From an uncultured Naasia sp. (GTDB lineage Bacteria > Actinomycetota > Actinomycetes > Actinomycetales > Microbacteriaceae): a stretch of 64,000 bases of DNA. Position numbers and translations under genes: made by a program. Under the pieces are notes generated by a model. The model was given only the letters and a program-made list of their open reading frames with translations. It was not told where the DNA came from and did no database searches. The stretch is from NCBI GenBank assembly GCA_913778905.1, contig CAJYYA010000012.1, positions 226,233-290,232 of the forward strand, in the 5' to 3' direction. Positions 1 through 64,000 of this stretch are shown one piece after another. How positions within the stretch are numbered: position 1 is the first letter of the stretch; each line of letters begins with the position of its first letter.

Positions 1-1232
1 TCTTCTCGACCGGGCAGGGTGCGCTGGTCCCTCTCATTCCGACCCTCTCGACCGGACTGGGTGCGAGTCTGGCGATCGCGGGTCTCATCTCGGCGATGCT
101 CCTCATCGGCGAGGTGTTCGGCGACATCCCGAGCGGGTGGCTCGTCGCCAGGGTCGGGGAACGCGCGGCCATGATCGGTGCGGCGACCGTCGCGATCGTC
201 GGCCTGCTCACCACGGCGTTCTCACCGACACCTCTCGTGCTGGGCGTCGGCATCTTCCTCATCGGCCTCGGTACCGCCGTGTTCGCTCTGGCGCGTCATG
301 CCTTCATGACCAGCTACGTCCCGCTGAGCCATCGAGCGCGGGCCCTCTCGACGCTGGGCGGCACGTTCCGCCTCGGGCTCCTTCTCGGGCCTTTCATCTC
401 CGCCGGCGTGATCGCACTCACCGGTCGGAACGGGGCGGCGGTCTGGGTGAACCTCGCGTTGTGCCTCGCGGCGATCGTGGTGCTGATCGCGCTACCCGAT
501 CCCTCAGCCACTTTCGGATCCGTCGCCGCCAAGCGGCAGGCCACGACGGCCCCCACCGACTCCTCGGGTACCGACGAGGACGCCGAGGAGGTCGAGGCGA
601 TCCGCGCCGGTGAACGCCTCGTGCCCGAGGAGTCGACGGGGCTGTTCGCGACCCTCCGCCGCTTCGCCCCCCTGCTCCTCCGTCTCGGCACCGGCGCCGC
701 GGTCATCTCCGCTCTGCGCGCAAGCCGCCAGGTGCTGCTCCCCCTGTGGGCCGTGAGTATCGGCCTGGACGCCACCACCACCGCCGTCATCATCGGCGCG
801 GCCGGCATCGTCGACTTCGCCCTCTTCTACACGGGCGGCCAGATCATGGACCGTTTCGGGCGCCTCTTCACGGCGCTCCCGTCGGTCATCGGACTCTCGC
901 TGGCGTTCATAGGCCTCTCCCTGACCCACGACCTGGCGGCCCGTGAGATCTGGTTCATCGTGCTCGCGATCGCCCTGTCTCTCGCCAACGGTGTGGGCGC
1001 CGGGCTCCTCATGACGCTCGGCGCGGACCTCGCGCCGCCTGCCCACCCCGCTCCGTTCCTCGGAGCGTGGCGGTTCTCGACGGACGTCGGCGCCGCAAGC
1101 GCCCCGTTGATCATTGCGGGAATGACCGCCGCCGTCTCCATCGCCGCCGCGTCCGCCACGATGGGCGTGATCGGCTTGGTGGGGGCCGTCATCCTGGTGC
1201 GCTATCTCCCCCGCTACTCGCCGCGTCTGTGA
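1..1232 (+). CDS. MFS transporter, 5' end outside window
   Basis: The reading frame is open from base 3, so the gene begins before the window; the ATG at 96 is internal. The visible part is a chain of hydrophobic helices split by an acidic, charged cytoplasmic loop (around base 540-650, rich in Asp/Glu) that separates two six-helix halves. The short GxxxDRFGR-like loop (QIMDRFGR) after a helix in the second half is the usual MFS signature between helices 8 and 9. It is most like a drug/metabolite exporter of the major facilitator superfamily in the plasma membrane. The substrate cannot be read from sequence. It is followed by an LLM-class oxidoreductase on the same strand. Confidence 0.85.
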   Translation, partial: FSTGQGALVPLIPTLSTGLGASLAIAGLISAMLLIGEVFGDIPSGWLVARVGERAAMIGAATVAIVGLLTTAFSPTPLVLGVGIFLIGLGTAVFALARHAFMTSYVPLSHRARALSTLGGTFRLGLLLGPFISAGVIALTGRNGAAVWVNLALCLAAIVVLIALPDPSATFGSVAAKRQATTAPTDSSGTDEDAEEVEAIRAGERLVPEESTGLFATLRRFAPLLLRLGTGAAVISALRASRQVLLPLWAVSIGLDATTTAVIIGAAGIVDFALFYTGGQIMDRFGRLFTALPSVIGLSLAFIGLSLTHDLAAREIWFIVLAIALSLANGVGAGLLMTLGADLAPPAHPAPFLGAWRFSTDVGAASAPLIIAGMTAAVSIAAASATMGVIGLVGAVILVRYLPRYSPRL

Positions 1233-1320
1233 CACGGGACGATGGTCCTGGTGTGAATGATCCTGCGGGTCCGACGGTTGCCGTCTAGGATCGATGCAAA
1301 CGCATGAAAAGAGGACAGTC

Positions 1321-2349
1321 ATGGCTGAGACCCAGTTCGGGATCGACACCTTCGGCGACGCGACCAACAACGCTGACGGAACCCCGAAGACCCTCGCCCA
1401 GGTCGTACGCGACGTCGTCGAGGAGGGCGTCGTCGCCGATCAGGTCGGCCTCGACTTCATCGGCCTCGGCGAGCACCACCGGGAGGACTACGCCATCTCG
1501 GCACCCGACGTCGTGCTCGCGGCCATCGCCTCACGCACCGAGCACATCCACCTCGGCTCCGCCGTCACGGTCCTCAGCTCCGACGATCCGATCCGCGTGT
1601 TCCAGCGCTTCTCGACGCTCGACGCCATCTCGAACGGCCGCGCCGAGGTCATCCTCGGGCGCGGATCGTTCACCGAGTCCTTCCCGCTCTTCGGTCACGA
1701 GCTGTCCCAGTACGAAGAGCTCTTCACCGAGAAGCTCGACCTCTTCGCCGCGCTGCTGAAGGAAGGTCCCGTCACCTGGTCGGGCAGCATCCGACCTCCG
1801 CTGACCGAGCAGCGCGTCTTCCCGCCGACCGAGTCGGGCAGGCTCACCACCTGGATCGGCGTCGGTGGCAGCCCCGAGTCGGTCGTCCGCGCGGCCCGCT
1901 ACAACCTGCCTCTCATGCTCGCGATCATCGGTGGCGACGCCAAGCGCTTCGTGCCCTACGTCGATCTTTACCACCGCGCGCTCGACCAGCTCGGCGGCGA
2001 GCGCCTCCCGATGGGCATGCACTCCCCCGGCTACATCGCCGACACCGACGAGCAGGCGACCAGGGAGTTCTTCCCGGCCTTCAAGGCGAATCGCGACCGC
2101 ATCGGCGCCGACCGCGGCTGGCCGCCCATGAGCAAGCGGGAATTCGACCAGGAGGTTGAGCACGGCTCGCTCTACGTCGGCTCACCCGAGACCGTGGCCC
2201 GCAAGATCGCCGCCTCGGTGGGCGCGCTCGGCGTCGACCGCTTCGACCTCAAGTACAGCGCCGGCCCCCTCGACCACTCGAAGGCTGTCCACGCCATCGA
2301 GCTCTACGGCTCGAAGGTCGTCCCCATGGTCAAGGACATCCTGAGCTGA
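1321..2349 (+). CDS. LLM-class flavin-dependent oxidoreductase
   Basis: A 342-residue protein with the bacterial luciferase-like TIM-barrel pattern: the early GLGEHHREDY segment, the RAEVILGRGSF segment and the late GSPETVARKI segment are typical of the group that NCBI names LLM-class flavin-dependent oxidoreductases. These enzymes use FMNH2 or F420; the substrate is unknown. The start at 1321 is preferred over the in-frame ATG at 1294 because GAGGA lies seven bases before it. A TAGGAT -10-like box at 1286-1291 would give a leader of about 20 bases. It ends in a repeat-rich convergent junction with the Tad genes. Confidence 0.85.
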   Translation: MAETQFGIDTFGDATNNADGTPKTLAQVVRDVVEEGVVADQVGLDFIGLGEHHREDYAISAPDVVLAAIASRTEHIHLGSAVTVLSSDDPIRVFQRFSTLDAISNGRAEVILGRGSFTESFPLFGHELSQYEELFTEKLDLFAALLKEGPVTWSGSIRPPLTEQRVFPPTESGRLTTWIGVGGSPESVVRAARYNLPLMLAIIGGDAKRFVPYVDLYHRALDQLGGERLPMGMHSPGYIADTDEQATREFFPAFKANRDRIGADRGWPPMSKREFDQEVEHGSLYVGSPETVARKIAASVGALGVDRFDLKYSAGPLDHSKAVHAIELYGSKVVPMVKDILS

Positions 2350-2358
2350 CCCCTCCTC

Positions 2359-2441
2359 GCGCTCAGCAGGAACTTCGGCGGCTCAGCAGGACGAATCCTC
2401 GTGATTCCTCCTGCTGAGTCGTCTTTCCTCCTGCTGAGCGC
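2359..2441. terminator. Nested inverted repeats, likely bidirectional terminator
   Basis: Four copies of CTCAGCAGGA occur in 83 bases, two direct (2362-2371, 2382-2391) and two inverted (2409-2418, 2429-2438). The outer pair extends to a perfect 13-bp stem, GCGCTCAGCAGGA (2359-2371) with 2429-2441. The inner pair can form its own hairpin. It lies between two convergent genes, which fits a terminator for both, but there is no clear T-run, so a REP-like element is also possible. Confidence 0.55.
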
Positions 2442-2446
2442 GGGGG

Positions 2447-2905
2447 TCAGCGGAAGACGCTGCGTGCGGTGGAGGTGACGTCGATGGTGACGCCCTCGGG
2501 CAGGAACGCGGTCAGCATCGGCGGGTGCCACACGGTCTCGAGTGTCACGGTGGCGCTGCGCCCGTCGCCGATCGAGACGTCGACGAGGCGGAGGCGGGCG
2601 GTGCGCGGATCCGGATCGCGGGCCAGGAAGTCCTCGGCAGCGGCGCGAGCCGCCGCCCGGTCGAGATGCGGGGCGACCCCATGCGCATCGAGTCGCATCT
2701 CGCCGAGTTCGAACGACTCGGACGCCGCGAGCGCCGCACCGTCCGCCACGGTGAGGGCACGTTTGCGGTCGAGGTAGAGCGAGCCGGCCGCCGCGACCGT
2801 GAGGATCAGGGCGAGCGCCACCGCAGTGAAGCCGGCGATGAGAGGGAGCGTGCTTCCCTCGTCGCGGGAGGCTCTCCGCCCGAGTCGAACCATCCATCCG
2901 CTCAT
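2447..2905 (-). CDS. TadG-like pilus locus protein (Rv3654c type)
   Basis: A 152-residue protein with a basic N-terminus, then DEGS and one hydrophobic helix (about residues 18-42), then a secreted domain. The motif DEGSTLPLIAGF and the later RKRALTVADGAALAAS segment are typical of the small TadE/TadG-like proteins of actinobacterial Tad loci (helicase/secretion neighbourhood TadE-like family). The ATG at 2905 is chosen because it overlaps the upstream gene by ATGA; the longer in-frame ORF to 3076 has no coding character. Last gene of the pilin block. Role inferred: minor pilin or assembly factor at the membrane. Confidence 0.75.
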   Translation of the reverse strand: MSGWMVRLGRRASRDEGSTLPLIAGFTAVALALILTVAAAGSLYLDRKRALTVADGAALAASESFELGEMRLDAHGVAPHLDRAAARAAAEDFLARDPDPRTARLRLVDVSIGDGRSATVTLETVWHPPMLTAFLPEGVTIDVTSTARSVFR

Positions 2906-3375
2906 GACACCGGTGCCAGGTCGGAGACCCGCGCGCTCGCGCTGGCCGCGACGGGTACCCGCAGCGGCAGAGCCGTATCGAGTGCCGTCGGCACGAGTGG
3001 CAGCGGCACGTCGACGGAGATGTCCACGGTGACGACGCTGTCCGGCAGGCGGCAGTCGGCAGGATCCGGGGCGCACCGCACATCGGTCTCGAGCCGGGCC
3101 GGATCGATGCCGAAGTCGGCGGCCGTCGCCGCCACCGACCGGGCGGCGGTTTCGGACGAATCGTCTCCGCCGTCGCGAGCGATGACGCGCGCAGCGTGTC
3201 GCGCTGCTCCCTCGGTCGCGAGAGCCGCCGTCTCGATGTGGGACAGCGTCGTGACCAGGTACACCATGGGCACCAGGAGCATCACCCCGGCGGCGAGGAA
3301 CTCGAGTGCTGCGGACCCCGAGTCGTCGGCGGGCCCGGAGGGCCTATTCGGTCGAGATCCGCTCGAGCGGAGCAT
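2902..3375 (-). CDS. TadE-like minor pilin protein
   Basis: 157 residues: DDSGSAALEFLAAG followed by one long hydrophobic helix, the hallmark of TadE-family proteins, in which Glu follows the processing site as in type IV prepilins. Two Cys (in VRCAPDPADC) sit in the exported part and could form a disulfide. It overlaps the next upstream gene by 32 bases and the downstream one by 4, so the three are one transcript. The start at 3375 is the first available; a start slightly further in cannot be excluded. Confidence 0.75.
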   Translation of the reverse strand: MLRSSGSRPNRPSGPADDSGSAALEFLAAGVMLLVPMVYLVTTLSHIETAALATEGAARHAARVIARDGGDDSSETAARSVAATAADFGIDPARLETDVRCAPDPADCRLPDSVVTVDISVDVPLPLVPTALDTALPLRVPVAASASARVSDLAPVS

Positions 3376-3745
3376 GGGCGGTCACCTCCGTCCCGATGTC
3401 CACTCCGAGAAGCCCGATGACCGGGAGCGGCGCGTCCACGTGCATCTCGACGACGGGCGCACCACCGCGGTCCACGACATCCGCCGAGACCTTCTCGGCG
3501 TAGCCCGATCCGACGGCCGTGGAGATCAGATCTCTGGTGCGCTGCACGCCCCCGTCGAGACCGCTGTCGGCGAGCGCCGCGTAGCGCGCCCCCTCCGAGG
3601 CCGCGTCGATGAGGGTCGTGCGCACGTGGAGCGCGAGAGCGAGCTGCAGGACGGCGACGGTGAGCACGACCAGGAGCCCGCTCACCATGACGAATTCGGC
3701 GGGAGCGGATCCCCGGTCGTCGCCGAGGCGGACGACCGCGCGCAC
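3344..3745 (-). CDS. TadE family pilus assembly protein
   Basis: 133 residues with the classic TadE layout: short basic head, DRGSAPAEFVMVSG, and a hydrophobic helix up to about residue 40, then ASEGARYAAL (the conserved ASxGARxAA segment of TadE) and an exported C-terminal domain. It starts one base after the stop of the pilin-like gene on the same strand, so it is co-transcribed with it. Expected in the membrane as a pseudopilin-like component of the Tad apparatus. Confidence 0.8.
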   Translation of the reverse strand: MRAVVRLGDDRGSAPAEFVMVSGLLVVLTVAVLQLALALHVRTTLIDAASEGARYAALADSGLDGGVQRTRDLISTAVGSGYAEKVSADVVDRGGAPVVEMHVDAPLPVIGLLGVDIGTEVTAHAPLERISTE

Positions 3746-3746
3746 G

Positions 3747-3986
3747 TCAGAACGACGTGACGCGCGAGATGGCCTGCTCGAACACTCCCGTGAGCGCAGG
3801 CCCCGCGGCGCCCCAGATGACGAGGACGAGACCGGCGGTCATCAGGGTGATGAGCACCCAGCCGGGGACGTCTCCGCGATCCTCGTGCAACCGGCTTCGC
3901 AGCCGCGCGGCGGCGGATGCGAAGCGGGACGCGCGGGTCGCGGCAGGGGCGGACTCGGGGCGAGCGGTGATGGTCAGCAGTGTCAT
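3747..3986 (-). CDS. Small Flp-pilin-like peptide of the Tad locus
   Basis: 79 residues: a 38-residue Arg/Ala-rich head, the turn HEDRGDVPGW, one ~20-residue hydrophobic helix and a short tail (EQAISRVTSF). Size, position just before tadE genes and the single C-terminal helix match the pilin subunit of actinobacterial Tad loci. The start is fixed by a good ribosome site: GGAGG seven bases before the ATG. Odd point: if cleavage follows the RG pair, position +5 is Trp, not the Glu that Flp pilins use. The in-frame ORF reaching to 4946 is a non-coding extension. Function is inferred from context. Confidence 0.7.
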   Translation of the reverse strand: MTLLTITARPESAPAATRASRFASAAARLRSRLHEDRGDVPGWVLITLMTAGLVLVIWGAAGPALTGVFEQAISRVTSF

Positions 3987-4068
3987 GGTTGAACCTCCGC
4001 CGCAATAGTCGCGGCGTGTCGCTTTCCCGCGCCGGATCCATCCACAGCCCACGCCCATCCGCTCGCCT

Positions 4069-4214
4069 GAACACATGCAGGAGTCGCGTGCGAAATGCAG
4101 GAGCAGGCGGATCCGTTGGTCGGACCAAGCCCGGAATCGTGCGCCATTCGGCGGAAGCCCCCTGCATTTCGGGAAGGCAGTCCTGCATTCGGCACGCAGA
4201 TCCTGCATGTGTTC
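4069..4214. repeat. 146-bp imperfect palindrome, TGCAGGA repeat family (copy A)
   Basis: Begins with GAACACATGCAGGA and ends with its exact complement TCCTGCATGTGTTC (14-bp terminal inverted repeat). TGCAGGA recurs inside the left arm and CCTGCA twice more in the right arm, so both arms can pair over much of their length. A related copy is at 22081-22225. It lies between two divergent genes, an unusual place for a terminator. No ORF of its own. Confidence 0.75.
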
Positions 4215-4340
4215 AGCAGCGGTATGAGCGGGCGGACGCGTGGTGGGGTTTCGGAGGCGGGGCCGCGAGGATGGACGGGTCAGCCGATGCGATCGAGCTC
4301 TCGGCGCACGACACGGTACGACACGGGTGAGGAGGCCGAA

Positions 4341-4940
4341 GTGATCGAAGCGCTCGTCGGAACCGGGCTCGCAGCCGCCGCGGGCCTCAACGCCTACATC
4401 CCGCTGCTCCTGCTCGGGCTCCTGGCTCGCTTCACCGACATCGTCGCGCTCCCCTCCGCGTGGGCATGGCTCGAGAACGATTGGGTTCTCGGTGTCGTCG
4501 GGTTCCTGCTCGTGCTCGAGTTCATCGCCGACAAGGTGCCGGCAGTCGACTCGATCAACGATTTCGTTCAGACCGCGGTCAGGCCCGCGTCGGGCGGCAT
4601 CGTCTTCGGCTCGGGAACCGCCGCGGCGACGCCGGCCGTGCCGGATCCGAGTACCTTCTTCACCTCTGACGCCTGGGTGCCCGTGGTGATCGGCATCGTC
4701 ATCGCCCTCGCCGTGCACCTGGCCAAAGCAGCACTGCGGGTCGTCGCGACGGCGGCGCTCGCCGGGTTCGCCTCCCCCGCGCTGAGTGTGGGCGAGGACA
4801 TCGCGAGCGTCGGACTCGCCCTCTCGGCGATCCTGCTCCCCGTCCTCGTCGTCATCGTGCTGATCGCCCTCGTCATCGGCGGGGTCAGGCTCGTCCGCTG
4901 GTCGCGGCGGCGCAGTCGGCAGCGGCCGCGGGTCGTCTGA
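4341..4940 (+). CDS. DUF4126 family membrane protein
   Basis: 199 residues with about four to five hydrophobic segments and the starting motif GLNAYIPLLLLGLLAR, which is typical of DUF4126 proteins. The middle of the protein has the PAVDSINDFVQTAVRP stretch conserved in the family. GTG at 4341 is selected because GAGGAG sits six bases ahead; the longer ORF from 4095 would run through the palindromic repeat and is unlikely. Function unknown; located in the inner membrane. It splits the Tad genes into two blocks on the opposite strand. Confidence 0.8.
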   Translation: MIEALVGTGLAAAAGLNAYIPLLLLGLLARFTDIVALPSAWAWLENDWVLGVVGFLLVLEFIADKVPAVDSINDFVQTAVRPASGGIVFGSGTAAATPAVPDPSTFFTSDAWVPVVIGIVIALAVHLAKAALRVVATAALAGFASPALSVGEDIASVGLALSAILLPVLVVIVLIALVIGGVRLVRWSRRRSRQRPRVV

Positions 4941-5061
4941 GCTCACCGGCCCCGCTCGTCACCGGAAGGTTCGTTCACGGACAGTCGCGTTCCCTCGCCG
5001 GACCCGAAGTCCGTTCTCGGACGGGGAGCGAGTCGTCACAGCCCTCCCGGCAGCACCGACC

Positions 5062-6069
5062 TCAGTCGTCCGTCGTCCGGTCCTCGAACACCGCACGCTG
5101 CACCCGCGCGTGCTTCGACTTGGCCCGCTCGATGGCACGGTCGTCGTCCTTCGCGCTGGCTCGCATCTCGCGGATCCTGGCGACGATCGCCGCGATCGCC
5201 AGCCGCCAATCGAGTCCGGTCGGATCGGGGGTGGCCGCCTCACGCTCGGTCATCACCTCGAGGTCGTGCGCGTTGCGCTCGTCGAATGGCGTGTTCGCCT
5301 CCTCGATCGCGAGCCGCGCGACCCCGCGCGCGGCCGAATGCATCACGGAATGGGCGGCGTTCTCGATCTCCCAGCTCGCCCCCTGCGGTGCCAGCCGGGT
5401 GAGGTGCTCCACCCATCCGCGCGGAGCGACGTAGTCGTACTCGCCGCGGATGATGAGCACGTGCGCCCCGACCCTCGGCAGAACCTCCTCCATCCGGAAC
5501 CGCATCATCACCGGCAGCACCCGGAAGAACCACCCGAAACCGCACAGCAGGTATGCGCTCGTCGCGAGGAAGGCGACAGCCAGGGGCTCACGGACCGACG
5601 ACCGGACGAAGCGGACGGCTTGGATGCCCAGGCGCCGGGCCCGCATGTCGACCACCGGCCCGATGAGGATCAACGTCGAGAGCTGCGGACGTCGCGCTGC
5701 CACCAGGGTCACGACCTGCGTGCCCATCGAGTGCCCGATGAGCACCGGGTCGTCGAGCCCGAGCTCGTCGAGCGCGGCTTCGACGACGTCCGCGTACCGT
5801 TCCATGCTGATGCGGCCATGTGGGCGCTTCACTCCCGCGAAACCCGGCAGGTCGAGGGCGTAGACGGACCCCTCGGTACTCAAGACCGGGGCGAGGTTCT
5901 CGTAGTAGTTGGCCGCCACGCCGATTCCGGCGACGAGCACGAAGGCGCGTCCGTCTGGCCCGTCGATGGAGCTCACCCGCGCCTCGAGATCACCGTGCTT
6001 CACCCGGTGGACGCGGACGAGAGCCTCGCCGTCGTCGTCCGCGAACGGGTCTGCGGTGGAGTCGGCCAT
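5062..6069 (-). CDS. Alpha/beta-hydrolase
   Basis: 335 residues with the alpha/beta-hydrolase fold: oxyanion stretch VAGIGVAANYY, nucleophile elbow GHSMG (Ser114), an acid in RGEYDYVAP and a His in ENAAHSVMH. A helical lid with hydrophobic stretches follows the nucleophile, then a ~60-residue charged C-terminal tail (KDDDRAIERAK...) that is not part of the catalytic fold. The ATG at 6069 is the likely start; the upstream extension to 6255 overlaps the tadC end and lacks coding bias. Esterase/lipase-type activity; substrate unknown. It sits between tadC and the rest of the Tad genes on the same strand. Confidence 0.8.
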   Translation of the reverse strand: MADSTADPFADDDGEALVRVHRVKHGDLEARVSSIDGPDGRAFVLVAGIGVAANYYENLAPVLSTEGSVYALDLPGFAGVKRPHGRISMERYADVVEAALDELGLDDPVLIGHSMGTQVVTLVAARRPQLSTLILIGPVVDMRARRLGIQAVRFVRSSVREPLAVAFLATSAYLLCGFGWFFRVLPVMMRFRMEEVLPRVGAHVLIIRGEYDYVAPRGWVEHLTRLAPQGASWEIENAAHSVMHSAARGVARLAIEEANTPFDERNAHDLEVMTEREAATPDPTGLDWRLAIAAIVARIREMRASAKDDDRAIERAKSKHARVQRAVFEDRTTDD

Positions 6070-6107
6070 CCGACCAGGATGACAGACCGTGATGAACGCG
6101 CCCCGGG

Positions 6108-7049
6108 TCAGAACCCCGTCTGCAGGGCGACCAGTCCCGGGTAGACCGCGATAGCGATGGTGAACGGGAGGATCAGGAAGACCAGCGGGACCATCATGCC
6201 CACCTCTTTCTTGCCCGCGACCTCGAGCAGGTCGCGGGTCGACTGCTCCCGACAATCGCTCGCTTGCGCCTGCAGGACGCTCGCCAGCGGCGCGCCACGG
6301 TCGAGCGCCGAGACGAGCTGATCGACGGCTCTCGTAAGAGGTGGCACCGAGAGGGTGCGGGACATGTCCTCCAATGCGCGACCGAGCGGGCGCCCCGCGG
6401 CCACCTCCGCGACGAGCCCCCGGAACTCGCGCGACAACTCACCGGATCCGACGCGCGCGACTCTGCGCAGTGCGTCGTGGATGCCTTCGCCCGCGGAGAG
6501 ACTCAGGGCCAGGAACTCCAGGACAGTCGGGAGCTCGGCCACCATGCGGGTCCGCCGCGCTCGCACCCGGTGCGCCAACAGGCGATCGCACCCGACGACG
6601 CCGCCCAGCGCGCCCGTCAGGGGCAGTGCCAGACCGGCGACCACTCCCACGGCCCCGGACCCGACGCCTGCGAGCGCGAGGACGGCACCGAGCGCACCGC
6701 CCCCGAGGAGGGCGGCCGCCTGCTGAGCCCGGTACCGGTCGATGCCACCGGTCGACCCCGCTCGGCGCAGGTCATCGGCGAGACGGTCGGCCCCGCCCAG
6801 GAAGCGGTCGAGGAGCTGCCGCGTCCCCGGGAGGATCGGACCGAGCAGTGCGCCGAGTGTTCCGACCGGATCGCTACGACGCGGTGCCGACATGCGCCTG
6901 GCCTCGGCAGAGATGTCGAGGAGTTGGGCCGCGAGACGGTCGTCCAGTCGAAGGCGGGTGAGTCGCGGAGTGGTGAGGAGGATCGACCACAAGCCCACAC
7001 CGAGCAGGGTGCCGACGAGCAGCGACCAGCCGAGCTGCGCCGTCATCAT
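6108..7049 (-). CDS. tadC: TadC, type II secretion F-domain membrane protein
   Basis: 313 residues. N-terminal helix, cytoplasmic basic segment, two helices in the middle, then a T2SSF domain (ELPTVLEFLALSLSAGEGIHDALRR to the MSRTLSVPPL region) and two C-terminal helices with KKEVGMMVPLVFLILPF, the typical end of Tad platform proteins. It starts by a 4-base ATGA overlap with tadB. With TadB it forms the inner-membrane platform driven by TadA. The assignment TadC rather than TadB rests on gene order and the last-helix motif. Confidence 0.85.
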   Translation of the reverse strand: MMTAQLGWSLLVGTLLGVGLWSILLTTPRLTRLRLDDRLAAQLLDISAEARRMSAPRRSDPVGTLGALLGPILPGTRQLLDRFLGGADRLADDLRRAGSTGGIDRYRAQQAAALLGGGALGAVLALAGVGSGAVGVVAGLALPLTGALGGVVGCDRLLAHRVRARRTRMVAELPTVLEFLALSLSAGEGIHDALRRVARVGSGELSREFRGLVAEVAAGRPLGRALEDMSRTLSVPPLTRAVDQLVSALDRGAPLASVLQAQASDCREQSTRDLLEVAGKKEVGMMVPLVFLILPFTIAIAVYPGLVALQTGF

Positions 7050-7906
7050 GCGAAGACCCGCGTCTCGGTGGGGAGGCGGCCGATGCGGCGCATGATGCGA
7101 TAGGCGATGACGGTGAGGATTGCCCCGCCGAGCAGCAGCGTGACGCCACCCGGCCCGGCGAAGGCCTGCGCGGTCTCCGGGCGGGTGGACAGCAGCAGAA
7201 GCACGATCCAGGGGGCGGCCACACCGAGGCGCGCGGCGTTCGATACCCACGACTGGCGCGCTTCGAGCTCTGCCCGGACGGCGGCCTCGGCGCGCAGATG
7301 CTGGGCGAGACCGCGGAGCACGGTCGACAGCTCCGTGCCACCGACTTCGCGGGCCATCCGGAGGGTCTCGACGATGCGGTCGGCGATAGGGTCTCCGATC
7401 CGCGCTTTCAGCGTGTCGACCGCTTCGCCGAACTGGCCGGTCGCGCCGTACTCCCGAGCGAAAGCGGCGAACGCCGGGCGCAAGGACTGCGGCCCGACGG
7501 TGGAGAGCGCACCGAGGGCCTCGGGCAGAGCGACGCCCGACCGAACCGATGCGACGAGATGATCGATGAGGTCGGGCCAGCTCCGTCGTGCGGCGGCCTG
7601 CCGCGTGTTGGTGCGCCACTGCGCGACGCCGATCGGCGCGCCAGCTCCCGCGACGACCGCGAGACCGGAAACGACGGGGATTCCGGTGATGCCGAGCACG
7701 ACGGCTCCGGCGACGAGTCCGGCACAGGAGCAGAGGCCGACGAACCCGCCGGCGGAGATGCGGTCCATGCCCGCCCCGTCGAGCAGAAGGCGGAGGCGCG
7801 AGCGGCGGACGCTGCGTTCCGCCAAACGCGCACCCCGCGGCCACAGACGCGGGGACAGGATGAGCAGGATGCCGACGGCCAGCGACAGACCGAGGAGCAC
7901 GCTCAC
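7046..7906 (-). CDS. tadB: TadB, type II secretion F-domain membrane protein
   Basis: 286 residues: N-terminal helix, paired helices in the middle (GGFVGLCSCAGLVAGAVVLG...), a T2SSF domain with WPDLIDHLVASVRSGVALPEAL and a C-terminal helix. GTG at 7906 overlaps the tadA stop as GTGA, so the much longer in-frame ORF to 8398 is antisense-like noise inside tadA. Integral membrane partner of TadC in pilus assembly. Confidence 0.85.
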   Translation of the reverse strand: MSVLLGLSLAVGILLILSPRLWPRGARLAERSVRRSRLRLLLDGAGMDRISAGGFVGLCSCAGLVAGAVVLGITGIPVVSGLAVVAGAGAPIGVAQWRTNTRQAAARRSWPDLIDHLVASVRSGVALPEALGALSTVGPQSLRPAFAAFAREYGATGQFGEAVDTLKARIGDPIADRIVETLRMAREVGGTELSTVLRGLAQHLRAEAAVRAELEARQSWVSNAARLGVAAPWIVLLLLSTRPETAQAFAGPGGVTLLLGGAILTVIAYRIMRRIGRLPTETRVFA

Positions 7907-9132
7907 GCGGCACCGCCCAGGACGTGGGCCGGGTCCAGCCCGGCGGCTCGGTACTTGCCCATCCGCTCGGGGTAGCTGCCGGTGGCGACCAGCTCGTCTC
8001 CGCGGCGAGTGAAGAGGACGGAGGCTTCGATGATCCCGTTCTCGACCCGGCCCGTCGGCGCGACGATCTCTATGACGCGGCGCTTGCCGTGGCGGTCCAT
8101 GGCGCACTGGACGACGACGTCGATGGTGGACGCCACCGTGGGTACCACGAAACTCGCGTCGATGTTGCGACCGGCCAACAGCGGAAGAGTGCACAGCTTG
8201 GTGAGCGCCTCGCGCGCACTTCCCGCGTGCAACGAGCACGCGCCCGGGATCCCGCTGCTGAGGGCGATGAGCAGATCGAGCGACTCCGCCTCGCGCACCT
8301 CGCCGATCACGAGCCGGTCGGGACGCATCCGCAGGGCTTCCTTGACGAGACGCCGGAGGGTGACCTCTCCCGTGCCTTCGAGGCTGGGCTGGCGACACTG
8401 CATGCCGACGACGTCGCGGGCACGGAGGTCGAGCTCGAAGGTCTCCTCGACCGTGACGATGCGCTCCCCCGGGCGTGATGCGGCGAGCAGCGCGGTCAGC
8501 ATGGTGGTCTTGCCCGCCTGCGTAGCGCCGGAGACGAGGATGTTGGCGCCGGCGAGGACGCTCATACGGAGGAATTCAGCCGCGCGGCGGTCGAGGGAGC
8601 CCGCTTCGACGAGCGCGCCGAGGTCGCGGACCTTGCGCCCGAACTTGCGGATGTTCACGGCCCAGTGCCGCCGCGTGACATCGGGGATGACGACGTGCAG
8701 ACGCGACCCATCCGGCAGTGAGGCGTCGACGAAGGGCGAGGACAGGTCCACGCGGCGACCGGAGGAGACGAGCATCCGCTCCACCAGCGAACGGATCGCG
8801 TCATCGGGCAGCACGAGCGGGGTCAGCTCCGAGACGCCGCCCTTGGCGATGAAGACCCGGCTGGGGCCGTTGATCCACAGCTCCTCCACCTCGGGGTCGT
8901 CGAGGTAGGGCTGCAGAGCGCCGAAGCCGGTCAGCTCGGCGAGGACAAGACCCTCCGCCTCTCGGTCGTCGGCGAGCGGGACCCCGTCGCCCACGAGGGC
9001 CCGCTCGCTGTAGCCGCGCACCGCCTCGCGGGCGTAACGACGAGCGGCGGCGGGATCGGCGGACAGGTCGACGCCGTCACGGCGCACCCGCTGACGGACG
9101 GAATCGGCGATGGACTGGACCGCGGAGGACAT
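7903..9132 (-). CDS. tadA: TadA/CpaF-type secretion ATPase
   Basis: 409 residues. The N-terminal domain carries the CpaF motifs GFGALQPYLDDPEVEELWING and FVDASLPDGSRLH; the ATPase core has Walker A (GATQAGKTT, residues 202-210), Asp box with VTVEETFEL, Walker B-like LVIGEVREAE and the His box SLHAGSAREAL. The Walker A has Ala and Gln where the family usually has Gly-Thr-Gly-Ser, but Gly-Lys-Thr is intact. It powers the Tad pilus. No TadZ/Ssd-like gene lies upstream, where it usually does: the next gene is a secreted protease. Confidence 0.92.
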   Translation of the reverse strand: MSSAVQSIADSVRQRVRRDGVDLSADPAAARRYAREAVRGYSERALVGDGVPLADDREAEGLVLAELTGFGALQPYLDDPEVEELWINGPSRVFIAKGGVSELTPLVLPDDAIRSLVERMLVSSGRRVDLSSPFVDASLPDGSRLHVVIPDVTRRHWAVNIRKFGRKVRDLGALVEAGSLDRRAAEFLRMSVLAGANILVSGATQAGKTTMLTALLAASRPGERIVTVEETFELDLRARDVVGMQCRQPSLEGTGEVTLRRLVKEALRMRPDRLVIGEVREAESLDLLIALSSGIPGACSLHAGSAREALTKLCTLPLLAGRNIDASFVVPTVASTIDVVVQCAMDRHGKRRVIEIVAPTGRVENGIIEASVLFTRRGDELVATGSYPERMGKYRAAGLDPAHVLGGAA

Positions 9133-9253
9133 CCCGGCAGTGTCGCGGAAGGCCCGGAAGCGGCGGGCGGATTATCCACACCGCTCGTTCCCGGGCGCTT
9201 CGCGACGGCGCTGGCGCGCCTCCTCAGCGACCGGGGCAGGAAGGCGGGCGTGC

Positions 9254-9362
9254 CCCTTCATTTCGCTTCGCTCAATGGGCGGTCGGGCGGCAGACGGGCG
9301 GGCCCGCCCGTTGAACGGAGCGAAACGCAGGGGCCCTTCATTTCGCTTCGCTCAATGGGCGG
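9254..9362. repeat. Two direct and one inverted copy of a 29-bp interspersed repeat
   Basis: The 29-base unit starting CCCTTCATTTCGCTTCGC and ending AATGGGCGG occurs perfectly at 9254-9282 and 9334-9362. Between them, 9302-9327 is a degenerate inverted copy (GCCCGCCCGTTGAACGGAGC...). The same unit recurs at 10856-10884, and variants at 54051-54077 and 62613-62677. Direct and inverted copies can pair as hairpins between the convergently placed ends of the flanking gene and its neighbour. No ORF. Confidence 0.8.
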
Positions 9363-9384
9363 GGCGGGCCGGTCAGCCAGCGGG

Positions 9385-10701
9385 TCAGCGGAACAGGCCG
9401 CCGAGGAGGCTGTCGCGCGTGGAGCCGGACGAGCCCGAGCCGCTCGGGGCGGCGGTCGAGGTGCTGGAGCCGGTCTGCAGGGTCAGGTTGTAGCGCTGCA
9501 GGATCTCATTCACGGGCTGCACGAAGGACTGGTTGGTGCGTCCGGCTCGCTCGCCGCAGACGGGAGCGGTCGAGGCGTTGTTGTCGTGATCGAAGAGCGC
9601 CCCGCCGCTCGTCACGGCCTGCGCCTGGCTGCCCGCGACGTTCGCGCCACCGGAGTCGCCCTGCTGCGTGCAGGCGGTGGTCGAGGTCAGCCCGCTGACG
9701 GTGTCCCCGCCGCCGTAGTTGACGGTCGCGTTCTTGCCCGTGATCGTCCCGCAGGTCCACTGGGTGGTGCGGCCGCTCTTGCAGATCGACGCCCCCACGG
9801 CGGCCTCCTGAGAGCCGGCGACCGTCACCTCGTTGCCGTCCCAGGTGGTCACCGCTCCGCGCGGCGTGACCGAGCTCGCGAGGGTGAACGCGGCGTAGTC
9901 GTCGCCCGGGAAGCTGAAGCCGATGGGCGAGCCCATGTTGGAGCCCTTGAACGAGAACGACGACGCGCCCTCGACGCAGTGGCCGGCAGACACCATCGCG
10001 GCGGCCCCGCTCGACGTCCGGGCCGGGAAGCCGACCGAGCAGACGTAGTTCGAACCGTCCACACGGAACTCGTACTGCTCCCCACCGACCATGCTCGCGA
10101 GCTGGGTCGGCAGCGCCTCGGTTTCGACGACCGTGGCCCCGGTCGCACGAATCGCGGCGAGCGCCTCGAGCGTGGCCGGATCGCTCGCACCGGCCACGGC
10201 CTGCACGACGACGTTGTTCGCTTCGGGATCGACCGCCCAGCTCGCGATGCCTGGCACGTCGACTGCCGCGGCGGTCACGGCGTCGTTCTGCGCCGTCAGC
10301 TCGGCCTCGGACTTGGCGACGACCCGGATCTCGACGTCCGCACCGACGGATCGGGCGACGTCGGCGACCGCAGCGACCGCGGCGCCGCTCGTGGCCGTCG
10401 CGACGAGCTGTCCGGACGCATCGATGTACGCGCCGGCGGAGAGGTCGGCACCGAGGGCGTCGCTGATGGCCGCCGCCGCCTCGGACTGCACGGCCTGCTC
10501 CGCGAACTTCTCGCGCGCCTGCTCGGGCGTGATGCCGTCGTGCGCTGCGAGCGCTTGTTCAGCGGCGGTGTAGGGGCCGACACCCGTCGCCTCCGCGGCG
10601 TTCGCCGAGGTCGATGCGAGCAGGGTCGCGGCTGTGAGACAGCTCGCGGCGGCGACCGCAGCGAGAGAACGATGGAGTCGACGGGCTGGCTTCTTCGTCA
10701 T
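9385..10701 (-). CDS. Secreted S1-family serine protease, streptogrisin-like
   Basis: 438 residues. Signal peptide (basic head, hydrophobic core, cleavage likely after SANA, residue 35), then a ~165-residue pro-region with the alpha-lytic-type layout, then a chymotrypsin-fold domain from about residue 205. The triad is visible: His241 in SAGHC, Asp267/268 in PGDDYAAF, Ser350 in GDSGG. Cys pairs (CSVGF...GHC, CKSG...WTCG, TACTQQGDSGG...VCGE) match streptogrisin disulfides. A Ser/Gly-rich tail follows. Extracellular endopeptidase. Unlike most streptogrisins the mature domain carries a long loop GGALFDHDNNASTAPVC between the Ser and the C-terminus. Confidence 0.88.
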   Translation of the reverse strand: MTKKPARRLHRSLAAVAAASCLTAATLLASTSANAAEATGVGPYTAAEQALAAHDGITPEQAREKFAEQAVQSEAAAAISDALGADLSAGAYIDASGQLVATATSGAAVAAVADVARSVGADVEIRVVAKSEAELTAQNDAVTAAAVDVPGIASWAVDPEANNVVVQAVAGASDPATLEALAAIRATGATVVETEALPTQLASMVGGEQYEFRVDGSNYVCSVGFPARTSSGAAAMVSAGHCVEGASSFSFKGSNMGSPIGFSFPGDDYAAFTLASSVTPRGAVTTWDGNEVTVAGSQEAAVGASICKSGRTTQWTCGTITGKNATVNYGGGDTVSGLTSTTACTQQGDSGGANVAGSQAQAVTSGGALFDHDNNASTAPVCGERAGRTNQSFVQPVNEILQRYNLTLQTGSSTSTAAPSGSGSSGSTRDSLLGGLFR

Positions 10702-10855
10702 GCCTGATGGACCTTTCGGATCACCGCGCCACCCCCAGCGGCAACACGTCCAACATCTGTCGGAGCTTCCACGCTAAGCGCCCTGTGAGGAGTGCTCGCC
10801 TCTTTCCCGACAGATATACCGATCTATCGATGGTCGGGATGGCCGGCGATACAGG

Positions 10856-10884
10856 CCCTTCATTTCGCTTCGCTCAATGGGCGG
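10856..10884. repeat. 29-bp interspersed repeat, single copy
   Basis: An exact copy of the unit found twice at 9254-9362, here alone, 39 bases before tRNA-Leu and in the same orientation. The 222-base gap between the protease start (10701) and the tRNA holds this repeat and no ORF; the protease promoter must lie in its left part. Confidence 0.8.
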
Positions 10885-10923
10885 GCGGGCGGACCACGAG
10901 CCTCTCTAGAATCGTCAGAGTTC

Positions 10924-11005
10924 GCGGGAGTGGTGAAATCGGCAGACACGCAGGATTTAGGTTCCTGTGCCTTCGGGCGTGTGGGTTCAAGTCCCACCTT
11001 CCGCA
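10924..11005 (+). tRNA. tRNA-Leu (anticodon UAG)
   Basis: Folds as a class II tRNA: acceptor GCGGGAG pairs with CTTCCGC (one G-U), D-arm GTGGTGAAATCGGCAGACAC, anticodon stem CAGGA/TCCTG with loop TTTAGGT giving UAG, a long variable arm (GTGCCTTCGGGCGT region) and T-arm GTGGG-TTCAAGT-CCCAC. Discriminator A at 11005. CCA is not encoded. The 3' end overlaps a strong hairpin and an 86-bp direct repeat. Confidence 0.95.
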
Positions 11006-11233
11006 CGAACGGGTGAGGGGCGGCTCCGCTAGGAGTCGCCCCTCACCCGTTCGTGAAGCAGGTGGATCGCGAAGCCACTCGAGTGGTGGGCCCCTCGCCG
11101 CCGGTTCCTGCGCGACGCGAAGCGGCGTGCAGGCCGTGCGCGAGGGATCAAGTCCCACCTTCCGCACGAACGGGTGAGGGGCGGCTCCGCTAGGAGTCGC
11201 CCCTCACCCGTTCGTGAAGCAGGTGGATCGCGA
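10987..11233. repeat. 86-bp perfect direct repeat containing the tRNA-Leu 3' end
   Basis: 10987-11072 and 11148-11233 are identical over 86 bases (offset 161). The unit contains the last 19 bases of tRNA-Leu (T-arm 3' half and acceptor strand), the hairpin and AAGCAGGTGGATCGCGA. The second copy is not a tRNA: upstream of it no D-arm or anticodon arm is present. The arrangement looks like a tRNA-end att duplication left after gain and loss of an element, or a simple tandem duplication. The whole 11006-11349 gap has no gene. Confidence 0.8.
11004..11055 (+). terminator. Hairpin at the tRNA-Leu 3' end
   Basis: A perfect 19-bp stem: CACGAACGGGTGAGGGGCG (11004-11022) with 11037-11055, and the 14-base loop contains a further CTCC/GGAG pairing. 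It begins in the last two bases of the tRNA. No T-run follows, so processing or termination without a U-tract is inferred. It is repeated exactly at 11165-11216. Confidence 0.6.
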
Positions 11234-11355
11234 GGCAATCGAGCGGCCCCGCCGTACCGCCCCCTAACAGGGTCTGGCCGGGATATCACCCTGCTCATAC
11301 GCTTTCCGAGCGCTGGCCGACCGATTCGGCTGGAGGAACAAGGAGCAGGGTGGCC

Positions 11356-11910
11356 ATGACGGATGCATCCGACAGCGCTCGATGGCTCGGACACTGGTAT
11401 CTGCTCGCGACCTGGGACGGGCTGATCGATCGCTGGCCGCGCATCGAGGCGATCGAGTTGATGGCCGTATCCGAAGGCGACCACACGATCCGCTTCTTCG
11501 CGGACAACCTCACCCCCACGGGCCGCCGGCTCCGGACCGCCGCGATCGCCGTTCCGTCCGAGTCGGGCTCGCTGTCGTGGCAGGGCCGACGAGGCGCAAC
11601 GCGTCTGGCTCCGTCATGGGACTTATGCATGAACGAGGCGGAAACACTCATCGCGTGTATGGTCCGCCCGTCACTCCTCGTGCGAGGTGGAGGCCTGATC
11701 CTGGCCCGCGCTGAACTCCCCCATGCGGCGGCGGTTCTGACCCTTCAGTCCGACGCTTCGAGAATGGGCCTTCTTCCTCGCCACATCGATTCGATGTCGT
11801 TCCGCGAGCGACCCGACGGCATGGTGCCGGGTGGGTCGGAGCGGATGCGGAATTTCATGCTCACGGCGAAGCGGAATCGCCGTACTCAGGAGATCAAGAC
11901 TCCCCAGTAG
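11356..11910 (+). CDS. Unknown protein, paralogue of the gene at 13717
   Basis: 184 residues (186 if the GTG at 11350 is used; AGGAG at 11341-11345 suits either). No known domain recognised. The N-terminus LGHWYLLATWDGLIDRWPRI and the segments RGGGLILAR and IDSMSFRERPDG match the positions of LAGSWYMAAGTAGFLDARPK, RGGSLFYVR and LETMTWRSRP in the protein from 13717-14283, so the two are paralogues flanking the RimB/RimK pair. The GxWY start recalls the lipocalin signature, but that is only a hint. No signal peptide; probably cytoplasmic. The 3' end overlaps the convergent RimB-like gene by 17 bases. Confidence 0.6.
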   Translation: MTDASDSARWLGHWYLLATWDGLIDRWPRIEAIELMAVSEGDHTIRFFADNLTPTGRRLRTAAIAVPSESGSLSWQGRRGATRLAPSWDLCMNEAETLIACMVRPSLLVRGGGLILARAELPHAAAVLTLQSDASRMGLLPRHIDSMSFRERPDGMVPGGSERMRNFMLTAKRNRRTQEIKTPQ

Positions 11911-12400
11911 CCACCGCGGCGGCCTCTTCGCCGCTGTTCCGGCGTCGGATCGCCCGTGGCGGACGCTCACCGACGAACGATCGGCCCGAGTCGACGACGA
12001 ACCCCTGCTGGAGGGCTTCCCGACCGATGAGCATCCGGAAGCCCATCTGATCACGGTTGTTGAGAGTCACTTCGGCATCGACCTCGTGCCCGATGAGCAC
12101 GAGATTCATCCGCACGACGAGACGCTCCTGCACGATGCCGTTCGAACTGCGAACGCGACGCCGATCGTGGACGGGGAGCTCGACGACGACGCCGTCCTCC
12201 TCCGACTCCTGCCAGGGGCGGACGGTGAACCGCACCCAGTCCGAGCCCTCACGCTTGAACTCCTCCGAGTCGAACGCGTGCAGCGACGACGTCTGCGCTC
12301 CCGTGTCCAGCTTCGCCTTGATCCAGGGCACGTCGATACCGGGCAGTCGAACCCACTCGCGCCACCCGGCGAGGATGTTTGAATGGGGCGTCTGTCTCAC
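11894..12400 (-). CDS. RimB-like retropepsin-fold protease (Zn_protease/PF05618 family)
   Basis: 168 residues with IKAKLDTGAQTSSLHAFD, the DTGA active-site signature of the family annotated as ATP-dependent zinc protease or RimK/LysX-family protein, and MLIGREALQQGFVVD near the end, where the family has LIGR. In gamma-proteobacteria RimB of this family acts with the glutamate ligase RimK on ribosomal protein S6. Here it is divergent from rimK with only 39 bases between starts, supporting a shared job. GTG start at 12400. Ends in a charged Arg/Glu tail. Confidence 0.8.
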   Translation of the reverse strand: MRQTPHSNILAGWREWVRLPGIDVPWIKAKLDTGAQTSSLHAFDSEEFKREGSDWVRFTVRPWQESEEDGVVVELPVHDRRRVRSSNGIVQERLVVRMNLVLIGHEVDAEVTLNNRDQMGFRMLIGREALQQGFVVDSGRSFVGERPPRAIRRRNSGEEAAAVATGES

Positions 12401-12439
12401 GAGCCCATCTTCTCAGCGTCGACCCCTTAGAGCCCGGAT

Positions 12440-13630
12440 ATGAAACTCGCCATTCTTTCGCGCGCCCCGCGCGCCTATTCGACCCAGCGTCTGCGCTCTT
12501 CGGCGGAAGAGCGGGGACATGACGTCAAGGTGTTGAACACCCTGCGTTTCGGGATCGACCTCTCGGCCGATTCGCCCGACCTCCAATACCGGGGCCGCCC
12601 GCTGAGCGACTACGACGCGATCCTCCCCCGCATCGGTGCCTCCATCACCTACTTCGGCACCGCCGTGGTGCGCCAGTTCGAGCAGATGGATGTCTACACG
12701 CCGAACACGGCGAACGGGATCTCGAATGCCCGGGACAAGCTGCGGGCGACGCAGATCCTGTCGCGGCACAACATCGGCATCCCCGCCACCGCGTTCGTGC
12801 GGAACCGGGCGGACGTGCGCGCGGCGATCGAGCGGGTCGGTGGCGCCCCCGTCGTCATCAAGCTGCTCGAGGGCACGCAGGGCATCGGTGTCATCCTCGC
12901 TCCCGAGGTGAAGGTCGCGGAGGCGATCATCGAGACGCTGCAATCCACCAACCAGAACGTGCTCATCCAGCACTTCGTGCGCGAGAGCCGCGGCAAGGAC
13001 GTCCGCGCCCTGGTCGTCGGCGACCGGGTGATCGCCGCCATGCGACGCCGCGCGAACGGCGACGAGTTCCGCTCGAACGTGCACCGCGGCGGGTCGGTCG
13101 AGGCCGTGGAACTCACCCCCGAGTACGAGCAGGCGGCCGTGCGCTCCGCCCAGATCATGGGTCTCAAGGTCGCCGGTGTCGACATGCTCGAGGGCGACGA
13201 GGGTCCCCTGGTCATGGAGGTCAACTCCTCCCCCGGCCTGCAGGGCATCGAAGCCGCCACGCAGCTGGACGTGGCCGGCGCGATCGTCGACTACATCGCC
13301 AACCAGGTCGCCTTCCCCGAGATCGACGTGCGTCAACGACTCAGCGTCTCGACCGGTTACGGGGTGGCCGAACTGCTGGTGCACACCAACGCGGAGCTCG
13401 TCGGCGTGAGACTCGGCGACTCCGGCCTGTGGGAACGCGATATCACGGTCCTCACCCTGCACCGCGGCGCGACCGTGATCCCGAACCCGCGCAAGGGAGT
13501 GGTCCTCGAGGCGGGCGATCGCATGCTGTGCTTCGGCAAGCTCGAGGAGATGCGCTCGATGATCCCCGAACGCCGTCGACGCCGTCCGCGCGTGCGCAAG
13601 CTCCCCGCCGAGGCGCTTCCCGAGAGCTGA
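12440..13630 (+). CDS. rimK: RimK-type ATP-grasp glutamate ligase with C-terminal RCK_C domain
   Basis: 396 residues. Residues 1-~290 are RimK: MKLAILSRAPRAYSTQRL, DAILPRIGAS, TANGISNARDKLRATQIL, ATP-binding VIKLLEGTQGIGV, and the metal ligands in MEVNSSPGLQGIE. RimK adds Glu to the C-terminus of ribosomal protein S6 or makes poly-Glu. From about residue 305 to 385 there is an extra domain (VAELLVHTNAELVGVRLGD ... VVLEAGDRMLCFG) that looks like the TrkA-C/RCK_C domain of K+ transport regulators. The usual RimK is about 300 residues, so this is a fusion. The Lys/Arg-rich tail is probably disordered. Confidence 0.88.
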   Translation: MKLAILSRAPRAYSTQRLRSSAEERGHDVKVLNTLRFGIDLSADSPDLQYRGRPLSDYDAILPRIGASITYFGTAVVRQFEQMDVYTPNTANGISNARDKLRATQILSRHNIGIPATAFVRNRADVRAAIERVGGAPVVIKLLEGTQGIGVILAPEVKVAEAIIETLQSTNQNVLIQHFVRESRGKDVRALVVGDRVIAAMRRRANGDEFRSNVHRGGSVEAVELTPEYEQAAVRSAQIMGLKVAGVDMLEGDEGPLVMEVNSSPGLQGIEAATQLDVAGAIVDYIANQVAFPEIDVRQRLSVSTGYGVAELLVHTNAELVGVRLGDSGLWERDITVLTLHRGATVIPNPRKGVVLEAGDRMLCFGKLEEMRSMIPERRRRRPRVRKLPAEALPES

Positions 13631-13716
13631 TTCGGCCGATTCGTCGAACACAGGTGTCACGGATCCTCGTCCGCCCTCCCTGAAGGCACCATACTTCTCG
13701 CCGGGAAGGGATGATC

Positions 13717-14283
13717 ATGGACCGTCTTCACGCACCGACGGCGGACCGGCTCGCGGGCTCGTGGTACATGGCAGCAGGCACCGCAGGCTTCCTCGACGCA
13801 CGCCCCAAGGTCGAGACCATCGAGGTCTTCGTCTCGCGACGCTCGGGCGAGAAGATCCGACTGTCGAGTGTCTGCGAGGTCGACGGGAGGATCTTCCGGT
13901 TGTCACAGAGATTGCGCATGTCTCCTGCGAGGGGCACCTTGACCTTCGGCCTGCTCCCCGGGAGAGCGTCGATCATGAGGCGTTGGCGGATCGGCGAGAC
14001 TCGCGCGGGCGAGGTCCTGCGCGTCACCCATGAGGGGTCGATGCTGTTCCGCGGCGGGTCCCTGTTCTACGTGCGCAGTGGAGTGGAGCCTGCAGACGCT
14101 CGACGTCTCATCGAACGGAGTCGGCGCGAGCTGAACCTGTCGGAGCGGGACCTGGAGACCATGACCTGGCGATCACGCCCCGTCGTCACCCTCACGGGCG
14201 ACCCGAAGTGGACCCTGCGCGAGCGATTGGGGTCCGCCGTCCGAAGTGACACGCGCCTCCGCCGAACAGGCCGGCGCGCGTGA
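13717..14283 (+). CDS. Unknown protein, paralogue of the gene at 11356
   Basis: 188 residues from ATG 13717, which has GAAGGG 7 bases ahead (the ATG at 13711 is too close to it). Predicted mixed alpha/beta protein without signal peptide or membrane helix. Similar at three places to the protein at 11356-11910 (GSWYMAAGTAGFLDARPK, RGGSLFYVR, METMTWRSRP positions), hence a diverged paralogue. Basic C-terminus. No function can be assigned. It follows rimK in the same direction with 86 bases between. Confidence 0.6.
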   Translation: MDRLHAPTADRLAGSWYMAAGTAGFLDARPKVETIEVFVSRRSGEKIRLSSVCEVDGRIFRLSQRLRMSPARGTLTFGLLPGRASIMRRWRIGETRAGEVLRVTHEGSMLFRGGSLFYVRSGVEPADARRLIERSRRELNLSERDLETMTWRSRPVVTLTGDPKWTLRERLGSAVRSDTRLRRTGRRA

Positions 14284-14367
14284 GTTCTCGGATACCCTGG
14301 GGCGACGCCACACAGCCGAAGGCCGCCCAGGCAGGACCGCGCGTCTCTCTCGACGACTGGAGCCCTC

Positions 14368-15090
14368 GTGCATCTGCTGCATCCGTCCGCCCTGATCCCC
14401 TGGCTCGACCCGCAGAACCTGATCGAGGGGTTCGGCGCCTTCGCCCTGCTCGGCATCTGTTTCATTGTCTTCGCCGAGACCGGCCTTCTCGTCGGCTTCC
14501 TCCTACCGGGCGACACCCTGCTCATCATCTCCGGGATCCTGACGTTCTCAGGCGTGATCGACATCGACATCTGGTGGGTATGTCTCGCCATCTCGTTCGC
14601 CGCCTTCGTCGGCGGTGAGGTCGGCTACCTGATCGGCCACAAGGTGGGGCCCCGGATCTTCGAGCGCAAAGAGACCGGACTCTTCAGCATCGAGAACGTC
14701 AGGCGCACCAACGGGTTCTTCGAGCGCTTCGGCGGTCTCGCCGTGATCGTGGCCCGCTTCGTCCCGATCGTCCGCACGTTCGCCCCGGTCGCGGCGGGTG
14801 TCGGCCATATGAACTACAAGAAATACTCGCTCTACAACGCCATCGGCGCGATCATCTGGGGCGCCGGACTGACGCTGCTCGGTTACGTCCTCGGCTACAT
14901 CCCGCCCGTCCGCGACTTCGTCGTCAGCTACATCGACGTCATCCTGCTCGGTGCGGTCGCGATCACCCTGATCCCCACGATCTTCCACTACGTGCAGAGC
15001 CTGCAGAAGGCCAAGAAGGCCCGTGCGGCGGGGACGACCGCCGGGGGCACCCAGGGCCTGGTCCTCGGCGACGAAGACCTCAAGAACTGA
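14368..15090 (+). CDS. DedA family (VTT/SNARE-associated) membrane protein
   Basis: 240 residues. The motifs FAETGLLVGFLLPGDTLL and the re-entrant ARFVPIVRTFAPVAAGVGHMNYKKYSLYN, then GAIIWGAGLTLLGYVLG, are diagnostic for DedA proteins, which act as undecaprenyl phosphate or lipid flippases in the plasma membrane. Glu and the paired Arg of the motif FxPxxRTxxPxxAG are intact. GTG start at 14368. About 35 residues of Lys/Gly-rich cytoplasmic tail follow the last helix. Confidence 0.9.
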   Translation: MHLLHPSALIPWLDPQNLIEGFGAFALLGICFIVFAETGLLVGFLLPGDTLLIISGILTFSGVIDIDIWWVCLAISFAAFVGGEVGYLIGHKVGPRIFERKETGLFSIENVRRTNGFFERFGGLAVIVARFVPIVRTFAPVAAGVGHMNYKKYSLYNAIGAIIWGAGLTLLGYVLGYIPPVRDFVVSYIDVILLGAVAITLIPTIFHYVQSLQKAKKARAAGTTAGGTQGLVLGDEDLKN

Positions 15091-15165
15091 GCTCCTCCGG
15101 TCGATGACCCGGGTCGGCTGATCGGTGGATGTCGGCGCGAGCGGGCCGTCGGTAGCGTCTCGCTC

Positions 15166-15447
15166 ATGAACGAAACGCAGGACAGAGTCCGCATCGCCGC
15201 CGAAGTACGGGTCGACGCCCGTCGTCACCTCATCGGACGCGTCTCCACCTGGTTCGTCGTCGCGATCGTCACCACGTCGGCGTGGCTCGTGACGTCAGGG
15301 CCGGGGAGCTATTTCTGGCCGATCTGGCCCATGTTCGGGGTAGGTATCGCCGTCGTCGTTGCCGCGGTGCGACTCGTCGAGATCCCGGGCCTCAACCGTG
15401 AGAGCAGTGTCGAGCGCGAAATGGAACGGATGAGCGCTCGCGACTGA
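15166..15447 (+). CDS. 2TM domain protein
   Basis: 93 residues: a short charged head, DARRHLIGRVSTWFV leading into helix 1, PGSYFWPIWPMFGVGIA leading into helix 2, and a charged tail. This is the layout of the small 2TM-domain proteins often found as separate genes or attached to histidine kinases. Function unknown. TAGCGT seven bases before the ATG (15153-15158) suggests a leaderless transcript. Confidence 0.75.
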   Translation: MNETQDRVRIAAEVRVDARRHLIGRVSTWFVVAIVTTSAWLVTSGPGSYFWPIWPMFGVGIAVVVAAVRLVEIPGLNRESSVEREMERMSARD

Positions 15448-15469
15448 TCCGGACAGCCGGTTGCCGCTG

Positions 15470-16717
15470 TCAGGCGCCCGTGACCACCAGCACGATGAGC
15501 ACGCCGTTGAGGACGATGAGCGCGGCCGCCGCGATGATCGCGAGACCCGTCGTCCACCACCGGTTGACATGGTCCCCGAGAACGGTGCGCCGAGCCGTGA
15601 GGGCGATGAGCGGGATGAGCGCGAACGGGATCCCGAAGGACAGCACCACCTGGCTGAGTATCAGCGCGAGGGTGGGATCGACGCCGAGCAGGAGCACCGC
15701 GAGCGCGGGGACCAGGGTGACGACCCGACGAGCCAGCAGCGAGACCGGCGCCCGCAGCAAACCGTGCATGATCTCGGAGCCGGCGTACGCGCCGACCGAC
15801 GACGACGCGAGGCCGGAAGCCAGCAGGGCGACGGCGAAGAGCACCGCCACGACAGGCCCCAGCCCCGCTTCGAGCGCCGCGTAGGCGCCTTCGAGAGTGT
15901 CGGTTCCGGGAACGCCCTGGAGCGATGCGGCGGCGACGAGCAGGATGATCACGTTCACCCCGCCTGCGACGGCGAGCGCCCCCGTCACATCGACCCGGGT
16001 GGCTCGGAGCAGGAGCTTCGTGTCCCGCGCCTCTACCGTGCCGGAGAAGCGATCTCGGGTCAGCGAGGAGTGCGCGTAGATCGCGTGAGGCATGACGGTC
16101 GCCCCGAGGATCGATGCCGCGAGCAGTACCGAGCCCGAGTCCTCGAAACGAGGAACGAGGCCGGCGACGGCCTGCGCCGGGTCGGGCGGGCCGACCACGA
16201 TGCCGGCGCAGAACCCGACCGCGATGACCAGGACGAGACCGAGGACGAGACGTTCGAACACCCGGGGGCCGCGCCGCGACTGCACGAGGAGCAGGAGGAT
16301 GGAGACCCCTCCGGTGATGACTCCGCCCAGGAGCAGCGGGATGCCGAACAACAGATTGAGGGCGACGGCTCCGCCCAGGATCTCGGCGATATCGGTGGCC
16401 ATGGCGACGAGTTCGGCCTGGACCCAGAAGGCGAGACGGGTTCCCCGCTTCCGGAACCGGGCACCGAGAGCCTGCGGGAGGCTCTCCCCGGTCACGATGC
16501 CCAGCTTCGCCGAAAGGTACTGGATCAGCCAGGCCATGAGATTGCCCACCACGACGACCCACACGAGCAGGTATCCGTAGGTCGCGCCCGCGGTCATGTT
16601 GCTGGCGACGTTGCCCGGATCGAGGTAGGCCACGCCGGCGACGACTGCGGGGCCCAGGAGCGGCAGGAGGCGCGTGCGACGCGACGGTGCGGAACCGACC
16701 GTCGAGGAGGACGTCAC
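15470..16717 (-). CDS. mntH: NRAMP-type Mn2+ transporter MntH
   Basis: 415 residues, about 11 helices. DPGN in helix 1 and MPH in helix 6 are the metal-binding motifs of NRAMP transporters. Proton-coupled uptake of Mn2+ (and Fe2+) across the plasma membrane. GTG start at 16717 with GAGGA about eight bases ahead. It lies directly downstream of a DtxR-family regulator gene, with a palindrome and promoter between, so it is regulated as a Mn-repressed gene. Confidence 0.92.
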   Translation of the reverse strand: MTSSSTVGSAPSRRTRLLPLLGPAVVAGVAYLDPGNVASNMTAGATYGYLLVWVVVVGNLMAWLIQYLSAKLGIVTGESLPQALGARFRKRGTRLAFWVQAELVAMATDIAEILGGAVALNLLFGIPLLLGGVITGGVSILLLLVQSRRGPRVFERLVLGLVLVIAVGFCAGIVVGPPDPAQAVAGLVPRFEDSGSVLLAASILGATVMPHAIYAHSSLTRDRFSGTVEARDTKLLLRATRVDVTGALAVAGGVNVIILLVAAASLQGVPGTDTLEGAYAALEAGLGPVVAVLFAVALLASGLASSSVGAYAGSEIMHGLLRAPVSLLARRVVTLVPALAVLLLGVDPTLALILSQVVLSFGIPFALIPLIALTARRTVLGDHVNRWWTTGLAIIAAAALIVLNGVLIVLVVTGA

Positions 16718-16733
16718 AGAGCTATCCTCGGAT

Positions 16734-16779
16734 TTTTCGGCATACCGAAAATTCTAAGGAGGCGCGGACGCCCCGGCAA
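16734..16779 (-). promoter_or_regulatory. mntH promoter with MntR-type operator
   Basis: On the minus strand: -35 TTGCCG (16774-16779), 17-bp spacer, -10 TAGAAT (16751-16756). A perfect 18-bp dyad TTTTCGG-CATA-CCGAAAA (16734-16751) starts in the last base of the -10 box and covers the expected transcript start. A repressor there would block initiation. The neighbouring DtxR-family gene makes it the likely MntR operator. Confidence 0.75.
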
Positions 16780-16783
16780 CGGG

Positions 16784-17395
16784 TCACTCGATCGCCACCC
16801 ACACCGCGGTCGCGAGCTCCGCGTCCCGCTCACCGGCTTCGACCTCGCTGCCGACCTGCAGGCCACGTCCGGCGAGACGCGTGAGGAGCTCGGGAACTCG
16901 GTCGCTGACCCGCACGATCCGGCCCGATCCGCTGGTCAACGTGTCCCACCGCACAGCGGGCGGCCGGTCGACCTCCCCCTGGGCCGAGGGGATGGGATCG
17001 CCGTGCGGATCGACGGTCGGATGACCGAGTTCCTGGGCAATGGCGTCCAGCAGGCGGTCGCTCACGGCGTGCTCCAGTACCTCGGCCTCGTCGTGCACCT
17101 CCTCCCAGCCGTACCCGAAGCGCTCGACGAGCCAGGTCTCGATCAGGCGGTGACGACGCACCATCCGCAGAGCGCGGATCCGCCCCTCGTCGGTGAGGGT
17201 GATCGCGCCGTAGGGGACGTGCTCGACCAGCCCGCGGGCGGCGAGCTTCTTGACCATCTCCGTGATGCTGGACGGGGAGAGGCCGAGACGCGCCGCCAGC
17301 TGGGTGCCCGTGATGGGCTGTTCCTGCCACTCGGTGTGCGAGTACACGACCTTGAGGTAGTCCTCGATCGCGACGTCGGAGAGCGGGGCGGCCAT
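16784..17395 (-). CDS. mntR: DtxR/MntR family metal-dependent repressor
   Basis: 203 residues: N-terminal winged helix (QLAARLGLSPSSITEMVKKLAARGL), dimerisation/metal domain with MVRRHRLIETWLVERFGYGWEEVHDEAEVLEHAVSD containing the conserved His/Glu ligands, and a C-terminal FeoA/SH3-like domain. Annotated mntR rather than dtxR because of its partner mntH 66 bases downstream and the shared operator. Represses mntH when Mn2+ is plentiful, by family knowledge. Confidence 0.85.
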   Translation of the reverse strand: MAAPLSDVAIEDYLKVVYSHTEWQEQPITGTQLAARLGLSPSSITEMVKKLAARGLVEHVPYGAITLTDEGRIRALRMVRRHRLIETWLVERFGYGWEEVHDEAEVLEHAVSDRLLDAIAQELGHPTVDPHGDPIPSAQGEVDRPPAVRWDTLTSGSGRIVRVSDRVPELLTRLAGRGLQVGSEVEAGERDAELATAVWVAIE

Positions 17396-17433
17396 GGGCG
17401 GACTCTACCGGCGTGTCCGCGCGGCCGACAGGG

Positions 17434-18363
17434 CTAGCGGTGGCGGGAGTGTTCGTGCTCGTGCTCGACGTGGTCGGACGGCTCGATCTGAAAGGTCGAG
17501 TGATCGACGTCGAAGTGCTCCTCGAGGCACCCGCCCAGGTCGTCGAGCAGGCGGTCGACCCCGCCGGACTCGAAGACCTCGGGCTCGACCACGACGTGGG
17601 CCGTGAAGACAGGCGCGCCGGTCGTGATGGCCCACACGTGGACGTCGTGCACGTCGACCACACCCGGAGTCTCGAGGATGTGCTGACGGATGTCGTCGAC
17701 GCTCGTCCCCGCCGGAACCGACTGGTTGAGCACCCCGGTCACGTCACGGAGCAGCGAGAGGGCTCTGGGGAGGATCATGAGCGCCACCGCGAGAGAAGCG
17801 ATGGAGTCGGCTGGCGCGAATCCGGTCGTCAGGATCACGAGCGCCGCAACGATCGCAGCCGCTGAACCGAGTAGGTCGCCGAGGACCTCGAGGTAGGCGC
17901 CCCGCATGTTGATCGAGGTGTCCTTGCCGGCGCGCAGGATGGACAGCGAGGCGAGATTGGCGCACAGTCCGACCGCCGCCACGATCAGCATCGGCAGGGC
18001 GAGGATCCCCTCGCTCGCGGGATTCACGAGCCGGGAGACCGCCTCGACGCCGACGAAGACCGCGATCCCGAGCAGCAGCAACGCGTTGATGAGGGCGCCG
18101 AACACCTCGGCGCGCCGGAAGCCGAAGGTGGCCCTGTCGGTCGCCGGTCGCGCCGCGACCGACAGTGCGATCAGCGCGATCGCGAGCCCGACCGAGTCGG
18201 ACAGCATGTGGCCGGCGTCGGCGAGCAGCGTCAGAGACCCCGTCAGCAACGCCCCGACGACCTCGGCCAGCGCGAACCCCGCGGTGATCACCAGCGCGGC
18301 GATGAGCCGCCGCCTCGACGCGTCCGCGCCGTGCGAGTGCCCCGCCGAGCCGTGAGATGTCAT
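17434..18363 (-). CDS. CDF cation efflux transporter (CzcD/ZnT-like)
   Basis: 309 residues, six helices, His-rich start (HSHG) and end (EHEHEHSRHR). Helix 2 has LLADAGHMLSDSVG with the H-x3-D metal pair; helix 5 has YLEVLGDLLGS, where Glu replaces the His common in Zn-type HxxxD transporters. The C-terminal cytoplasmic domain has DVHDVHVWAITTG. Proton-driven export of Zn2+ or another divalent ion; the Glu may change metal preference. TACCGT lies six bases before the ATG, consistent with leaderless transcription. Confidence 0.88.
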   Translation of the reverse strand: MTSHGSAGHSHGADASRRRLIAALVITAGFALAEVVGALLTGSLTLLADAGHMLSDSVGLAIALIALSVAARPATDRATFGFRRAEVFGALINALLLLGIAVFVGVEAVSRLVNPASEGILALPMLIVAAVGLCANLASLSILRAGKDTSINMRGAYLEVLGDLLGSAAAIVAALVILTTGFAPADSIASLAVALMILPRALSLLRDVTGVLNQSVPAGTSVDDIRQHILETPGVVDVHDVHVWAITTGAPVFTAHVVVEPEVFESGGVDRLLDDLGGCLEEHFDVDHSTFQIEPSDHVEHEHEHSRHR

Positions 18364-18438
18364 CGACTCACGGTACGCCGTATGCCCCTCAGGCGCCCCA
18401 TCGAGAGGGCGGTTGTTCGAGAGGAGCGACCGCAGGAG

Positions 18439-19047
18439 TCACTCGACGTGGTCGAGCAGCCACGGCAGCAGCGCGGTGAAGGCCTGCGTGCGGTGACTCA
18501 GCGCATCCTTCTCGGCCGGGCTGAGCTCGGCGGCCGAACGTCCGCCGCCGTCGTGCGGACGGAAGATCGGGTCGTATCCGAACCCTCCGCCGCCGAAGGG
18601 CGCTTCGGCGATGGAGCCTCGCCAGCGAGCGATCTCGACGTGCTCGGTGTCGCCCTCCGGCCCGGGGATGACTGCCGCGGCTGCACACGTGAACTCGGCA
18701 CCGCGGTCGGCCTCGGCGACGCCCACGAGGTTCTGAAGCAGGAGGGCCAGATTGTCCCCGTCATCGCGCGTCCCCGCGTAGCGTGCGGAGTGGATGCCGG
18801 GGGCACCGCCGAGCGCATCCGCGGAGATCCCGGAGTCGTCGGCGATGGCGGGCAGGCCGGTGTGGGCTGCAGCGGCCCGCGCCTTGATGAGGGCGTTCGC
18901 CTCGAACGTGTCACCGTCCTCCACGGGTTCGGGGCCGTCGTAACCGATCAGCTCGATTCCGCCGAGCCGCTCCCCCAGGATGCGTCGGAGTTCGACCACC
19001 TTGTGGGCGTTGTGGGTCGCGAGCACGACCCGCCGGGTAGAGGTCAC
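18439..19047 (-). CDS. rdgB: RdgB/HAM1 family non-canonical purine NTP pyrophosphatase
   Basis: 202 residues with ATHNAHK at the start, [24 protein letters not shown] in the middle and GFGYDPIF near the end: the three signature blocks of dITP/XTP pyrophosphatases, which clear deaminated purine nucleotides. GTG at 19047 overlaps the rph stop as GTGA; the longer in-frame ORF has no support. Co-transcribed with rph, a frequent actinobacterial pair. Confidence 0.92.
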
Positions 19048-19787
19048 CGGGTCGCCTCGGCCTGGGCCTCGAGCGCCGCCCGCTGGAAGGCTGCGAGATC
19101 GTTCGTGCCGGCGAGAGCGAGGTCGAGCAGCGAGTCGAGCTCGCGGCGGTCGAACGGGGCGCGCTCCGCGGTGCCCTGCACCTCGACGAAGAGACCGCGG
19201 CCGGTCGCGACGACGTTCATGTCGGTCTCGGCACGCACGTCCTCGGTGTAGGCGAGATCGAGCATGGGCTCGCCGTCGATGATGCCGACCGAGACGGCGG
19301 CGACGGAGTCGATGAGCGGCTGCGCCTTCTGACCGATGAACTTCTTGCCACGCGCCCACTCGACCGCGTCGGCGAGGGCGACGTAGGCGCCCGTGATCGC
19401 GGCGGTCCGGGTTCCGCCGTCGGCCTGGAGCACATCGCAGTCGAGTACGACGGTGTTCTCACCGAGCGCCTTCAGGTCGATGACGGCGCGGAGGCTGCGC
19501 CCGATGAGGCGGGAGATCTCGTGCGTGCGCCCGCCGATCTTGCCCTTGACCGACTCACGGTCGTTCCGGGAGTTGGTGGCGCGGGGAAGCATCGCGTATT
19601 CCGCCGTGATCCAGCCGGTGCCCTTGCCGGTCAACCAACGGGGCACTCCGTTGGTGAACGACGCGGTGCACAGCACCTTGGTCCCGCCGAACGAGATGAG
19701 TGCCGACCCCTCGGCCTGCGAGCTCCAGCCCCGCTCGATCGTGACCTCGCGGAGTTGATCGTTGGTGCGTCCGTCGATGCGGGTCAT
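19044..19787 (-). CDS. rph: RNase PH
   Basis: 247 residues, the normal family length. [19 protein letters not shown] at the start, [34 protein letters not shown] in the middle and [19 protein letters not shown] are conserved RNase PH blocks; the phosphate-binding Arg residues and the catalytic Asp are in place. Phosphorolytic 3' trimming of tRNA precursors. AAAGGA precedes the ATG at 19787. The in-frame ORF up to 20138 runs into murI and is not coding. Confidence 0.95.
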
Positions 19788-19849
19788 GGCGTGTCCTTTG
19801 CGTGAGGTGGTCGTGATCGCCGCTGCGGCGACGGATCGGGGAGCATGGG

Positions 19850-20695
19850 TCAGACGGGTCCGCCGACACGGGGAAGCGTGATGGTGCCCGTGAGGACGGT
19901 GTCGGCACGGGGAGCCTCCAAGCCGAGGAAGCGGCGTGCGAGACGGGTGAACTCGTGAGCGCTCTCGCCGGTCGCCTCGTAGACCCGGCTGGGCTCGCCG
20001 GGCTCGGTGCGGAGCAGGTCGTGTTCGACGAGACGGCGGTAGACGTCGCGCGCGGTCTCGTCCGCGCTCGAGACGAGGGCGACGTCCGGCCCGACGACGT
20101 ACTGGATCGCCGCGGACAGGAGCGGGTAATGCGTGCACCCGAGTACCAGGGTGTCGATGTCCGCCGCCTTCAACGGAGCGAGGTACTCCTCCGCCACCGC
20201 GAACAGCTCAGGCCCCGACGTCACGCCCGCCTCGACGAATTCGACGAACCGCGGACATGCCGCCGTGGTCAGGGTGAGGTGCGGAGCGGCGGCGAATGCG
20301 TCCTCGTACGCCCGCGAGGTGATGGTCGCGACCGTGCCGATGACCCCGACGCGACCGTTGCGCGTGCGTCGCACCGCCGTGCGGGCGGCCGGCTGGATCA
20401 CCTCCACGACCGGGATCCCGTGCTCGACCTCGTACCGCTCGCGGGCGTCTCGCAGAACGGCGGCGGACGCGGAGTTGCAAGCGATGACGAGCAACTTGAC
20501 CCCCTGCTCGACGAGGGAATCCATGACGTCGAGGGCATGCCTGCGCACCTCGGCGATGGGGAGGGGCCCATAGGGGCCGTTGGCGGTGTCGCCGACGTAG
20601 AGGATCGACTCCCGCGGCAGCTGATCGATGATCGCGCGGGCCACGGTCAGACCGCCGACACCCGAGTCGAAGACTCCAATCGGCGCATCGGTCAC
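19850..20695 (-). CDS. murI: Glutamate racemase
   Basis: 281 residues: [27 protein letters not shown] (Cys73) and LGCTHYPLL (second catalytic Cys) are the MurI motifs; both acid/base Cys are present. It supplies D-glutamate for peptidoglycan. GTG at 20695. Divergent from pncB, with only 38 bases between start codons, so the promoters overlap; TAGACT eight bases before the start suggests a very short leader. Confidence 0.95.
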
Positions 20696-20733
20696 AGGGT
20701 GAGAGTCTAGACGCGCTCGCTAGGCTGACCCGG

Positions 20734-22044
20734 GTGACGCACAGCACCGCGCTCCTCACCGACCGCTACGAGCTCACCATGCTCGAGGCCGCCATACGCT
20801 CCGGGACCCACGAACGGGACTGCGTCTTCGAGGTCTTCGGACGCTCGCTCCCCGGCGGCCGCCGCTACGGCATCGTGGCCGGAACGGGTCGCGTGCTCGA
20901 GGCCGTGTCCCGCTTCCGCTTCGGTGACGACGAGCTGACCTGGCTCCGCGACAACCGGATCGTGGGTGATGCCGCACTCGACTACCTCGCCGACTACCGC
21001 TTCACGGGCGACATCCGCGGCTATCGCGAGGGCGAGGTCTACTTCCCCGGTTCGCCGATCCTCGTCGTCGAGGGGCGCTTCGCCGAGGCGGTCCTGCTCG
21101 AGACCCTCGTCTTGAGCATCTTGAACTACGACAGCGCGGTCGCCACGGCCGCCGCGCGCATGGTGTCCGCCGCGGGAACGCGACCCCTCGCGGAGATGGG
21201 CTCGCGTCGCACCGGCGAGCACTCCGCCGTCGCCGCGGCCCGCGCCGCCTACATCGCGGGCTTCTCCGCCACGTCCAACCTCGAGGCCGGACGCACCTGG
21301 GGCGTGCCGACCATGGGCACCGCCGCACACGCGTTCACCCTGCTCCATGACTCCGAGGAGGATGCGTTCCGAGCCCAGATCGAGACTCTCGGCACGGGCA
21401 CCACCCTGCTGGTCGACACCTATGACGTGCACACGGCCGTCGCGCGCGCCGTCGAGATCGCGGGTACCGGGCTCGGCGCGGTCCGCATCGACTCGGGCGA
21501 TCTCCCCATCGTCGTCGCCGAGGTTCGCGCACAGCTGGACGCGCTCGGGGCGACCGGGACACGCATCACCGTCACCAACGACCTCGACGAGTACGGCATC
21601 GCGATCCTCGCGGCCTCCCCCGTCGACTCGTACGGGGTCGGGACGTCGGTCGTCACGGGATCCGGCAGTCCCGCCGCCGGCATGGTCTACAAGCTCGTGG
21701 CCCACCGCGACGACACCGGCGAATGGATCTCCGTCGCCAAGCGCTCGGCGGCCAAGGTCAGCGTCGGCGGCAGCAAGCGAGCCTTCCGCGCAGTGAACGA
21801 CCGTGGGATCGCCACGGCCGAGATCATCCGCCGGGATGTCGGCGGTGTTCCGGCGCGAGCCGCGGAGGGCGAGCGCGCACTCCACGTTCCTCTGATGACC
21901 GCGGGTGTGGCCGCCGAGTCGTTCCTCGGCGCGGCGGGGGCTGCAGCTGCTCGGGCCCACCGGGCGGACGCGATCGCAGAACTCCCCCGTGACGCGTTCC
22001 GCCTCAGCTCGGGTGACCCCGAGCTGGCGGCGCGCTATGAGTGA
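20734..22044 (+). CDS. pncB: Nicotinate phosphoribosyltransferase
   Basis: 436 residues. DRYELTMLEAA at the start, GYREGEVYFPGSPIL, MGSRRTGEHSAV, TSNLEAGRTWGVPTMGTAAHAF and RIDSGDL are characteristic. Catalyses formation of nicotinate mononucleotide in NAD salvage. The His of GTAAHAF is the usual phosphorylated or active-site residue region. GTG at 20734, with TAGGCT seven bases before, suggests a leaderless mRNA. Convergent with DUF3039 across a palindromic repeat. Confidence 0.92.
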   Translation: MTHSTALLTDRYELTMLEAAIRSGTHERDCVFEVFGRSLPGGRRYGIVAGTGRVLEAVSRFRFGDDELTWLRDNRIVGDAALDYLADYRFTGDIRGYREGEVYFPGSPILVVEGRFAEAVLLETLVLSILNYDSAVATAAARMVSAAGTRPLAEMGSRRTGEHSAVAAARAAYIAGFSATSNLEAGRTWGVPTMGTAAHAFTLLHDSEEDAFRAQIETLGTGTTLLVDTYDVHTAVARAVEIAGTGLGAVRIDSGDLPIVVAEVRAQLDALGATGTRITVTNDLDEYGIAILAASPVDSYGVGTSVVTGSGSPAAGMVYKLVAHRDDTGEWISVAKRSAAKVSVGGSKRAFRAVNDRGIATAEIIRRDVGGVPARAAEGERALHVPLMTAGVAAESFLGAAGAAAARAHRADAIAELPRDAFRLSSGDPELAARYE

Positions 22045-22080
22045 CGCGCCGGGCCCGCCTGACGCGCCTCTCGTCTGACG

Positions 22081-22225
22081 GAATGCAGGACCTCGCAGAT
22101 CGAATGCAGGACCTCGAGAATTGACCAGCCGCGTCTACCCCGGACTTATCGGGATCCCGCGAAGGCCGTCCTGCACTTCGGACGCGCGATCCTGCATTCG
22201 TCACGCGACTCCTGCACTTGTTCAG
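22081..22225. repeat. 145-bp palindromic TGCAGGA repeat (copy B)
   Basis: Two TGCAGGACCTCG units on the left (22084-, 22104-) and three TCCTGCA-type units on the right (22169-, 22190-, 22210-) can pair. The right arm, read in reverse (GAACAAGTGCAGGAGTCGCG), matches the left arm of copy A at 4069 (GAACACATGCAGGAGTCGCG), so they are one family. Here it is between convergent genes and may act as a terminator. Confidence 0.75.
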
Positions 22226-22229
22226 AGAG

Positions 22230-22508
22230 TCAGGGCTTGAGCTTCTCGTAGATCTCCTGGCAGGTGGGGCACACCGCGAACTTCGACGGGTCGCGACCCG
22301 GGACCCACTTCTTGCCGCACAGCGCCTTGACGGGCTTGCCCGTGACGGCGGACTCGACGATCTTGTCCTTCTTGACGTAATGGGCGAACTTGTCGTGATC
22401 GCCGTCGTCGAGCTGCTCCTTCTCGAGGAGCTCCTGCAGCTCACGGTCGAGCACATCGGTGCCCCCGCCGCCGGGTCCGGGTTCCATGGTCGAGTCGAAG
22501 AAAGCCAC
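22230..22508 (-). CDS. DUF3039 zinc-ribbon-like small protein
   Basis: 92 residues; GGGGTDVLDRELQELLEKEQ, ALCGKKWVPGRDP and VCPTCQEIYEKL are the blocks of actinobacterial DUF3039 proteins. Three Cys (LCG and CPTC) suggest a metal site. The start is taken as GTG 22508 because TACAAT (22515-22520) sits exactly six bases before it, which places the transcript start at the GTG; an ATG at 22489 is an alternative. Function unknown. Confidence 0.82.
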   Translation of the reverse strand: MAFFDSTMEPGPGGGGTDVLDRELQELLEKEQLDDGDHDKFAHYVKKDKIVESAVTGKPVKALCGKKWVPGRDPSKFAVCPTCQEIYEKLKP

Positions 22509-22570
22509 GGGTGGATTGTACGCCCGCGGCACGGACGCCGGCCGGAACCGCCGACCGTCTCCGCGATCGC

Positions 22571-24120
22571 TCAGGCGGCCTGCAGCGAGGCCGCCAGGAT
22601 CTCCGGCCCACGACGTCGGAAGATCCGCGAACCGATCCAGACGCCGACGGCGAGGACCAGGAGTCCCGTCGCGAGACCAGCCACGAGTGACCACGTGTAG
22701 AAGGCGGGGTCGGAGACGTAACCGAGGACGGCGAGCACGATGGCGGGGGCCGACAGGACCGCGGTGACGAGGAACGAGACGGTCTGCACGAAGGCGACCG
22801 TGGCGCCCGTGTTCTGCGGCTGACTGAACGGGCTGTCACCCGGACGCACGACCGCGTAGGGGAACCGGGCCGAGGTGATGCTCGACAGCCCCATACCCGC
22901 CAGCAGCAGCGAGAGACTGATGCCGAGGATGCCGCCGAGTCCGGCCCAGTCGCCGAAGAAGTATGCCGACACGACCGAGCCGACGAGGATGATCGGCACG
23001 CCGAAGGCCAGCGCCGGGAAGAGCCGGCCCAGGCGATCCGAACGCCCCCTGATACCCGAGACGACGTGCTGCCAGACGGCGGTGTTGTCGTAGGCGGTGT
23101 CGTTGTGCAGGCTCCATCCGAGGAGTAGCGAGAAGACGGGGACGGGTATCAGGGCGACGATCGTGCCCGGTACCCCCACCACGAGCAGTGGGAGCATCAC
23201 GATGATCGGCGTGAAGGGCACGACGACCAGCGAGACCCAATAACGGGGATCGCGGGCCCAATAGGTCGCACTTCGGGCGGCGATCGCCCCGCCAGGGTTG
23301 TCGGGGAGCCGGTCGAACCACCCGAGCCCGGCGTAGCTCTTGGCGCGCCCCTCTCGTTCGGGTGAGACCAGCATCCACGCGACGAGCTTCGTCCAGGCGA
23401 GCCAGAGCAGAGCGGGCGTGGCGACGGCGATCAGCAGATGCAGGAACGCACCTCCCCCGTCACCGATGGCCGCGTCGCCGGGGATCGCCCAGGCGGCGCC
23501 GAGGGGGGTCCACGCGAGGGTGTCGGCGAAGGCGCGCGCGGTGCGTCCATCGTCCGTGGCCCAGTCGACGCCGGCGAGGACGAACACGATCGGCGAGAGG
23601 AGGACCAGCACCAGCAGCCCGAGGATCGCACTGAACTCACGCGCCCGCCGCGTCGCGAGCAGGAAAGCCGCGACGGAGGTCGTCACGCGGGCCGCGAGGA
23701 CGCAGGTGGCCACGGTCAGCACCGCGCCGAGCAACGCGAGGAAGGACAGACCCGGCAGGCGGGTCCAGGTCACGATCTGGCTGAGCACGACGATGAGGAG
23801 AGCGAGCGTCGGAACGCTCACCAGGGCCGCGACGAGAAGCGCGAGCGACAGCTTCGTGTTGTCGAGCCCGAACAGCGAGAACCGGCGCGGATCGAGAGCG
23901 TCGTCGAGTCCGAACATCAACGGGACGACGGCGAAGCCGGCCACGATGAGCGAACCGCCGATGATCGTGAACGAGCGGGCGGTCTCCTCGTCGAAGAAAC
24001 GCAGCGCCAGCAGCCCGGCGGAACACAGCACGGCTGCGCCGATCCCGTACAAGACCGCCACGACCAGCCCGAAGACCTGCCAGGGGCCGCGCCGGAAGGA
24101 GTTGGCGAGAAGCTGCAGCT

Positions 24121-24145
<25 letters not shown>
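22571..24145 (-). CDS. ABC transporter permease, exporter type
   Basis: 524 residues with about twelve hydrophobic helices in two groups separated by a cytoplasmic region ([32 protein letters not shown]). No binding-protein gene nearby and an ATPase gene immediately upstream (overlap of 25 bases, 24121-24145), so an ABC-2/exporter-like half-pair is likely. GTG start at 24145. Substrate unknown. Similar two-gene sets are common in Microbacteriaceae and usually named only 'ABC transporter permease'. Confidence 0.75.
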
Positions 24146-26274
<2,129 letters not shown>

Positions 26275-26581
26275 AGAAGCAAAGGTAGCAACCCCCCTCT
26301 CGCCGAACCCGCACGACGGGCCCGGCGGGCATCGTTCCCGAGGATGATTCCTCGGGCCGGTAAGGCGGATGCGCGGGCCGGTCCTCGCCCACCGATGTGA
26401 GTCTCTCCGATGAACCGGGGCCGAGCCGACCGACCGTCCGCCCTCGCGAGGGCACGCTCACTGAGCCCGGCTCATTCATAAGAATCCCCGCAGAGATTCT
26501 CAGCAACGGATCGAGTCCGCCGACCGTGCCCTCGACACCGTCTTCCGGTAGTTCCCCGGTGCGGGTTCCTACAATCCACGC
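26275..26581. promoter_or_regulatory. Divergent intergenic region with a leaderless-type promoter
   Basis: 307 bases between two divergent genes, without an ORF. TACAAT at 26570-26575 stands exactly six bases before the ATG at 26582, so the transcript should start at the ATG. No good -35 hexamer is seen at 16-18 bases. Towards the other side, TACCTT (minus strand, ~26277-26283) lies close to the GTG at 26274 and could serve the ATPase gene. A GC-rich stretch at 26436-26500 has no feature I recognise. Confidence 0.5.
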
Positions 26582-27451
26582 ATGACGAAGAACGACGTTC
26601 CACGGGCGGGCTCGGACACCGATCCGCACGGCGGTCCCGACGACCTGCCGCGTCACGTGGTCACCGCATTCGACAAGCTGCTCGCGGTGCAGCGACCCGC
26701 TGTGATCGCCAACATCAAAGCGATCCGGCGTCTCCGTCCGCAGGCGACACCGGAGCAGGTGCTTCGGGTCCTCGAGCGGGAGTACCTCACGGCGGTCACG
26801 ACCGGCGGGGCCGCGGTGGGAGCATCCGCGGTCTTCCCCGGAGTCGGCACCGGAGCGGCGCTCGCACTCAGCGGCGTCGAGACGGCCGGCTTCCTCGAGG
26901 CCAGCGCCCTCTTCGCGCAATCCGTCGCGGAACTGCACGGCCTCGCCGTGCGTGAGCCGGAACGCGCCCGCGCCCTGGTCATGGCGATGATGCTCGGCGA
27001 GGGTGGCCGCAAGCTGGTCAAGCAATTCGCCGGTCAGATGAGCGGCAAGGCCGGCCTCGGACGCCCGGCGTTCTGGGGCGAGCTGGTGACCACCTCGATG
27101 CCTCAGGCGATCATGGGTCCGCTGACCGACTCGCTTCGGAAGCGCTTCATGCGCAGCTTCCTGACCCGCCAGAGCGGAACCGTCATCGGGCGCATGGTCC
27201 CCTTCGGCGTCGGAGCGGTCATCGGCGGAACCGGCAACCACCTGCTCGGACGACGCGTCGTCTCGAGCTCCCGCGAGGCGTTCCCCCCGCTGCCCGAGGA
27301 CTTCCTCCCCGAGCTGGCACTGACGGTGAAGACGACCGCCCGGGGTATCGAACCGGGCGAGGACTCACCTCGCCGGCGCTCGCCGTTCCGCCGCAAGCCG
27401 CGCGCGCTGGAGGGGCCCGACGCCGCTGCCGACGCCGACGCGCGGCCCTGA
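26582..27451 (+). CDS. Unknown actinobacterial protein with glycine-rich helices
   Basis: 289 residues. A hydrophilic head, a helical region (VTAFDKLLAVQRPAVIANIKAI), a Gly/Ala-rich hydrophobic stretch (TGGAAVGASAVFPGVGTGAALALSG), another at RMVPFGVGAVIGGTGNHLLG, and a basic Arg/Pro-rich tail. Probably membrane-associated. No enzymatic motif seen, no signal peptide. I do not recognise a family with confidence. Monocistronic, ends at a strong terminator palindrome. Confidence 0.65.
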   Translation: MTKNDVPRAGSDTDPHGGPDDLPRHVVTAFDKLLAVQRPAVIANIKAIRRLRPQATPEQVLRVLEREYLTAVTTGGAAVGASAVFPGVGTGAALALSGVETAGFLEASALFAQSVAELHGLAVREPERARALVMAMMLGEGGRKLVKQFAGQMSGKAGLGRPAFWGELVTTSMPQAIMGPLTDSLRKRFMRSFLTRQSGTVIGRMVPFGVGAVIGGTGNHLLGRRVVSSSREAFPPLPEDFLPELALTVKTTARGIEPGEDSPRRRSPFRRKPRALEGPDAAADADARP

Positions 27452-27503
27452 ATCGAGCAGATGTCGCTTGTCGGACGACGTCCCGGGCGCGATGCAGCGA
27501 TGC

Positions 27504-27541
27504 AGGAAGGGCCGGTGCACCGCGGTGCACCGGCCCTTCCT
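27504..27541. terminator. 38-bp perfect palindrome, bidirectional terminator
   Basis: AGGAAGGGCCGGTGCACCG followed at once by its exact complement. It lies in the 109-base gap between two convergent genes and would form a hairpin in either transcript, with a short T-rich stretch (CCTTCCT) after it. Confidence 0.75.
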
Positions 27542-27560
27542 CACCTCGAGGAGGAACGAA

Positions 27561-29216
27561 TCAGAGGCTGAGTGTTCCGAGAGTCACGGTCGCCTCGTAG
27601 CGCTGACCGTCACGGACGTAGACCAGGTTGGCCTCCGCCCCGGCAGCGAGATACCGGACCTGCGCGGTGAGGTCGGTCGAGTTGGTGATCTGCGTGCCGT
27701 TGAACTCCGTCACGATGTCACCCGCCTTGAGACCGGCCTTCTGCGCTGCCCCGCCGTTGGTGATCTCCTGCAGGTAGGCGCCCGACTGACCAGCCGAGGG
27801 GTCGACCCTCGTGGCGTCGGCGACCCCGGCTCCGAGCAGTCCGTGCGTCGCCGAACCGTTCTCGATGATCTCGTCGGCGACCCGCTTGGCGAGATCGGCC
27901 GGGATCGCGAAGCCGACTCCGATGTTGCCGGACTGACCGGAGCTGCTGCCGCCGGCGCTCGCGATGGCGACGTTCACCCCGATCAGCTCCCCCTCGGTGT
28001 TGAGCAGGGCGCCGCCCGAGTTGCCGGGGTTGATGGCCGCATCCGTCTGGATGACCGGGATGGAGATGGTGCCCGACGACTGCTGCTGCTGTTGCTGCTG
28101 CTGCTGGCCCTGACCGGGGATGTCGAAGTTCCAGAAGTCGTACGGCGACTGCCCGTTCTCGTCCGGGGCGGTTTCGCCCTCGCTCTTCGGCACCGCGGAC
28201 GACTTGACCGTGATGCTGCGGTTGAGCGACGAGATGATGCCGTCGGTGACGGTGCCGCTGAGGCCGAGCGGCGCGCCGATCGCGATGGCCGAGTCGCCGA
28301 CGTTGAGCTTGGTCGAGTCGGCGAACTCCATCGGAGTCAGGCCGCTGGCGTTGTCCAGCTTGATGACGGCGAGGTCGACCACCGGGTCGGTGCCGACGAT
28401 CGTCGCGGTGTAGACGCGGCCGTCGTCGGTCGTGACCGACACCTTCGCGTTGCCCACGGCTCCGTCGAGCGTCACGACGTGCGTGTTGGTCAGGACGTAG
28501 CCGTCGGCGCTGAGGATGACGCCCGATCCGGTGCCCGCCGAACTGTTGCCCGAGACCGAGATGGTCACGACCGAGGGCGACGACTTGGCGGCCACCGCCG
28601 TGACGGTGGTCGCGTCGGAGGCCCGATTGACGGTGACGTTGGTCCCGCCACCCGACTGGCTGACGACCCGGGGGTTCTGGTCGTTGACGACGAGGGCGAT
28701 GCCGGCGCCCGACGCTCCACCGAGGAGAGCTCCCACCGCGAGGGCGGCGATGATCGGGACGGCGAGTCCGCGACGCTTCTTCTCATTCGGGGCGGCGGGA
28801 GCGGTCGCCGTCGCAGCCGGACCGAAAGCGGCTCCGGCCGTGTGCTCCTTGGCCGGGGGGATGTCGTAGATCGACGGCTGAGTCGGCGGGGCCTGGAAGC
28901 CGGGCTGCGAGGCGTGGGGCGCGGGGTACTGCGCCGTGGGGTGCTGGGGTGCCGGGTACGGGGCCGTCGGGTGCTGGGGCGCCGGGTGCTGGGAAGCCGG
29001 GTGAGCGGCCTCAGAAGCGTGGGGGGCTGCCTGCGGGGCTACCGGATTGTGCGCCTCGGGGGCGGCAGGCGGCTGCGCGGACTCGGCCGGCTGCGTTGCG
29101 GGCGGGGTCGCGTCGTGCTGCGATGCGGCACCGGTGTGCTCGGCGCGGATAGCGGCCTCGTCGTGGCCGGTCGCCTCGGGCTGCTGGCTGTCGCGGGTGG
29201 GGTCTTCGTTGCTCAT
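27561..29216 (-). CDS. HtrA/DegP-like serine protease with PDZ domain
   Basis: 551 residues: ~170 residues of Pro/Ala/Gln-rich cytoplasmic region (repeats of YPAPQHP type), one transmembrane helix (GLAVPIIAALAVGALLGG), a trypsin-like domain and a C-terminal PDZ domain (AGLKAGDIVTEFNGTQI). Triad: His in LTNTHVV, Asp in VVDLAVIKLD, Ser in NPGNSGGALL. A poly-Gln run of nine lies in the protease domain (28082-28108). Quality-control protease anchored to the membrane. ATG at 29216 preferred, with GAGAGGAG ahead; the ORF's earlier ATG adds 14 residues over a palindrome. Confidence 0.9.
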   Translation of the reverse strand: MSNEDPTRDSQQPEATGHDEAAIRAEHTGAASQHDATPPATQPAESAQPPAAPEAHNPVAPQAAPHASEAAHPASQHPAPQHPTAPYPAPQHPTAQYPAPHASQPGFQAPPTQPSIYDIPPAKEHTAGAAFGPAATATAPAAPNEKKRRGLAVPIIAALAVGALLGGASGAGIALVVNDQNPRVVSQSGGGTNVTVNRASDATTVTAVAAKSSPSVVTISVSGNSSAGTGSGVILSADGYVLTNTHVVTLDGAVGNAKVSVTTDDGRVYTATIVGTDPVVDLAVIKLDNASGLTPMEFADSTKLNVGDSAIAIGAPLGLSGTVTDGIISSLNRSITVKSSAVPKSEGETAPDENGQSPYDFWNFDIPGQGQQQQQQQQQSSGTISIPVIQTDAAINPGNSGGALLNTEGELIGVNVAIASAGGSSSGQSGNIGVGFAIPADLAKRVADEIIENGSATHGLLGAGVADATRVDPSAGQSGAYLQEITNGGAAQKAGLKAGDIVTEFNGTQITNSTDLTAQVRYLAAGAEANLVYVRDGQRYEATVTLGTLSL

Positions 29217-29242
29217 GGGGGTCGTGCTCCTCTCGGTGCATT

Positions 29243-29262
29243 CAGGATGCCGCGGCATCCTG
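29243..29262. promoter_or_regulatory. 20-bp perfect palindrome upstream of the HtrA-like gene
   Basis: CAGGATGCCGCGGCATCCTG, a perfect dyad, 27 bases before the HtrA start on the minus strand. A TATAAG box lies further upstream (minus strand, near 29285), so the palindrome would be in the 5' leader. It may be an operator or a hairpin that affects translation. Confidence 0.4.
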
Positions 29263-29373
29263 TGGGCCGAATTGATGGGGCTTATAGGCTTCCTGGCCGG
29301 TTTCTATGAGCTTGCTACGACGATCGGCGGCTCCGATCGTCGCGGTTCCGCGGCTGCGCGGTAGCGTTGCGCC

Positions 29374-30570
29374 GTGACAGTGCAGGGATCCTGGCAACGC
29401 GCCGCGCGAGGCGCTCTCCTCCTCGCGGAGGACGGCTCGGCCGTCCCCACCATCTTCTCCGAGATGAGCCAGCTGGCCGCCGCGACGGGCGCCATCAACC
29501 TGGGCCAGGGCTTCCCCGACTACGACGGACCGCGCGAGGTGCTCGAAGTCGCCCAGCGTGAAATCGCCGGCGGCAACAACCAGTACCCGCCGGGCCGCGG
29601 CATGGCCGTGCTGCGCGAGGCCATCGCCGCCCATCAGAAGCGCTTCTACGGTCTCGATGTCGACGCCGAACGCGAGGTCCTCGTCACCGCCGGGGCGACC
29701 GAAGCGCTCTCCGCGACCATCCTCGCCCTGATCGACGAAGGCGATGAGGTGCTGACCTTCGCACCGTTCTACGACGAGTACGGAGCCTGCATCGCATTCG
29801 GAAGAGGCGTGCACCGCACTGTCCCCCTGATCGCGCCGGAGTTCCGCCCCGACCTCGACCGACTGCGCGAGAGCGTCACGGATGCGACGCGCCTGATCAT
29901 CCTCAACGCGCCCCACAACCCGACCGGCGCGGTGTTCGACCGGGAGACGCTGGAGCTCATCGTCGAGCTGGCCATCCGGCACGACGCCCTGATCGTGACC
30001 GACGAGGTCTACGAGCACCTCATGTACGACGGTCGAGTCCATACCCCGATCGCCACCCTGCCGGGAGCGCGGGAGCGCACCATCACCATCTCCTCAGGAG
30101 GCAAGACCTTCAACACCACGGGGTGGAAGGTCGGCTGGCTCATCGCTGCCCCCGCGATCGTCGATGCCGTCCTCGCGGTGAAGCAGTACCTGACCTACGT
30201 CAACGCGGGGCCGTTCCAGCCCGCCATCGCTGCGGGTCTCGCTCTGCCCGACTCGGTCTTCACGGGCCTCGCCGCCGACCTCCAGGCGAAACGCGATCTC
30301 CTCGTCGAGGGGTTGCGCACCGCGGGATTCGGGGTGTCCGTTCCGCCCGCGGGCTACTTCGTCGTGGCCGATGCTCTCCCGTTGGGCCACCCCGACGGCG
30401 CCACCCTGTGCCGGGAACTCCCGCAGCTCGCCGGTGTGGTCGGGATCCCGATCACGGCCTTCTGCCATCCCGAAGACGCGCCGGCCTTCCGCTCGCTCGT
30501 GCGGTTCGCATTCTGCAAGCGCCTCGACGTGCTCGAGGCAGCGACGGAGCGTCTCGCGGCGCTCGGCTGA
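29374..30570 (+). CDS. PLP-dependent aminotransferase, class I/II (DapC/YbdL-like)
   Basis: 398 residues: NLGQGFPDYDGPREV, NNQYPPGRGMAVLREAIA, ILNAPHNPTGAVFD, VTDEVYEHLMYDG and the lysine motif SSGGKTFNTTGWKVGW are typical of the methionine/N-succinyldiaminopimelate/kynurenine aminotransferase group. PLP attaches to the Lys in SGGKTF. The exact amino donor cannot be told from sequence. GTG at 29374 with TAGCGT exactly six bases ahead suggests a leaderless transcript, divergent from the HtrA gene. Confidence 0.85.
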   Translation: MTVQGSWQRAARGALLLAEDGSAVPTIFSEMSQLAAATGAINLGQGFPDYDGPREVLEVAQREIAGGNNQYPPGRGMAVLREAIAAHQKRFYGLDVDAEREVLVTAGATEALSATILALIDEGDEVLTFAPFYDEYGACIAFGRGVHRTVPLIAPEFRPDLDRLRESVTDATRLIILNAPHNPTGAVFDRETLELIVELAIRHDALIVTDEVYEHLMYDGRVHTPIATLPGARERTITISSGGKTFNTTGWKVGWLIAAPAIVDAVLAVKQYLTYVNAGPFQPAIAAGLALPDSVFTGLAADLQAKRDLLVEGLRTAGFGVSVPPAGYFVVADALPLGHPDGATLCRELPQLAGVVGIPITAFCHPEDAPAFRSLVRFAFCKRLDVLEAATERLAALG

Positions 30571-30669
30571 TCCCCCGGCCGCTCGGAGCTCTCATCGCGT
30601 CGCGGACGGCCCCGGCCCGCCCGCTCCCCCCACCGCCGTCGAGGCCGTGGACGGTGGAACGGCGTGCGA

Positions 30670-31488
30670 TCACTCGCCGATAGGCACGACCTTGTAGCGC
30701 CGCAGCTTCAACGCCGGGTTCTTGGCCCGGACCTGCGCGAGACGTTCGGTGGAGATCCACGCGACCGCGACATCCGTCGCCTCACCGATCTCGACCATAT
30801 GCACACCCATCGGTCCGACGATGAGGCTGTTGCCGACTCCGACCGGCGGAGCGTGGTCGGCGGCTGCCACGTAGATCGTGTTCTCGATCGCCCGCGCGGT
30901 GACGAGGGTTCGCCAGTGGCTCTCCTTGAGCGGACCGGCCACCCATTCCGCGGGGATCAGCACGAGGTCGGCACCCGCGTCGACGAGCCGCCTCGTGACC
31001 TCGGGGAAGCGCACGTCGTAGCAGGTCTGGATGCCGACGCGGACGCCGCCGACCTCGAAGATCTCCGGAGCGTCGGCGGGATCGCCGGGGACGACGAAGT
31101 CGCTCTCCTTCTGGCCGAAGGCGTCGTAGAGGTGCAGTTTGCGGTAGCTCGCGCGAACGCCTGAGGAGTCGACCGCGACGATGGTGTTCGAGAACTTGCC
31201 GCTCTCGGCGACCTTCTCCACCACACCCGCGACGATCGTGATGCCCAGCCGCGCGGCGAGAGCGGTGAGGCCCTCGACGAAACGGCCGTCGAGCTCCTGC
31301 GCGTTGCGGGCGAAACTTCCGTCCATCGGATTAGAGAAGTACGACGAGTACTCCGGGAGGAGGACGAGCTGGGCGCCGCGCGAGGCGGCGAGGGCGCAGA
31401 GCCCCGTGATCCGATCGAGGTTCTCGACGGCGTCGCGTCCGGGGGCGAATTGCGCCACCGCCACGCCGAGCTGTGCATCGCTGGCCAT
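30670..31488 (-). CDS. Carbon-nitrogen hydrolase (nitrilase superfamily amidase)
   Basis: 272 residues, with the Glu-Lys-Cys triad: Glu46 in LLPEYSSYFS, Lys117 in YRKLHLYDAFG, Cys156 in GIQTCYDVRFPE. Length fits the omega-amidase / deaminated-glutathione amidase branch. Acts in the cytoplasm on small amides. TAGGGT lies exactly six bases before the ATG (31495-31500), again leaderless-like. Convergent with the aminotransferase; 99 bases between them. Confidence 0.9.
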   Translation of the reverse strand: MASDAQLGVAVAQFAPGRDAVENLDRITGLCALAASRGAQLVLLPEYSSYFSNPMDGSFARNAQELDGRFVEGLTALAARLGITIVAGVVEKVAESGKFSNTIVAVDSSGVRASYRKLHLYDAFGQKESDFVVPGDPADAPEIFEVGGVRVGIQTCYDVRFPEVTRRLVDAGADLVLIPAEWVAGPLKESHWRTLVTARAIENTIYVAAADHAPPVGVGNSLIVGPMGVHMVEIGEATDVAVAWISTERLAQVRAKNPALKLRRYKVVPIGE

Positions 31489-31600
31489 GCGCCCACCCTA
31501 GGCCCGCCCCCTCTGCTCCGTCCGATATTCCGGCGGGCGGTTCAGGCACGGCGGATACGATCGGACGTGCCCGTCGGATCGGGTCAGGAGGAGGTGGCCG

Positions 31601-32437
31601 GTGGCGTGGAAGCGCCTGGAGCGCCTCACCCGATCCGCCGATGTGACGGTGCCCGAGCCCGCTGCGGCGAGCGACCGCGACGGCAACGCGCTCGACCCCG
31701 TCGCGAAGCCCGCGAAGAACGACGAAGCCGAGGAGTCGACGAAGGCGACGGGCGGGAAGGCTCCCGAGACGAGATCCTCCTCATCGAGGAAAGCGAAGCC
31801 CGCGGACAAGTGCGAGGTCCCCGGCAAGGCGAAGACCAAGACCAAAACCAAGACCAAGACCACGAAGCGCACGGACTCCGCCCTGGACGTACCCGCCGAA
31901 GAGGTCGACCGGCTCGTCGACGAAGGCATGCTGATCGTGCGGTCAGCGCTGCGGATGTCGGCCAAGAACCGGCTCATCATGCAGGTGCTCGGGGCCGGCG
32001 AGACGTTCGATGAGGACGCCCTCATCGAGGAGGTCCGGGCCGATGCGAGGTCGCTCGCCGAGGAGAAGAGCGACGAGGCCGAACGGCTCGAAGTCGTCGC
32101 GACCAAGGCCGCGAAGAAGCCGGGCCGGGCTACCTTCCACGACGACTATCGACGCCAAGACGTCCGAGCTCTCACGCTCCGCGAGCGGGTGGGCCGCGAG
32201 ACGGCCAGGCGCCTGTACGAGCTCGGCGACGACGACACGGCCCTGCGCGACCTCATCCATTCGGCGCGCGAATCCGCCCTCGACGATGTGATCCAGGCAC
32301 GGATCTCGGCGGTCATGCCCTACCGCCGCGATCCCGCCTACCGTCGAGAACGCAACGAGCGGATGCGCGCACTCGCCGACGACCTGGCCGTGCTGCGTCG
32401 TCGGCAGAAGGCGCGTCTCGGCGACCGCGTCTCCTGA
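31601..32437 (+). CDS. Unknown Lys/Ala-rich protein; its 3' end is the island repeat
   Basis: 278 residues. Residues ~20-90 are low complexity, including a (Lys-Thr)n run KAKTKTKTKTKTTKRT and Glu/Ala/Ser-rich stretches. From ~95 on it is helical and charged (DALIEEVRADARSLAEEKSDEAERLE, DDDTALRDLIHSARES), ending LRRRQKARLGDRVS. No family recognised. GTG 31601 has GGAGGAGG ahead. Its last 73 bases plus two more are repeated exactly at 39030-39104, so this gene end is the site of an apparent insertion. Before the insertion it would have been convergent with the CitE gene, three bases apart. Confidence 0.65.
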   Translation: MAWKRLERLTRSADVTVPEPAAASDRDGNALDPVAKPAKNDEAEESTKATGGKAPETRSSSSRKAKPADKCEVPGKAKTKTKTKTKTTKRTDSALDVPAEEVDRLVDEGMLIVRSALRMSAKNRLIMQVLGAGETFDEDALIEEVRADARSLAEEKSDEAERLEVVATKAAKKPGRATFHDDYRRQDVRALTLRERVGRETARRLYELGDDDTALRDLIHSARESALDDVIQARISAVMPYRRDPAYRRERNERMRALADDLAVLRRRQKARLGDRVS

Positions 32438-32439
32438 GC
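32365..32439. repeat. 75-bp direct repeat, left copy (att-like)
   Basis: Identical over 75 bases to 39030-39104, same orientation, period 6,665 bp. It covers the last 24 codons and stop of the gene at 31601 and two further bases. Confidence 0.95.
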
Positions 32440-32473
32440 GTCGTCCCGCCCGGTGACGCCCCGCTCGGCCTCG

Positions 32474-33496
32474 CTATCCGCGCGGAGCGGCGATCGAGCT
32501 GCGTTCGATGAGAGGCATCGGCACCAGGTGCTCACCGGGTGCGTCATCCCCGAGGAGCAGTTCGACCGCCCGCGCCCCCATCTGCTGGTGAGGCAGGGCG
32601 ACGGTCGTGAGCCCCGGGCGCAGATATGCCGCGACCTCGTCGTTGTCGAACGAGACCAGCGACACGTCATCCGGCACAGAGAGACCCCGCTCGGCGAGAG
32701 CGGCGTGAGCGCCGAACGCCAGACGGTCGTTCATGCAGACCACCGCCCGAACATCGGGCACACGATCGATCAGACGGTTCATGGCCTCGTACCCGAACTC
32801 GGGATCCCAGATCCATACGGACTCCTCGGCTTCGAAGGCGATGCCCGATCGGGCCATCTCGCGACGGATACCGGTGATACGCCGTCCCACGGTCACCGAC
32901 CGGAAGGCATCCTTCTCCAGCTCATCGCTCTGCCCGAGAAGGACGATCGATGAGCGATGACCGGCCGCACAGAGCCGGCGGATGGCGTCCGTCCCGCCCT
33001 GCAGCTCGTCCGGCAGGACCGAAGTCGTGTATCGGGGGTTGGTCGCGTTGAGGAGCACAGCCCGCGTTCCACTCGGGAGCTCAGGCACGAATAGTTCACG
33101 CGCTCGCATGGTGGCGAAGATGATCCCGTCGACCTGGCGGTCGACCAGCGCGTCGATCGCCGCCGCCTCGCGGCGGGGATCGCCGCCCGTCTCGGTGACG
33201 AGCACGACATGGTCGGCCTTCTCGGCGGCATCGAGCGCGCCCTTGATCAACCCGCTGGCGAATCGCGTCGTCGCGACTTGGTCCGAGACGAACCCGATGG
33301 TCTGCGTCTTCTCGGTGCGGAGACTCCGGGCCGCGAGGTTCGGCCGGTAGCCCAGTTCGGCTGCGGCGGTATTGACACGGTTGTGCGCCTCCTCCGAGAG
33401 GCGGGTGTCCGGGCGCCCATTGAGGATCATCGAGGCCGCCGCGGGCGACAGGCCCGCCCGTCGAGCGACGTCAGACAGCGTGACTCGTTTGGCCAT
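32474..33496 (-). CDS. LacI family transcriptional repressor
   Basis: 340 residues from ATG 33496 (GGAAGG ribosome site ahead); the longer ORF adds 51 non-coding residues. N-terminal LacI helix-turn-helix VTLSDVARRAGLSPAAASMILNGRPDTRLSEEA and hinge LGYRPNLAARSLRT, then a periplasmic-binding-protein-like sensor domain. Note Ala-Ala-Ala-Ser in the recognition helix where many LacI proteins have TVSR. It is divergent from the sugar importer genes with a palindrome at the intervening promoter, so it probably represses them. First gene inside the 75-bp repeats. Confidence 0.92.
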   Translation of the reverse strand: MAKRVTLSDVARRAGLSPAAASMILNGRPDTRLSEEAHNRVNTAAAELGYRPNLAARSLRTEKTQTIGFVSDQVATTRFASGLIKGALDAAEKADHVVLVTETGGDPRREAAAIDALVDRQVDGIIFATMRARELFVPELPSGTRAVLLNATNPRYTTSVLPDELQGGTDAIRRLCAAGHRSSIVLLGQSDELEKDAFRSVTVGRRITGIRREMARSGIAFEAEESVWIWDPEFGYEAMNRLIDRVPDVRAVVCMNDRLAFGAHAALAERGLSVPDDVSLVSFDNDEVAAYLRPGLTTVALPHQQMGARAVELLLGDDAPGEHLVPMPLIERSSIAAPRG

Positions 33497-33562
33497 GCGA
33501 TCACCTTCCTCACTCGTTGCCGAATCGTAGTGGTCGACATCCAGCCGACTCCCCGCAGGTGG

Positions 33563-33615
33563 TTGCGGATCAGTGCCGGTGTCTGCACAATAGCCCTGCT
33601 GAAACCATTTAGCAG
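33563..33615 (+). promoter_or_regulatory. Promoter and palindromic operator of the island sugar operon
   Basis: -35 TTGCGG (33563-33568), 17-bp spacer, -10 CACAAT (33586-33591). Just downstream at 33596-33615 is CTGCTGAAACCATTTAGCAG, an imperfect 20-bp dyad with the AAAxxxTTT centre seen in LacI-type sites. It covers the expected start point, as for a repressor. Confidence 0.6.
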
Positions 33616-33678
33616 AGTCGTCGGGAACAGTCTCGCCGTTCTCGATCATCGACGATCTTCGACAAAGGAGTCACAGCA

Positions 33679-35028
33679 ATGACACTGTTCCGCACACGCC
33701 GAGGGGGCACCGGCCTCGCGGTCGTCGCTCTCAGCGCTATCGCGGCGGCGGCCCTGACCGGCTGCGCCCCGGGATCATCGGGAACCGCCTCCACCACCTC
33801 GCAGGCCCCCGTCAGCACCGAGCTGACCACCGACGACGTGGTCCTCACGATCGCCGACGAGACCGGATTCCCCGTCACCGACAAGCTGACCGAGGAGTTC
33901 ACCAAGCAGCACCCGAACGTCACGTTCAACATCACGCGCGACACGTTCCAGAACCTCACCGCCAACGCACCCAAGCTGCTCGCGAGCGACACCCCGCCCG
34001 ACCTGATCCGCCTCCCCACCCTGGGCGACACCGTCAAGGACGGCCTCGTCGCCAACCTCGACCCGTATTTCGACGCCTACGGCTGGGACAAGTGGCCCGC
34101 CTCGCAGCTCGCCCCCCTCCGCATGACCGAGGACGGCACGCGCGGCAGCGGTTCGCTCTACCAGCTCGGCCTCGGCTACAGCGTCACGGGCATCTACATG
34201 AACACCAAGCTGGCATCGCAGCTCGGTATCACCGCACCGCCGCAGACCCTCGACGAGCTGGAGAAGGACCTGGCGATCGCCAAGGCGGGCGGCGTCCAGC
34301 CGATCATGTCCGGCGACAAGGACGGCGTCGTGAACTTCGTCGTGCAGGCCGCGATGAACCAGTACGCCGACAAGGACGAGTTCCTGTCGTGGATGTTCAA
34401 CGAGAAGGGCGCCACCTTCGACACCGAGGGCAACGTCAAGGGCGCCGAACTCATCCGCAAGTGGGCCGACGCCGGATACTTCCCGTCCGACATCAACGCC
34501 ATCGACTACTTCACGTTCAACAGCAACTTCACCGGCGGCCAGGGCCTCTTCGCCTGGAACGGCAACTGGGAGGCCGCCAACTACCAGAAGGCACTCGGGA
34601 GCGACGTCACCTACTTCCTCGCTCCCCCGGCCACCGCGGGCGGCAAGCACGTCGCCATGGGCGCTGCGAACTCCTTCTCGGTCGCCGCGAAGTCGAAGCA
34701 CCTCAACGAGATCGCCTACTTCCTCAACTGGGTCCACACCGACGAGAAGGCCCGCCAGATCATCGTCGACGTGACCGGCGCCTCACCCGGCGGCGACCCG
34801 AGCCTCGCGCTCCCCAGCGTGGAGAGCGGATCCCTGATCGGTCAGGCCCTCGAGATGTCGTCGCAGCTCGGCGCGGAGGACGGCCAGGTCGACTTCATGG
34901 CCAACACCACGGCCGGCATTTACGCGGGCTCGATCATCCCCGAGTCGCAGCTCCTCGTCACCAGCCAGATCACCGGCCAGGAGTTCGTCGAGCGCGTCCA
35001 GAAGTTCTACGAGGGCGAAGTCGGCTGA
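33679..35028 (+). CDS. Sugar ABC transporter substrate-binding lipoprotein (family 1)
   Basis: 449 residues. Lipoprotein signal with lipobox ALTGC (Cys at about 29), then family-1 solute-binding protein pattern (VTFNITRDTFQNL, PPDLIRLPTLGD, YQLGLGYSVTGIYMNTKLASQLG, FAWNGNWEAANYQ). Anchored to the outside of the membrane, it delivers an oligosaccharide to the two permeases that follow. AAAGGAG sits eight bases before the ATG. The cognate ATPase (MsiK type) is not encoded here, as usual in actinobacteria. Confidence 0.9.
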   Translation: MTLFRTRRGGTGLAVVALSAIAAAALTGCAPGSSGTASTTSQAPVSTELTTDDVVLTIADETGFPVTDKLTEEFTKQHPNVTFNITRDTFQNLTANAPKLLASDTPPDLIRLPTLGDTVKDGLVANLDPYFDAYGWDKWPASQLAPLRMTEDGTRGSGSLYQLGLGYSVTGIYMNTKLASQLGITAPPQTLDELEKDLAIAKAGGVQPIMSGDKDGVVNFVVQAAMNQYADKDEFLSWMFNEKGATFDTEGNVKGAELIRKWADAGYFPSDINAIDYFTFNSNFTGGQGLFAWNGNWEAANYQKALGSDVTYFLAPPATAGGKHVAMGAANSFSVAAKSKHLNEIAYFLNWVHTDEKARQIIVDVTGASPGGDPSLALPSVESGSLIGQALEMSSQLGAEDGQVDFMANTTAGIYAGSIIPESQLLVTSQITGQEFVERVQKFYEGEVG

Positions 35029-35094
35029 ACCATGCACCACGATGACGGAACACGGCTGCACACCGCAGCGCACTGAGAAGAGGACTGACGCCCC

Positions 35095-36015
35095 ATGAGC
35101 ACCCGTGCTCCGCTCATCACACGTCGGGTCGCCGTTTCGGCGGCGGCCCGACGGGCCACGATCGCTGCCTGGCTCCTGCTGACCCCCGCCCTGATCGCCT
35201 ACATCTCGTTCGTGATCTGGCCGCTGATCCTCGGCGTGCAGTATTCCTTCTACGACTGGAACGGCATCGGTCCGTCGACCTGGGTGGGGTTCGAGAACTA
35301 CCTCACCGTGGTCACGGATCCGACCCTGCTCGCCTCGATCGCGAACGCGTTCATCCTGGTCGCCTTCTTCACCGTCATCCCCGTCGGAGTCGGGCTCATG
35401 CTCGCCTCCCTCATCCGCACGATGAAGGCCGGCCCGTTCACGACCATCTCGCAGACCATCCTCTTCCTCCCCCAGATCATCCCGCTCGCCGCCGCGGGAA
35501 TCGCCTGGTCGTGGATGTACGCCCAGACAGGCGCGATCAACCAGTTCCTGTCCGCCATCGGCCTCGGGGGCATCACCCGCTCGTGGCTGGCCGGCTATGA
35601 CACCGCTCTCCCGGCGGTCGGTCTCATCGGTTCGTGGGTGCTCACCGGGCTCTGCACCGTTCTGCTGCTGACCGGCATCAGCAAGATCGACGGCTCGCTC
35701 TACGAGGCCATCCGCTTGGACGGCGCCGGGTGGTGGCGCGAGTTCTTCACCATCACCCTGCCCGGTCTCCGTCAGGAGATCGCGGTGCTCATCACCCTCA
35801 CCGTCATCGCCGCTCTCAGCAGCTTCGACATCATCTACACCTCGACGCAGGGTGGTCCGGGTCGCGCGACCCTCGTGCCCGGCATCTCGATCTTCCGGAT
35901 CGGCTTCACGCAGAGCGATGTGGGTCTCGCCTCCGCATTCGGAATCGTCCTGATGGTGCTCGTGCTCGCCGTCGTCCTCCCCATCCAGCGCCTCTCCAGG
36001 ACCAGCGACCGATGA
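35095..36015 (+). CDS. Sugar ABC transporter permease (MalF type)
   Basis: 306 residues with six helices and the EAA loop IDGSLYEAIRLDGAGWWREFFTITLPGLRQE, which contacts the ATPase. N-terminal basic segment, then WPLILGVQYSFYDWNG, typical of CUT1 MalF/UgpA-like permeases. Overlaps the next gene by ATGA at 36012-36015. Confidence 0.92.
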   Translation: MSTRAPLITRRVAVSAAARRATIAAWLLLTPALIAYISFVIWPLILGVQYSFYDWNGIGPSTWVGFENYLTVVTDPTLLASIANAFILVAFFTVIPVGVGLMLASLIRTMKAGPFTTISQTILFLPQIIPLAAAGIAWSWMYAQTGAINQFLSAIGLGGITRSWLAGYDTALPAVGLIGSWVLTGLCTVLLLTGISKIDGSLYEAIRLDGAGWWREFFTITLPGLRQEIAVLITLTVIAALSSFDIIYTSTQGGPGRATLVPGISIFRIGFTQSDVGLASAFGIVLMVLVLAVVLPIQRLSRTSDR

Positions 36016-36836
36016 TCAACAACAAATCCGAGGTCATCCTCGGCCGTCTCCTCCTCGTGATCGCGCTGGTGATCACCCTCGTGCCTCTCGCCAGCATGCT
36101 GTCCGCCGCGCTTCAGCCCGCCGACCAGAACCCGACCGGTTTCGTCTGGCCGAGCGATCCGCAATGGATCAATTTCGTCACGGCCTTCGAGGTGGGAAAC
36201 GTGTTCCGGCTCATGCAGTCGAGCGCTCTCATCGTGCTCGGGGTCGTGCCGATCAGCATCATCATCGCCACGATGGCCGGCTACGCCCTCGGCGGTCTGC
36301 GCATGAAGGGCGGGCGCTTCATCCTCATCTTCTTCGTGCTGGGCTTGACCATCCCATTCGAGGCGCTGATCATTCCGCTCTACTACCAGGCTCAGTCGAT
36401 GGGGACGCTCAACACCCAGCTCGCCATCGTCTTCCCTCTGATCGGTCTCTTCATGCCGTTCAGCGTGTTCTGGATGCGCGCGCACTTCGTCAACGTCCCG
36501 CCGGAACTCTCGGAAGCCGCCCGAGTCGACGGCGCGACGACCTGGCAGGAGTTCGTCCGGATCCAGCTGCCGCTCGCCGTGCCCGCCACGTCGGCGCTCG
36601 CGATCCTGTTGTTCCTGTGGACCTGGAATCAGTTCCTGCTGCCCGTCGTATTGGTGGCCGACCCCCTGAACCGCACGGTCGCGGGTGCGCTCACCTTCTT
36701 CCAGGGCCAGTACTCGCTGAGCATCCCGCTGCTGAACGCCGGCGCTCTGCTCATCATCACGCCCGCGATCATCGTCTTCCTCATCTTCCAACGCCAGTTC
36801 GTCCGAGCCCTCCTCCAGGGCGCGGTCAAAGGCTGA
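36012..36836 (+). CDS. Sugar ABC transporter permease (MalG type)
   Basis: 274 residues, six helices, EAA loop LSEAARVDGATTWQEFVRIQLPLAVPA and the MalG-type C-terminus (FLIFQRQFVRALLQGAVKG). Starts at the ATGA overlap; the ORF reaching back to 35634 is a frame extension inside the upstream permease. Forms the import channel with the MalF-type partner. Confidence 0.92.
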   Translation: MINNKSEVILGRLLLVIALVITLVPLASMLSAALQPADQNPTGFVWPSDPQWINFVTAFEVGNVFRLMQSSALIVLGVVPISIIIATMAGYALGGLRMKGGRFILIFFVLGLTIPFEALIIPLYYQAQSMGTLNTQLAIVFPLIGLFMPFSVFWMRAHFVNVPPELSEAARVDGATTWQEFVRIQLPLAVPATSALAILLFLWTWNQFLLPVVLVADPLNRTVAGALTFFQGQYSLSIPLLNAGALLIITPAIIVFLIFQRQFVRALLQGAVKG

Positions 36837-36858
36837 TCCCCTCTTCGGTCGAGACGTC

Positions 36859-37833
36859 ATGAGTTTCACGCTGCCGGACCACTGGGTCTGGGACTTCTGG
36901 TTCGCCGATGACGGCGAGACCTTCCACATGTATTACCTGCGAGCACCGAAGTCGCTCGGCGACGAACACCTCCGGCACCGGAACGCGCGCATCGGCCATG
37001 CGACTTCCCCCGATCTCGTCGACTGGACCGATCATGGAATCGTTCTCCAACCCGGGGGGACCGACGGCTTCGACGCCTCAGCCACCTGGACCGGCAGCGT
37101 CGTCAGGGACCCCGCGGGCGGGTGGCGCATGTTCTACACCGGTACCCGATTCGTGAACGAGACGGCCCATACCAACGTCGAGTCGGTGGGCGCGGCGCGA
37201 TCCGATGACCTGCACACGTGGACGAAGACCGGGTCGCCCGTCGCCGTCCTCGACGAGCGGATCTACGAGTCGCTCGCCGACGGCACCTGGCACGAGGAGG
37301 CCTGGCGAGACCCCTGGGTGTATCCGATCGACGGTGGGTGGCGGATGCTCATCACGGCCCGCGCTCGACAGGGCGACCGACCGGATCGCGACCGTGGGGT
37401 CGTCGCGGTCGCCGAGTCCGACGACCTCGACTCCTGGACGGTCCGGCCACCGCTCGACGGCCCGGGACTCGGCTTCGCCCATCTCGAAGTGCCCCAGCTG
37501 ATCACCATCGACAGCGCGCAGATGCTCCTCTTCTCCTGCGACTCCGCGCACCTCGCAGGATCGCGTGAAGAAGCGGGCGAGACGGGAGGGATCTGGAGTG
37601 CCGAACTCCTGAGCGATGGACGGGGAGCGACGCGCTTGTCGGAGCCGACCCTCCTGCTGGACGAGCGCCTGTACAGCGGCCGTGTCATTCGTGACCGAGC
37701 CGGAGAGTGGCAGCTCCTCGCATTCGTGAACCAGGACGCCGAAGGCAGATTCGCAGGCCGCATCACCGACCCGATGCCAGTGACCATGAACAACGGCACC
37801 CTCTCGGTGCTGGTGAAGGAGACCACCCCGTGA
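36859..37833 (+). CDS. GH32/GH68-like five-bladed propeller glycosidase
   Basis: 324 residues, no signal peptide, so cytoplasmic. Motifs in the order of clan-J enzymes: WDFWFADDGETFHMYYL (nucleophile-type Asp12), WRDPWVYPIDGGWRM (RDP block) and HLEVPQL (acid/base Glu in the EVP/ECP position). Likely cleaves the oligosaccharide brought in by the importer, for instance a fructoside; GH43-type activity is an alternative since the clans share these motifs. Overlaps the next gene by GTGA. Confidence 0.72.
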   Translation: MSFTLPDHWVWDFWFADDGETFHMYYLRAPKSLGDEHLRHRNARIGHATSPDLVDWTDHGIVLQPGGTDGFDASATWTGSVVRDPAGGWRMFYTGTRFVNETAHTNVESVGAARSDDLHTWTKTGSPVAVLDERIYESLADGTWHEEAWRDPWVYPIDGGWRMLITARARQGDRPDRDRGVVAVAESDDLDSWTVRPPLDGPGLGFAHLEVPQLITIDSAQMLLFSCDSAHLAGSREEAGETGGIWSAELLSDGRGATRLSEPTLLLDERLYSGRVIRDRAGEWQLLAFVNQDAEGRFAGRITDPMPVTMNNGTLSVLVKETTP

Positions 37834-39008
37834 CCGTCCCCGCTCCCACACTCGATCTGGTCGCCCCCGGTTACGAGCCGGTCGCCGACGCGTTCGCCAG
37901 AGCCTTCGAAGAATTCCCGCAGATGGGCGGTGCGCTGTCGGTGCTCGTCGACGGAACTCCGGTCGTGGAGGGCTGGGGTGGCCTCGCCGACACGAGGGAC
38001 GGGTCGCCCTGGCGACAGGACACTGCCACGGTGGTGTTCTCCTGCACCAAGGGGATCATGTCGATCCTCGCCGCGAAGCTGGTCGAAGACGGGTGCCTCC
38101 GCTACGACGCTCCGGTCGCCACCTACTGGCCGGAGTTCGCGGCCGAGGGCAAAGAAGCGATCACGGTTCGCGAGATCCTCTCGCACCGGTCGGGTTTGTC
38201 AGCCCCCCGTCGGCCGTTCACCACCGCCCAGATGCTCGCCTGGGACCCGATCGTCGAGGGGCTCGCCGCGCAGGAGCCTCTGTGGGAGCCGGACAGCGCC
38301 TACGCCTACCACGCGATCACCCACGGCTGGCTGATCGGCGAGGTGATGCGCCGTGTGACCGGGAAGATGCCCGGCGAGCTGCTTCGAGAGACGATCGCCG
38401 AGCCCCTCGCCGCCGATCTGTGGCTTGGTCTCGATCCCGCACTGGAGCCGCGTGTCGCGCATCTCACCGTCGGCTCGACGCTGGCCGACCTCGTCGCCGT
38501 TCAGGATGCGGAGGCGGCGGCAGCAGGAGGCATCGACTGGCCAGGGCAGGCCATGACACTCGGCGGAGCGCTACCCCGGGCCCTGGTCACGCCCGACGGC
38601 GGCTTCAATGCGCCGGCCGCACATGAGGCGCAGATCCCCGGAGCCGGCGGGATCGCCACCGCTCGCGGGCTCGCGACGGCCTGGTCGGCCACCGTCACCA
38701 CGACCGCGGGAGTACGCCTGGTCGGCGACGACGTGCTCGACGAGGCAGCCGCCGTGCAGACCGAGGGGGCTCCGTTCTACCCCGCACCCGCGCCCTGGCC
38801 CAGGTGGGGAATGGGCTTCCAGCTCGACTCGCAGGCACGGCACTACCTCGGAGCCGGCAGCATCGGTCACGACGGGGCGGGCGGACAGGTCGCATTCGGT
38901 GATCGCGAGCACGGTGTGGGCTTCGCTTTCGTCACCAATCAGATGGAGGCGATCGACCCTCGAGCCACCCGGATCGTGGACGCTCTCGGAACGGTCCTGC
39001 GCGGCTAA
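37830..39008 (+). CDS. Class C beta-lactamase-like serine hydrolase (EstB type)
   Basis: 392 residues starting at GTG 37830. SxxK motif SCTK (Ser71, Lys74), second motif YAYH (Tyr in place of YxN) and HDGAGG in the KTG position. This is the EstB/COG1680 group: esterases more often than lactamases. No signal peptide, so cytoplasmic. In an operon with sugar genes it may remove an ester (for example acetyl) from the imported sugar; that is inference. Last gene before the right-hand 75-bp repeat. Confidence 0.8.
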   Translation: MTVPAPTLDLVAPGYEPVADAFARAFEEFPQMGGALSVLVDGTPVVEGWGGLADTRDGSPWRQDTATVVFSCTKGIMSILAAKLVEDGCLRYDAPVATYWPEFAAEGKEAITVREILSHRSGLSAPRRPFTTAQMLAWDPIVEGLAAQEPLWEPDSAYAYHAITHGWLIGEVMRRVTGKMPGELLRETIAEPLAADLWLGLDPALEPRVAHLTVGSTLADLVAVQDAEAAAAGGIDWPGQAMTLGGALPRALVTPDGGFNAPAAHEAQIPGAGGIATARGLATAWSATVTTTAGVRLVGDDVLDEAAAVQTEGAPFYPAPAPWPRWGMGFQLDSQARHYLGAGSIGHDGAGGQVAFGDREHGVGFAFVTNQMEAIDPRATRIVDALGTVLRG

Positions 39009-39029
39009 TCGGACGCCTCCGCGGTTTTC

Positions 39030-39104
39030 GCGCGCACTCGCCGACGACCTGGCCGTGCTGCGTCGTCGGCAGAAGGCGCGTCTCGGCGACCGCGTCTCCT
39101 GAGC
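39030..39104. repeat. 75-bp direct repeat, right copy (att-like)
   Basis: Exact copy of 32365-32439. Here it codes for nothing complete: only the last residues of the duplicated gene end, followed at once by the convergent CitE gene (stop at 39106). The 39009-39029 stretch between the hydrolase stop and this repeat has no feature. Confidence 0.95.
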
Positions 39105-39105
39105 A

Positions 39106-39972
39106 CTACGGACGGTCAGCCGCCCCAGCAGCCAAAGTGCGCTCGGCAGCCCTCACCATGGCGATGTCGACGAAGGTCCCGTCTGCCAGCACGAACGCCC
39201 CGGTCCCGTCACGGGCGGCGTCTCGAATCCGCTCCACGATGAGCCGAGCCCGGGCCAGTTCGTCCTCTCCGGGTGTGAACGCCCGACGGATGACCTCGAT
39301 CTGCCGCGGGTGGATCGCAGTGCGCCCCGCATACCCGAGGGCGCGCCCGTCCCGGCAACTCCGATCGAGCCCGGTGAGGTCGGCGACGTCGGCCCACACG
39401 GCCATGAGCGGCTGCGGCAGTCCCGCGGCGGCCGCGGCGTTCACCAGTCGGGACCTCGACCAGGCGAGCCCCGGCTCCCCCGCGGGCCCGGCAGGCACTC
39501 CGAGTTCCGCGCGGAGATCGGCCTCGCCGGACGCGACCGACGCGACGCCTGCGCTCGCGATATCGAACGCGCGCTCGATCGCGAGCGCCGACTCGAGCAG
39601 GGCATGCACGTCGCGCCCCGGGGCCGCTGCACGGACGGAGGCCACGTCGTCGGCCGACTGCGTCTTGGGCAGGCGGATCCCGAACGCGGCGGGAAGCTCG
39701 GCGACCGCGGCGAGATCGGCCTCGTGCTCGGCGGAACCGCGGGCGTTGACCCGCACCTGCACGGCCGGCGCCGATCCGGTCGCCCCCGCGTCGCGCTCAC
39801 CCCACGCGGCGGCGAACTCGGCGAGCGCCGCGCGCCCGTCCGCCTTGCGCGACGACGTCACGGCGTCTTCGAGGTCGACGATGACCGCGTCGGCGCCCGC
39901 GTCCAGCGCCTTGGCGAAGCGGTCGGGGCGGTCGGCGGGCGCGTAGAGGGCGACGACGATCGGGCGGGTCAC
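39106..39972 (-). CDS. CitE-type HpcH/HpaI aldolase, CoA ester lyase
   Basis: 288 residues from GTG 39972 (overlaps the CaiB gene by GTGA). DAVIVDLEDAVTSSRK, ALLESALAIERAFDIAS, SGEADLRAELG, and GYAGRTAIHPRQIEVI are the blocks of CitE-like malyl-/citramalyl-CoA lyases, including the metal Glu and Asp ligands. A CoA-transferase directly upstream supports a pathway in which an acid is activated to its CoA ester and then cleaved. Substrate not determinable. Confidence 0.85.
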   Translation of the reverse strand: MTRPIVVALYAPADRPDRFAKALDAGADAVIVDLEDAVTSSRKADGRAALAEFAAAWGERDAGATGSAPAVQVRVNARGSAEHEADLAAVAELPAAFGIRLPKTQSADDVASVRAAAPGRDVHALLESALAIERAFDIASAGVASVASGEADLRAELGVPAGPAGEPGLAWSRSRLVNAAAAAGLPQPLMAVWADVADLTGLDRSCRDGRALGYAGRTAIHPRQIEVIRRAFTPGEDELARARLIVERIRDAARDGTGAFVLADGTFVDIAMVRAAERTLAAGAADRP

Positions 39973-41156
39973 GCGATCGATCCTTCCGAACGCATCCGGG
40001 CGAGATCCGCTTCCGTGAAGCCGAGCTCGGCGAGAACCTCGTCGGTGTCCGCACCGTGACCGCGGCCGGTGAAGCGGATCGTCGCCTCGTCGTCCGACAG
40101 GCGGAACAGCGGGCCCTGCATCGCCATGTCGCCGAGGTCCTCGTCGTGGATCCGGTGGATCGTGCCGAGAGCCTGGAACTGCGGATCCGCGACGATGTCG
40201 GCAGGATCGTAGACGGGCGCGACCGCCGCCTGCGCGGCTTCGAAGGCCTCGATCACCTCGGCACGGGAGTGCCGGGCGATCCAGGAGCCGACGGCGTCGT
40301 CGAGTTCGTCGGCGTGCTCGGCGCGCGTGGCGCCGGAGGAGAACCACGGCTCGTCGGCCAGCTCCGGGCGCCCCACGAGGGCGACGACCCGCTCGGCGAT
40401 GGACTGAGCGCTCGTCGAGACGGCGACCCAGGATCCGTCGGCGGTGCGATACGTGTTGCGGGGCGCGTTGTTGGCCGAGCGGTTGCCGGTGCGCGGCTGA
40501 ACCGTGCCGAGCTGGTCCCAGCGGGTGATCTGCGGCCCGAGCATGGCGAGGATGGGCTCGATGATGGCGACGTCGACGACCTGACCGGCTCCCGTGCGCT
40601 CACGGCTCTGCAGCGCGGTCATGATCGCGAAGGCGGTCGCCAGAGAGGCGATGCCGTCGGCGAGGCCGAAGGGCGGCAGGGTCGGCGGCCCATCGGGCTC
40701 CCCCGTCGCCGCCGCAAACCCGCTCATCGCCTCCGCGAGCGTGCCGAAACCGGGGCGGCTGCGATACGGACCGATCTGGCCGAACCCGGTGACCCTCGCG
40801 AGGACGAGACGAGGATTCGCGGCGGACAGCACGTCGTAACCGAGGCCCCACCGCTCGAGCGTGCCGGGGCGGAAGTTCTCGATCACGACATCGGCCGAGC
40901 GGGCGAGTCGGAGGAACGCCTCGCGCCCGTCCTCGGTGTGCAGGTCGATCGCGACGGTGCGCTTGTTGCGCCCGAGCGTCTTCCACCACAGGTTGTGGCC
41001 GTTCTTGCTCGGCCCGTGCCCGCGAGCGGGGTCGGGTTTGGTCGGGTGCTCGACCTTGATGACGTCGGCGCCCATGTCGCCGAGGTGCATGGCGGCCATC
41101 GGGCCGGCGAACAGGGTCGACGCATCGACGACCGTCAGTCCTTCGAGGGCGCTCAT
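39969..41156 (-). CDS. CaiB/BaiF (class III) CoA-transferase
   Basis: 395 residues, ATG 41156. FAGPMAAMHLGDMGADVIKVEHP, NKRTVAIDLHTEDGR, ENFRPGTLERWGLGYD and GAGQVVDVAIIEP are the family motifs. Moves CoA between an acyl-CoA and a free acid; with the downstream CitE lyase it may form a two-step degradation of a hydroxy-dicarboxylic acid. Overlaps both neighbours by 4 bases. Confidence 0.9.
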   Translation of the reverse strand: MSALEGLTVVDASTLFAGPMAAMHLGDMGADVIKVEHPTKPDPARGHGPSKNGHNLWWKTLGRNKRTVAIDLHTEDGREAFLRLARSADVVIENFRPGTLERWGLGYDVLSAANPRLVLARVTGFGQIGPYRSRPGFGTLAEAMSGFAAATGEPDGPPTLPPFGLADGIASLATAFAIMTALQSRERTGAGQVVDVAIIEPILAMLGPQITRWDQLGTVQPRTGNRSANNAPRNTYRTADGSWVAVSTSAQSIAERVVALVGRPELADEPWFSSGATRAEHADELDDAVGSWIARHSRAEVIEAFEAAQAAVAPVYDPADIVADPQFQALGTIHRIHDEDLGDMAMQGPLFRLSDDEATIRFTGRGHGADTDEVLAELGFTEADLARMRSEGSIA

Positions 41157-43099
41157 CCCTCCCCCTCCCAGCAGATGCGGAAGCCGATCGACGGCGACGC
41201 GTCCTGGCCGAGACCCGGCAGCAGCAGTTTGGCGGCGAACTCGGGCCTGCGGACGCCGCCGTCGAAGTACCAGTCGGATCCTTCGCTCAGGTGCGCACTG
41301 CCGCCCTTGAGCATGACGAAGCGGGTGCGGCCGTCGGAGTGCTCGGACTCGGTCCAGTTCCACACCTCGGGTTTCCGGCGGGTGAATGCCGGGTCAGCCG
41401 CGGCGAGCTGCCATTCGTCCTCCGTGGGCAGACGGCCCCCGGCCCACGCTGCGTACTCGCGAGCTCGGGCGAAGGTCATACCCGTCGCGGGACGGTCCGG
41501 ATCCCGGGAGTCGGTGCTCTCCCCAAGGGCATCGAGGAAGCGGGCGTACTCGGCCTCGGTCACCTCAGCCGCGGCGACGCGCACCGGCGCGGCGAGGTCG
41601 GCCACCCGTTCGAGCGTGCGCTGGTCGTGGAGGCGCGGGGGCAGCGGCTTCCACTCGTCGACGTAGGGCGCTCCGTCGTACATGCCGGTCTCGCGCATGC
41701 GATACCGGACGGTGAGCACGTGCTCCCCGGCGGGAACGACGACGGTCGGCTCGGGCGCCGCCCCATCGCCCGGGCGCTCGCGCCGCGGGCCCGCCCACGC
41801 CGGGGCGGTCAGGCGCCGGGGGCGGCGATGCGGGAAGGACGCGTCGCGCACGGGCGGTTCCGCCGCGAGCGCCTGGCGAACCTCGTCCAGGACGGCCGGG
41901 CGTGAGACGCCGGTCGCGAGGCGGACGACCGCCGCGACGCCGCCCGCCGGAACCGCGACCGCACGTACGGTCTCGGCGGAGTCGTGAAGCGGCACGTGGT
42001 CGCCGTCGAAGCGGACCTCCGCGGCAGCGTCCGACACGTTCGCGAGCAGCACCAGTTCCACGCCGTCGAGCAGGAAGGACGAGCCGAAGACCGGAGCCGA
42101 GTGGATCGTCAACGGCGTCCACTCCCCCTCGACCAGCCAGCGATGGAAGCCGCGCTGGACGGGCAGCATCCGCCGGAGGGTCGCCGCGTCGCGGTCGTTC
42201 CAGCCGACCCACGCACCGAACACGACCTCCCACACCATGACCCCGACGCCGTTGAGCCAGGCGGAGCGCAGCTCCTCGGCATGGTCGCGATGCCAGCGGC
42301 GGATGTGGTGCTGCATGTGACGGCGCTCGAACCAGCGGGCGCGCAGCACGCCGGGTACGTCGGAGTCGGCGAACCATTGCGCCCACGACAGCGTGTGGTC
42401 GGCGATGCGCTCGGTGGCGAGCTTCGACTCGCCCTCGAGGCCGATGCCGGGACGGGCAGCGTCGAGGGCGGCGACGAGCTCGGGATCCGCCTTCCTCAGG
42501 GTGTCGAGGAACACCCCGTCGGCGCCCAATCGGCGAACGGTGACGGCCAGCTCCTCGGCGTCCTCCCCGCCGCGGCGGGTGCCGGTGTCCCAGGGGTTGT
42601 AGTCGACGAACACGGCGACACCCTCCGCGTGCAATGCCGCGGCGGCCTCCTCGAGACCGGGGACGCGATAGAAGTCCCACTGGTTGCGGTCGTCGATGCC
42701 TATGACGGGGTAGGCGTGCCAGAGCACGACCCCGTCGATGCCGCCGAAGCGCTCACGCGCATCGGCGAGGAAGCGCTCCGGCGTGAAGCGCTGGGCCTCG
42801 AAGTCGAAGAACAGCTCGTCCCAGAGCCACACCTGGGCCACGGTGAAGCAGCGGCTGGCCCAGGCCGAGGCGGGGTCGTCGTAGCGGTCTGGCGTACCCA
42901 AGCGCGCGCGGGCCCCGTCGCGCCAGGCCATCAGCTGACTCCGCCACGCAGGAAGATCGGCGGGGTCGGTCGGCGGGATGAAGATCTTCGCGTCGTCCAG
43001 CGATTCGGCGGCGGTTCCGACGGTGACGTCGGCGTCGAGCGGGACCGGCGTGGGTCGATCGATCTCGCGCGGCACCAGCGGGTCGAAGCCTCCGCTCAC
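41153..43099 (-). CDS. TIM-barrel glycosidase-like / formylglycine-enzyme-fold fusion protein
   Basis: 648 residues from GTG 43099 (GTGA overlap with the ADP-ribosylglycohydrolase gene); the ORF up to 43861 is an artefact. Residues ~65-330 look like a TIM-barrel glycosidase (WLWDELFFDFEAQRF, GIDGVVLWHAYPVIG, VDYNPWDTGT, DGVFLDTLRK, GLEGESK). Asp in FLDTL and Glu in LEGE are candidate catalytic acids. The C-terminal ~150 residues are an FGE-sulfatase/SUMF1 fold (VTEAEYARFLDALG, AREYAAWAGGRLPTEDEWQLAA, VMLKGGS, SIGFRICWE). The two Cys of active formylglycine-generating enzymes are absent, so this half is probably non-catalytic or binds sugar. No signal peptide. Confidence 0.68.
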   Translation of the reverse strand: MSGGFDPLVPREIDRPTPVPLDADVTVGTAAESLDDAKIFIPPTDPADLPAWRSQLMAWRDGARARLGTPDRYDDPASAWASRCFTVAQVWLWDELFFDFEAQRFTPERFLADARERFGGIDGVVLWHAYPVIGIDDRNQWDFYRVPGLEEAAAALHAEGVAVFVDYNPWDTGTRRGGEDAEELAVTVRRLGADGVFLDTLRKADPELVAALDAARPGIGLEGESKLATERIADHTLSWAQWFADSDVPGVLRARWFERRHMQHHIRRWHRDHAEELRSAWLNGVGVMVWEVVFGAWVGWNDRDAATLRRMLPVQRGFHRWLVEGEWTPLTIHSAPVFGSSFLLDGVELVLLANVSDAAAEVRFDGDHVPLHDSAETVRAVAVPAGGVAAVVRLATGVSRPAVLDEVRQALAAEPPVRDASFPHRRPRRLTAPAWAGPRRERPGDGAAPEPTVVVPAGEHVLTVRYRMRETGMYDGAPYVDEWKPLPPRLHDQRTLERVADLAAPVRVAAAEVTEAEYARFLDALGESTDSRDPDRPATGMTFARAREYAAWAGGRLPTEDEWQLAAADPAFTRRKPEVWNWTESEHSDGRTRFVMLKGGSAHLSEGSDWYFDGGVRRPEFAAKLLLPGLGQDASPSIGFRICWEGEG

Positions 43100-44487
43100 G
43101 ACCGACCCTCCCGCTGCGCTGCTCCACCGAGGCGCTCCGCGAGAGCGGCGGTGCGCTCGGCCAGCTCCCGGATCGACCGGGTCGGACCGCCGGGCATCGA
43201 GGTGGCGATCCGGTCCTGCAGCGGCGCGATCCAGGCATCGTCGAGCCGCGCCGAGCCGAGCAGTCCGCCGACCACGGAACCGACGGTGGCCCCGGCGGAA
43301 TCGGTGTCCCAGCCGCCCGCCACCGCGAGCGCGACGGCCGAGGTGAAATCGTCGCCGTAGGCCTCGACGGCGCAGGCGATGAGCGCGGCGTTGTTCAACG
43401 TGTGCACCCAATGCAGGTGTCCGAGCGCGTCGTGCATTGCGTCGAGCGCGACTTCGGTCGTGGTCGTGCCCGCGGCGAGGGATCGACCGGTTTCGCGGCC
43501 GACGCGGATCGCGTCCGCGAGGCGCGACTCCGGCGGCACGACGGCGTCGGCCGCGTCGAGGGCCACCGGGCCCGACTCGACGACCAGAGAGGCGGCGCAG
43601 AGGGCCCCGGCCCACATCTCGCCGTAGACGCCGTTGCGGGTGTGGCTGAGGCGGGCGTCGACCCACGCCGAGCGGGCGGCGGCACGCACGTCCCCGGGGT
43701 GCACCCAGCCGTGCACATCGGCGCGGATGAGGGCGCCGATCCACTCCCGGAACGGGTTGAGGTGCCTCGCCGTCTCGGGTACGGGACGGGCGTCGAGGAT
43801 GTTTCGATACGCGGCGCGCTCGGCCGTGAAGACCCGCCCCGCCGGCAGAGCCGCGAGCCACGCCTCCGCGACGTCGTCACTCGTGAGGTCGTCCCCGTGG
43901 CGCTCGAGCAGATCGAGGGCGAGGATCGGGAAGTTGAGGTCGTCGTCCTCGGGCATACCGGCGATGTTCTCGACGAGCGAGGTCGGCGCCGAGCGACGGT
44001 TCCACGGCCAGCGGGTCGCGATCTCGGCCGGGAGCCCGATCGCGGTGAAGTAGGAGCGGATCGGCCAGTTGCCGGTCGCGCGTGCGATCTCCTCGATCCC
44101 GGCACGCGGGATCTTCTCGACCGGCTTGCCGAGAAGGCAGCCCGCGGATCGACCGAGCCAGGCGCCGTGGATCCGATCGACGTCCACGCTGCGCGGGAGC
44201 GCGGGAGCCGACGGGAGGGTGGCGACGATCGCCTCCCACTCGTCCGGCTCGGTCGCGCTCGGTTCCTGCAGCGTCTGCAGCTCGCCGAGCACGCCGCGTG
44301 CGACAGCGCGCAACTCGGGCGACGCAGGCGTGGCGCTCGCACCCGACGGCGCGAGGAGCGTCGCGCCGCCCGCGTCTGCCCAGCGTCGCTCGATCTCCGC
44401 GATCCCCGCCTCGTCGGCACCCTGCTCGCGCAGGGCCGCGATCTCAGCGGGGACGAGGTCTTCCGGCTGAGCCCAGGTGAGTCTCAC
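43096..44487 (-). CDS. ADP-ribosylglycohydrolase family protein (long form)
   Basis: 463 residues from GTG 44487. N-terminal ~85-residue extension, then the family core: AWLGRSAGCLLGKPVE, MPEDDDLNFPILAL and GGWDTDSAGATVGSVVG, the last holding Mg ligands of the ADP-ribosylglycohydrolase (DraG-like) fold. DDD replaces the DDT usual at the second site, as in a subgroup found with sugar transporters. Likely hydrolyses a nucleoside-, sugar- or ADP-ribose N-glycoside. Co-transcribed with a second family member. Confidence 0.82.
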   Translation of the reverse strand: MRLTWAQPEDLVPAEIAALREQGADEAGIAEIERRWADAGGATLLAPSGASATPASPELRAVARGVLGELQTLQEPSATEPDEWEAIVATLPSAPALPRSVDVDRIHGAWLGRSAGCLLGKPVEKIPRAGIEEIARATGNWPIRSYFTAIGLPAEIATRWPWNRRSAPTSLVENIAGMPEDDDLNFPILALDLLERHGDDLTSDDVAEAWLAALPAGRVFTAERAAYRNILDARPVPETARHLNPFREWIGALIRADVHGWVHPGDVRAAARSAWVDARLSHTRNGVYGEMWAGALCAASLVVESGPVALDAADAVVPPESRLADAIRVGRETGRSLAAGTTTTEVALDAMHDALGHLHWVHTLNNAALIACAVEAYGDDFTSAVALAVAGGWDTDSAGATVGSVVGGLLGSARLDDAWIAPLQDRIATSMPGGPTRSIRELAERTAALAERLGGAAQREGRS

Positions 44488-45653
44488 GCCGTGGCCCCGA
44501 CGGCCAGCACGGCGTCGAGAGCGTCGAGACGCGCACGCGCCGCCTCCGCGTCGGCGCGCCCGATCTCGCGCACCACCGCGACCATCTCGTCGACGACCCC
44601 CTCGAGGTTCAGCCGGCTCGCGCGCGTGACCTCGTCGATCCACTCCGCGGGCACCGCGGCGGTGCCACCGAGACCGCCGCAGATCGCGCCCGCCATCGTG
44701 GCGATGGAGTCGGCGTCACGGCCGTAGTTGACGGCGTCGACGACGGCGGCGCGGAGGTCGCCGTCGTGGGCCACGACCAGACCGAGCGCGACCGGCAGCT
44801 CCTCGATCGACTTGGTGCGAGAGGGGAGGCGGGCGTCCATCGCGGGCTTGCGGTACTCATCGCCGACGGTGTCGAATGGCGCCACAGCGGCGCGGAGGAC
44901 GCGATTCAGCACGCGCGGGTCGTCCGCTCCCCCGCGGGCTCGGAAGGCGTCGACCGCATCGAAGACCGCGGTTATGGCGGCGGCCGTGCCGTCGTGGGCG
45001 AGGTCGAGCACCGCGGCGCGGACATCGGCCACGCTCGCGCCGGGAGCCGATGCGGCAGCGACCGCGGCGGCGAACACGCCGGCCGCCTCGCGACCGTAGG
45101 ACGACTGGTGCGCTCCTGCGAGATCGATGGCCTCGGCGTAGGCGCCGCGGGGATCGCCGATGTTGACCAGGCCCACCGGGGCCATGTACATGGTCGCGCC
45201 GCAGTTGACGACGTTGCCGACGCCGGCCTCGCGGGGATCGGCATGCCCGTAGTGCAGCTTCATGACGAGCCACTTCTCCGCGAGGAACACCCGCTGGAGG
45301 ATCAGGGCCTCGTCCTCCAGCTCCGGGATCCATCGACGCTCGCCGATCATGATGGGCACGAGATCGCTCGCCACGTCGTAGGCGTCGAGGTGACGCCGCC
45401 TGGCCGAGTAGACCTCGATGAGCGCGTGGGTCATCAGAGTGTCGTCCGTGACGTGTCCGTCGCCCTTGTGGTACGGCGCGATGGGCCGGGCGGTCCGCCA
45501 GTCGGCGAGGAACGGGCCGACGATCCCCTGCACCCTGCCGCCGTGGCGCTCCTCGATCTGCTCGGGCGTCCAGCCCTCGGTCGCGCCTCCCAGCGCGTCA
45601 CCGACCGCCGCTCCCGCCAGCACCGCCGCCACCCGATCGTGCAGCACGTCCAT
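44484..45653 (-). CDS. ADP-ribosylglycohydrolase family protein (short form)
   Basis: 389 residues. AGAAVGDALGGATEGW, HVTDDTLMTHAL and YGRDADSIATMAGAICGGLGG are the metal-binding motifs of the family, all intact. ATG 45653 chosen because GAGGGA is six bases ahead; GTG 45665 is a less likely alternative. Paralogue of the next gene, with which it shares a 4-base overlap. Function: hydrolysis of an N- or O-glycosidic ADP-ribose or sugar bond, by family. Confidence 0.85.
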   Translation of the reverse strand: MDVLHDRVAAVLAGAAVGDALGGATEGWTPEQIEERHGGRVQGIVGPFLADWRTARPIAPYHKGDGHVTDDTLMTHALIEVYSARRRHLDAYDVASDLVPIMIGERRWIPELEDEALILQRVFLAEKWLVMKLHYGHADPREAGVGNVVNCGATMYMAPVGLVNIGDPRGAYAEAIDLAGAHQSSYGREAAGVFAAAVAAASAPGASVADVRAAVLDLAHDGTAAAITAVFDAVDAFRARGGADDPRVLNRVLRAAVAPFDTVGDEYRKPAMDARLPSRTKSIEELPVALGLVVAHDGDLRAAVVDAVNYGRDADSIATMAGAICGGLGGTAAVPAEWIDEVTRASRLNLEGVVDEMVAVVREIGRADAEAARARLDALDAVLAVGATA

Positions 45654-45675
45654 GTGTTCCCTCACTTCGCATCCT

Positions 45676-45704
45676 GCGGGGCGGACGGGCTACGCCCGCC
45701 CCGC
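45676..45704 (-). promoter_or_regulatory. Intra-operon hairpin
   Basis: GCGGGGCGG (45676-45684) pairs with CCGCCCCGC (45696-45704), 11-base loop, in the 76-base gap between the binding-protein stop and the next start. It is the only long gap in the downstream half of the operon and could reduce transcription of the enzyme genes relative to the binding protein. Confidence 0.5.
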
Positions 45705-45729
45705 GTCGTCATTCGGATCTCCGGCCGGC

Positions 45730-47022
45730 TCAGCCGTTGACGTCGGCCCAGCCGTCGGTCAGCTGCGTCGCGAGCTGGTCCTTCGAGATCTGGTCCGCCA
45801 GGTACTGCTGCAGGGCCGGGGTCGCGACGGTGTCCTTCCACTCCTGGTACTTCGAGACCTTGAGGAACGGCGGGCCCTCGAGACCTTCACCGGATGCGAG
45901 CACCTGCTTCCAGGCCTGATCATCGCCGGCGAGCTTCTCGACCGCGGCGCGGGCCTCACCCGACGACGGGATGAGAGCGTCGGCGTAGGCGATCTTCGCG
46001 AGGTTGTCGCCGCTCATGAAGAAGTTCAGGAAGTCGGCCGACTCCTGCACGTGAGGCGAGTCGACGTTGATCGAGTAGGTCTGCGGATTGGCAGCCTGGA
46101 CCGCTCCGGCCGTGCCGGCGATGGGAGGCAACGCGACCCAGTTCAGGCCCTCGGGGGCGTCCTTGGCCATGTTCGTGGCCTGGAACGAGCCCTGCACGGT
46201 CATGGCGACCTTGCCGCCGTAGAACGATGCGAGCACGTCCGACCCCGACTGCGTCAGCGACGTCGGATCGATCGACTTGTCGGCGTAAGCCATGTCGTGG
46301 ATGCGCCCGGGCACGGCGAGCTCGCCGTCGCCCACGTCGATCGACGCGTCGGCGCCACCGCCCTCGAAGAACCCGCCGTCGAAGCCGAGCGCCATGCTCA
46401 TGACGGTCGCGGTGGGCGACTTGAGGCCCCAGCCGACGCCATAGTGCTCGGGCGTCGTCGTCGCCTTCGCGATCTCCTCGAACTGATCCCACGTCATCGA
46501 GTCGCCCGAGGGCACCTCGACGCCCGCCTGGGCGAGCAGGTCGGCGTTCGCGAACACCATGTACGACTGCAGCGTCGACGGGTAGGCGATGATCTTGCCG
46601 TCCTGCGTGACCGAGTCCCAGATGCCCTGCGAGATGTCGCTCTTGAGGTCGGGCGCGACGAGGTCGTTCAGGTCGGCGAGGTAGCCGTCCTGCGCGAACG
46701 ACACGATCGAGCTGGCCTCGAAGTGGATGATGTCGGGCGCGGTGCCACCGGTGAACTGGGTGATCAGCTTGTCGTAGGCGCCGTCCCAGCCGCCCTGGAC
46801 GATCGAGACCTGGACGTCGGGGTTGTCCGTGTTCCATTGGTCGACGATCTCCTTGACCGCCGCCTGCGTGGTGGGCTGGTCCGAGAGCGATTGGAACTCG
46901 AGGGTGATGGGGCCGTCGCCCTCGCCTCCGCCGCCGCTGGCGCTGCCCTGCTGGCAGCCCGCGAGGGCGAGAGCGGCGACGCCCGCGAGAGCGATGGCGC
47001 CGATGCCACGGAATCTCTTCAT
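45730..47022 (-). CDS. Sugar ABC transporter substrate-binding lipoprotein
   Basis: 430 residues. Lipoprotein signal with lipobox LALAGC (Cys at about 23), then a Gly/Ser linker and the family-1 binding pattern (ITLEFQSLSDQPTT, GGTAPDIIHFEASS, SKYQEWKDTVATPALQQYL). Caught substrate is likely a mono- or oligosaccharide. Start ATG 47022 with GGAAAGG ahead; the ORF to 47463 is false. Delivers to the two upstream permeases of the same operon. Confidence 0.88.
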   Translation of the reverse strand: MKRFRGIGAIALAGVAALALAGCQQGSASGGGGEGDGPITLEFQSLSDQPTTQAAVKEIVDQWNTDNPDVQVSIVQGGWDGAYDKLITQFTGGTAPDIIHFEASSIVSFAQDGYLADLNDLVAPDLKSDISQGIWDSVTQDGKIIAYPSTLQSYMVFANADLLAQAGVEVPSGDSMTWDQFEEIAKATTTPEHYGVGWGLKSPTATVMSMALGFDGGFFEGGGADASIDVGDGELAVPGRIHDMAYADKSIDPTSLTQSGSDVLASFYGGKVAMTVQGSFQATNMAKDAPEGLNWVALPPIAGTAGAVQAANPQTYSINVDSPHVQESADFLNFFMSGDNLAKIAYADALIPSSGEARAAVEKLAGDDQAWKQVLASGEGLEGPPFLKVSKYQEWKDTVATPALQQYLADQISKDQLATQLTDGWADVNG

Positions 47023-47090
47023 GTTGAGGCCTTTCCTTCTGCTGTGATGAACGGTCTGTGGTGGGTGGGTGTGCGGGTCGTGGGGAGGGC

Positions 47091-47930
47091 TCAGCCCTTG
47101 ACGGCGCCGGCGAGCATGCCGCCGGTGAGCTTCTTCTGGAGGATCCCGAAGATGACGAGCGACGGGATGGTGGCGAGGATCGCGCCGGCCGCGAGCGGAC
47201 CGAGCTGCGTCTGCCCCTCGGCGCCGAGGAACGAGCGCAGCGCGATCGGCAAGGTGTAGAGCTCGGGGCTCTGCAGCAGCACGAGCGCGAGGAAGAACTC
47301 GTTCCACGCCGAGACGAACGTGAACATGGCCGTCGCGACGAGGCCGGGCGCGAGCAGCGGGAGGATCACGGTCCGGAGAATCGTGAAGCGCCCCGCCCCG
47401 TCCATCTCGGCGGCCTCCTCGAGCTCCGGCGGGATCGCGGCGACGTAGCCCTGGAGCATCCACAGCGTGAACGGCATCGTGAAGGTGACGTAGACGAGGA
47501 TCAGGCCGAACAGGGTGTCATTCAGCTGCAGGCTCCGGAGCACCAGGAACAGCGGGATGATGATGAGGATCGTCGGGAACACCTGGCTGATCAGGATCCA
47601 GACCGTGCCCGCGGCCCGGAGGCGCCCCTTCAGGCGGGCGAGCGCGTACGCCATGGGCATGGAGAGCAGCACCGCGACGATCATCGTGACGATCGCGACG
47701 AGCATCGAGTTGCCGAACGCGGTCACGAGGTTCTGCCGATCGAGCGCATTCGCGTAATTGCTGAAGTCCCACTCGATCGGGATCAGGTTGACGCTGAGGG
47801 AGTTGAGCTCCCGCGACGACTTGAACGACGCCGAGAGCAGCCACAGCAGCGGGAATCCGAGGAAGACGAGGTAGGCGGCGAGCACCGCGTACATCAGGAC
47901 CGTGGCGTACCGGGGGCGACGGGCGATCAT
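47091..47930 (-). CDS. Sugar ABC transporter permease (MalG type)
   Basis: 279 residues from ATG 47930 (ATGA overlap with the next permease). Six helices, the EAA loop LEEAAEMDGAGRFTILRTVILPLLAPG and the typical C-terminus (FGILQKKLTGGMLAGAVKG). The ORF to 48479 is a false extension. Confidence 0.92.
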   Translation of the reverse strand: MIARRPRYATVLMYAVLAAYLVFLGFPLLWLLSASFKSSRELNSLSVNLIPIEWDFSNYANALDRQNLVTAFGNSMLVAIVTMIVAVLLSMPMAYALARLKGRLRAAGTVWILISQVFPTILIIIPLFLVLRSLQLNDTLFGLILVYVTFTMPFTLWMLQGYVAAIPPELEEAAEMDGAGRFTILRTVILPLLAPGLVATAMFTFVSAWNEFFLALVLLQSPELYTLPIALRSFLGAEGQTQLGPLAAGAILATIPSLVIFGILQKKLTGGMLAGAVKG

Positions 47931-48874
47931 GCGCGCACCTTCCTGTTCTGCCGGAACTGGTTCACGAGATAGACGGACAGGATCACGAGGATCGCCAGCA
48001 CCAGCACGTTGCCCATCGCGGAGGCGTACCCGATCTCGCGATTGCGGAAGGCCTCGAGGTAGGTGAAGAGCGGCGGGATCATCGTCTGACCGCCGGGGCC
48101 GCCCTCGGTGAGCACGTAGATGAGGCCGAAGGAATTGAACTGCCAGATGAAGTCGAGCGCGGTGACGGCGATGATGACGGGCCGCAGCGCCGGCAGGGTG
48201 ACGTGCCAGAACCGGCGCACGGCTCCGGCGCCGTCGACCGCGGCGGCCTCGTGCTGCTCGGGCGCGATCGATTGCATCCCGGCGAGCAGGAGCACGGTGG
48301 TCTGCGGGATGCCGCTCCAGACGCCGACGACGATGACGGCGGGCAGGGCGGTCGAGAAGTCGCCCAGCCAGTTGACGCCGGGGATCCCGAAGAACTCGAG
48401 CGTGCCGTTGAGGGGCCCGGAGTTGGGGTTGTAGATCATCCGCCACACGATGGCGATCACCACGGGCGGCATGGCCCACGGGATGAGGGCGAGGATGCGG
48501 GTCAGGCTCTTGAGCTTGAGGTCGCTGTTGAGCAGGAGCGCGAGACCCATGGCGCTGATGAGCGTCAGCCCGGCGACGGAGCCGGCCCAGACGAGGCCGA
48601 TCCCGAAGGACCCCCAGAATCGGGTGTCACCGCCGAGGGCTACGAAGTTGTCGAGGCCGACGAAGTTCGTCTCGGCGTTGCGCGCGAGCGTCGCATCGGT
48701 GAACCCGAGCGCGACGCCGCTGATGAGCGGGATCGCCGAGAACACGATGATCGGCAGCAGGGCGGGGATCACCAGGGCGATGGCTTCCTTGCGCTGCGCC
48801 CGGACGCGCGCTCCGATGCGCTTGGCCGGCTTCTTCGACGGCGTCGGCGCGGCGGGGGTGTCGATGACGGTCAT
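47927..48874 (-). CDS. Sugar ABC transporter permease (MalF type)
   Basis: 315 residues with a charged N-terminus, LIPALLPIIVFSAIPLISGVALGF as first helix, and the EAA loop PEQHEAAAVDGAGAVRRFWHVTLPALRP. Partner of the MalG-type protein. Overlaps the LacI gene by ATGA at 48871-48874, so the repressor is translated from the same mRNA. Confidence 0.92.
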   Translation of the reverse strand: MTVIDTPAAPTPSKKPAKRIGARVRAQRKEAIALVIPALLPIIVFSAIPLISGVALGFTDATLARNAETNFVGLDNFVALGGDTRFWGSFGIGLVWAGSVAGLTLISAMGLALLLNSDLKLKSLTRILALIPWAMPPVVIAIVWRMIYNPNSGPLNGTLEFFGIPGVNWLGDFSTALPAVIVVGVWSGIPQTTVLLLAGMQSIAPEQHEAAAVDGAGAVRRFWHVTLPALRPVIIAVTALDFIWQFNSFGLIYVLTEGGPGGQTMIPPLFTYLEAFRNREIGYASAMGNVLVLAILVILSVYLVNQFRQNRKVRA

Positions 48875-49932
48875 CCCGCTGTCCTCTCTTCCTCGTCGGT
48901 GGGGGTCGCGAGCGCGGCCGACCCGAGGGCGACGGGACGCTGCGGCACGGTGGAGCCCCGGACGACGAGCGACGGGGTGACCGTCAGCACGTGCGCGGGG
49001 CGGGAGGGATCGGCGATACGGGCGAGCAGCATCTCGGCGGCGGCTGCTCCACGGGCGTCGGCGCCGAGATCGACGCTCGTGAGGCCGGGACGCACGACGG
49101 CGGCGAGCTCGGTGTCGTCGATACCGGTGACGGCGACGTCGCTCGGGACCGAGAGACCGAGATCCTCTGCGGCGCGCAGCACGCCGAGTCCGATGAGGTC
49201 GTTGGCCGCGACGATCGCGTCGGGCCGATCGGCCGCGGTCAGCAAGGGCATCGCGGCTTCGTATCCGGCCGTGATCGTGAAGTCGGCGGCCTCGGCGAGG
49301 CGGCTGCGGACATCGGCGTGCATCGCGACGGCAGCGCGGAATCCCTCGAGACGCAGGGCGCCCGGAGTGGTGTCGGCGGGGCCATTGAGGAACGCGAGCG
49401 AGCGGCGTCCCTCGGCCGCGAGGTGCTCGACGACGAGGCGCATGGCGGTGCTCGAGTCGGCGCGGACCGCGTCGAAGCCGGCGGAGTCGGGCACACGGCC
49501 GAGGACGACGAAGGGGATGGGGGCGGCCTCGAGAGCCGCGATGAGGTCGTCCGTGACTCGCAGGGGCGACAGGATCATGCCGTCGACGAGACCGCGACTG
49601 AGGTCACGGACGACATCGACCGAGGACGACGCTGTCCCGGTCGACGAGATGATGAGCCGGTAGCCCGACGCCTGGACGACCCGCTCGATGGCGGACATGA
49701 TCTCGACGTAGACGGGGTTGCCGATGTCGGCGACGGCGTAGCCGAGCTGCAGGGTCTTGCCGCGTTTGAGGGACTGGGCGGTGGCGTCGGCGACGTAGCC
49801 CAGCTCGCGCGCGGCCTGCATGACCTTCTCCACGGTCTCGGCGCTGGCGATCAGTCCGTTCAGAGCGCGGGACGCCGATGCGGTGGACACGCCGGCGCGC
49901 TCGGCGACCTGGACGATCGTGACACGCGCCAT
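48871..49932 (-). CDS. LacI family repressor of the ABC/ADP-ribosylglycohydrolase operon
   Basis: 353 residues: HTH VTIVQVAERAGVSTASASRALNG, hinge LGYVADATAQSLKRGKT, then an effector domain with NDLIGLGVLRAAEDLG and VTGIDDTELA. First gene of the minus-strand operon, preceded by two operator-like dyads at 49954-49992 and so autoregulated. The same sites would also control the divergent GH43 gene. Confidence 0.93.
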   Translation of the reverse strand: MARVTIVQVAERAGVSTASASRALNGLIASAETVEKVMQAARELGYVADATAQSLKRGKTLQLGYAVADIGNPVYVEIMSAIERVVQASGYRLIISSTGTASSSVDVVRDLSRGLVDGMILSPLRVTDDLIAALEAAPIPFVVLGRVPDSAGFDAVRADSSTAMRLVVEHLAAEGRRSLAFLNGPADTTPGALRLEGFRAAVAMHADVRSRLAEAADFTITAGYEAAMPLLTAADRPDAIVAANDLIGLGVLRAAEDLGLSVPSDVAVTGIDDTELAAVVRPGLTSVDLGADARGAAAAEMLLARIADPSRPAHVLTVTPSLVVRGSTVPQRPVALGSAALATPTDEEERTAG

Positions 49933-49953
49933 GGGCTCTCCTTCGAGCGAGAC

Positions 49954-49992
49954 TGCAAACGTTTACAGCAAGTGCTGATGTAAACGTTTGCA
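49954..49992. promoter_or_regulatory. Paired LacI-type operators
   Basis: TGCAAACGTTTACA (49954-49967) and TGTAAACGTTTGCA (49979-49992) are exact reverse complements of each other and each is a near-palindrome of the LacI/CRE type TGNAANCGNTTNCA. Their centres are 25 bases apart, about 2.4 helical turns. They lie 22 bases before the lacI start and about 180 bases before the GH43 start. Confidence 0.85.
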
Positions 49993-50173
49993 CTCATGGC
50001 GTCGAGAGTCAAGCGATCCGCGACACCTCCCAGATCCACCTCGACCCACCGCACGCGCCGATCGGTTCGAACGCCCAGTCCGCACACGAGGGGTGCACAA
50101 CGCCGCATCGATGAGCTAACCTCCGGTGTTACCGGGAACATCCCGGCCGGTGTGCACTCGAGGAAGAGGATCC

Positions 50174-53029
50174 ATGCCCGCACGTCGCCGTCGACGCCTA
50201 CTCACCGCCGCCACGCTGGCCGCGTTCGCCCTCGTGGCCCCCCTCACCGCCGTCACGACCGCGAGCGCGGCTGCGGGAGACGACATCACCGATGGCCTCG
50301 TCGCCCGGTACGCCCTCGATCAGACGTCGGGAACCAGCGTCCCGAACTCCGCCCCGAGAAGTTCCATCGGCCCCGGCTCGGTCGACGGAGCGGCGACCTG
50401 GGCGGGAGACGGAGGAGGCTTCGTCTTCTCGGGTGGACGCGATGGCAGCGGCAACGCGATCCGTCTGCCGAACGACATCAACCGTGGTCTCAGCGCGATC
50501 TCGGTCGACTTCGACGTCTTCATCGCCCCGGAGCAGGCCAACTACTACATGATCTACGGGATCGGCAACCGTGCGGGGAACGGGGCCGGCGAGCGCTACC
50601 TGTTCGGCTCGGGGGATTCGTTCCACACGGTCATCACCCCGAGCGGCCAGGGGCAGGAGATCAACATCCAACCCTCGGGCAACCCGACCCTGGCGCGGGG
50701 ACTGTGGAAGCACATGACCTACACCCAGACCGGGACGACGGGGATCCTGTACGAGGACGGCGTGGAGCGTACCCGTAACACGCGGGTCACGACGACCCCG
50801 GACCAGCTGGGCAGCACCACCTTCAACCACATCGGGCGCAGCGTCTACAGCTGGGATCCGTCCTTCCAGGGCAAGGTCCGCGACTTCCGGATCTACAACC
50901 GCGCCCTCACCGCCGCCGAGGTCGGCACCCTGGCGGTCGATGTCCTGAAGCAGTCGACCGACAGCGACGCCGCCGCCATCCGACTGGGCGACCTCTCGGC
51001 CGTCACGACCGATCTCGCCCTCCCGGCGAAGGGTGCCAGCGGCACGACCATCGCCTGGGCCACCTCGAACCCCGGGGCCGTCACCGCGAGCGGCGTCGTG
51101 ACACGGGGCCCCGAGGGCTCGCAGCCGGCGACCGCAACCCTCACGGCCACGGTGACGCGCGGGAGCGAGAGCACCCGGCGCACCTTCGATGTGACCGTCG
51201 CCCCTCGCGACGATGCCGCCGACGCCCGCTCGATCGCGGCGGGGCTCTCGATCCCACGACTCGGCGACGTGCGGGAGAATCTCACGCTGCCTACCAGAGT
51301 CGGCAACGCCTCGGTCGTCTGGTCGTCGACTCGGCCCGCCGTCATCCGCCCCGACGGCTGGGTGACGAGGCCCGCCACCGGTGCCCCGGCAGCGACGGTG
51401 GAGCTCACCGCGACGGTGACCCTCGGATCCGGGACCGCCACCCGCACCCTGACCGCGACGGTCGTCCCCGCTCCCGTGACCGAGGAGACGAAGGCCTATC
51501 TCTTCCCCTACTTCACCGGCGAGGCGAACGCCGATGACGAGAAGGTCCGCTACGCCGTGTCGAACGGGAACAACGCCCTCGACTGGGTGACCGTCAACAA
51601 CGACCGGCCCGTGCTGGAATCGACCAAGGGGCAGCAGGGACTCCGCGATCCGTTCGTGATCCGCTCCCCCGAGGGCGACCGGTTCTACCTGCTCGCGACC
51701 GACCTCAACGCCTACCGCAACACCCTCAGCCAGGTGGACAGCAGCCGCTACATCGAGGTGTGGGAGTCGACCGACCTCGTGACGTGGAGCGAGCAGCGCC
51801 ACGTGCTGGTCTCCGCTCCGGAGGCCGGCAACACCTGGGCGCCGGAGGCGTTCTACGACCCCGCTCTCGGCCAGTACGTCGTGTTCTGGGCGTCGAACCT
51901 CTACCCGAGCGGCGACCTGTCGGTGCCGCGCGACGAGGGCGCCAACTGGAACCGGATGATGTACGTCACGACTCGGGACTTCGTGACGTTCACCGAGCCC
52001 AAGGTGTGGATCGACGAGCGGCAGCCCGGGGCGGGCAACGGCACCATCGACTCCACGATCATGCAGGAGGACGGCTGGTACTACCGGTTCACGGTCACGG
52101 AGGGGTCGAACATCCCGCGCGTGGACCGCACGAAGGATCTGTACGAGACCATCACGCCGGGTGACGACCCGTGGCTCTCGTCCGGCACCGGCAATGCATG
52201 GGAGCCGCGCCAGAGCGGTGTCGGATACGGCCAGTGGTACACCGGCACCTCCGGCCGCTCGATCATGTTCGACGAGGGCGAGGGGACCACCCTGTTCCGC
52301 CCGAACAAGGGAGACGTGAACGGCGACGGCGGGGTCTATGCCTTCATCGACCAGGCCCCCTACTACGGTGGCGACGGCTACGTCCCGTTCAAGGCGACCA
52401 GCCTCGCGGCGGGCGACTGGACGATCGTGCAGAACCGCAACCTGCCGAAGTCCGCGCGCCACGGGACCGTTCTGCCCATCTCGGTGCGGGAGTACGAGGC
52501 GATCCTCGGTAAATATCAGCCGGACCGCCTCATCGATGCCGCGGACGTCTCCCTGACCACCCTGCCGGGCTCAGCGCCCGCCCTGCCTGCCACGGTGACC
52601 GCCGTCCAGGGCCGCGGGACGGCGACTGAGAAGAACCTCGGGCAGGTCGCCGTCAGCTGGGAGAAATTCGATGCCGCCGCGCTGAAGGCCGGGGCGACGG
52701 TGACCGTGCGCGGCACCGTGGCGACCAGCGGCTTCGTCGAGGCCCGTGTCCGCGTGCTGGACGTCGTGCCCGCGGTGAGCGCTCGGTGCGTGGCCTCGAA
52801 GGTCGTCCTGCTGAGCACGGTCAAGAACGGGGAGGGGACGCCGGTCTCCATCGACCTCGGGACGGCGTACGGATCCCGGTCGGATCGGATCGGTGCCGGC
52901 GCCACTTCCTCCGCCTCCTTCTCCTCGCGCCTCGGCAGTGTGCCGGCCGGTAGCGTCACGGTGAAGGTGACGACTGAGGGATCGGCCTCGGCTCAGGTGA
53001 AGGTGCCGTACGGCGCGAAGACCTGCTGA
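50174..53029 (+). CDS. Secreted GH43-type arabinan/xylan-active enzyme with LamG and Ig domains
   Basis: 951 residues from ATG 50174 (AAGAGGA ahead). Signal peptide (ARRRRRLLTAATL...TTASAAAG), a LamG/concanavalin domain (DGLVARYALDQTSG to VRDFRIYNRALTAAEV), two atrophied bacterial Ig-like domains (~280-450), a GH43 five-bladed propeller (LRDPFVIRSPEGDRFYLL with Asp, WAPEAFYDPALGQYVVFW with Glu), a short Big_4 Ig-like domain and a C-terminal domain with a Cys pair. Secreted; likely cleaves arabinofuranosyl or xylosyl bonds. Divergent from the LacI operon, whose operators it shares. Confidence 0.85.
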   Translation: MPARRRRRLLTAATLAAFALVAPLTAVTTASAAAGDDITDGLVARYALDQTSGTSVPNSAPRSSIGPGSVDGAATWAGDGGGFVFSGGRDGSGNAIRLPNDINRGLSAISVDFDVFIAPEQANYYMIYGIGNRAGNGAGERYLFGSGDSFHTVITPSGQGQEINIQPSGNPTLARGLWKHMTYTQTGTTGILYEDGVERTRNTRVTTTPDQLGSTTFNHIGRSVYSWDPSFQGKVRDFRIYNRALTAAEVGTLAVDVLKQSTDSDAAAIRLGDLSAVTTDLALPAKGASGTTIAWATSNPGAVTASGVVTRGPEGSQPATATLTATVTRGSESTRRTFDVTVAPRDDAADARSIAAGLSIPRLGDVRENLTLPTRVGNASVVWSSTRPAVIRPDGWVTRPATGAPAATVELTATVTLGSGTATRTLTATVVPAPVTEETKAYLFPYFTGEANADDEKVRYAVSNGNNALDWVTVNNDRPVLESTKGQQGLRDPFVIRSPEGDRFYLLATDLNAYRNTLSQVDSSRYIEVWESTDLVTWSEQRHVLVSAPEAGNTWAPEAFYDPALGQYVVFWASNLYPSGDLSVPRDEGANWNRMMYVTTRDFVTFTEPKVWIDERQPGAGNGTIDSTIMQEDGWYYRFTVTEGSNIPRVDRTKDLYETITPGDDPWLSSGTGNAWEPRQSGVGYGQWYTGTSGRSIMFDEGEGTTLFRPNKGDVNGDGGVYAFIDQAPYYGGDGYVPFKATSLAAGDWTIVQNRNLPKSARHGTVLPISVREYEAILGKYQPDRLIDAADVSLTTLPGSAPALPATVTAVQGRGTATEKNLGQVAVSWEKFDAAALKAGATVTVRGTVATSGFVEARVRVLDVVPAVSARCVASKVVLLSTVKNGEGTPVSIDLGTAYGSRSDRIGAGATSSASFSSRLGSVPAGSVTVKVTTEGSASAQVKVPYGAKTC

Positions 53030-53033
53030 CGAT

Positions 53034-53066
53034 GGGCGGGCGGCGCGATGAGGCGCGCCGCCCGCC
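53034..53066 (+). terminator. GC-rich hairpin after the GH43 gene
   Basis: GGGCGGGCGGCGCG pairs with CGCGCCGCCCGCCC (53034-53066) with a 5-base loop, 4 bases after the stop at 53029. No clear T-run. Also convergent with the next gene, so it may act in both directions. Confidence 0.7.
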
Positions 53067-53076
53067 CCGTGCAGCG

Positions 53077-54015
53077 TCACAGCTGAGTGCGCCGAGTCGC
53101 CGAATCCATCGACGACAGCACCCGCGCCACCGAACCGCCGAGCCCCCGGGTCGTCGCGAGCTCCTCCAGATGAGCTCGTCCCTCGTGCCCGACTCGTATC
53201 GACGGATCGAACGCGGGGAGGTCGAGATCGGTGACGACGCGGACCACCCGGGGCGCGTGGTCGAGGTAGTCGGACGCAGCCGCGATCTTCGCGGCGACCG
53301 CCTTCGTCATCGGCGACGCCGGGGTCTCGCCGGCTGCTGCCCGGATGCCGTCCAGGTCACCGAACGCGGCGAGCAGAGCAGCCGCGGTCTTCTCCCCCAC
53401 CCCCGCGACACCGGGAAGGCCGTCGGAGGCGTCGCCGCGCATGGTCGCGAAATCGGCATACTGAGCGGCGGATACCCCGTACTTGTCCCGCAGCACCGCG
53501 TCGGTCACGATCTCGAGTCTCGACATCCCGCGGGCCGTGTACACCACCCGCACCTCGCGGTCGTCGTCGACGACCTGGAACAGGTCGCGGTCGCCCGTGA
53601 CCACATCGACGGGTCCATCCGCGGTCGCGGTGAGGGTCCCGATGACGTCGTCGGCCTCGTGATCGTCGGCACCCACGATCGGGATGCCCAGAGCCTCGAG
53701 GGTTTCCCGAATGAGCGGCACCTGCGCCGTCAGCGCCTCCGGGACGACCTCTCCCCCGTCGCCCGCCGCGTCGACGCGCTGCGCCTTGTAGCTCGGCACC
53801 AGCTCGACGCGCCAGGTCGGACGCCACGCGTCGTCCCAGCAGGCGACGAGCTCATCGGGCTCGAAGTCGGCGACGAGGCGGGCGATCATGTCGAGCAGCC
53901 CCTTCGCCCCGTTGACCGGCACGCCATCCGGATCCTTCACCGAGTCGGGCACCCCGTAGAAGGCGCGGAAGTAGAGCGCGGCGGTGTCGAGCAGCATCAG
54001 GCGGCCGTGCGTCAT
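53077..54015 (-). CDS. 5'-3' exonuclease (PolA-like N-terminal domain, stand-alone)
   Basis: 312 residues: MLLDTAALYFRAFYGVPDS, ACWDDAWRPTWRVELVPSYKAQR, GADDHEADDVIGTL, VVTGDRDLFQVVDD, RGDASDGLPGVAGVGEKTAAALL are the five metal and helical-arch blocks of the DNA polymerase I 5' nuclease. It lacks polymerase domains, so it acts alone in Okazaki or repair processing. ATG at 54015; the ORF to 54147 is an extension over a repeat. CAGACT lies 6 bases before the ATG. Confidence 0.9.
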   Translation of the reverse strand: MTHGRLMLLDTAALYFRAFYGVPDSVKDPDGVPVNGAKGLLDMIARLVADFEPDELVACWDDAWRPTWRVELVPSYKAQRVDAAGDGGEVVPEALTAQVPLIRETLEALGIPIVGADDHEADDVIGTLTATADGPVDVVTGDRDLFQVVDDDREVRVVYTARGMSRLEIVTDAVLRDKYGVSAAQYADFATMRGDASDGLPGVAGVGEKTAAALLAAFGDLDGIRAAAGETPASPMTKAVAAKIAAASDYLDHAPRVVRVVTDLDLPAFDPSIRVGHEGRAHLEELATTRGLGGSVARVLSSMDSATRRTQL

Positions 54016-54050
54016 GGGAGAAGTCTGCACCGCTCGACCTGGAGGAGGGT

Positions 54051-54077
54051 CCCTCATTCCGCTTCGCTCAGTGGGCG
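54051..54077. repeat. Variant of the 29-bp interspersed repeat
   Basis: CCCTCATTCCGCTTCGCTCA... (27 bases) differs from the unit at 9254 by a few substitutions. Single direct copy in the 253-base gap before the small gene at 54269. Confidence 0.65.
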
Positions 54078-54187
54078 AGACGTCCGCACAGCGAGGTCGA
54101 CGAAGTGAGGACTTCTCCGCCGACATCGATTCTTCCAACGGCCCCACGCCGGCGAAGGATCATGGGCGAGCGGGCCACCCCCTTCGC

Positions 54188-54245
54188 ACGGGTATTCCGG
54201 CTCATAGAGAACGTTGCGGCGTACCAACTGAGCCGGAATACCCGT
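54188..54245. repeat. 17-bp perfect inverted repeat
   Basis: ACGGGTATTCCGGCTCA (54188-54204) pairs exactly with 54229-54245, with a 24-base spacer. It ends 10 bases before a GATAAT box (54255-54260) and 23 bases before the start at 54269. No T-run follows. It could be a two-site operator, a regulatory hairpin or a small mobile remnant. Confidence 0.7.
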
Positions 54246-54268
54246 ACAAGCGGGGATAATCTGGCGGG

Positions 54269-54550
54269 ATGGCAGGCGGATCGCGGAAGGGCGGGCTCGA
54301 CGAGGTCGAGCTCGCCCTTCTGCGCGCCATCCGATTCTGGGGTCTGGCGGGACGCTTCGCGGGCAACCGTCACGGCCTCGGCATGGCCGCCGTCGACAAG
54401 GTGCACCTCGAGCAGGGCGGCTCGACGGGCGACTGGCATCAGCTGAAGCGGGCCATGCCGGCGGCCATGGAGACCCTCGTGGTGGGCGGCTACCTCGACG
54501 ACGAGGACGGCGTCGTCACCCCCCTCGGGATCGCAGTCCTGAACCACTGA
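54269..54550 (+). CDS. Small unknown protein, winged-helix-like
   Basis: 93 residues, basic start (GGSRKGGLDEVELALLRAIRFWG), middle HQLKRAMPAAMETLVVGGYLDDEDGVVTPLGIAVLN resembling a winged-helix wing followed by a Gly/Thr-P-L-G turn. Could bind DNA, but no family is recognised. A possible -10 GATAAT lies eight bases before the ATG and an inverted repeat lies upstream, so autoregulation is conceivable. Confidence 0.5.
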   Translation: MAGGSRKGGLDEVELALLRAIRFWGLAGRFAGNRHGLGMAAVDKVHLEQGGSTGDWHQLKRAMPAAMETLVVGGYLDDEDGVVTPLGIAVLNH

Positions 54551-54662
54551 TCCGAGCCGAGTCACTCGTCGGCATCCTCCCCTTCGAGGGCGTCGGCGTC
54601 GGCGTCTTCGTGGCGGCGCGGATTGTCGACCTCGTGACGGAAGATCTTGTGCACATCGTCGT

Positions 54663-54959
54663 GCGAGAAGGGGCATCCGGCATGACGATGGGCGAACCGT
54701 AGGCGCGGAGGCCGTCGAGCACGATGGTCGTCTGCCGGTCGAGCACCCGCCGCTTCTCGCCCAGTGGGAGGTTGAGGTACCACCCGAGCCGGAATGCCGC
54801 GAAGGTGATGTCGTTCGAGTTGACGTCGGAGCGCAGCGATCCCTCTTGCTAGGCACGGAAAACGAGCGCATCGAGGGGCTGCTGCCACTCGCTCGCGAAA
54901 CGATGGGATCCGTCCAGCGCGACCATTCGTCGATTGAGCGCGGTGCCCGACTTCGTCAA
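54663..54959 (-). pseudogene. Remnant of a TetR-type regulator C-terminus
   Basis: On the minus strand one frame reads LNRRMVALDGSHRFASEWQQ..DALVFRA, then an in-frame TAG (54851-54849), then QEGSLRSDVNSNDITFAAFRLGW and a segment ending TTIVLDGLRAYG. This is the look of a TetR ligand-domain C-terminus (SLRSDV...TIVLDGLRA). No N-terminal helix-turn-helix is present and the frame dissolves at both ends. The 430-base gap 54551-54980 holds nothing else. Confidence 0.5.
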
Positions 54960-54980
54960 GAGCTACGACGGCGAGTAGCT

Positions 54981-56513
54981 TCACATCGCCGGGTAGCTCG
55001 GAAAAGTACAGGCGGGCGCTGCTGTATCCGCCGTGACCGCGGGCATCGGAGCGATGAGGTGTATCGACGCTTCGGGTGGTGCGAGGGGTCGCCCTCCGAA
55101 GGTGACGTCGGAGCCGACCCCGATGTCCGCGAAGGCCCCGGATACGGTCGCGGTGTCGACGGCCGTGCGCGCCAGCGAGAGCTGCAAGGGGTGCTGAGCG
55201 TCGAGCCCTCGGAACGTGGATGCGGCTCCGGAAGGCGACGCGGTCGCTGTGAACCCGTCGATCACGATGTCGGTGAACGACGGCGTCGTGCCGCCGGTGC
55301 CCTTCTCGTAATCGGTGTCGAAGTCGAGCGGAGCCTTCGTCCTCGTCGCGCAGACGTCCTGATAGGTCACCTGCGTCACGGCCCCACCCGCCTTCGGGGA
55401 GCTCTTGATCCGCACCCCCGCCGAGGAGGCGCTGGCGTTGCCCAGAGAATCGGTGCCGTCCACCGTGTCGTCCGCGACGAGGACGTCACTGACCCCGGCG
55501 GTGGTTTCACTGCCGATCGAGATGCCGTGGGTTCCGTAGAAGTGGTCGTCGACGATCGAGATGTGGGCCGACGGCGCGGATCCACCCTTGATAGCGATGC
55601 CGTCGTCGCCGTCCATGATCCAGGAATGGGCGATCGTGACGTCGGTCGCGCCCGCGGGGTCGATGCCGTCGGTGTTCCGTGCCGTCGCAGGGGTGTGGAT
55701 CCGGACGCCCCACGCGGTGAAGCCGTCGCCGTTCTGGAACGAGACGTGGAAGCCCGCCGAGTCGACGAGGTCGATGTCGTAGAGGGTCACGTCGTCGGCG
55801 TGGCTCGACTGGATGAGACGGGGCACGTTCTGTGCTCCCCCGCTCTTCGCCGACGCGGCGAGCTGCCACCAGCTCTGCCCGGTATCGGCGCCCGCGACGG
55901 TCATGGGGTCACCGCCTCGACCGTCGATGCGTCCCCGGCGGCCCGCCGGGTCCGCGTGCGACTCGATGCCGGAGTGCGACCCGGTGAGGGTGATGAGCGG
56001 GAGGCAGCCGTTTCCTCCACCGCCGATCGTGCCGCAGTCGGGGCCGCCCGACGTCTGGTAATCCGCGGGATCGGTCGATCCGTAGACGGTGACATCGGAG
56101 TCGAGGACGAGTACCTCCCCCGATCCGATCCTCAGGGGCCCGGTGAGGAAGTCGGCGTCACTCCCAATGGCGCTCAGTCGTACGGCGACGGGCGTGCTCG
56201 AAGCCGTCTGCGTGCAGCCGTCCAGGGCGGACTGGAGCCGGGCGGTGTCCGGCGGCGCGGCCTCGTCCGCTTCGCCTGCATGGCCCTCCGTCAGGCTCAG
56301 CTGCGAGCCGACGGTAGTGCAGGTGGTGGCGGGGATTGTCGGTTCGTCGACCGTGCGCCGGTCGCCCGTGGCCCGCACCGTCGAGATCGACCCTCCGGAT
56401 GAGCCGGAGGGCGCCCCCAGCGCGCTGCATCCGGCGAGCAAGGCGACGACCACCAAAGCGGCGACGAGCAGGCGGGGGCGCGGTCTCACAATCGGATCAT
56501 CGACCTCGCGCAT
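54981..56513 (-). CDS. GH28 polygalacturonase-like lipoprotein
   Basis: 510 residues. N-terminal helix with lipobox LLAGC (Cys at 29), a Ser/Gly linker, then a right-handed beta-helix. All four GH28 motifs are present: NTDG (280-283), DD (303-304), GTHG (His329) and RIK (368-370). So it should hydrolyse polygalacturonan or a related pectin chain at the cell surface. ATG 56513. Membrane-anchored GH28 proteins are less common than secreted ones. Fits the plant-polysaccharide genes upstream. Confidence 0.85.
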   Translation of the reverse strand: MREVDDPIVRPRPRLLVAALVVVALLAGCSALGAPSGSSGGSISTVRATGDRRTVDEPTIPATTCTTVGSQLSLTEGHAGEADEAAPPDTARLQSALDGCTQTASSTPVAVRLSAIGSDADFLTGPLRIGSGEVLVLDSDVTVYGSTDPADYQTSGGPDCGTIGGGGNGCLPLITLTGSHSGIESHADPAGRRGRIDGRGGDPMTVAGADTGQSWWQLAASAKSGGAQNVPRLIQSSHADDVTLYDIDLVDSAGFHVSFQNGDGFTAWGVRIHTPATARNTDGIDPAGATDVTIAHSWIMDGDDGIAIKGGSAPSAHISIVDDHFYGTHGISIGSETTAGVSDVLVADDTVDGTDSLGNASASSAGVRIKSSPKAGGAVTQVTYQDVCATRTKAPLDFDTDYEKGTGGTTPSFTDIVIDGFTATASPSGAASTFRGLDAQHPLQLSLARTAVDTATVSGAFADIGVGSDVTFGGRPLAPPEASIHLIAPMPAVTADTAAPACTFPSYPAM

Positions 56514-56577
56514 TCGACGCGGCTCTCCGCACGCTTGCGGCCGGCTTGCAATCTGAATTGCTCGCTCCGCGAAAGCG

Positions 56578-56609
56578 AAAGGCCCCGAATCAAGTGGATC
56601 CGGGGCCTT
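56578..56609 (-). terminator. tRNA-Met terminator
   Basis: On the minus strand AAGGCCCCG ... CGGGGCCTT with a 14-base loop, followed by TTCGCTTTCG, downstream of the tRNA 3' end. Confidence 0.8.
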
Positions 56610-56617
56610 CCTATTCG

Positions 56618-56691
56618 TTGCGGGGACAGGATTTGAACCTGCGACCTCTGGGTTATGAGCCCAGCGAGCTACCGAACTGCTCCACCCCGCG
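56618..56691 (-). tRNA. Initiator tRNA-Met (anticodon CAU)
   Basis: 74 bases without CCA. Initiator features: C1-A72 mismatch (CGCGGGG against CCCCGCA), three G-C pairs in the anticodon stem (CTGGG-CTCATAA-CCCAG), D-arm GTGGAGCAGTTCGGTAGCTC, T-loop GGTTCAAATC. Discriminator A. Confidence 0.95.
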
Positions 56692-56756
56692 CTACATGTA
56701 AAAGCTTACCAGAGGTTTCGAGGGGGTTACGCCACGGGGTCGTCGGCGGCGGGGTC

Positions 56757-56860
56757 GGGCCTCGATACGCTTCGCTACTCGGCCGGTCTCGGTACGCTCC
56801 GCTACTCGACCCCCGGAGTTCCGGACGTCGAGTAGGCCGCCAGGCCGTACCGAGAGCGAA
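56757..56860. repeat. TACGCTTCGCTACTCG-type palindromic repeat
   Basis: CTCGATACGCTTCGCTACTCGG then GTCTCGGTACGCTCCGCTACTCGAC, followed by inverted pieces GTCGAGTAGGCC and GGCCGTACCGAGA (56829-56860). Such 'tcgatacgctccgctactcg' elements are widespread in actinobacterial genomes. The rest of 56702-56900 shows no gene. Confidence 0.65.
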
Positions 56861-56900
56861 CAGAACAGCATCGGCGAAGCCGATTCGCCCCCCAGACAAC

Positions 56901-56940
56901 GAGGAGGGGCCGGGCACCTCTCGGTGCCCGGCCCCTCCTC
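56901..56940 (-). terminator. Strong terminator hairpin of the UPF0182 gene
   Basis: GAGGAGGGGCCGGGCACC (56901-56918) pairs perfectly with 56923-56940, four-base loop, 15 bases past the stop at 56955. Perfect 18-bp stem, no T-tract. Confidence 0.8.
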
Positions 56941-56954
56941 AGGTCGTCAGCGGA

Positions 56955-59870
56955 TCAGCTGCCCGCGGCGATCGCCTGCTGCAGCGCCGACTGGAGACGC
57001 TGGTCGGCCTCGGCCGCCGCCACCAGGTCGTTCGCCGCGTACGCCGCCTGGCGATCCTGCAGCGCCTGGCTGGCCGCCTGCAGCGCCTGCGACAACTCCG
57101 GACTCTGCGTCGAGGAGCCCGTGCCACCTCCCGTGGTGCCGCCGGTGCCGGTACCGCCACCCGTGCCGTTGCCTGTTCCGTCCGGAGTGTCGGGGACGTT
57201 GGCGTCGCCCGCACCGGCACCGGAATCGCCCTGGAAGAGCTCGTCGAGCGCCTTGTCGAGGGTGTCCTCGAACGCCACCCGGTCGCCGAAGGCCACGAGC
57301 ACCTTGCGGAGCAGAGGCAGACGCGTCTCACCGCTCGACTGCACGTAGACCGGCTGCACGTAGAGCAGTCCGCCACCCACCGGAAGCGTGAGCAGGTTGC
57401 CCCGCAGCACATCGGTGCTGCCACCGGTCTGCAGGATGTTCAGCTGGTTCGCCACTGTCGCGTTCGAGTTGAAGGTGTTCTGCACCTGACCCGGCCCCGG
57501 CACCGTGTCGTCCTTCGGCAGCTCCAGCAATCGGAGCGTCCCGTAACCGTCGGACTTCTGACCCGCCGTCGAACCGGCGTCCGAGTCCACAGCGAGGTAG
57601 CCGGTCAGAACGCTCTGCGAATTCGCTCCCTGGTTGTTCGGGATGAACGTCGAGTAGAGCGAGTAGGTCGGGGAATCCGAACCCGGCACCTGCATCGTCA
57701 GGTAGTACGGCGGCTGCAGGAGGTCCTGGTTCGACCCGGCGGTCGGGTCGGCCGGTGTACGCCAGGCGTCGTCCGAGTTGTAGAAACTGCCCGCGTCGGT
57801 CACGTGGTACGTGCCGAGGATCGCGCGCTGCACCTTGAACAGATCCTGCGGGTAGCGGACGTGGCTCATGAGGTCGGCCGACATGTCCGACATCGGCTTG
57901 AGCGAGGTGGGGAACACCTTCTGCCACGATTCGATCACCGGGTCCGAGGTATCCCACACGTAGAGGTCGACAGATCCGTCGTAGGCGTCGACCGTGGCCT
58001 TCACCGAGTTGCGGATGTAGTTGACGTTGTCGACGACGTAGGAGGGGGTCGGCGTGAACGTGTCGGCGATGGCCTCCGACAGGCTCTGCACCTTGGAGTA
58101 GGGATAGGTCGACGCGGTCGTGTAGCCGTCCACGACCCACTTGAGGCGTCCGTCGACGACGGTCGGGTACGCATCCGAATCCATCGTCAGATACGGAGCG
58201 ACCTTCGCGACGCGCTGACGCGGGTCCCGGTCGTACAGGATCTGCGAGTCCTGGTTCACGGCGTCCGACAGGAAGATCTGCTCGGACTGGAACTTCAGCG
58301 CATAGATGAGCTTGTTGAACCAGTTGCCGACCGACGGACCCCCGTTGCCGGTGAAGGTCGTGCGGATTTGTCCGTCGCCCTCACCGCCGTTCGACGGGTA
58401 GTCGAGCTCGATGGGGTCGGTTCCATCGGGCGCTCCGACGATCGAGTAGCCCTGGGCCGCTTCGCCGAAGTAGACGCGGGGCTCGTAGTCGCCGAGCTGT
58501 CCGGTGGACGGGATGTCCGACTCGAGGAACACCGGCTGGCCGTCGGTCGAACGCTGGTTGCCGTAGGCGGCGACCAGCCCGTAGCCGTGCGTGTAGACGA
58601 CGGTGCGGTTGTACCAGGTCTGAGAGTCGCCCAAGCCCGCCTGGTTCAGCTCGCGGACGGCGACCACGGCGTCGGTGGTCTGGCCGCCGATCTCGTAACG
58701 GTCGACGTCGAGATCCTGCTGGAACTGGTAGTACTGCTTGAAGCGCTGCAGCTGAGCGAACGACGGCGACACGATCGCGGGGTCGAGGATGCGGATGTTG
58801 GCGGTGGTCTCGGCGTCCGAACGCAGAGCGCCGGCCGTGGCCTGCGTGGTCGCGTCGTACTGCTCCTCCTGCACGCCCGCCACACCATAGGCCTCGCGGG
58901 TCATGTCGATGTTGCGCTGGATGTACGGCCGCTCGAGGCTCAGCTCGCTCGGGAGCACCTGGAAGCGCTGGACCACCCAGGGGGCGACCGAACCGATGAC
59001 CAGAGCGGCGACCACGAGGAGCGCGGTGCCGATGACCGGGAACCGCCACCGACCCGTGACGGCCGCGACGAGGAACAGCAGCGCGACGACGATCGCGATC
59101 ATCGCGAGGATCTGACGCGTGGGGATGACCACGTTGACGTCGGTGTAGCTGGCGCCCGTGATGCGGCTCCCGACCTCGTAGAGCGTCGCGAACTGGTCGA
59201 AGAAGATGCTGACCGCCTGGAGGAGCACGTAGATCGCCGCGGTGACCGCGATCTGGATGCGGGCGGCCTTGGTGATGCGGAGATCGCGGCCGTTCACGCC
59301 CAGCGCCCCGTAGAGGTAGTGGGTCGCGATGGCGAGGATGCCCGCGATGATCACGACGGCTGACAGGAATCCGACGACCCCGCGCAGGAACGGCAGATCG
59401 AACAGGTAGAACGAGATGTCGATGCCGAACTGCGGGTCGGTCGTGCCCGAGGGCGTGCGGTTCAGGTAGAGGAGCGCGGCCTGCCAGCGTGTGCTCGCCG
59501 AGACGCCGGCGAAGAGGCCGATGACGAGGGGGATCCCGATGACGGCGAGACGACGCAGCGGGTCGATGACCTGCTGATAGCGGTCGATCTGGGCAGCCGA
59601 GCGCGCGTACACCGGTCGGAAGCGGTAGGCCAGGAACAGGCTCACGAAGACCGGGACGGCCATCGTCAGGAATCCGATGGCGAAGAGCGCCGCGACCGAT
59701 CCCCACTGGGTGAACAGCACGGACTGGAAGCCGAGCTGGTCGTACCAGAGGACGTCGGCGTAGAGGCCGGCGAAGATGAAGAAAGCGACGAGAAGCGCTG
59801 CGACGATGCCTGCGGTGACGGCGAGGGTCGAGCGGTTCTTACGAGGAGGGGCGGCGGCTGTGGACGTCAC
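56955..59870 (-). CDS. UPF0182 family large membrane protein
   Basis: 971 residues. About seven N-terminal helices (to ~310), then a long extracytoplasmic domain (PSELSLERPYIQRNIDMTREAYG, QTWYNRTVVYTHGYG, LPLLRKVLVAFGDRVAFEDTLD) and a Gly/Thr/Ser-rich linker with an Ala-rich C-terminal helix. Matches UPF0182 of actinobacteria, role unknown. GTG 59870; TAGAAT on the minus strand (59878-59883) is seven bases ahead, a leaderless arrangement. Divergent orientation to none; downstream of the Lon-like gene on the same strand with an 85-base gap. Confidence 0.9.
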   Translation of the reverse strand: MTSTAAAPPRKNRSTLAVTAGIVAALLVAFFIFAGLYADVLWYDQLGFQSVLFTQWGSVAALFAIGFLTMAVPVFVSLFLAYRFRPVYARSAAQIDRYQQVIDPLRRLAVIGIPLVIGLFAGVSASTRWQAALLYLNRTPSGTTDPQFGIDISFYLFDLPFLRGVVGFLSAVVIIAGILAIATHYLYGALGVNGRDLRITKAARIQIAVTAAIYVLLQAVSIFFDQFATLYEVGSRITGASYTDVNVVIPTRQILAMIAIVVALLFLVAAVTGRWRFPVIGTALLVVAALVIGSVAPWVVQRFQVLPSELSLERPYIQRNIDMTREAYGVAGVQEEQYDATTQATAGALRSDAETTANIRILDPAIVSPSFAQLQRFKQYYQFQQDLDVDRYEIGGQTTDAVVAVRELNQAGLGDSQTWYNRTVVYTHGYGLVAAYGNQRSTDGQPVFLESDIPSTGQLGDYEPRVYFGEAAQGYSIVGAPDGTDPIELDYPSNGGEGDGQIRTTFTGNGGPSVGNWFNKLIYALKFQSEQIFLSDAVNQDSQILYDRDPRQRVAKVAPYLTMDSDAYPTVVDGRLKWVVDGYTTASTYPYSKVQSLSEAIADTFTPTPSYVVDNVNYIRNSVKATVDAYDGSVDLYVWDTSDPVIESWQKVFPTSLKPMSDMSADLMSHVRYPQDLFKVQRAILGTYHVTDAGSFYNSDDAWRTPADPTAGSNQDLLQPPYYLTMQVPGSDSPTYSLYSTFIPNNQGANSQSVLTGYLAVDSDAGSTAGQKSDGYGTLRLLELPKDDTVPGPGQVQNTFNSNATVANQLNILQTGGSTDVLRGNLLTLPVGGGLLYVQPVYVQSSGETRLPLLRKVLVAFGDRVAFEDTLDKALDELFQGDSGAGAGDANVPDTPDGTGNGTGGGTGTGGTTGGGTGSSTQSPELSQALQAASQALQDRQAAYAANDLVAAAEADQRLQSALQQAIAAGS

Positions 59871-59955
59871 GGTCGGGATTCTACCGGGCGTCGAATAAGG
59901 GGTTCCTGGAGATTCGACAGTGTGACCAGGCCGTTATGCCCCGACGCCGGGCCTG

Positions 59956-61116
59956 TCAGCTGCCTGTGGAACAGCCCTGGAGCGTCGATGGATCGGTCCC
60001 TGCGGCGACCGCCTTCACGTCGTCGAGGGCCTGTGTCAGCGTACTCACGGCGACGACGTCCAGACCCGCCGGGATGTTGCCGACCACCTCGTCGCAGTTG
60101 TCCACCGGCGCGAGGAACAGCGTCGCACCAGCTTGTCGTGCGCCGTACATCTTCTGCCGAATGCCGCCGATCGGGCCGACCACTCCCGCCGCGTCGATGG
60201 TGCCGGTCCCCGCGACGGTCGCGCCGCCCGTGAGCTCGCCCTCGGTGAGCTTGTCGTAGATCCCGAGCGCGAACATCATTCCCGCGCTCGGCCCGCCGAC
60301 GTTGGGGAGCTCGATCGAGACGTCGACCGGGAAGTCGTAGGAGACCTGCACCCCGACGCCGAGGGCGACGACACCGCCCCGTTCGATGGGGCGGATCTGG
60401 ACGGTGAGCTGCTGGCCGTCGCGGTCGATTCCGATGGCGGCATCCGTCTCGGTCCCGTGAGCGGCCAGCAGCGCCCGCAGGTCTGGAAGGTCCTCGATCT
60501 GCTGGCCGTCGACCGACGTGATGACGTCGCCCGGCTGCAACACGTCCACCGCTCCCGACCCGTCGAAGATCGAGACCACGGTGACCGTGCCCTTCACCTG
60601 ATATCCCAACTCGGTCAATGCCGCGCTGACCGCTTCCTGCTGGGAGTTCTGCATCTGGGTCTGGGCCTGCTCGCGCTGCTGGTCGGAGGTGATGCCCGGC
60701 TGGTAGATCTTCTCGACCGGCTGCACCGAACGGCTGCTGTCGAACCACGACATGGCCACCTCGAACATCGATGCCGGGCGGTCGGGGCTGCCGATGACGG
60801 AGACCGTGAGCAGGTCGAGAGCCCCCGACGTCGGATATCTCTCGGCGCCGTCGATGGTGATGAGCTGCGTCTCGGTTCCGTTGTTCGTCACGCTGCCGAG
60901 AGTGTTGTACACCGGCCCCGGCGTCTCGACCACGTAGGGCGACGGGGCGAACGCCAGGACGACCGTGATGAGCATCGACATCGAGATCAGCGCCCATCCG
61001 ATCCGGCGGCGGCGGACGGCGCGACGCTGCTCGTGCGTCACGGGGACCAGACCGTCGTCGAGATCGTCATCGGAGTCGTATCCCGGGCCTGCGTCGGGTC
61101 GTGAGAAGAAGGTCAC
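59956..61116 (-). CDS. PDZ/Lon-like (S16) membrane protease, YlbL type
   Basis: 386 residues: acidic head, one N-terminal helix (~40-58), a PDZ domain (GSGAVDVLQPGDVITSVDGQQIEDL, ~170-245) and a Lon-like domain with Ser277 in GGPSAGM and Lys322 in GGIRQKM, the Ser-Lys dyad. A member of the YlbL/COG3480 group. Extracytoplasmic protease. GTG start at 61116 with AAAGGA about 14 bases ahead, an unusually long spacing. Confidence 0.9.
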   Translation of the reverse strand: MTFFSRPDAGPGYDSDDDLDDGLVPVTHEQRRAVRRRRIGWALISMSMLITVVLAFAPSPYVVETPGPVYNTLGSVTNNGTETQLITIDGAERYPTSGALDLLTVSVIGSPDRPASMFEVAMSWFDSSRSVQPVEKIYQPGITSDQQREQAQTQMQNSQQEAVSAALTELGYQVKGTVTVVSIFDGSGAVDVLQPGDVITSVDGQQIEDLPDLRALLAAHGTETDAAIGIDRDGQQLTVQIRPIERGGVVALGVGVQVSYDFPVDVSIELPNVGGPSAGMMFALGIYDKLTEGELTGGATVAGTGTIDAAGVVGPIGGIRQKMYGARQAGATLFLAPVDNCDEVVGNIPAGLDVVAVSTLTQALDDVKAVAAGTDPSTLQGCSTGS

Positions 61117-61275
61117 AGCAGCTCGCGAAGTCCTTTCGTTCCCACTCGAACGACGTGCGGGCGGGAGGTCCGCGAGATGTTCGCGGCGGGCAGAAGCGTA
61201 AACGCTTCAGACACCGCTGGTGCCGTGAGGGGCGGGTTAGCGTGGAAACCCTTCGCTTTCCGAGAGGACCCTCGC

Positions 61276-62604
61276 ATGTCGGATCCGTCGCAGAACCTGC
61301 CCGACCCGGACGAGCTGCGCAAGCTCATCGAGAAGATGATGGCGGAGGGCGGAGTCGACCCGAGCGCCCTCGCGGGTGCTGCCGGACTCACGTCGGACCC
61401 GGCGAGCATGGCCCGTCTCATGGCGCAGCTGCAGGGGGCCGTCCAGGCGTCGGCCGACGGGGTGAACTGGAAGCTCGCCACGGATCAGGCGACCGAGGCG
61501 GCCCGTGCCGGCAGCCTCTCGGTGACCGATCAGCAGCGCGCGTCTCTCGACGCCGCTCTGGGGGTCGCCGCCCTCTGGCTCGACGAGGCGACGGACATCG
61601 CGGAGCTGCCCACGACCCCGCGCATCATCACGCGAACGGAATGGGTCCGCGAGACCATGCCCGTGTGGACCCAGCTCGTGGAGCCGGTCGCCGAGAGCAT
61701 CACCGACGCTCTGACCGCGCTGACACGAGACCAGTTGCCGGAGGAGATGAGCGGCATGCTGGGCGACGCCGAGGGTCTCCTCCGCGGCGTCGGCGGCACC
61801 CTCTTCGCCGTGCAACTCGGTCAGGTCGTCGCGCAGCTGTCCGGCGAGGTCGTCTCGGGCGGGGACATCGGGATCCCGCTCATCGAGGATCGTGCCGTCG
61901 TGCTCGCGCAGAACATCGACGGGTTCGGCGAGGGCCTCGACATCGGCTCCGACCAGGTGGCGCTCTATCTCTCCGTTCGCGAGCTCGCTCACGCGCGGCT
62001 GTTCCGCCACGCGCGCTGGCTGCGTACCGGCCTGCTGACGTCGGTGACCGAGTTCGCCCACGGGATCCGCGTCGACATGACCGACTTCGAGGAGGTCCTC
62101 ACCGACCTCGACCCCAGCGATCCCGAGCAGATCAAGAACGCGCTGACCTCGGGCAAGTTCATCCCGCCGCGCACCGAGCAGCAGAACGCCGCGCTCGCCC
62201 GGCTGGAGACCATGCTCGCGCTCGTCGAGGGCTGGGTCGACGTCGTGACCGCGGCCGCGACCACGCGTCTGCCGAAGAGCGGCGCGGTGGCCGAGACGGT
62301 CCGCCGCCGCCGCGCATCGGGCGGGCCCGCCGAGTCGGCCTTCGCCTCGCTCGTCGGGCTCGAGCTGCGCCCCCGCCGACTCCGCGAGGCCGCGGCGATG
62401 TGGCAGGCCGTGACGGATGCGCTGGGCGCCGAGCGTCGGGACGCCCTCTGGTCGCACCCCGACCTCCTGCCGACGGCGGAGGACATCGACGACCCGCAGG
62501 CGCTCATCGCTCGATTGCAGGCACCCGCCTCGGAGATGGACGACATCGACCAGGCCCTGGAGGACCTCCTCCGCGACGAGGGCGACCGCCCCCACGAGAA
62601 GTAG
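61276..62604 (+). CDS. DUF2342/zincin-like metalloprotease (coenzyme F420 biosynthesis-associated type)
   Basis: 442 residues. The zincin motif is RELAHARLF (Glu-x-x-His) with Arg in place of the first His of HExxH, as in several DUF2342 members, so the annotated activity is uncertain. WVxxTMPVWTQLVEPV and the later GWVDVVTAAATTRLP and ELRPRRLREAAAMWQ blocks fit the family. ATG 61276 with GAGAGG ahead. Ends in a repeat hairpin. Confidence 0.8.
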   Translation: MSDPSQNLPDPDELRKLIEKMMAEGGVDPSALAGAAGLTSDPASMARLMAQLQGAVQASADGVNWKLATDQATEAARAGSLSVTDQQRASLDAALGVAALWLDEATDIAELPTTPRIITRTEWVRETMPVWTQLVEPVAESITDALTALTRDQLPEEMSGMLGDAEGLLRGVGGTLFAVQLGQVVAQLSGEVVSGGDIGIPLIEDRAVVLAQNIDGFGEGLDIGSDQVALYLSVRELAHARLFRHARWLRTGLLTSVTEFAHGIRVDMTDFEEVLTDLDPSDPEQIKNALTSGKFIPPRTEQQNAALARLETMLALVEGWVDVVTAAATTRLPKSGAVAETVRRRRASGGPAESAFASLVGLELRPRRLREAAAMWQAVTDALGAERRDALWSHPDLLPTAEDIDDPQALIARLQAPASEMDDIDQALEDLLRDEGDRPHEK

Positions 62605-62612
62605 CGGCGACG

Positions 62613-62677
62613 CCCTTCGTTTCGCTTCCCTCAACGGGCGGACACCGCCCGCCCATTGAGCGAAGCGAAATGATGGG
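62613..62677. repeat. Inverted pair of the 29-bp repeat, hairpin between convergent genes
   Basis: Direct copy 62613-62641 (CCCTTCGTTTCGCTTCCCTC...) followed by an inverted copy 62650-62677 (CGCCCATTGAGCGAAGCG...). The arms are complementary, so a long hairpin forms in the 83-base gap between two convergent genes, as a terminator would. Confidence 0.75.
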
Positions 62678-62687
62678 CGACGCCCGG

Positions 62688-64000
62688 TCAGGCGGCGAAG
62701 GTCAGCTTGCCCCGTTCCGCGCGCGTGAGCGGCGGGATCGAGGCCAGCAACGACCTCGTGTAGTCGTGCTGAGGGTCCTCGAAGATCTGCTCCGTGCCAC
62801 CCGTCTCGACGACCTCGCCCCGGTACATCACGAGGACCCGGTGCGCGAGATTGCGCACGACCGACAGATCGTGCGAGATGAACAGGATGCTGAGTCCCAG
62901 ACGCTCCTGGATGTCGACCAGCAGGTCGACCACCTGCGCCTGGATCGTCACATCGAGGGCGGAGACGGGCTCGTCGCAGACCAGCACATCGGGATCGCGC
63001 ATGAGCGAGCGGGCGATGCCGATCCTCTGCCGCTGCCCGCCGGAGAACTGGTGCGGGAAGCGTTCCATCATGTCCGGCTGCAACCCGACGAGCTCGAGCA
63101 ACTGCGCCACCCGGTCACGTCGCGACGCCGCGGTACCGATCCGAGCGACCGCATGCGGCTCGGCGATCACGTCGCGGACGCGCATGCGCGGATCGAGGGA
63201 CGTGTAGGGGTCCTGGAACACCATGCCGACGCCGGCTTGCGCAGCGGGGCGCCGACCTCTCGTCCGCCGGGTGACGTCCTCACCGCGGTAGAGGACGCTC
63301 CCCCGGTCGACGCTCTCGAGCCCCACCACCATGCGCGCGAGCGTCGACTTGCCGCTGCCCGATTCGCCGACGATGCCGAGTGTCTCGCCGCGACGGAGTA
63401 CGAGATCGACACCGGCGACCGCCTTCACCGTCTTCTTGGCCAGGGCCGAGCCGGTGACGAATGTGCGCGCCAGGTCCGAGACCTGCAGGATCGGGTCCCC
63501 GGCGAGGTTCTCAGCCGACAGGACACGCGCCGGTTCAGGGCGCGGGGCCGAACCGAGGAGGCGCCGGGTGTAGGCGTCCGATGGGGTCGCGAACACCGTG
63601 TCGGCATCACCCTGCTCGACGACCCTCCCGTGATGCATGACCACGAGACGGTCGGCGACCTCGGTCACGACGCCGATGTCGTGGGTGATGAGAAGCACCC
63701 CCATGTCGAGTCGGCCGCGCAGGTCGTGCAGAAGGCGGAGGATCTGCGCCTGCACCGTCACGTCGAGCGCGGTGGTCGGCTCGTCGGCGATGAGCAGCTT
63801 GGGTTCGAGGGCGATGGCCATCGCGATGAGGATCCGCTGCCGCATCCCGCCGGAGAACTGGTGAGGATAGTCGTCGACCCGCGCCGCCGGTGAGGCGATG
63901 CCGACGATGTCGAGCAACTCGATGGCGCGCGCACGGGCCTGTTTGCGCCCGAGCGCCCGGTGAACCCGGAAGATCTCGCCGATCTGATCGCCGATCGAGA
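62688..64000 (-). CDS. Two-domain peptide ABC transporter ATPase, 5' end outside window
   Basis: The frame is open to the window end; residues before the TTG at 63917 (SIGDQIGEIFRVHRALGRKQ) belong to the DppD/OppD-type N-terminal ATPase. Visible: first signature FSGGMRQRI and Walker B LLIADEPTTALDV, then a second complete ATPase with Walker A GESGSGKST, signature FSGGQRQRI and Walker B VLVCDEPVSALDV, like OppF/DppF. A fusion of the two ATPases of an oligopeptide importer. Cytoplasmic face of the membrane. Confidence 0.92.
   Translation of the reverse strand, partial: SIGDQIGEIFRVHRALGRKQARARAIELLDIVGIASPAARVDDYPHQFSGGMRQRILIAMAIALEPKLLIADEPTTALDVTVQAQILRLLHDLRGRLDMGVLLITHDIGVVTEVADRLVVMHHGRVVEQGDADTVFATPSDAYTRRLLGSAPRPEPARVLSAENLAGDPILQVSDLARTFVTGSALAKKTVKAVAGVDLVLRRGETLGIVGESGSGKSTLARMVVGLESVDRGSVLYRGEDVTRRTRGRRPAAQAGVGMVFQDPYTSLDPRMRVRDVIAEPHAVARIGTAASRRDRVAQLLELVGLQPDMMERFPHQFSGGQRQRIGIARSLMRDPDVLVCDEPVSALDVTIQAQVVDLLVDIQERLGLSILFISHDLSVVRNLAHRVLVMYRGEVVETGGTEQIFEDPQHDYTRSLLASIPPLTRAERGKLTFAA

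Follow-up and report, generated by a model that had tools for sequence, protein, structure and literature searches.

Horizontally spreading catabolic operons form a category in which a LacI-type repressor, an ABC importer and a glycosidase are combined. A second group of systems consists of elements that integrate at the 3' ends of genes. Passages of PMC5704250 document the 3' ends of protein-coding genes as a target of tyrosine recombinases, with one of the two repeats restoring the gene, and name guaA, rpsI, trmE, yicC and others as targets of 3'-end islands and IMEs. The same passages document CIMEs, which lack integration and transfer genes and keep both repeats, and integrase-less relics of gene-3'-end insertion are known from there and from Islander (PMC4383910).

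In this report, a stretch of 64,000 nucleotides from an uncultured Naasia sp. (GenBank assembly GCA_913778905.1, contig CAJYYA010000012.1, positions 226,233 to 290,232; the window) is discussed. We focus on a six-gene sugar-uptake unit that lies between two exact 75-bp direct repeats at the 3' end of a coding gene. The repeats probably mark the place of a single insertion and do not prove that a novel type of mobile element exists.

The 75-bp direct repeat

The left copy of the repeat (32365-32439, forward strand) consists of the last 73 bases of a gene that will be called the target gene, TG (31601-32437, forward strand), including its stop codon, plus 2 bases, and the repeat ends 2 bases past the TG stop. 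The right copy (39030-39104, forward strand) is a TG tail without the gene and sits between the stop of a serine-hydrolase gene (39008) and the stop of a CitE-like gene (39106). The first-pass annotation of this DNA had described the repeats as perfect, and they are: 75 of 75 positions agree, the period is 6,665 bp and both ends are maximal, as the flanking bases differ. A search of the whole genome (3.22 Mb, 23 contigs) found the sequence at these two places and at no third. When flanks of different modules were mismatched (2 kb each side, 300 trials) the longest common stretch was 18 bp, and a chance origin of the 75-bp repeat is therefore excluded. Nor does it resemble a REP or other palindromic intergenic family, since it has two copies in the genome and derives from coding sequence. 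Within the 75 bp lies a perfect inverted repeat (32375-32405; 9-bp arms GCCGACGAC and GTCGTCGGC, 13-bp spacer) that the right copy also has. Arms of at least 9 bp occur in 18 of 2000 random coding pieces of 75 bp, and of 50 gene ends tested in the window, that of TG and one other have an inverted repeat as long; the feature was spotted after the fact and is suggestive only.

Exact direct repeats of at least 28 bp were also surveyed in 450 kb of the same genome. The others were multi-copy families, close-spaced or low-complexity runs, a tRNA-Leu repeat and one intergenic 41-bp pair. The tRNA-Leu repeat is an 86-bp exact direct repeat in the window (10987-11072 and 11148-11233, with 75 bp between the copies) that starts in the last 20 bases of the tRNA gene (10924-11006) and includes a terminator-like palindrome; this second gene-3'-end duplication in the window may be what is left of an island that was deleted. 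A REP-like family, TCATTTCGCTTCGCTCAATGGGCGG, occurs at window positions 9254, 9334, 10856 and 62645 (inverted), with several more members on the rest of contig C12. The 41-bp pair (C10:61564 and C10:96459) is intergenic, has complementary ends and is spaced 34.9 kb apart; it was considered as an island boundary and rejected, as it encloses genes that read as housekeeping.

Genes between the repeats

Six genes fill the interval, a LacI gene and, divergent from it, five genes that share one direction. The LacI-family repressor (32474-33496, reverse strand, 340 aa) has a start chosen by codon score, and a longer start at 33649 is possible. On the forward strand follow a carbohydrate ABC solute-binding protein (SBP; 33679-35028, Pfam SBP_bac_1), ABC permease 1 (35095-36015) and ABC permease 2 (36012-36836; both Pfam BPD_transp_1), a GH32-like glycosidase (36859-37833, Pfam Glyco_hydro_32N) and a serine hydrolase of the beta-lactamase/esterase family (37830-39008, PF00144). 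A candidate LacI-type operator, TGCTGAAACCATTTAGCA (33597-33614), lies between the divergent genes, and the pattern TGCT-N9..12-AGCA is present in the LacI/SBP gap of 33 of 56 copies of the unit. Gene calls beyond the supplied ORF lists were made with a simple codon-score script. These calls and the Pfam matches agree with the earlier description of one repressor and a five-gene importer/hydrolase operon between the copies, and also with its statement that no integrase, recombinase or transposase is inside: no recombinase, transposase, integrase remnant or ATPase was called in the 6.59-kb interval.

Judging from the protein families, LacI would repress from the candidate operator, and an oligosaccharide would be taken up by the SBP and the two permeases together with an ATPase whose gene lies elsewhere. 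Once inside, it would be cleaved by the GH32-like enzyme and deacylated by the serine hydrolase. The GC content of the module is 66.8%, compared with 70.0% and 71.2% in the flanks. The other ABC genes in the window also have 67-68% GC, and the low value is therefore partly an effect of gene type.

The target gene and the genes to its right

TG encodes a protein of 278 aa without a Pfam or NCBIfam match, which belongs to a variable family whose tail is not conserved. Matches to it were found in 230 of 299 family genomes, the best outside its own genome at ~42% identity, and the 3' tails of the tested homologs (identity at most 43%) do not align. Forty-four loci were given to a test of these tails, of which 32 yielded a tail, and five genes had been read twice; in none of the 27 distinct homologs was the tail repeated beyond 16 bp in the stretches examined (3.5-20 kb). 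The gene-end repeat is not visibly a property of TG. Congener homologs are mostly 33-42% identical and lie at other locations; in three of the seven congeners having one, it is beside, or one gene from, a 5'-3' exonuclease gene. The window counterpart of that exonuclease gene is at 53077, and the place of TG in the window may therefore itself be derived. In one congener (G001, L014/L015) the TG homolog is read in two pieces, with a TGA codon in frame.

To the right of the module lie a gene for a CitE-like C-C lyase (HpcH_HpaI; 39106-39972, reverse strand), convergent with TG, and a gene for a family III CoA-transferase (39969-41156, reverse strand) that overlaps it by 4 bases. Removal of one period would leave TG intact with its stop 3 bases from the convergent CitE-like stop, as had been proposed. 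The best congener match of the CitE-like protein is 48%, and the best among 60 relatives (64%) is in another family of the order. From 39106 to 50000 the window contains the CitE-like and CoA-transferase genes, genes for an FGE-domain protein and two ADP-ribosylglycohydrolases, and a second LacI/ABC system. This segment, of which the first gene was compared with relatives, may also be strain-specific.

Search for an empty site

Alignment with related genomes had been suggested as a way to find an empty site, with TG next to the CitE-like gene and a single 75-bp copy, but no such site was found among the relatives examined, in which the congener homologs of TG are placed elsewhere. TG was sought in 9 genomes of the genus and 299 of the family, the CitE-like protein in 60 relatives and the Nit neighbour in 9 genomes, and 13 stretches were inspected. 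Adjacency of TG with CitE or with Nit was not seen outside the window in these stretches, 29 other CitE-like loci had no TG within 1.5 kb on either side, and an initial contig scan with TG as the query found no relative.

The same outcome was obtained for other cassettes ending in the 75 bp, a search also suggested earlier: no near-identical copy was found in 397 other family genomes, which include no close relative of this TG, so that a sister element may have escaped. With two candidates scored per genome, 91 of these genomes gave weak matches, at best with an E of 3e-6; the longest covers 74 bases at 72% identity inside an unrelated gene. Twelve distinct places were examined (13 loci, L203 and L241 being the same); all are inside other called genes, and no TG or module protein is near them in the stretch examined. 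At one of them (L207) the match is near the 3' end of the host gene (83% over 47 bp) and the gene has no similarity to TG. Three within-genus DNA matches to the 75 bp were rejected as unrelated sequence by their ORFs.

The unit in other genomes

Fifty-six distinct copies of the unit, including that of the window, were collected from Actinomycetota. The sample consisted of 20 loci from GH32-like matches, 58 found by SBP alignment and the window; one row without the module SBP (L135), 8 incomplete or cut rows, 13 duplicates and 1 mispaired row were left out. All six genes are present in 53 of the 56 copies, which measure 6.5-6.8 kb from the LacI stop to the last stop, and the three units without a GH32 match measure 5.3-5.7 kb. 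By nearest neighbours the copies fall into up to 40 gene-neighbourhood groups, an upper bound as missing or short gene calls split groups. The content of the unit is stable and its neighbourhood is not. In two copies (L141 and L142) the GH32 gene and the serine-hydrolase gene have exchanged places, and the gene adjoining the unit in L141 (8965-9783) is IS3-type transposase-like by its first residues.

The GH32-like protein has matches (E up to 1e-30) in 71 of the 398 genomes of the family. Inside the genus, which as delimited here includes Amnibacterium flavum, they are limited to the window genome, G002 and G005. The G005 gene is in a different operon without the SBP, and the modules of G002 (L134) and A. 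flavum M8JJ-5 (L185) are identical in sequence. Three Streptomyces megaplasmids carry relatives spanning the unit (79% aligned, ~70% DNA identity), and the SBP had no match at 1e-20 among phage records.

In the SBP tree the window protein belongs to a 25-row clade (support 100/98) with rows from Microbacterium, Homoserinibacter, Arthrobacter and Streptomyces, its closest row being Microbacterium sp. B19 (86% identity over 405 columns). The A. flavum copy groups with rows from Agreia and Subtercola in a separate clade (100/100). Because the SBPs of these two congeners fall in different clades, we infer that the unit was horizontally acquired by the window genome.

Flanking repeats were sought around 54 units, the window and 53 others, with 2000 mismatched flank pairs as the control (control maximum 27). 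With 300-bp flanks the window scored 75, L153 scored 42, L152 scored 15 (equalled by 16 of the controls) and the rest at most 12. For exact matches in 2-kb flanks, with L194 set aside, the values were 75 for the window, 27 for L153 and at most 17 for the others, against a control maximum of 18. L153 (Microbacterium sp. T32) has a long palindrome on both sides of the unit, 27 bp exact and ~65 bp similar, with one copy 13 bases and the other 8 bases beyond the terminal genes. A non-palindromic flanking repeat above the control was found in none of the 53 other copies with 300-bp flanks, and a long gene-end repeat is not visibly a property of the unit. An apparent 879-bp repeat at L194 (Pseudolysinimonas kribbensis) was a module-pairing error and the row was dropped; its module genes were not pairable by the script, probably because the stretch has more than one related operon. 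In L132 (Homoserinibacter) a palindromic 74-bp repeat is present at 6366 and 8012, with one copy near a unit end.

Origin of the repeats

The best reading is that an acquired unit was inserted at the 3' end of a gene with TG restored, in a CIME-like manner. Insertion of some kind is probable in our judgement, which was not computed. Insertion of the att type is the single most likely mode, though it is put forward tentatively; it is favoured by the anatomy, in which the gene is completed by one repeat and the displaced tail lies at the far end. The unit would have come horizontally and inserted once, as a single 6.59-kb piece, at the TG 3' end. Recombination would have occurred within a 75-bp block of identity at the TG end, with the gene restored on the left and the old tail displaced to the right, and the integrase would have been lost or never carried, as in a CIME. 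The repeats would accordingly represent putative att sites.

The window genome has three matches each to PF00589 (tyrosine recombinases) and PF00239, all outside the interval. Two of the PF00589 proteins resemble XerC and XerD in their size and their gene neighbours. The third lies among phage-like genes on another contig, and no 12-bp piece of the 75-bp repeat is present in the 20-kb stretch around it. TG makes a poor attB, given tested homologs that share at most 43% identity and tails that do not align, and since it is variable, an incoming element matching its tail exactly should stem from the same lineage. The first-pass annotation had seen in this locus an integrase-less, possibly trans-mobilised cassette with the gene end as a new type of attachment site. 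An acquired metabolic unit tightly bounded by repeats, an intact TG and the lack of a recombinase gene stand from that interpretation. The new type of site is not supported, as there is a single occurrence, the tails of TG homologs are unrepeated and the 53 other copies have no such repeat. For trans-mobilisation the evidence points in neither direction.

It is possible, if somewhat unlikely, that the repeats were made by repair of a break. Break ends ~75 bases apart at the TG tail would have been filled in and closed around a captured module, duplicating the host 75 bp, by end joining or replication-coupled template switching, and only insertions restoring TG would survive in the 3-base convergent gap. 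Host DNA would then itself supply two identical copies, even of a gene as lineage-specific as TG. The genome has a Ku gene, and the site was not seen to recur in relatives, TG homologs or other copies of the unit. Long flanking duplications by break-repair capture are known from plants; the bacterial literature consulted deals with insertion sequences, and no capture of this kind in bacteria was seen described in it. The locus also has no positive signature such as filler bases, and it would be a coincidence that the captured piece extends just 34 bases past one terminal stop codon and 21 past the other; break repair does not account for so exact a match to the unit.

The order of events could also be reversed, although this is improbable. 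The module would have been there first with ordinary tight gaps, and a copy of the 75-bp TG tail would later have entered the gap that separates CitE from the last module gene, by templated insertion or ectopic conversion. The gaps without the second repeat (36 and 22 bases) are inside the range of the unit elsewhere, and there is no empty site to demonstrate that CitE once directly adjoined TG. Such a history needs a second event besides the acquisition, namely the transfer of 75 bp across 6.6 kb, a rare occurrence, with an end point 2 bases past the TG stop.

Very little probability is given to a unit that moves as a precise cassette by a trans-acting enzyme using gene-3'-end identity, with the window as a fresh insertion whose repeats are undecayed. 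It fits the orientation of the neighbours: in 19 of 38 groups (two of the 40 lacked a neighbour call) the unit has a closest gene pointing towards it on either side, compared with convergence in 78 of 557 adjacent pairs outside units. Selection against breaking promoters or operons would yield the same excess and explains it without any enzyme. An assembly artefact is scarcely credible even for a draft genome of 23 contigs, as both copies have unique flanks within a 317-kb contig and sequencing reads are usually longer than 75 bp.

Comparison with known systems

Under the att-type reading the locus is closest to a CIME: genes for integration or transfer are absent, those called inside being for LacI, the importer and the hydrolases, and its cargo lies between direct repeats of which one completes the target gene. 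It differs from a CIME in that no related ICE or IME and no integrase remnant was seen, and the site was seen once. With the 3'-end islands and IMEs it shares insertion at the 3' end of a coding gene that is restored. The known ones carry a tyrosine integrase, whereas the interval has no tyrosine or serine recombinase of its own, and many of the targets listed in the passages of PMC5704250 are housekeeping genes, unlike the variable TG. Occupation of the same site in relatives, as in an IME, ICE or classical island, was not seen among the 27 distinct TG homologs. A composite transposon does not describe the locus either, since no transposase gene was called between the repeats and the duplication is 75 bp and not short.

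The cargo resembles the spreading catabolic operons in being a compact unit with its own repressor, in varied neighbourhoods and with relatives on Streptomyces megaplasmids. It differs in that, among the copies tested, only the window has a long coding-derived insertion footprint. The window locus is best regarded as a portable catabolic operon of a known kind that, most likely, is framed by a clean scar of its insertion, and it offers a widely scattered operon of this kind met with its apparent arrival scar still exact.
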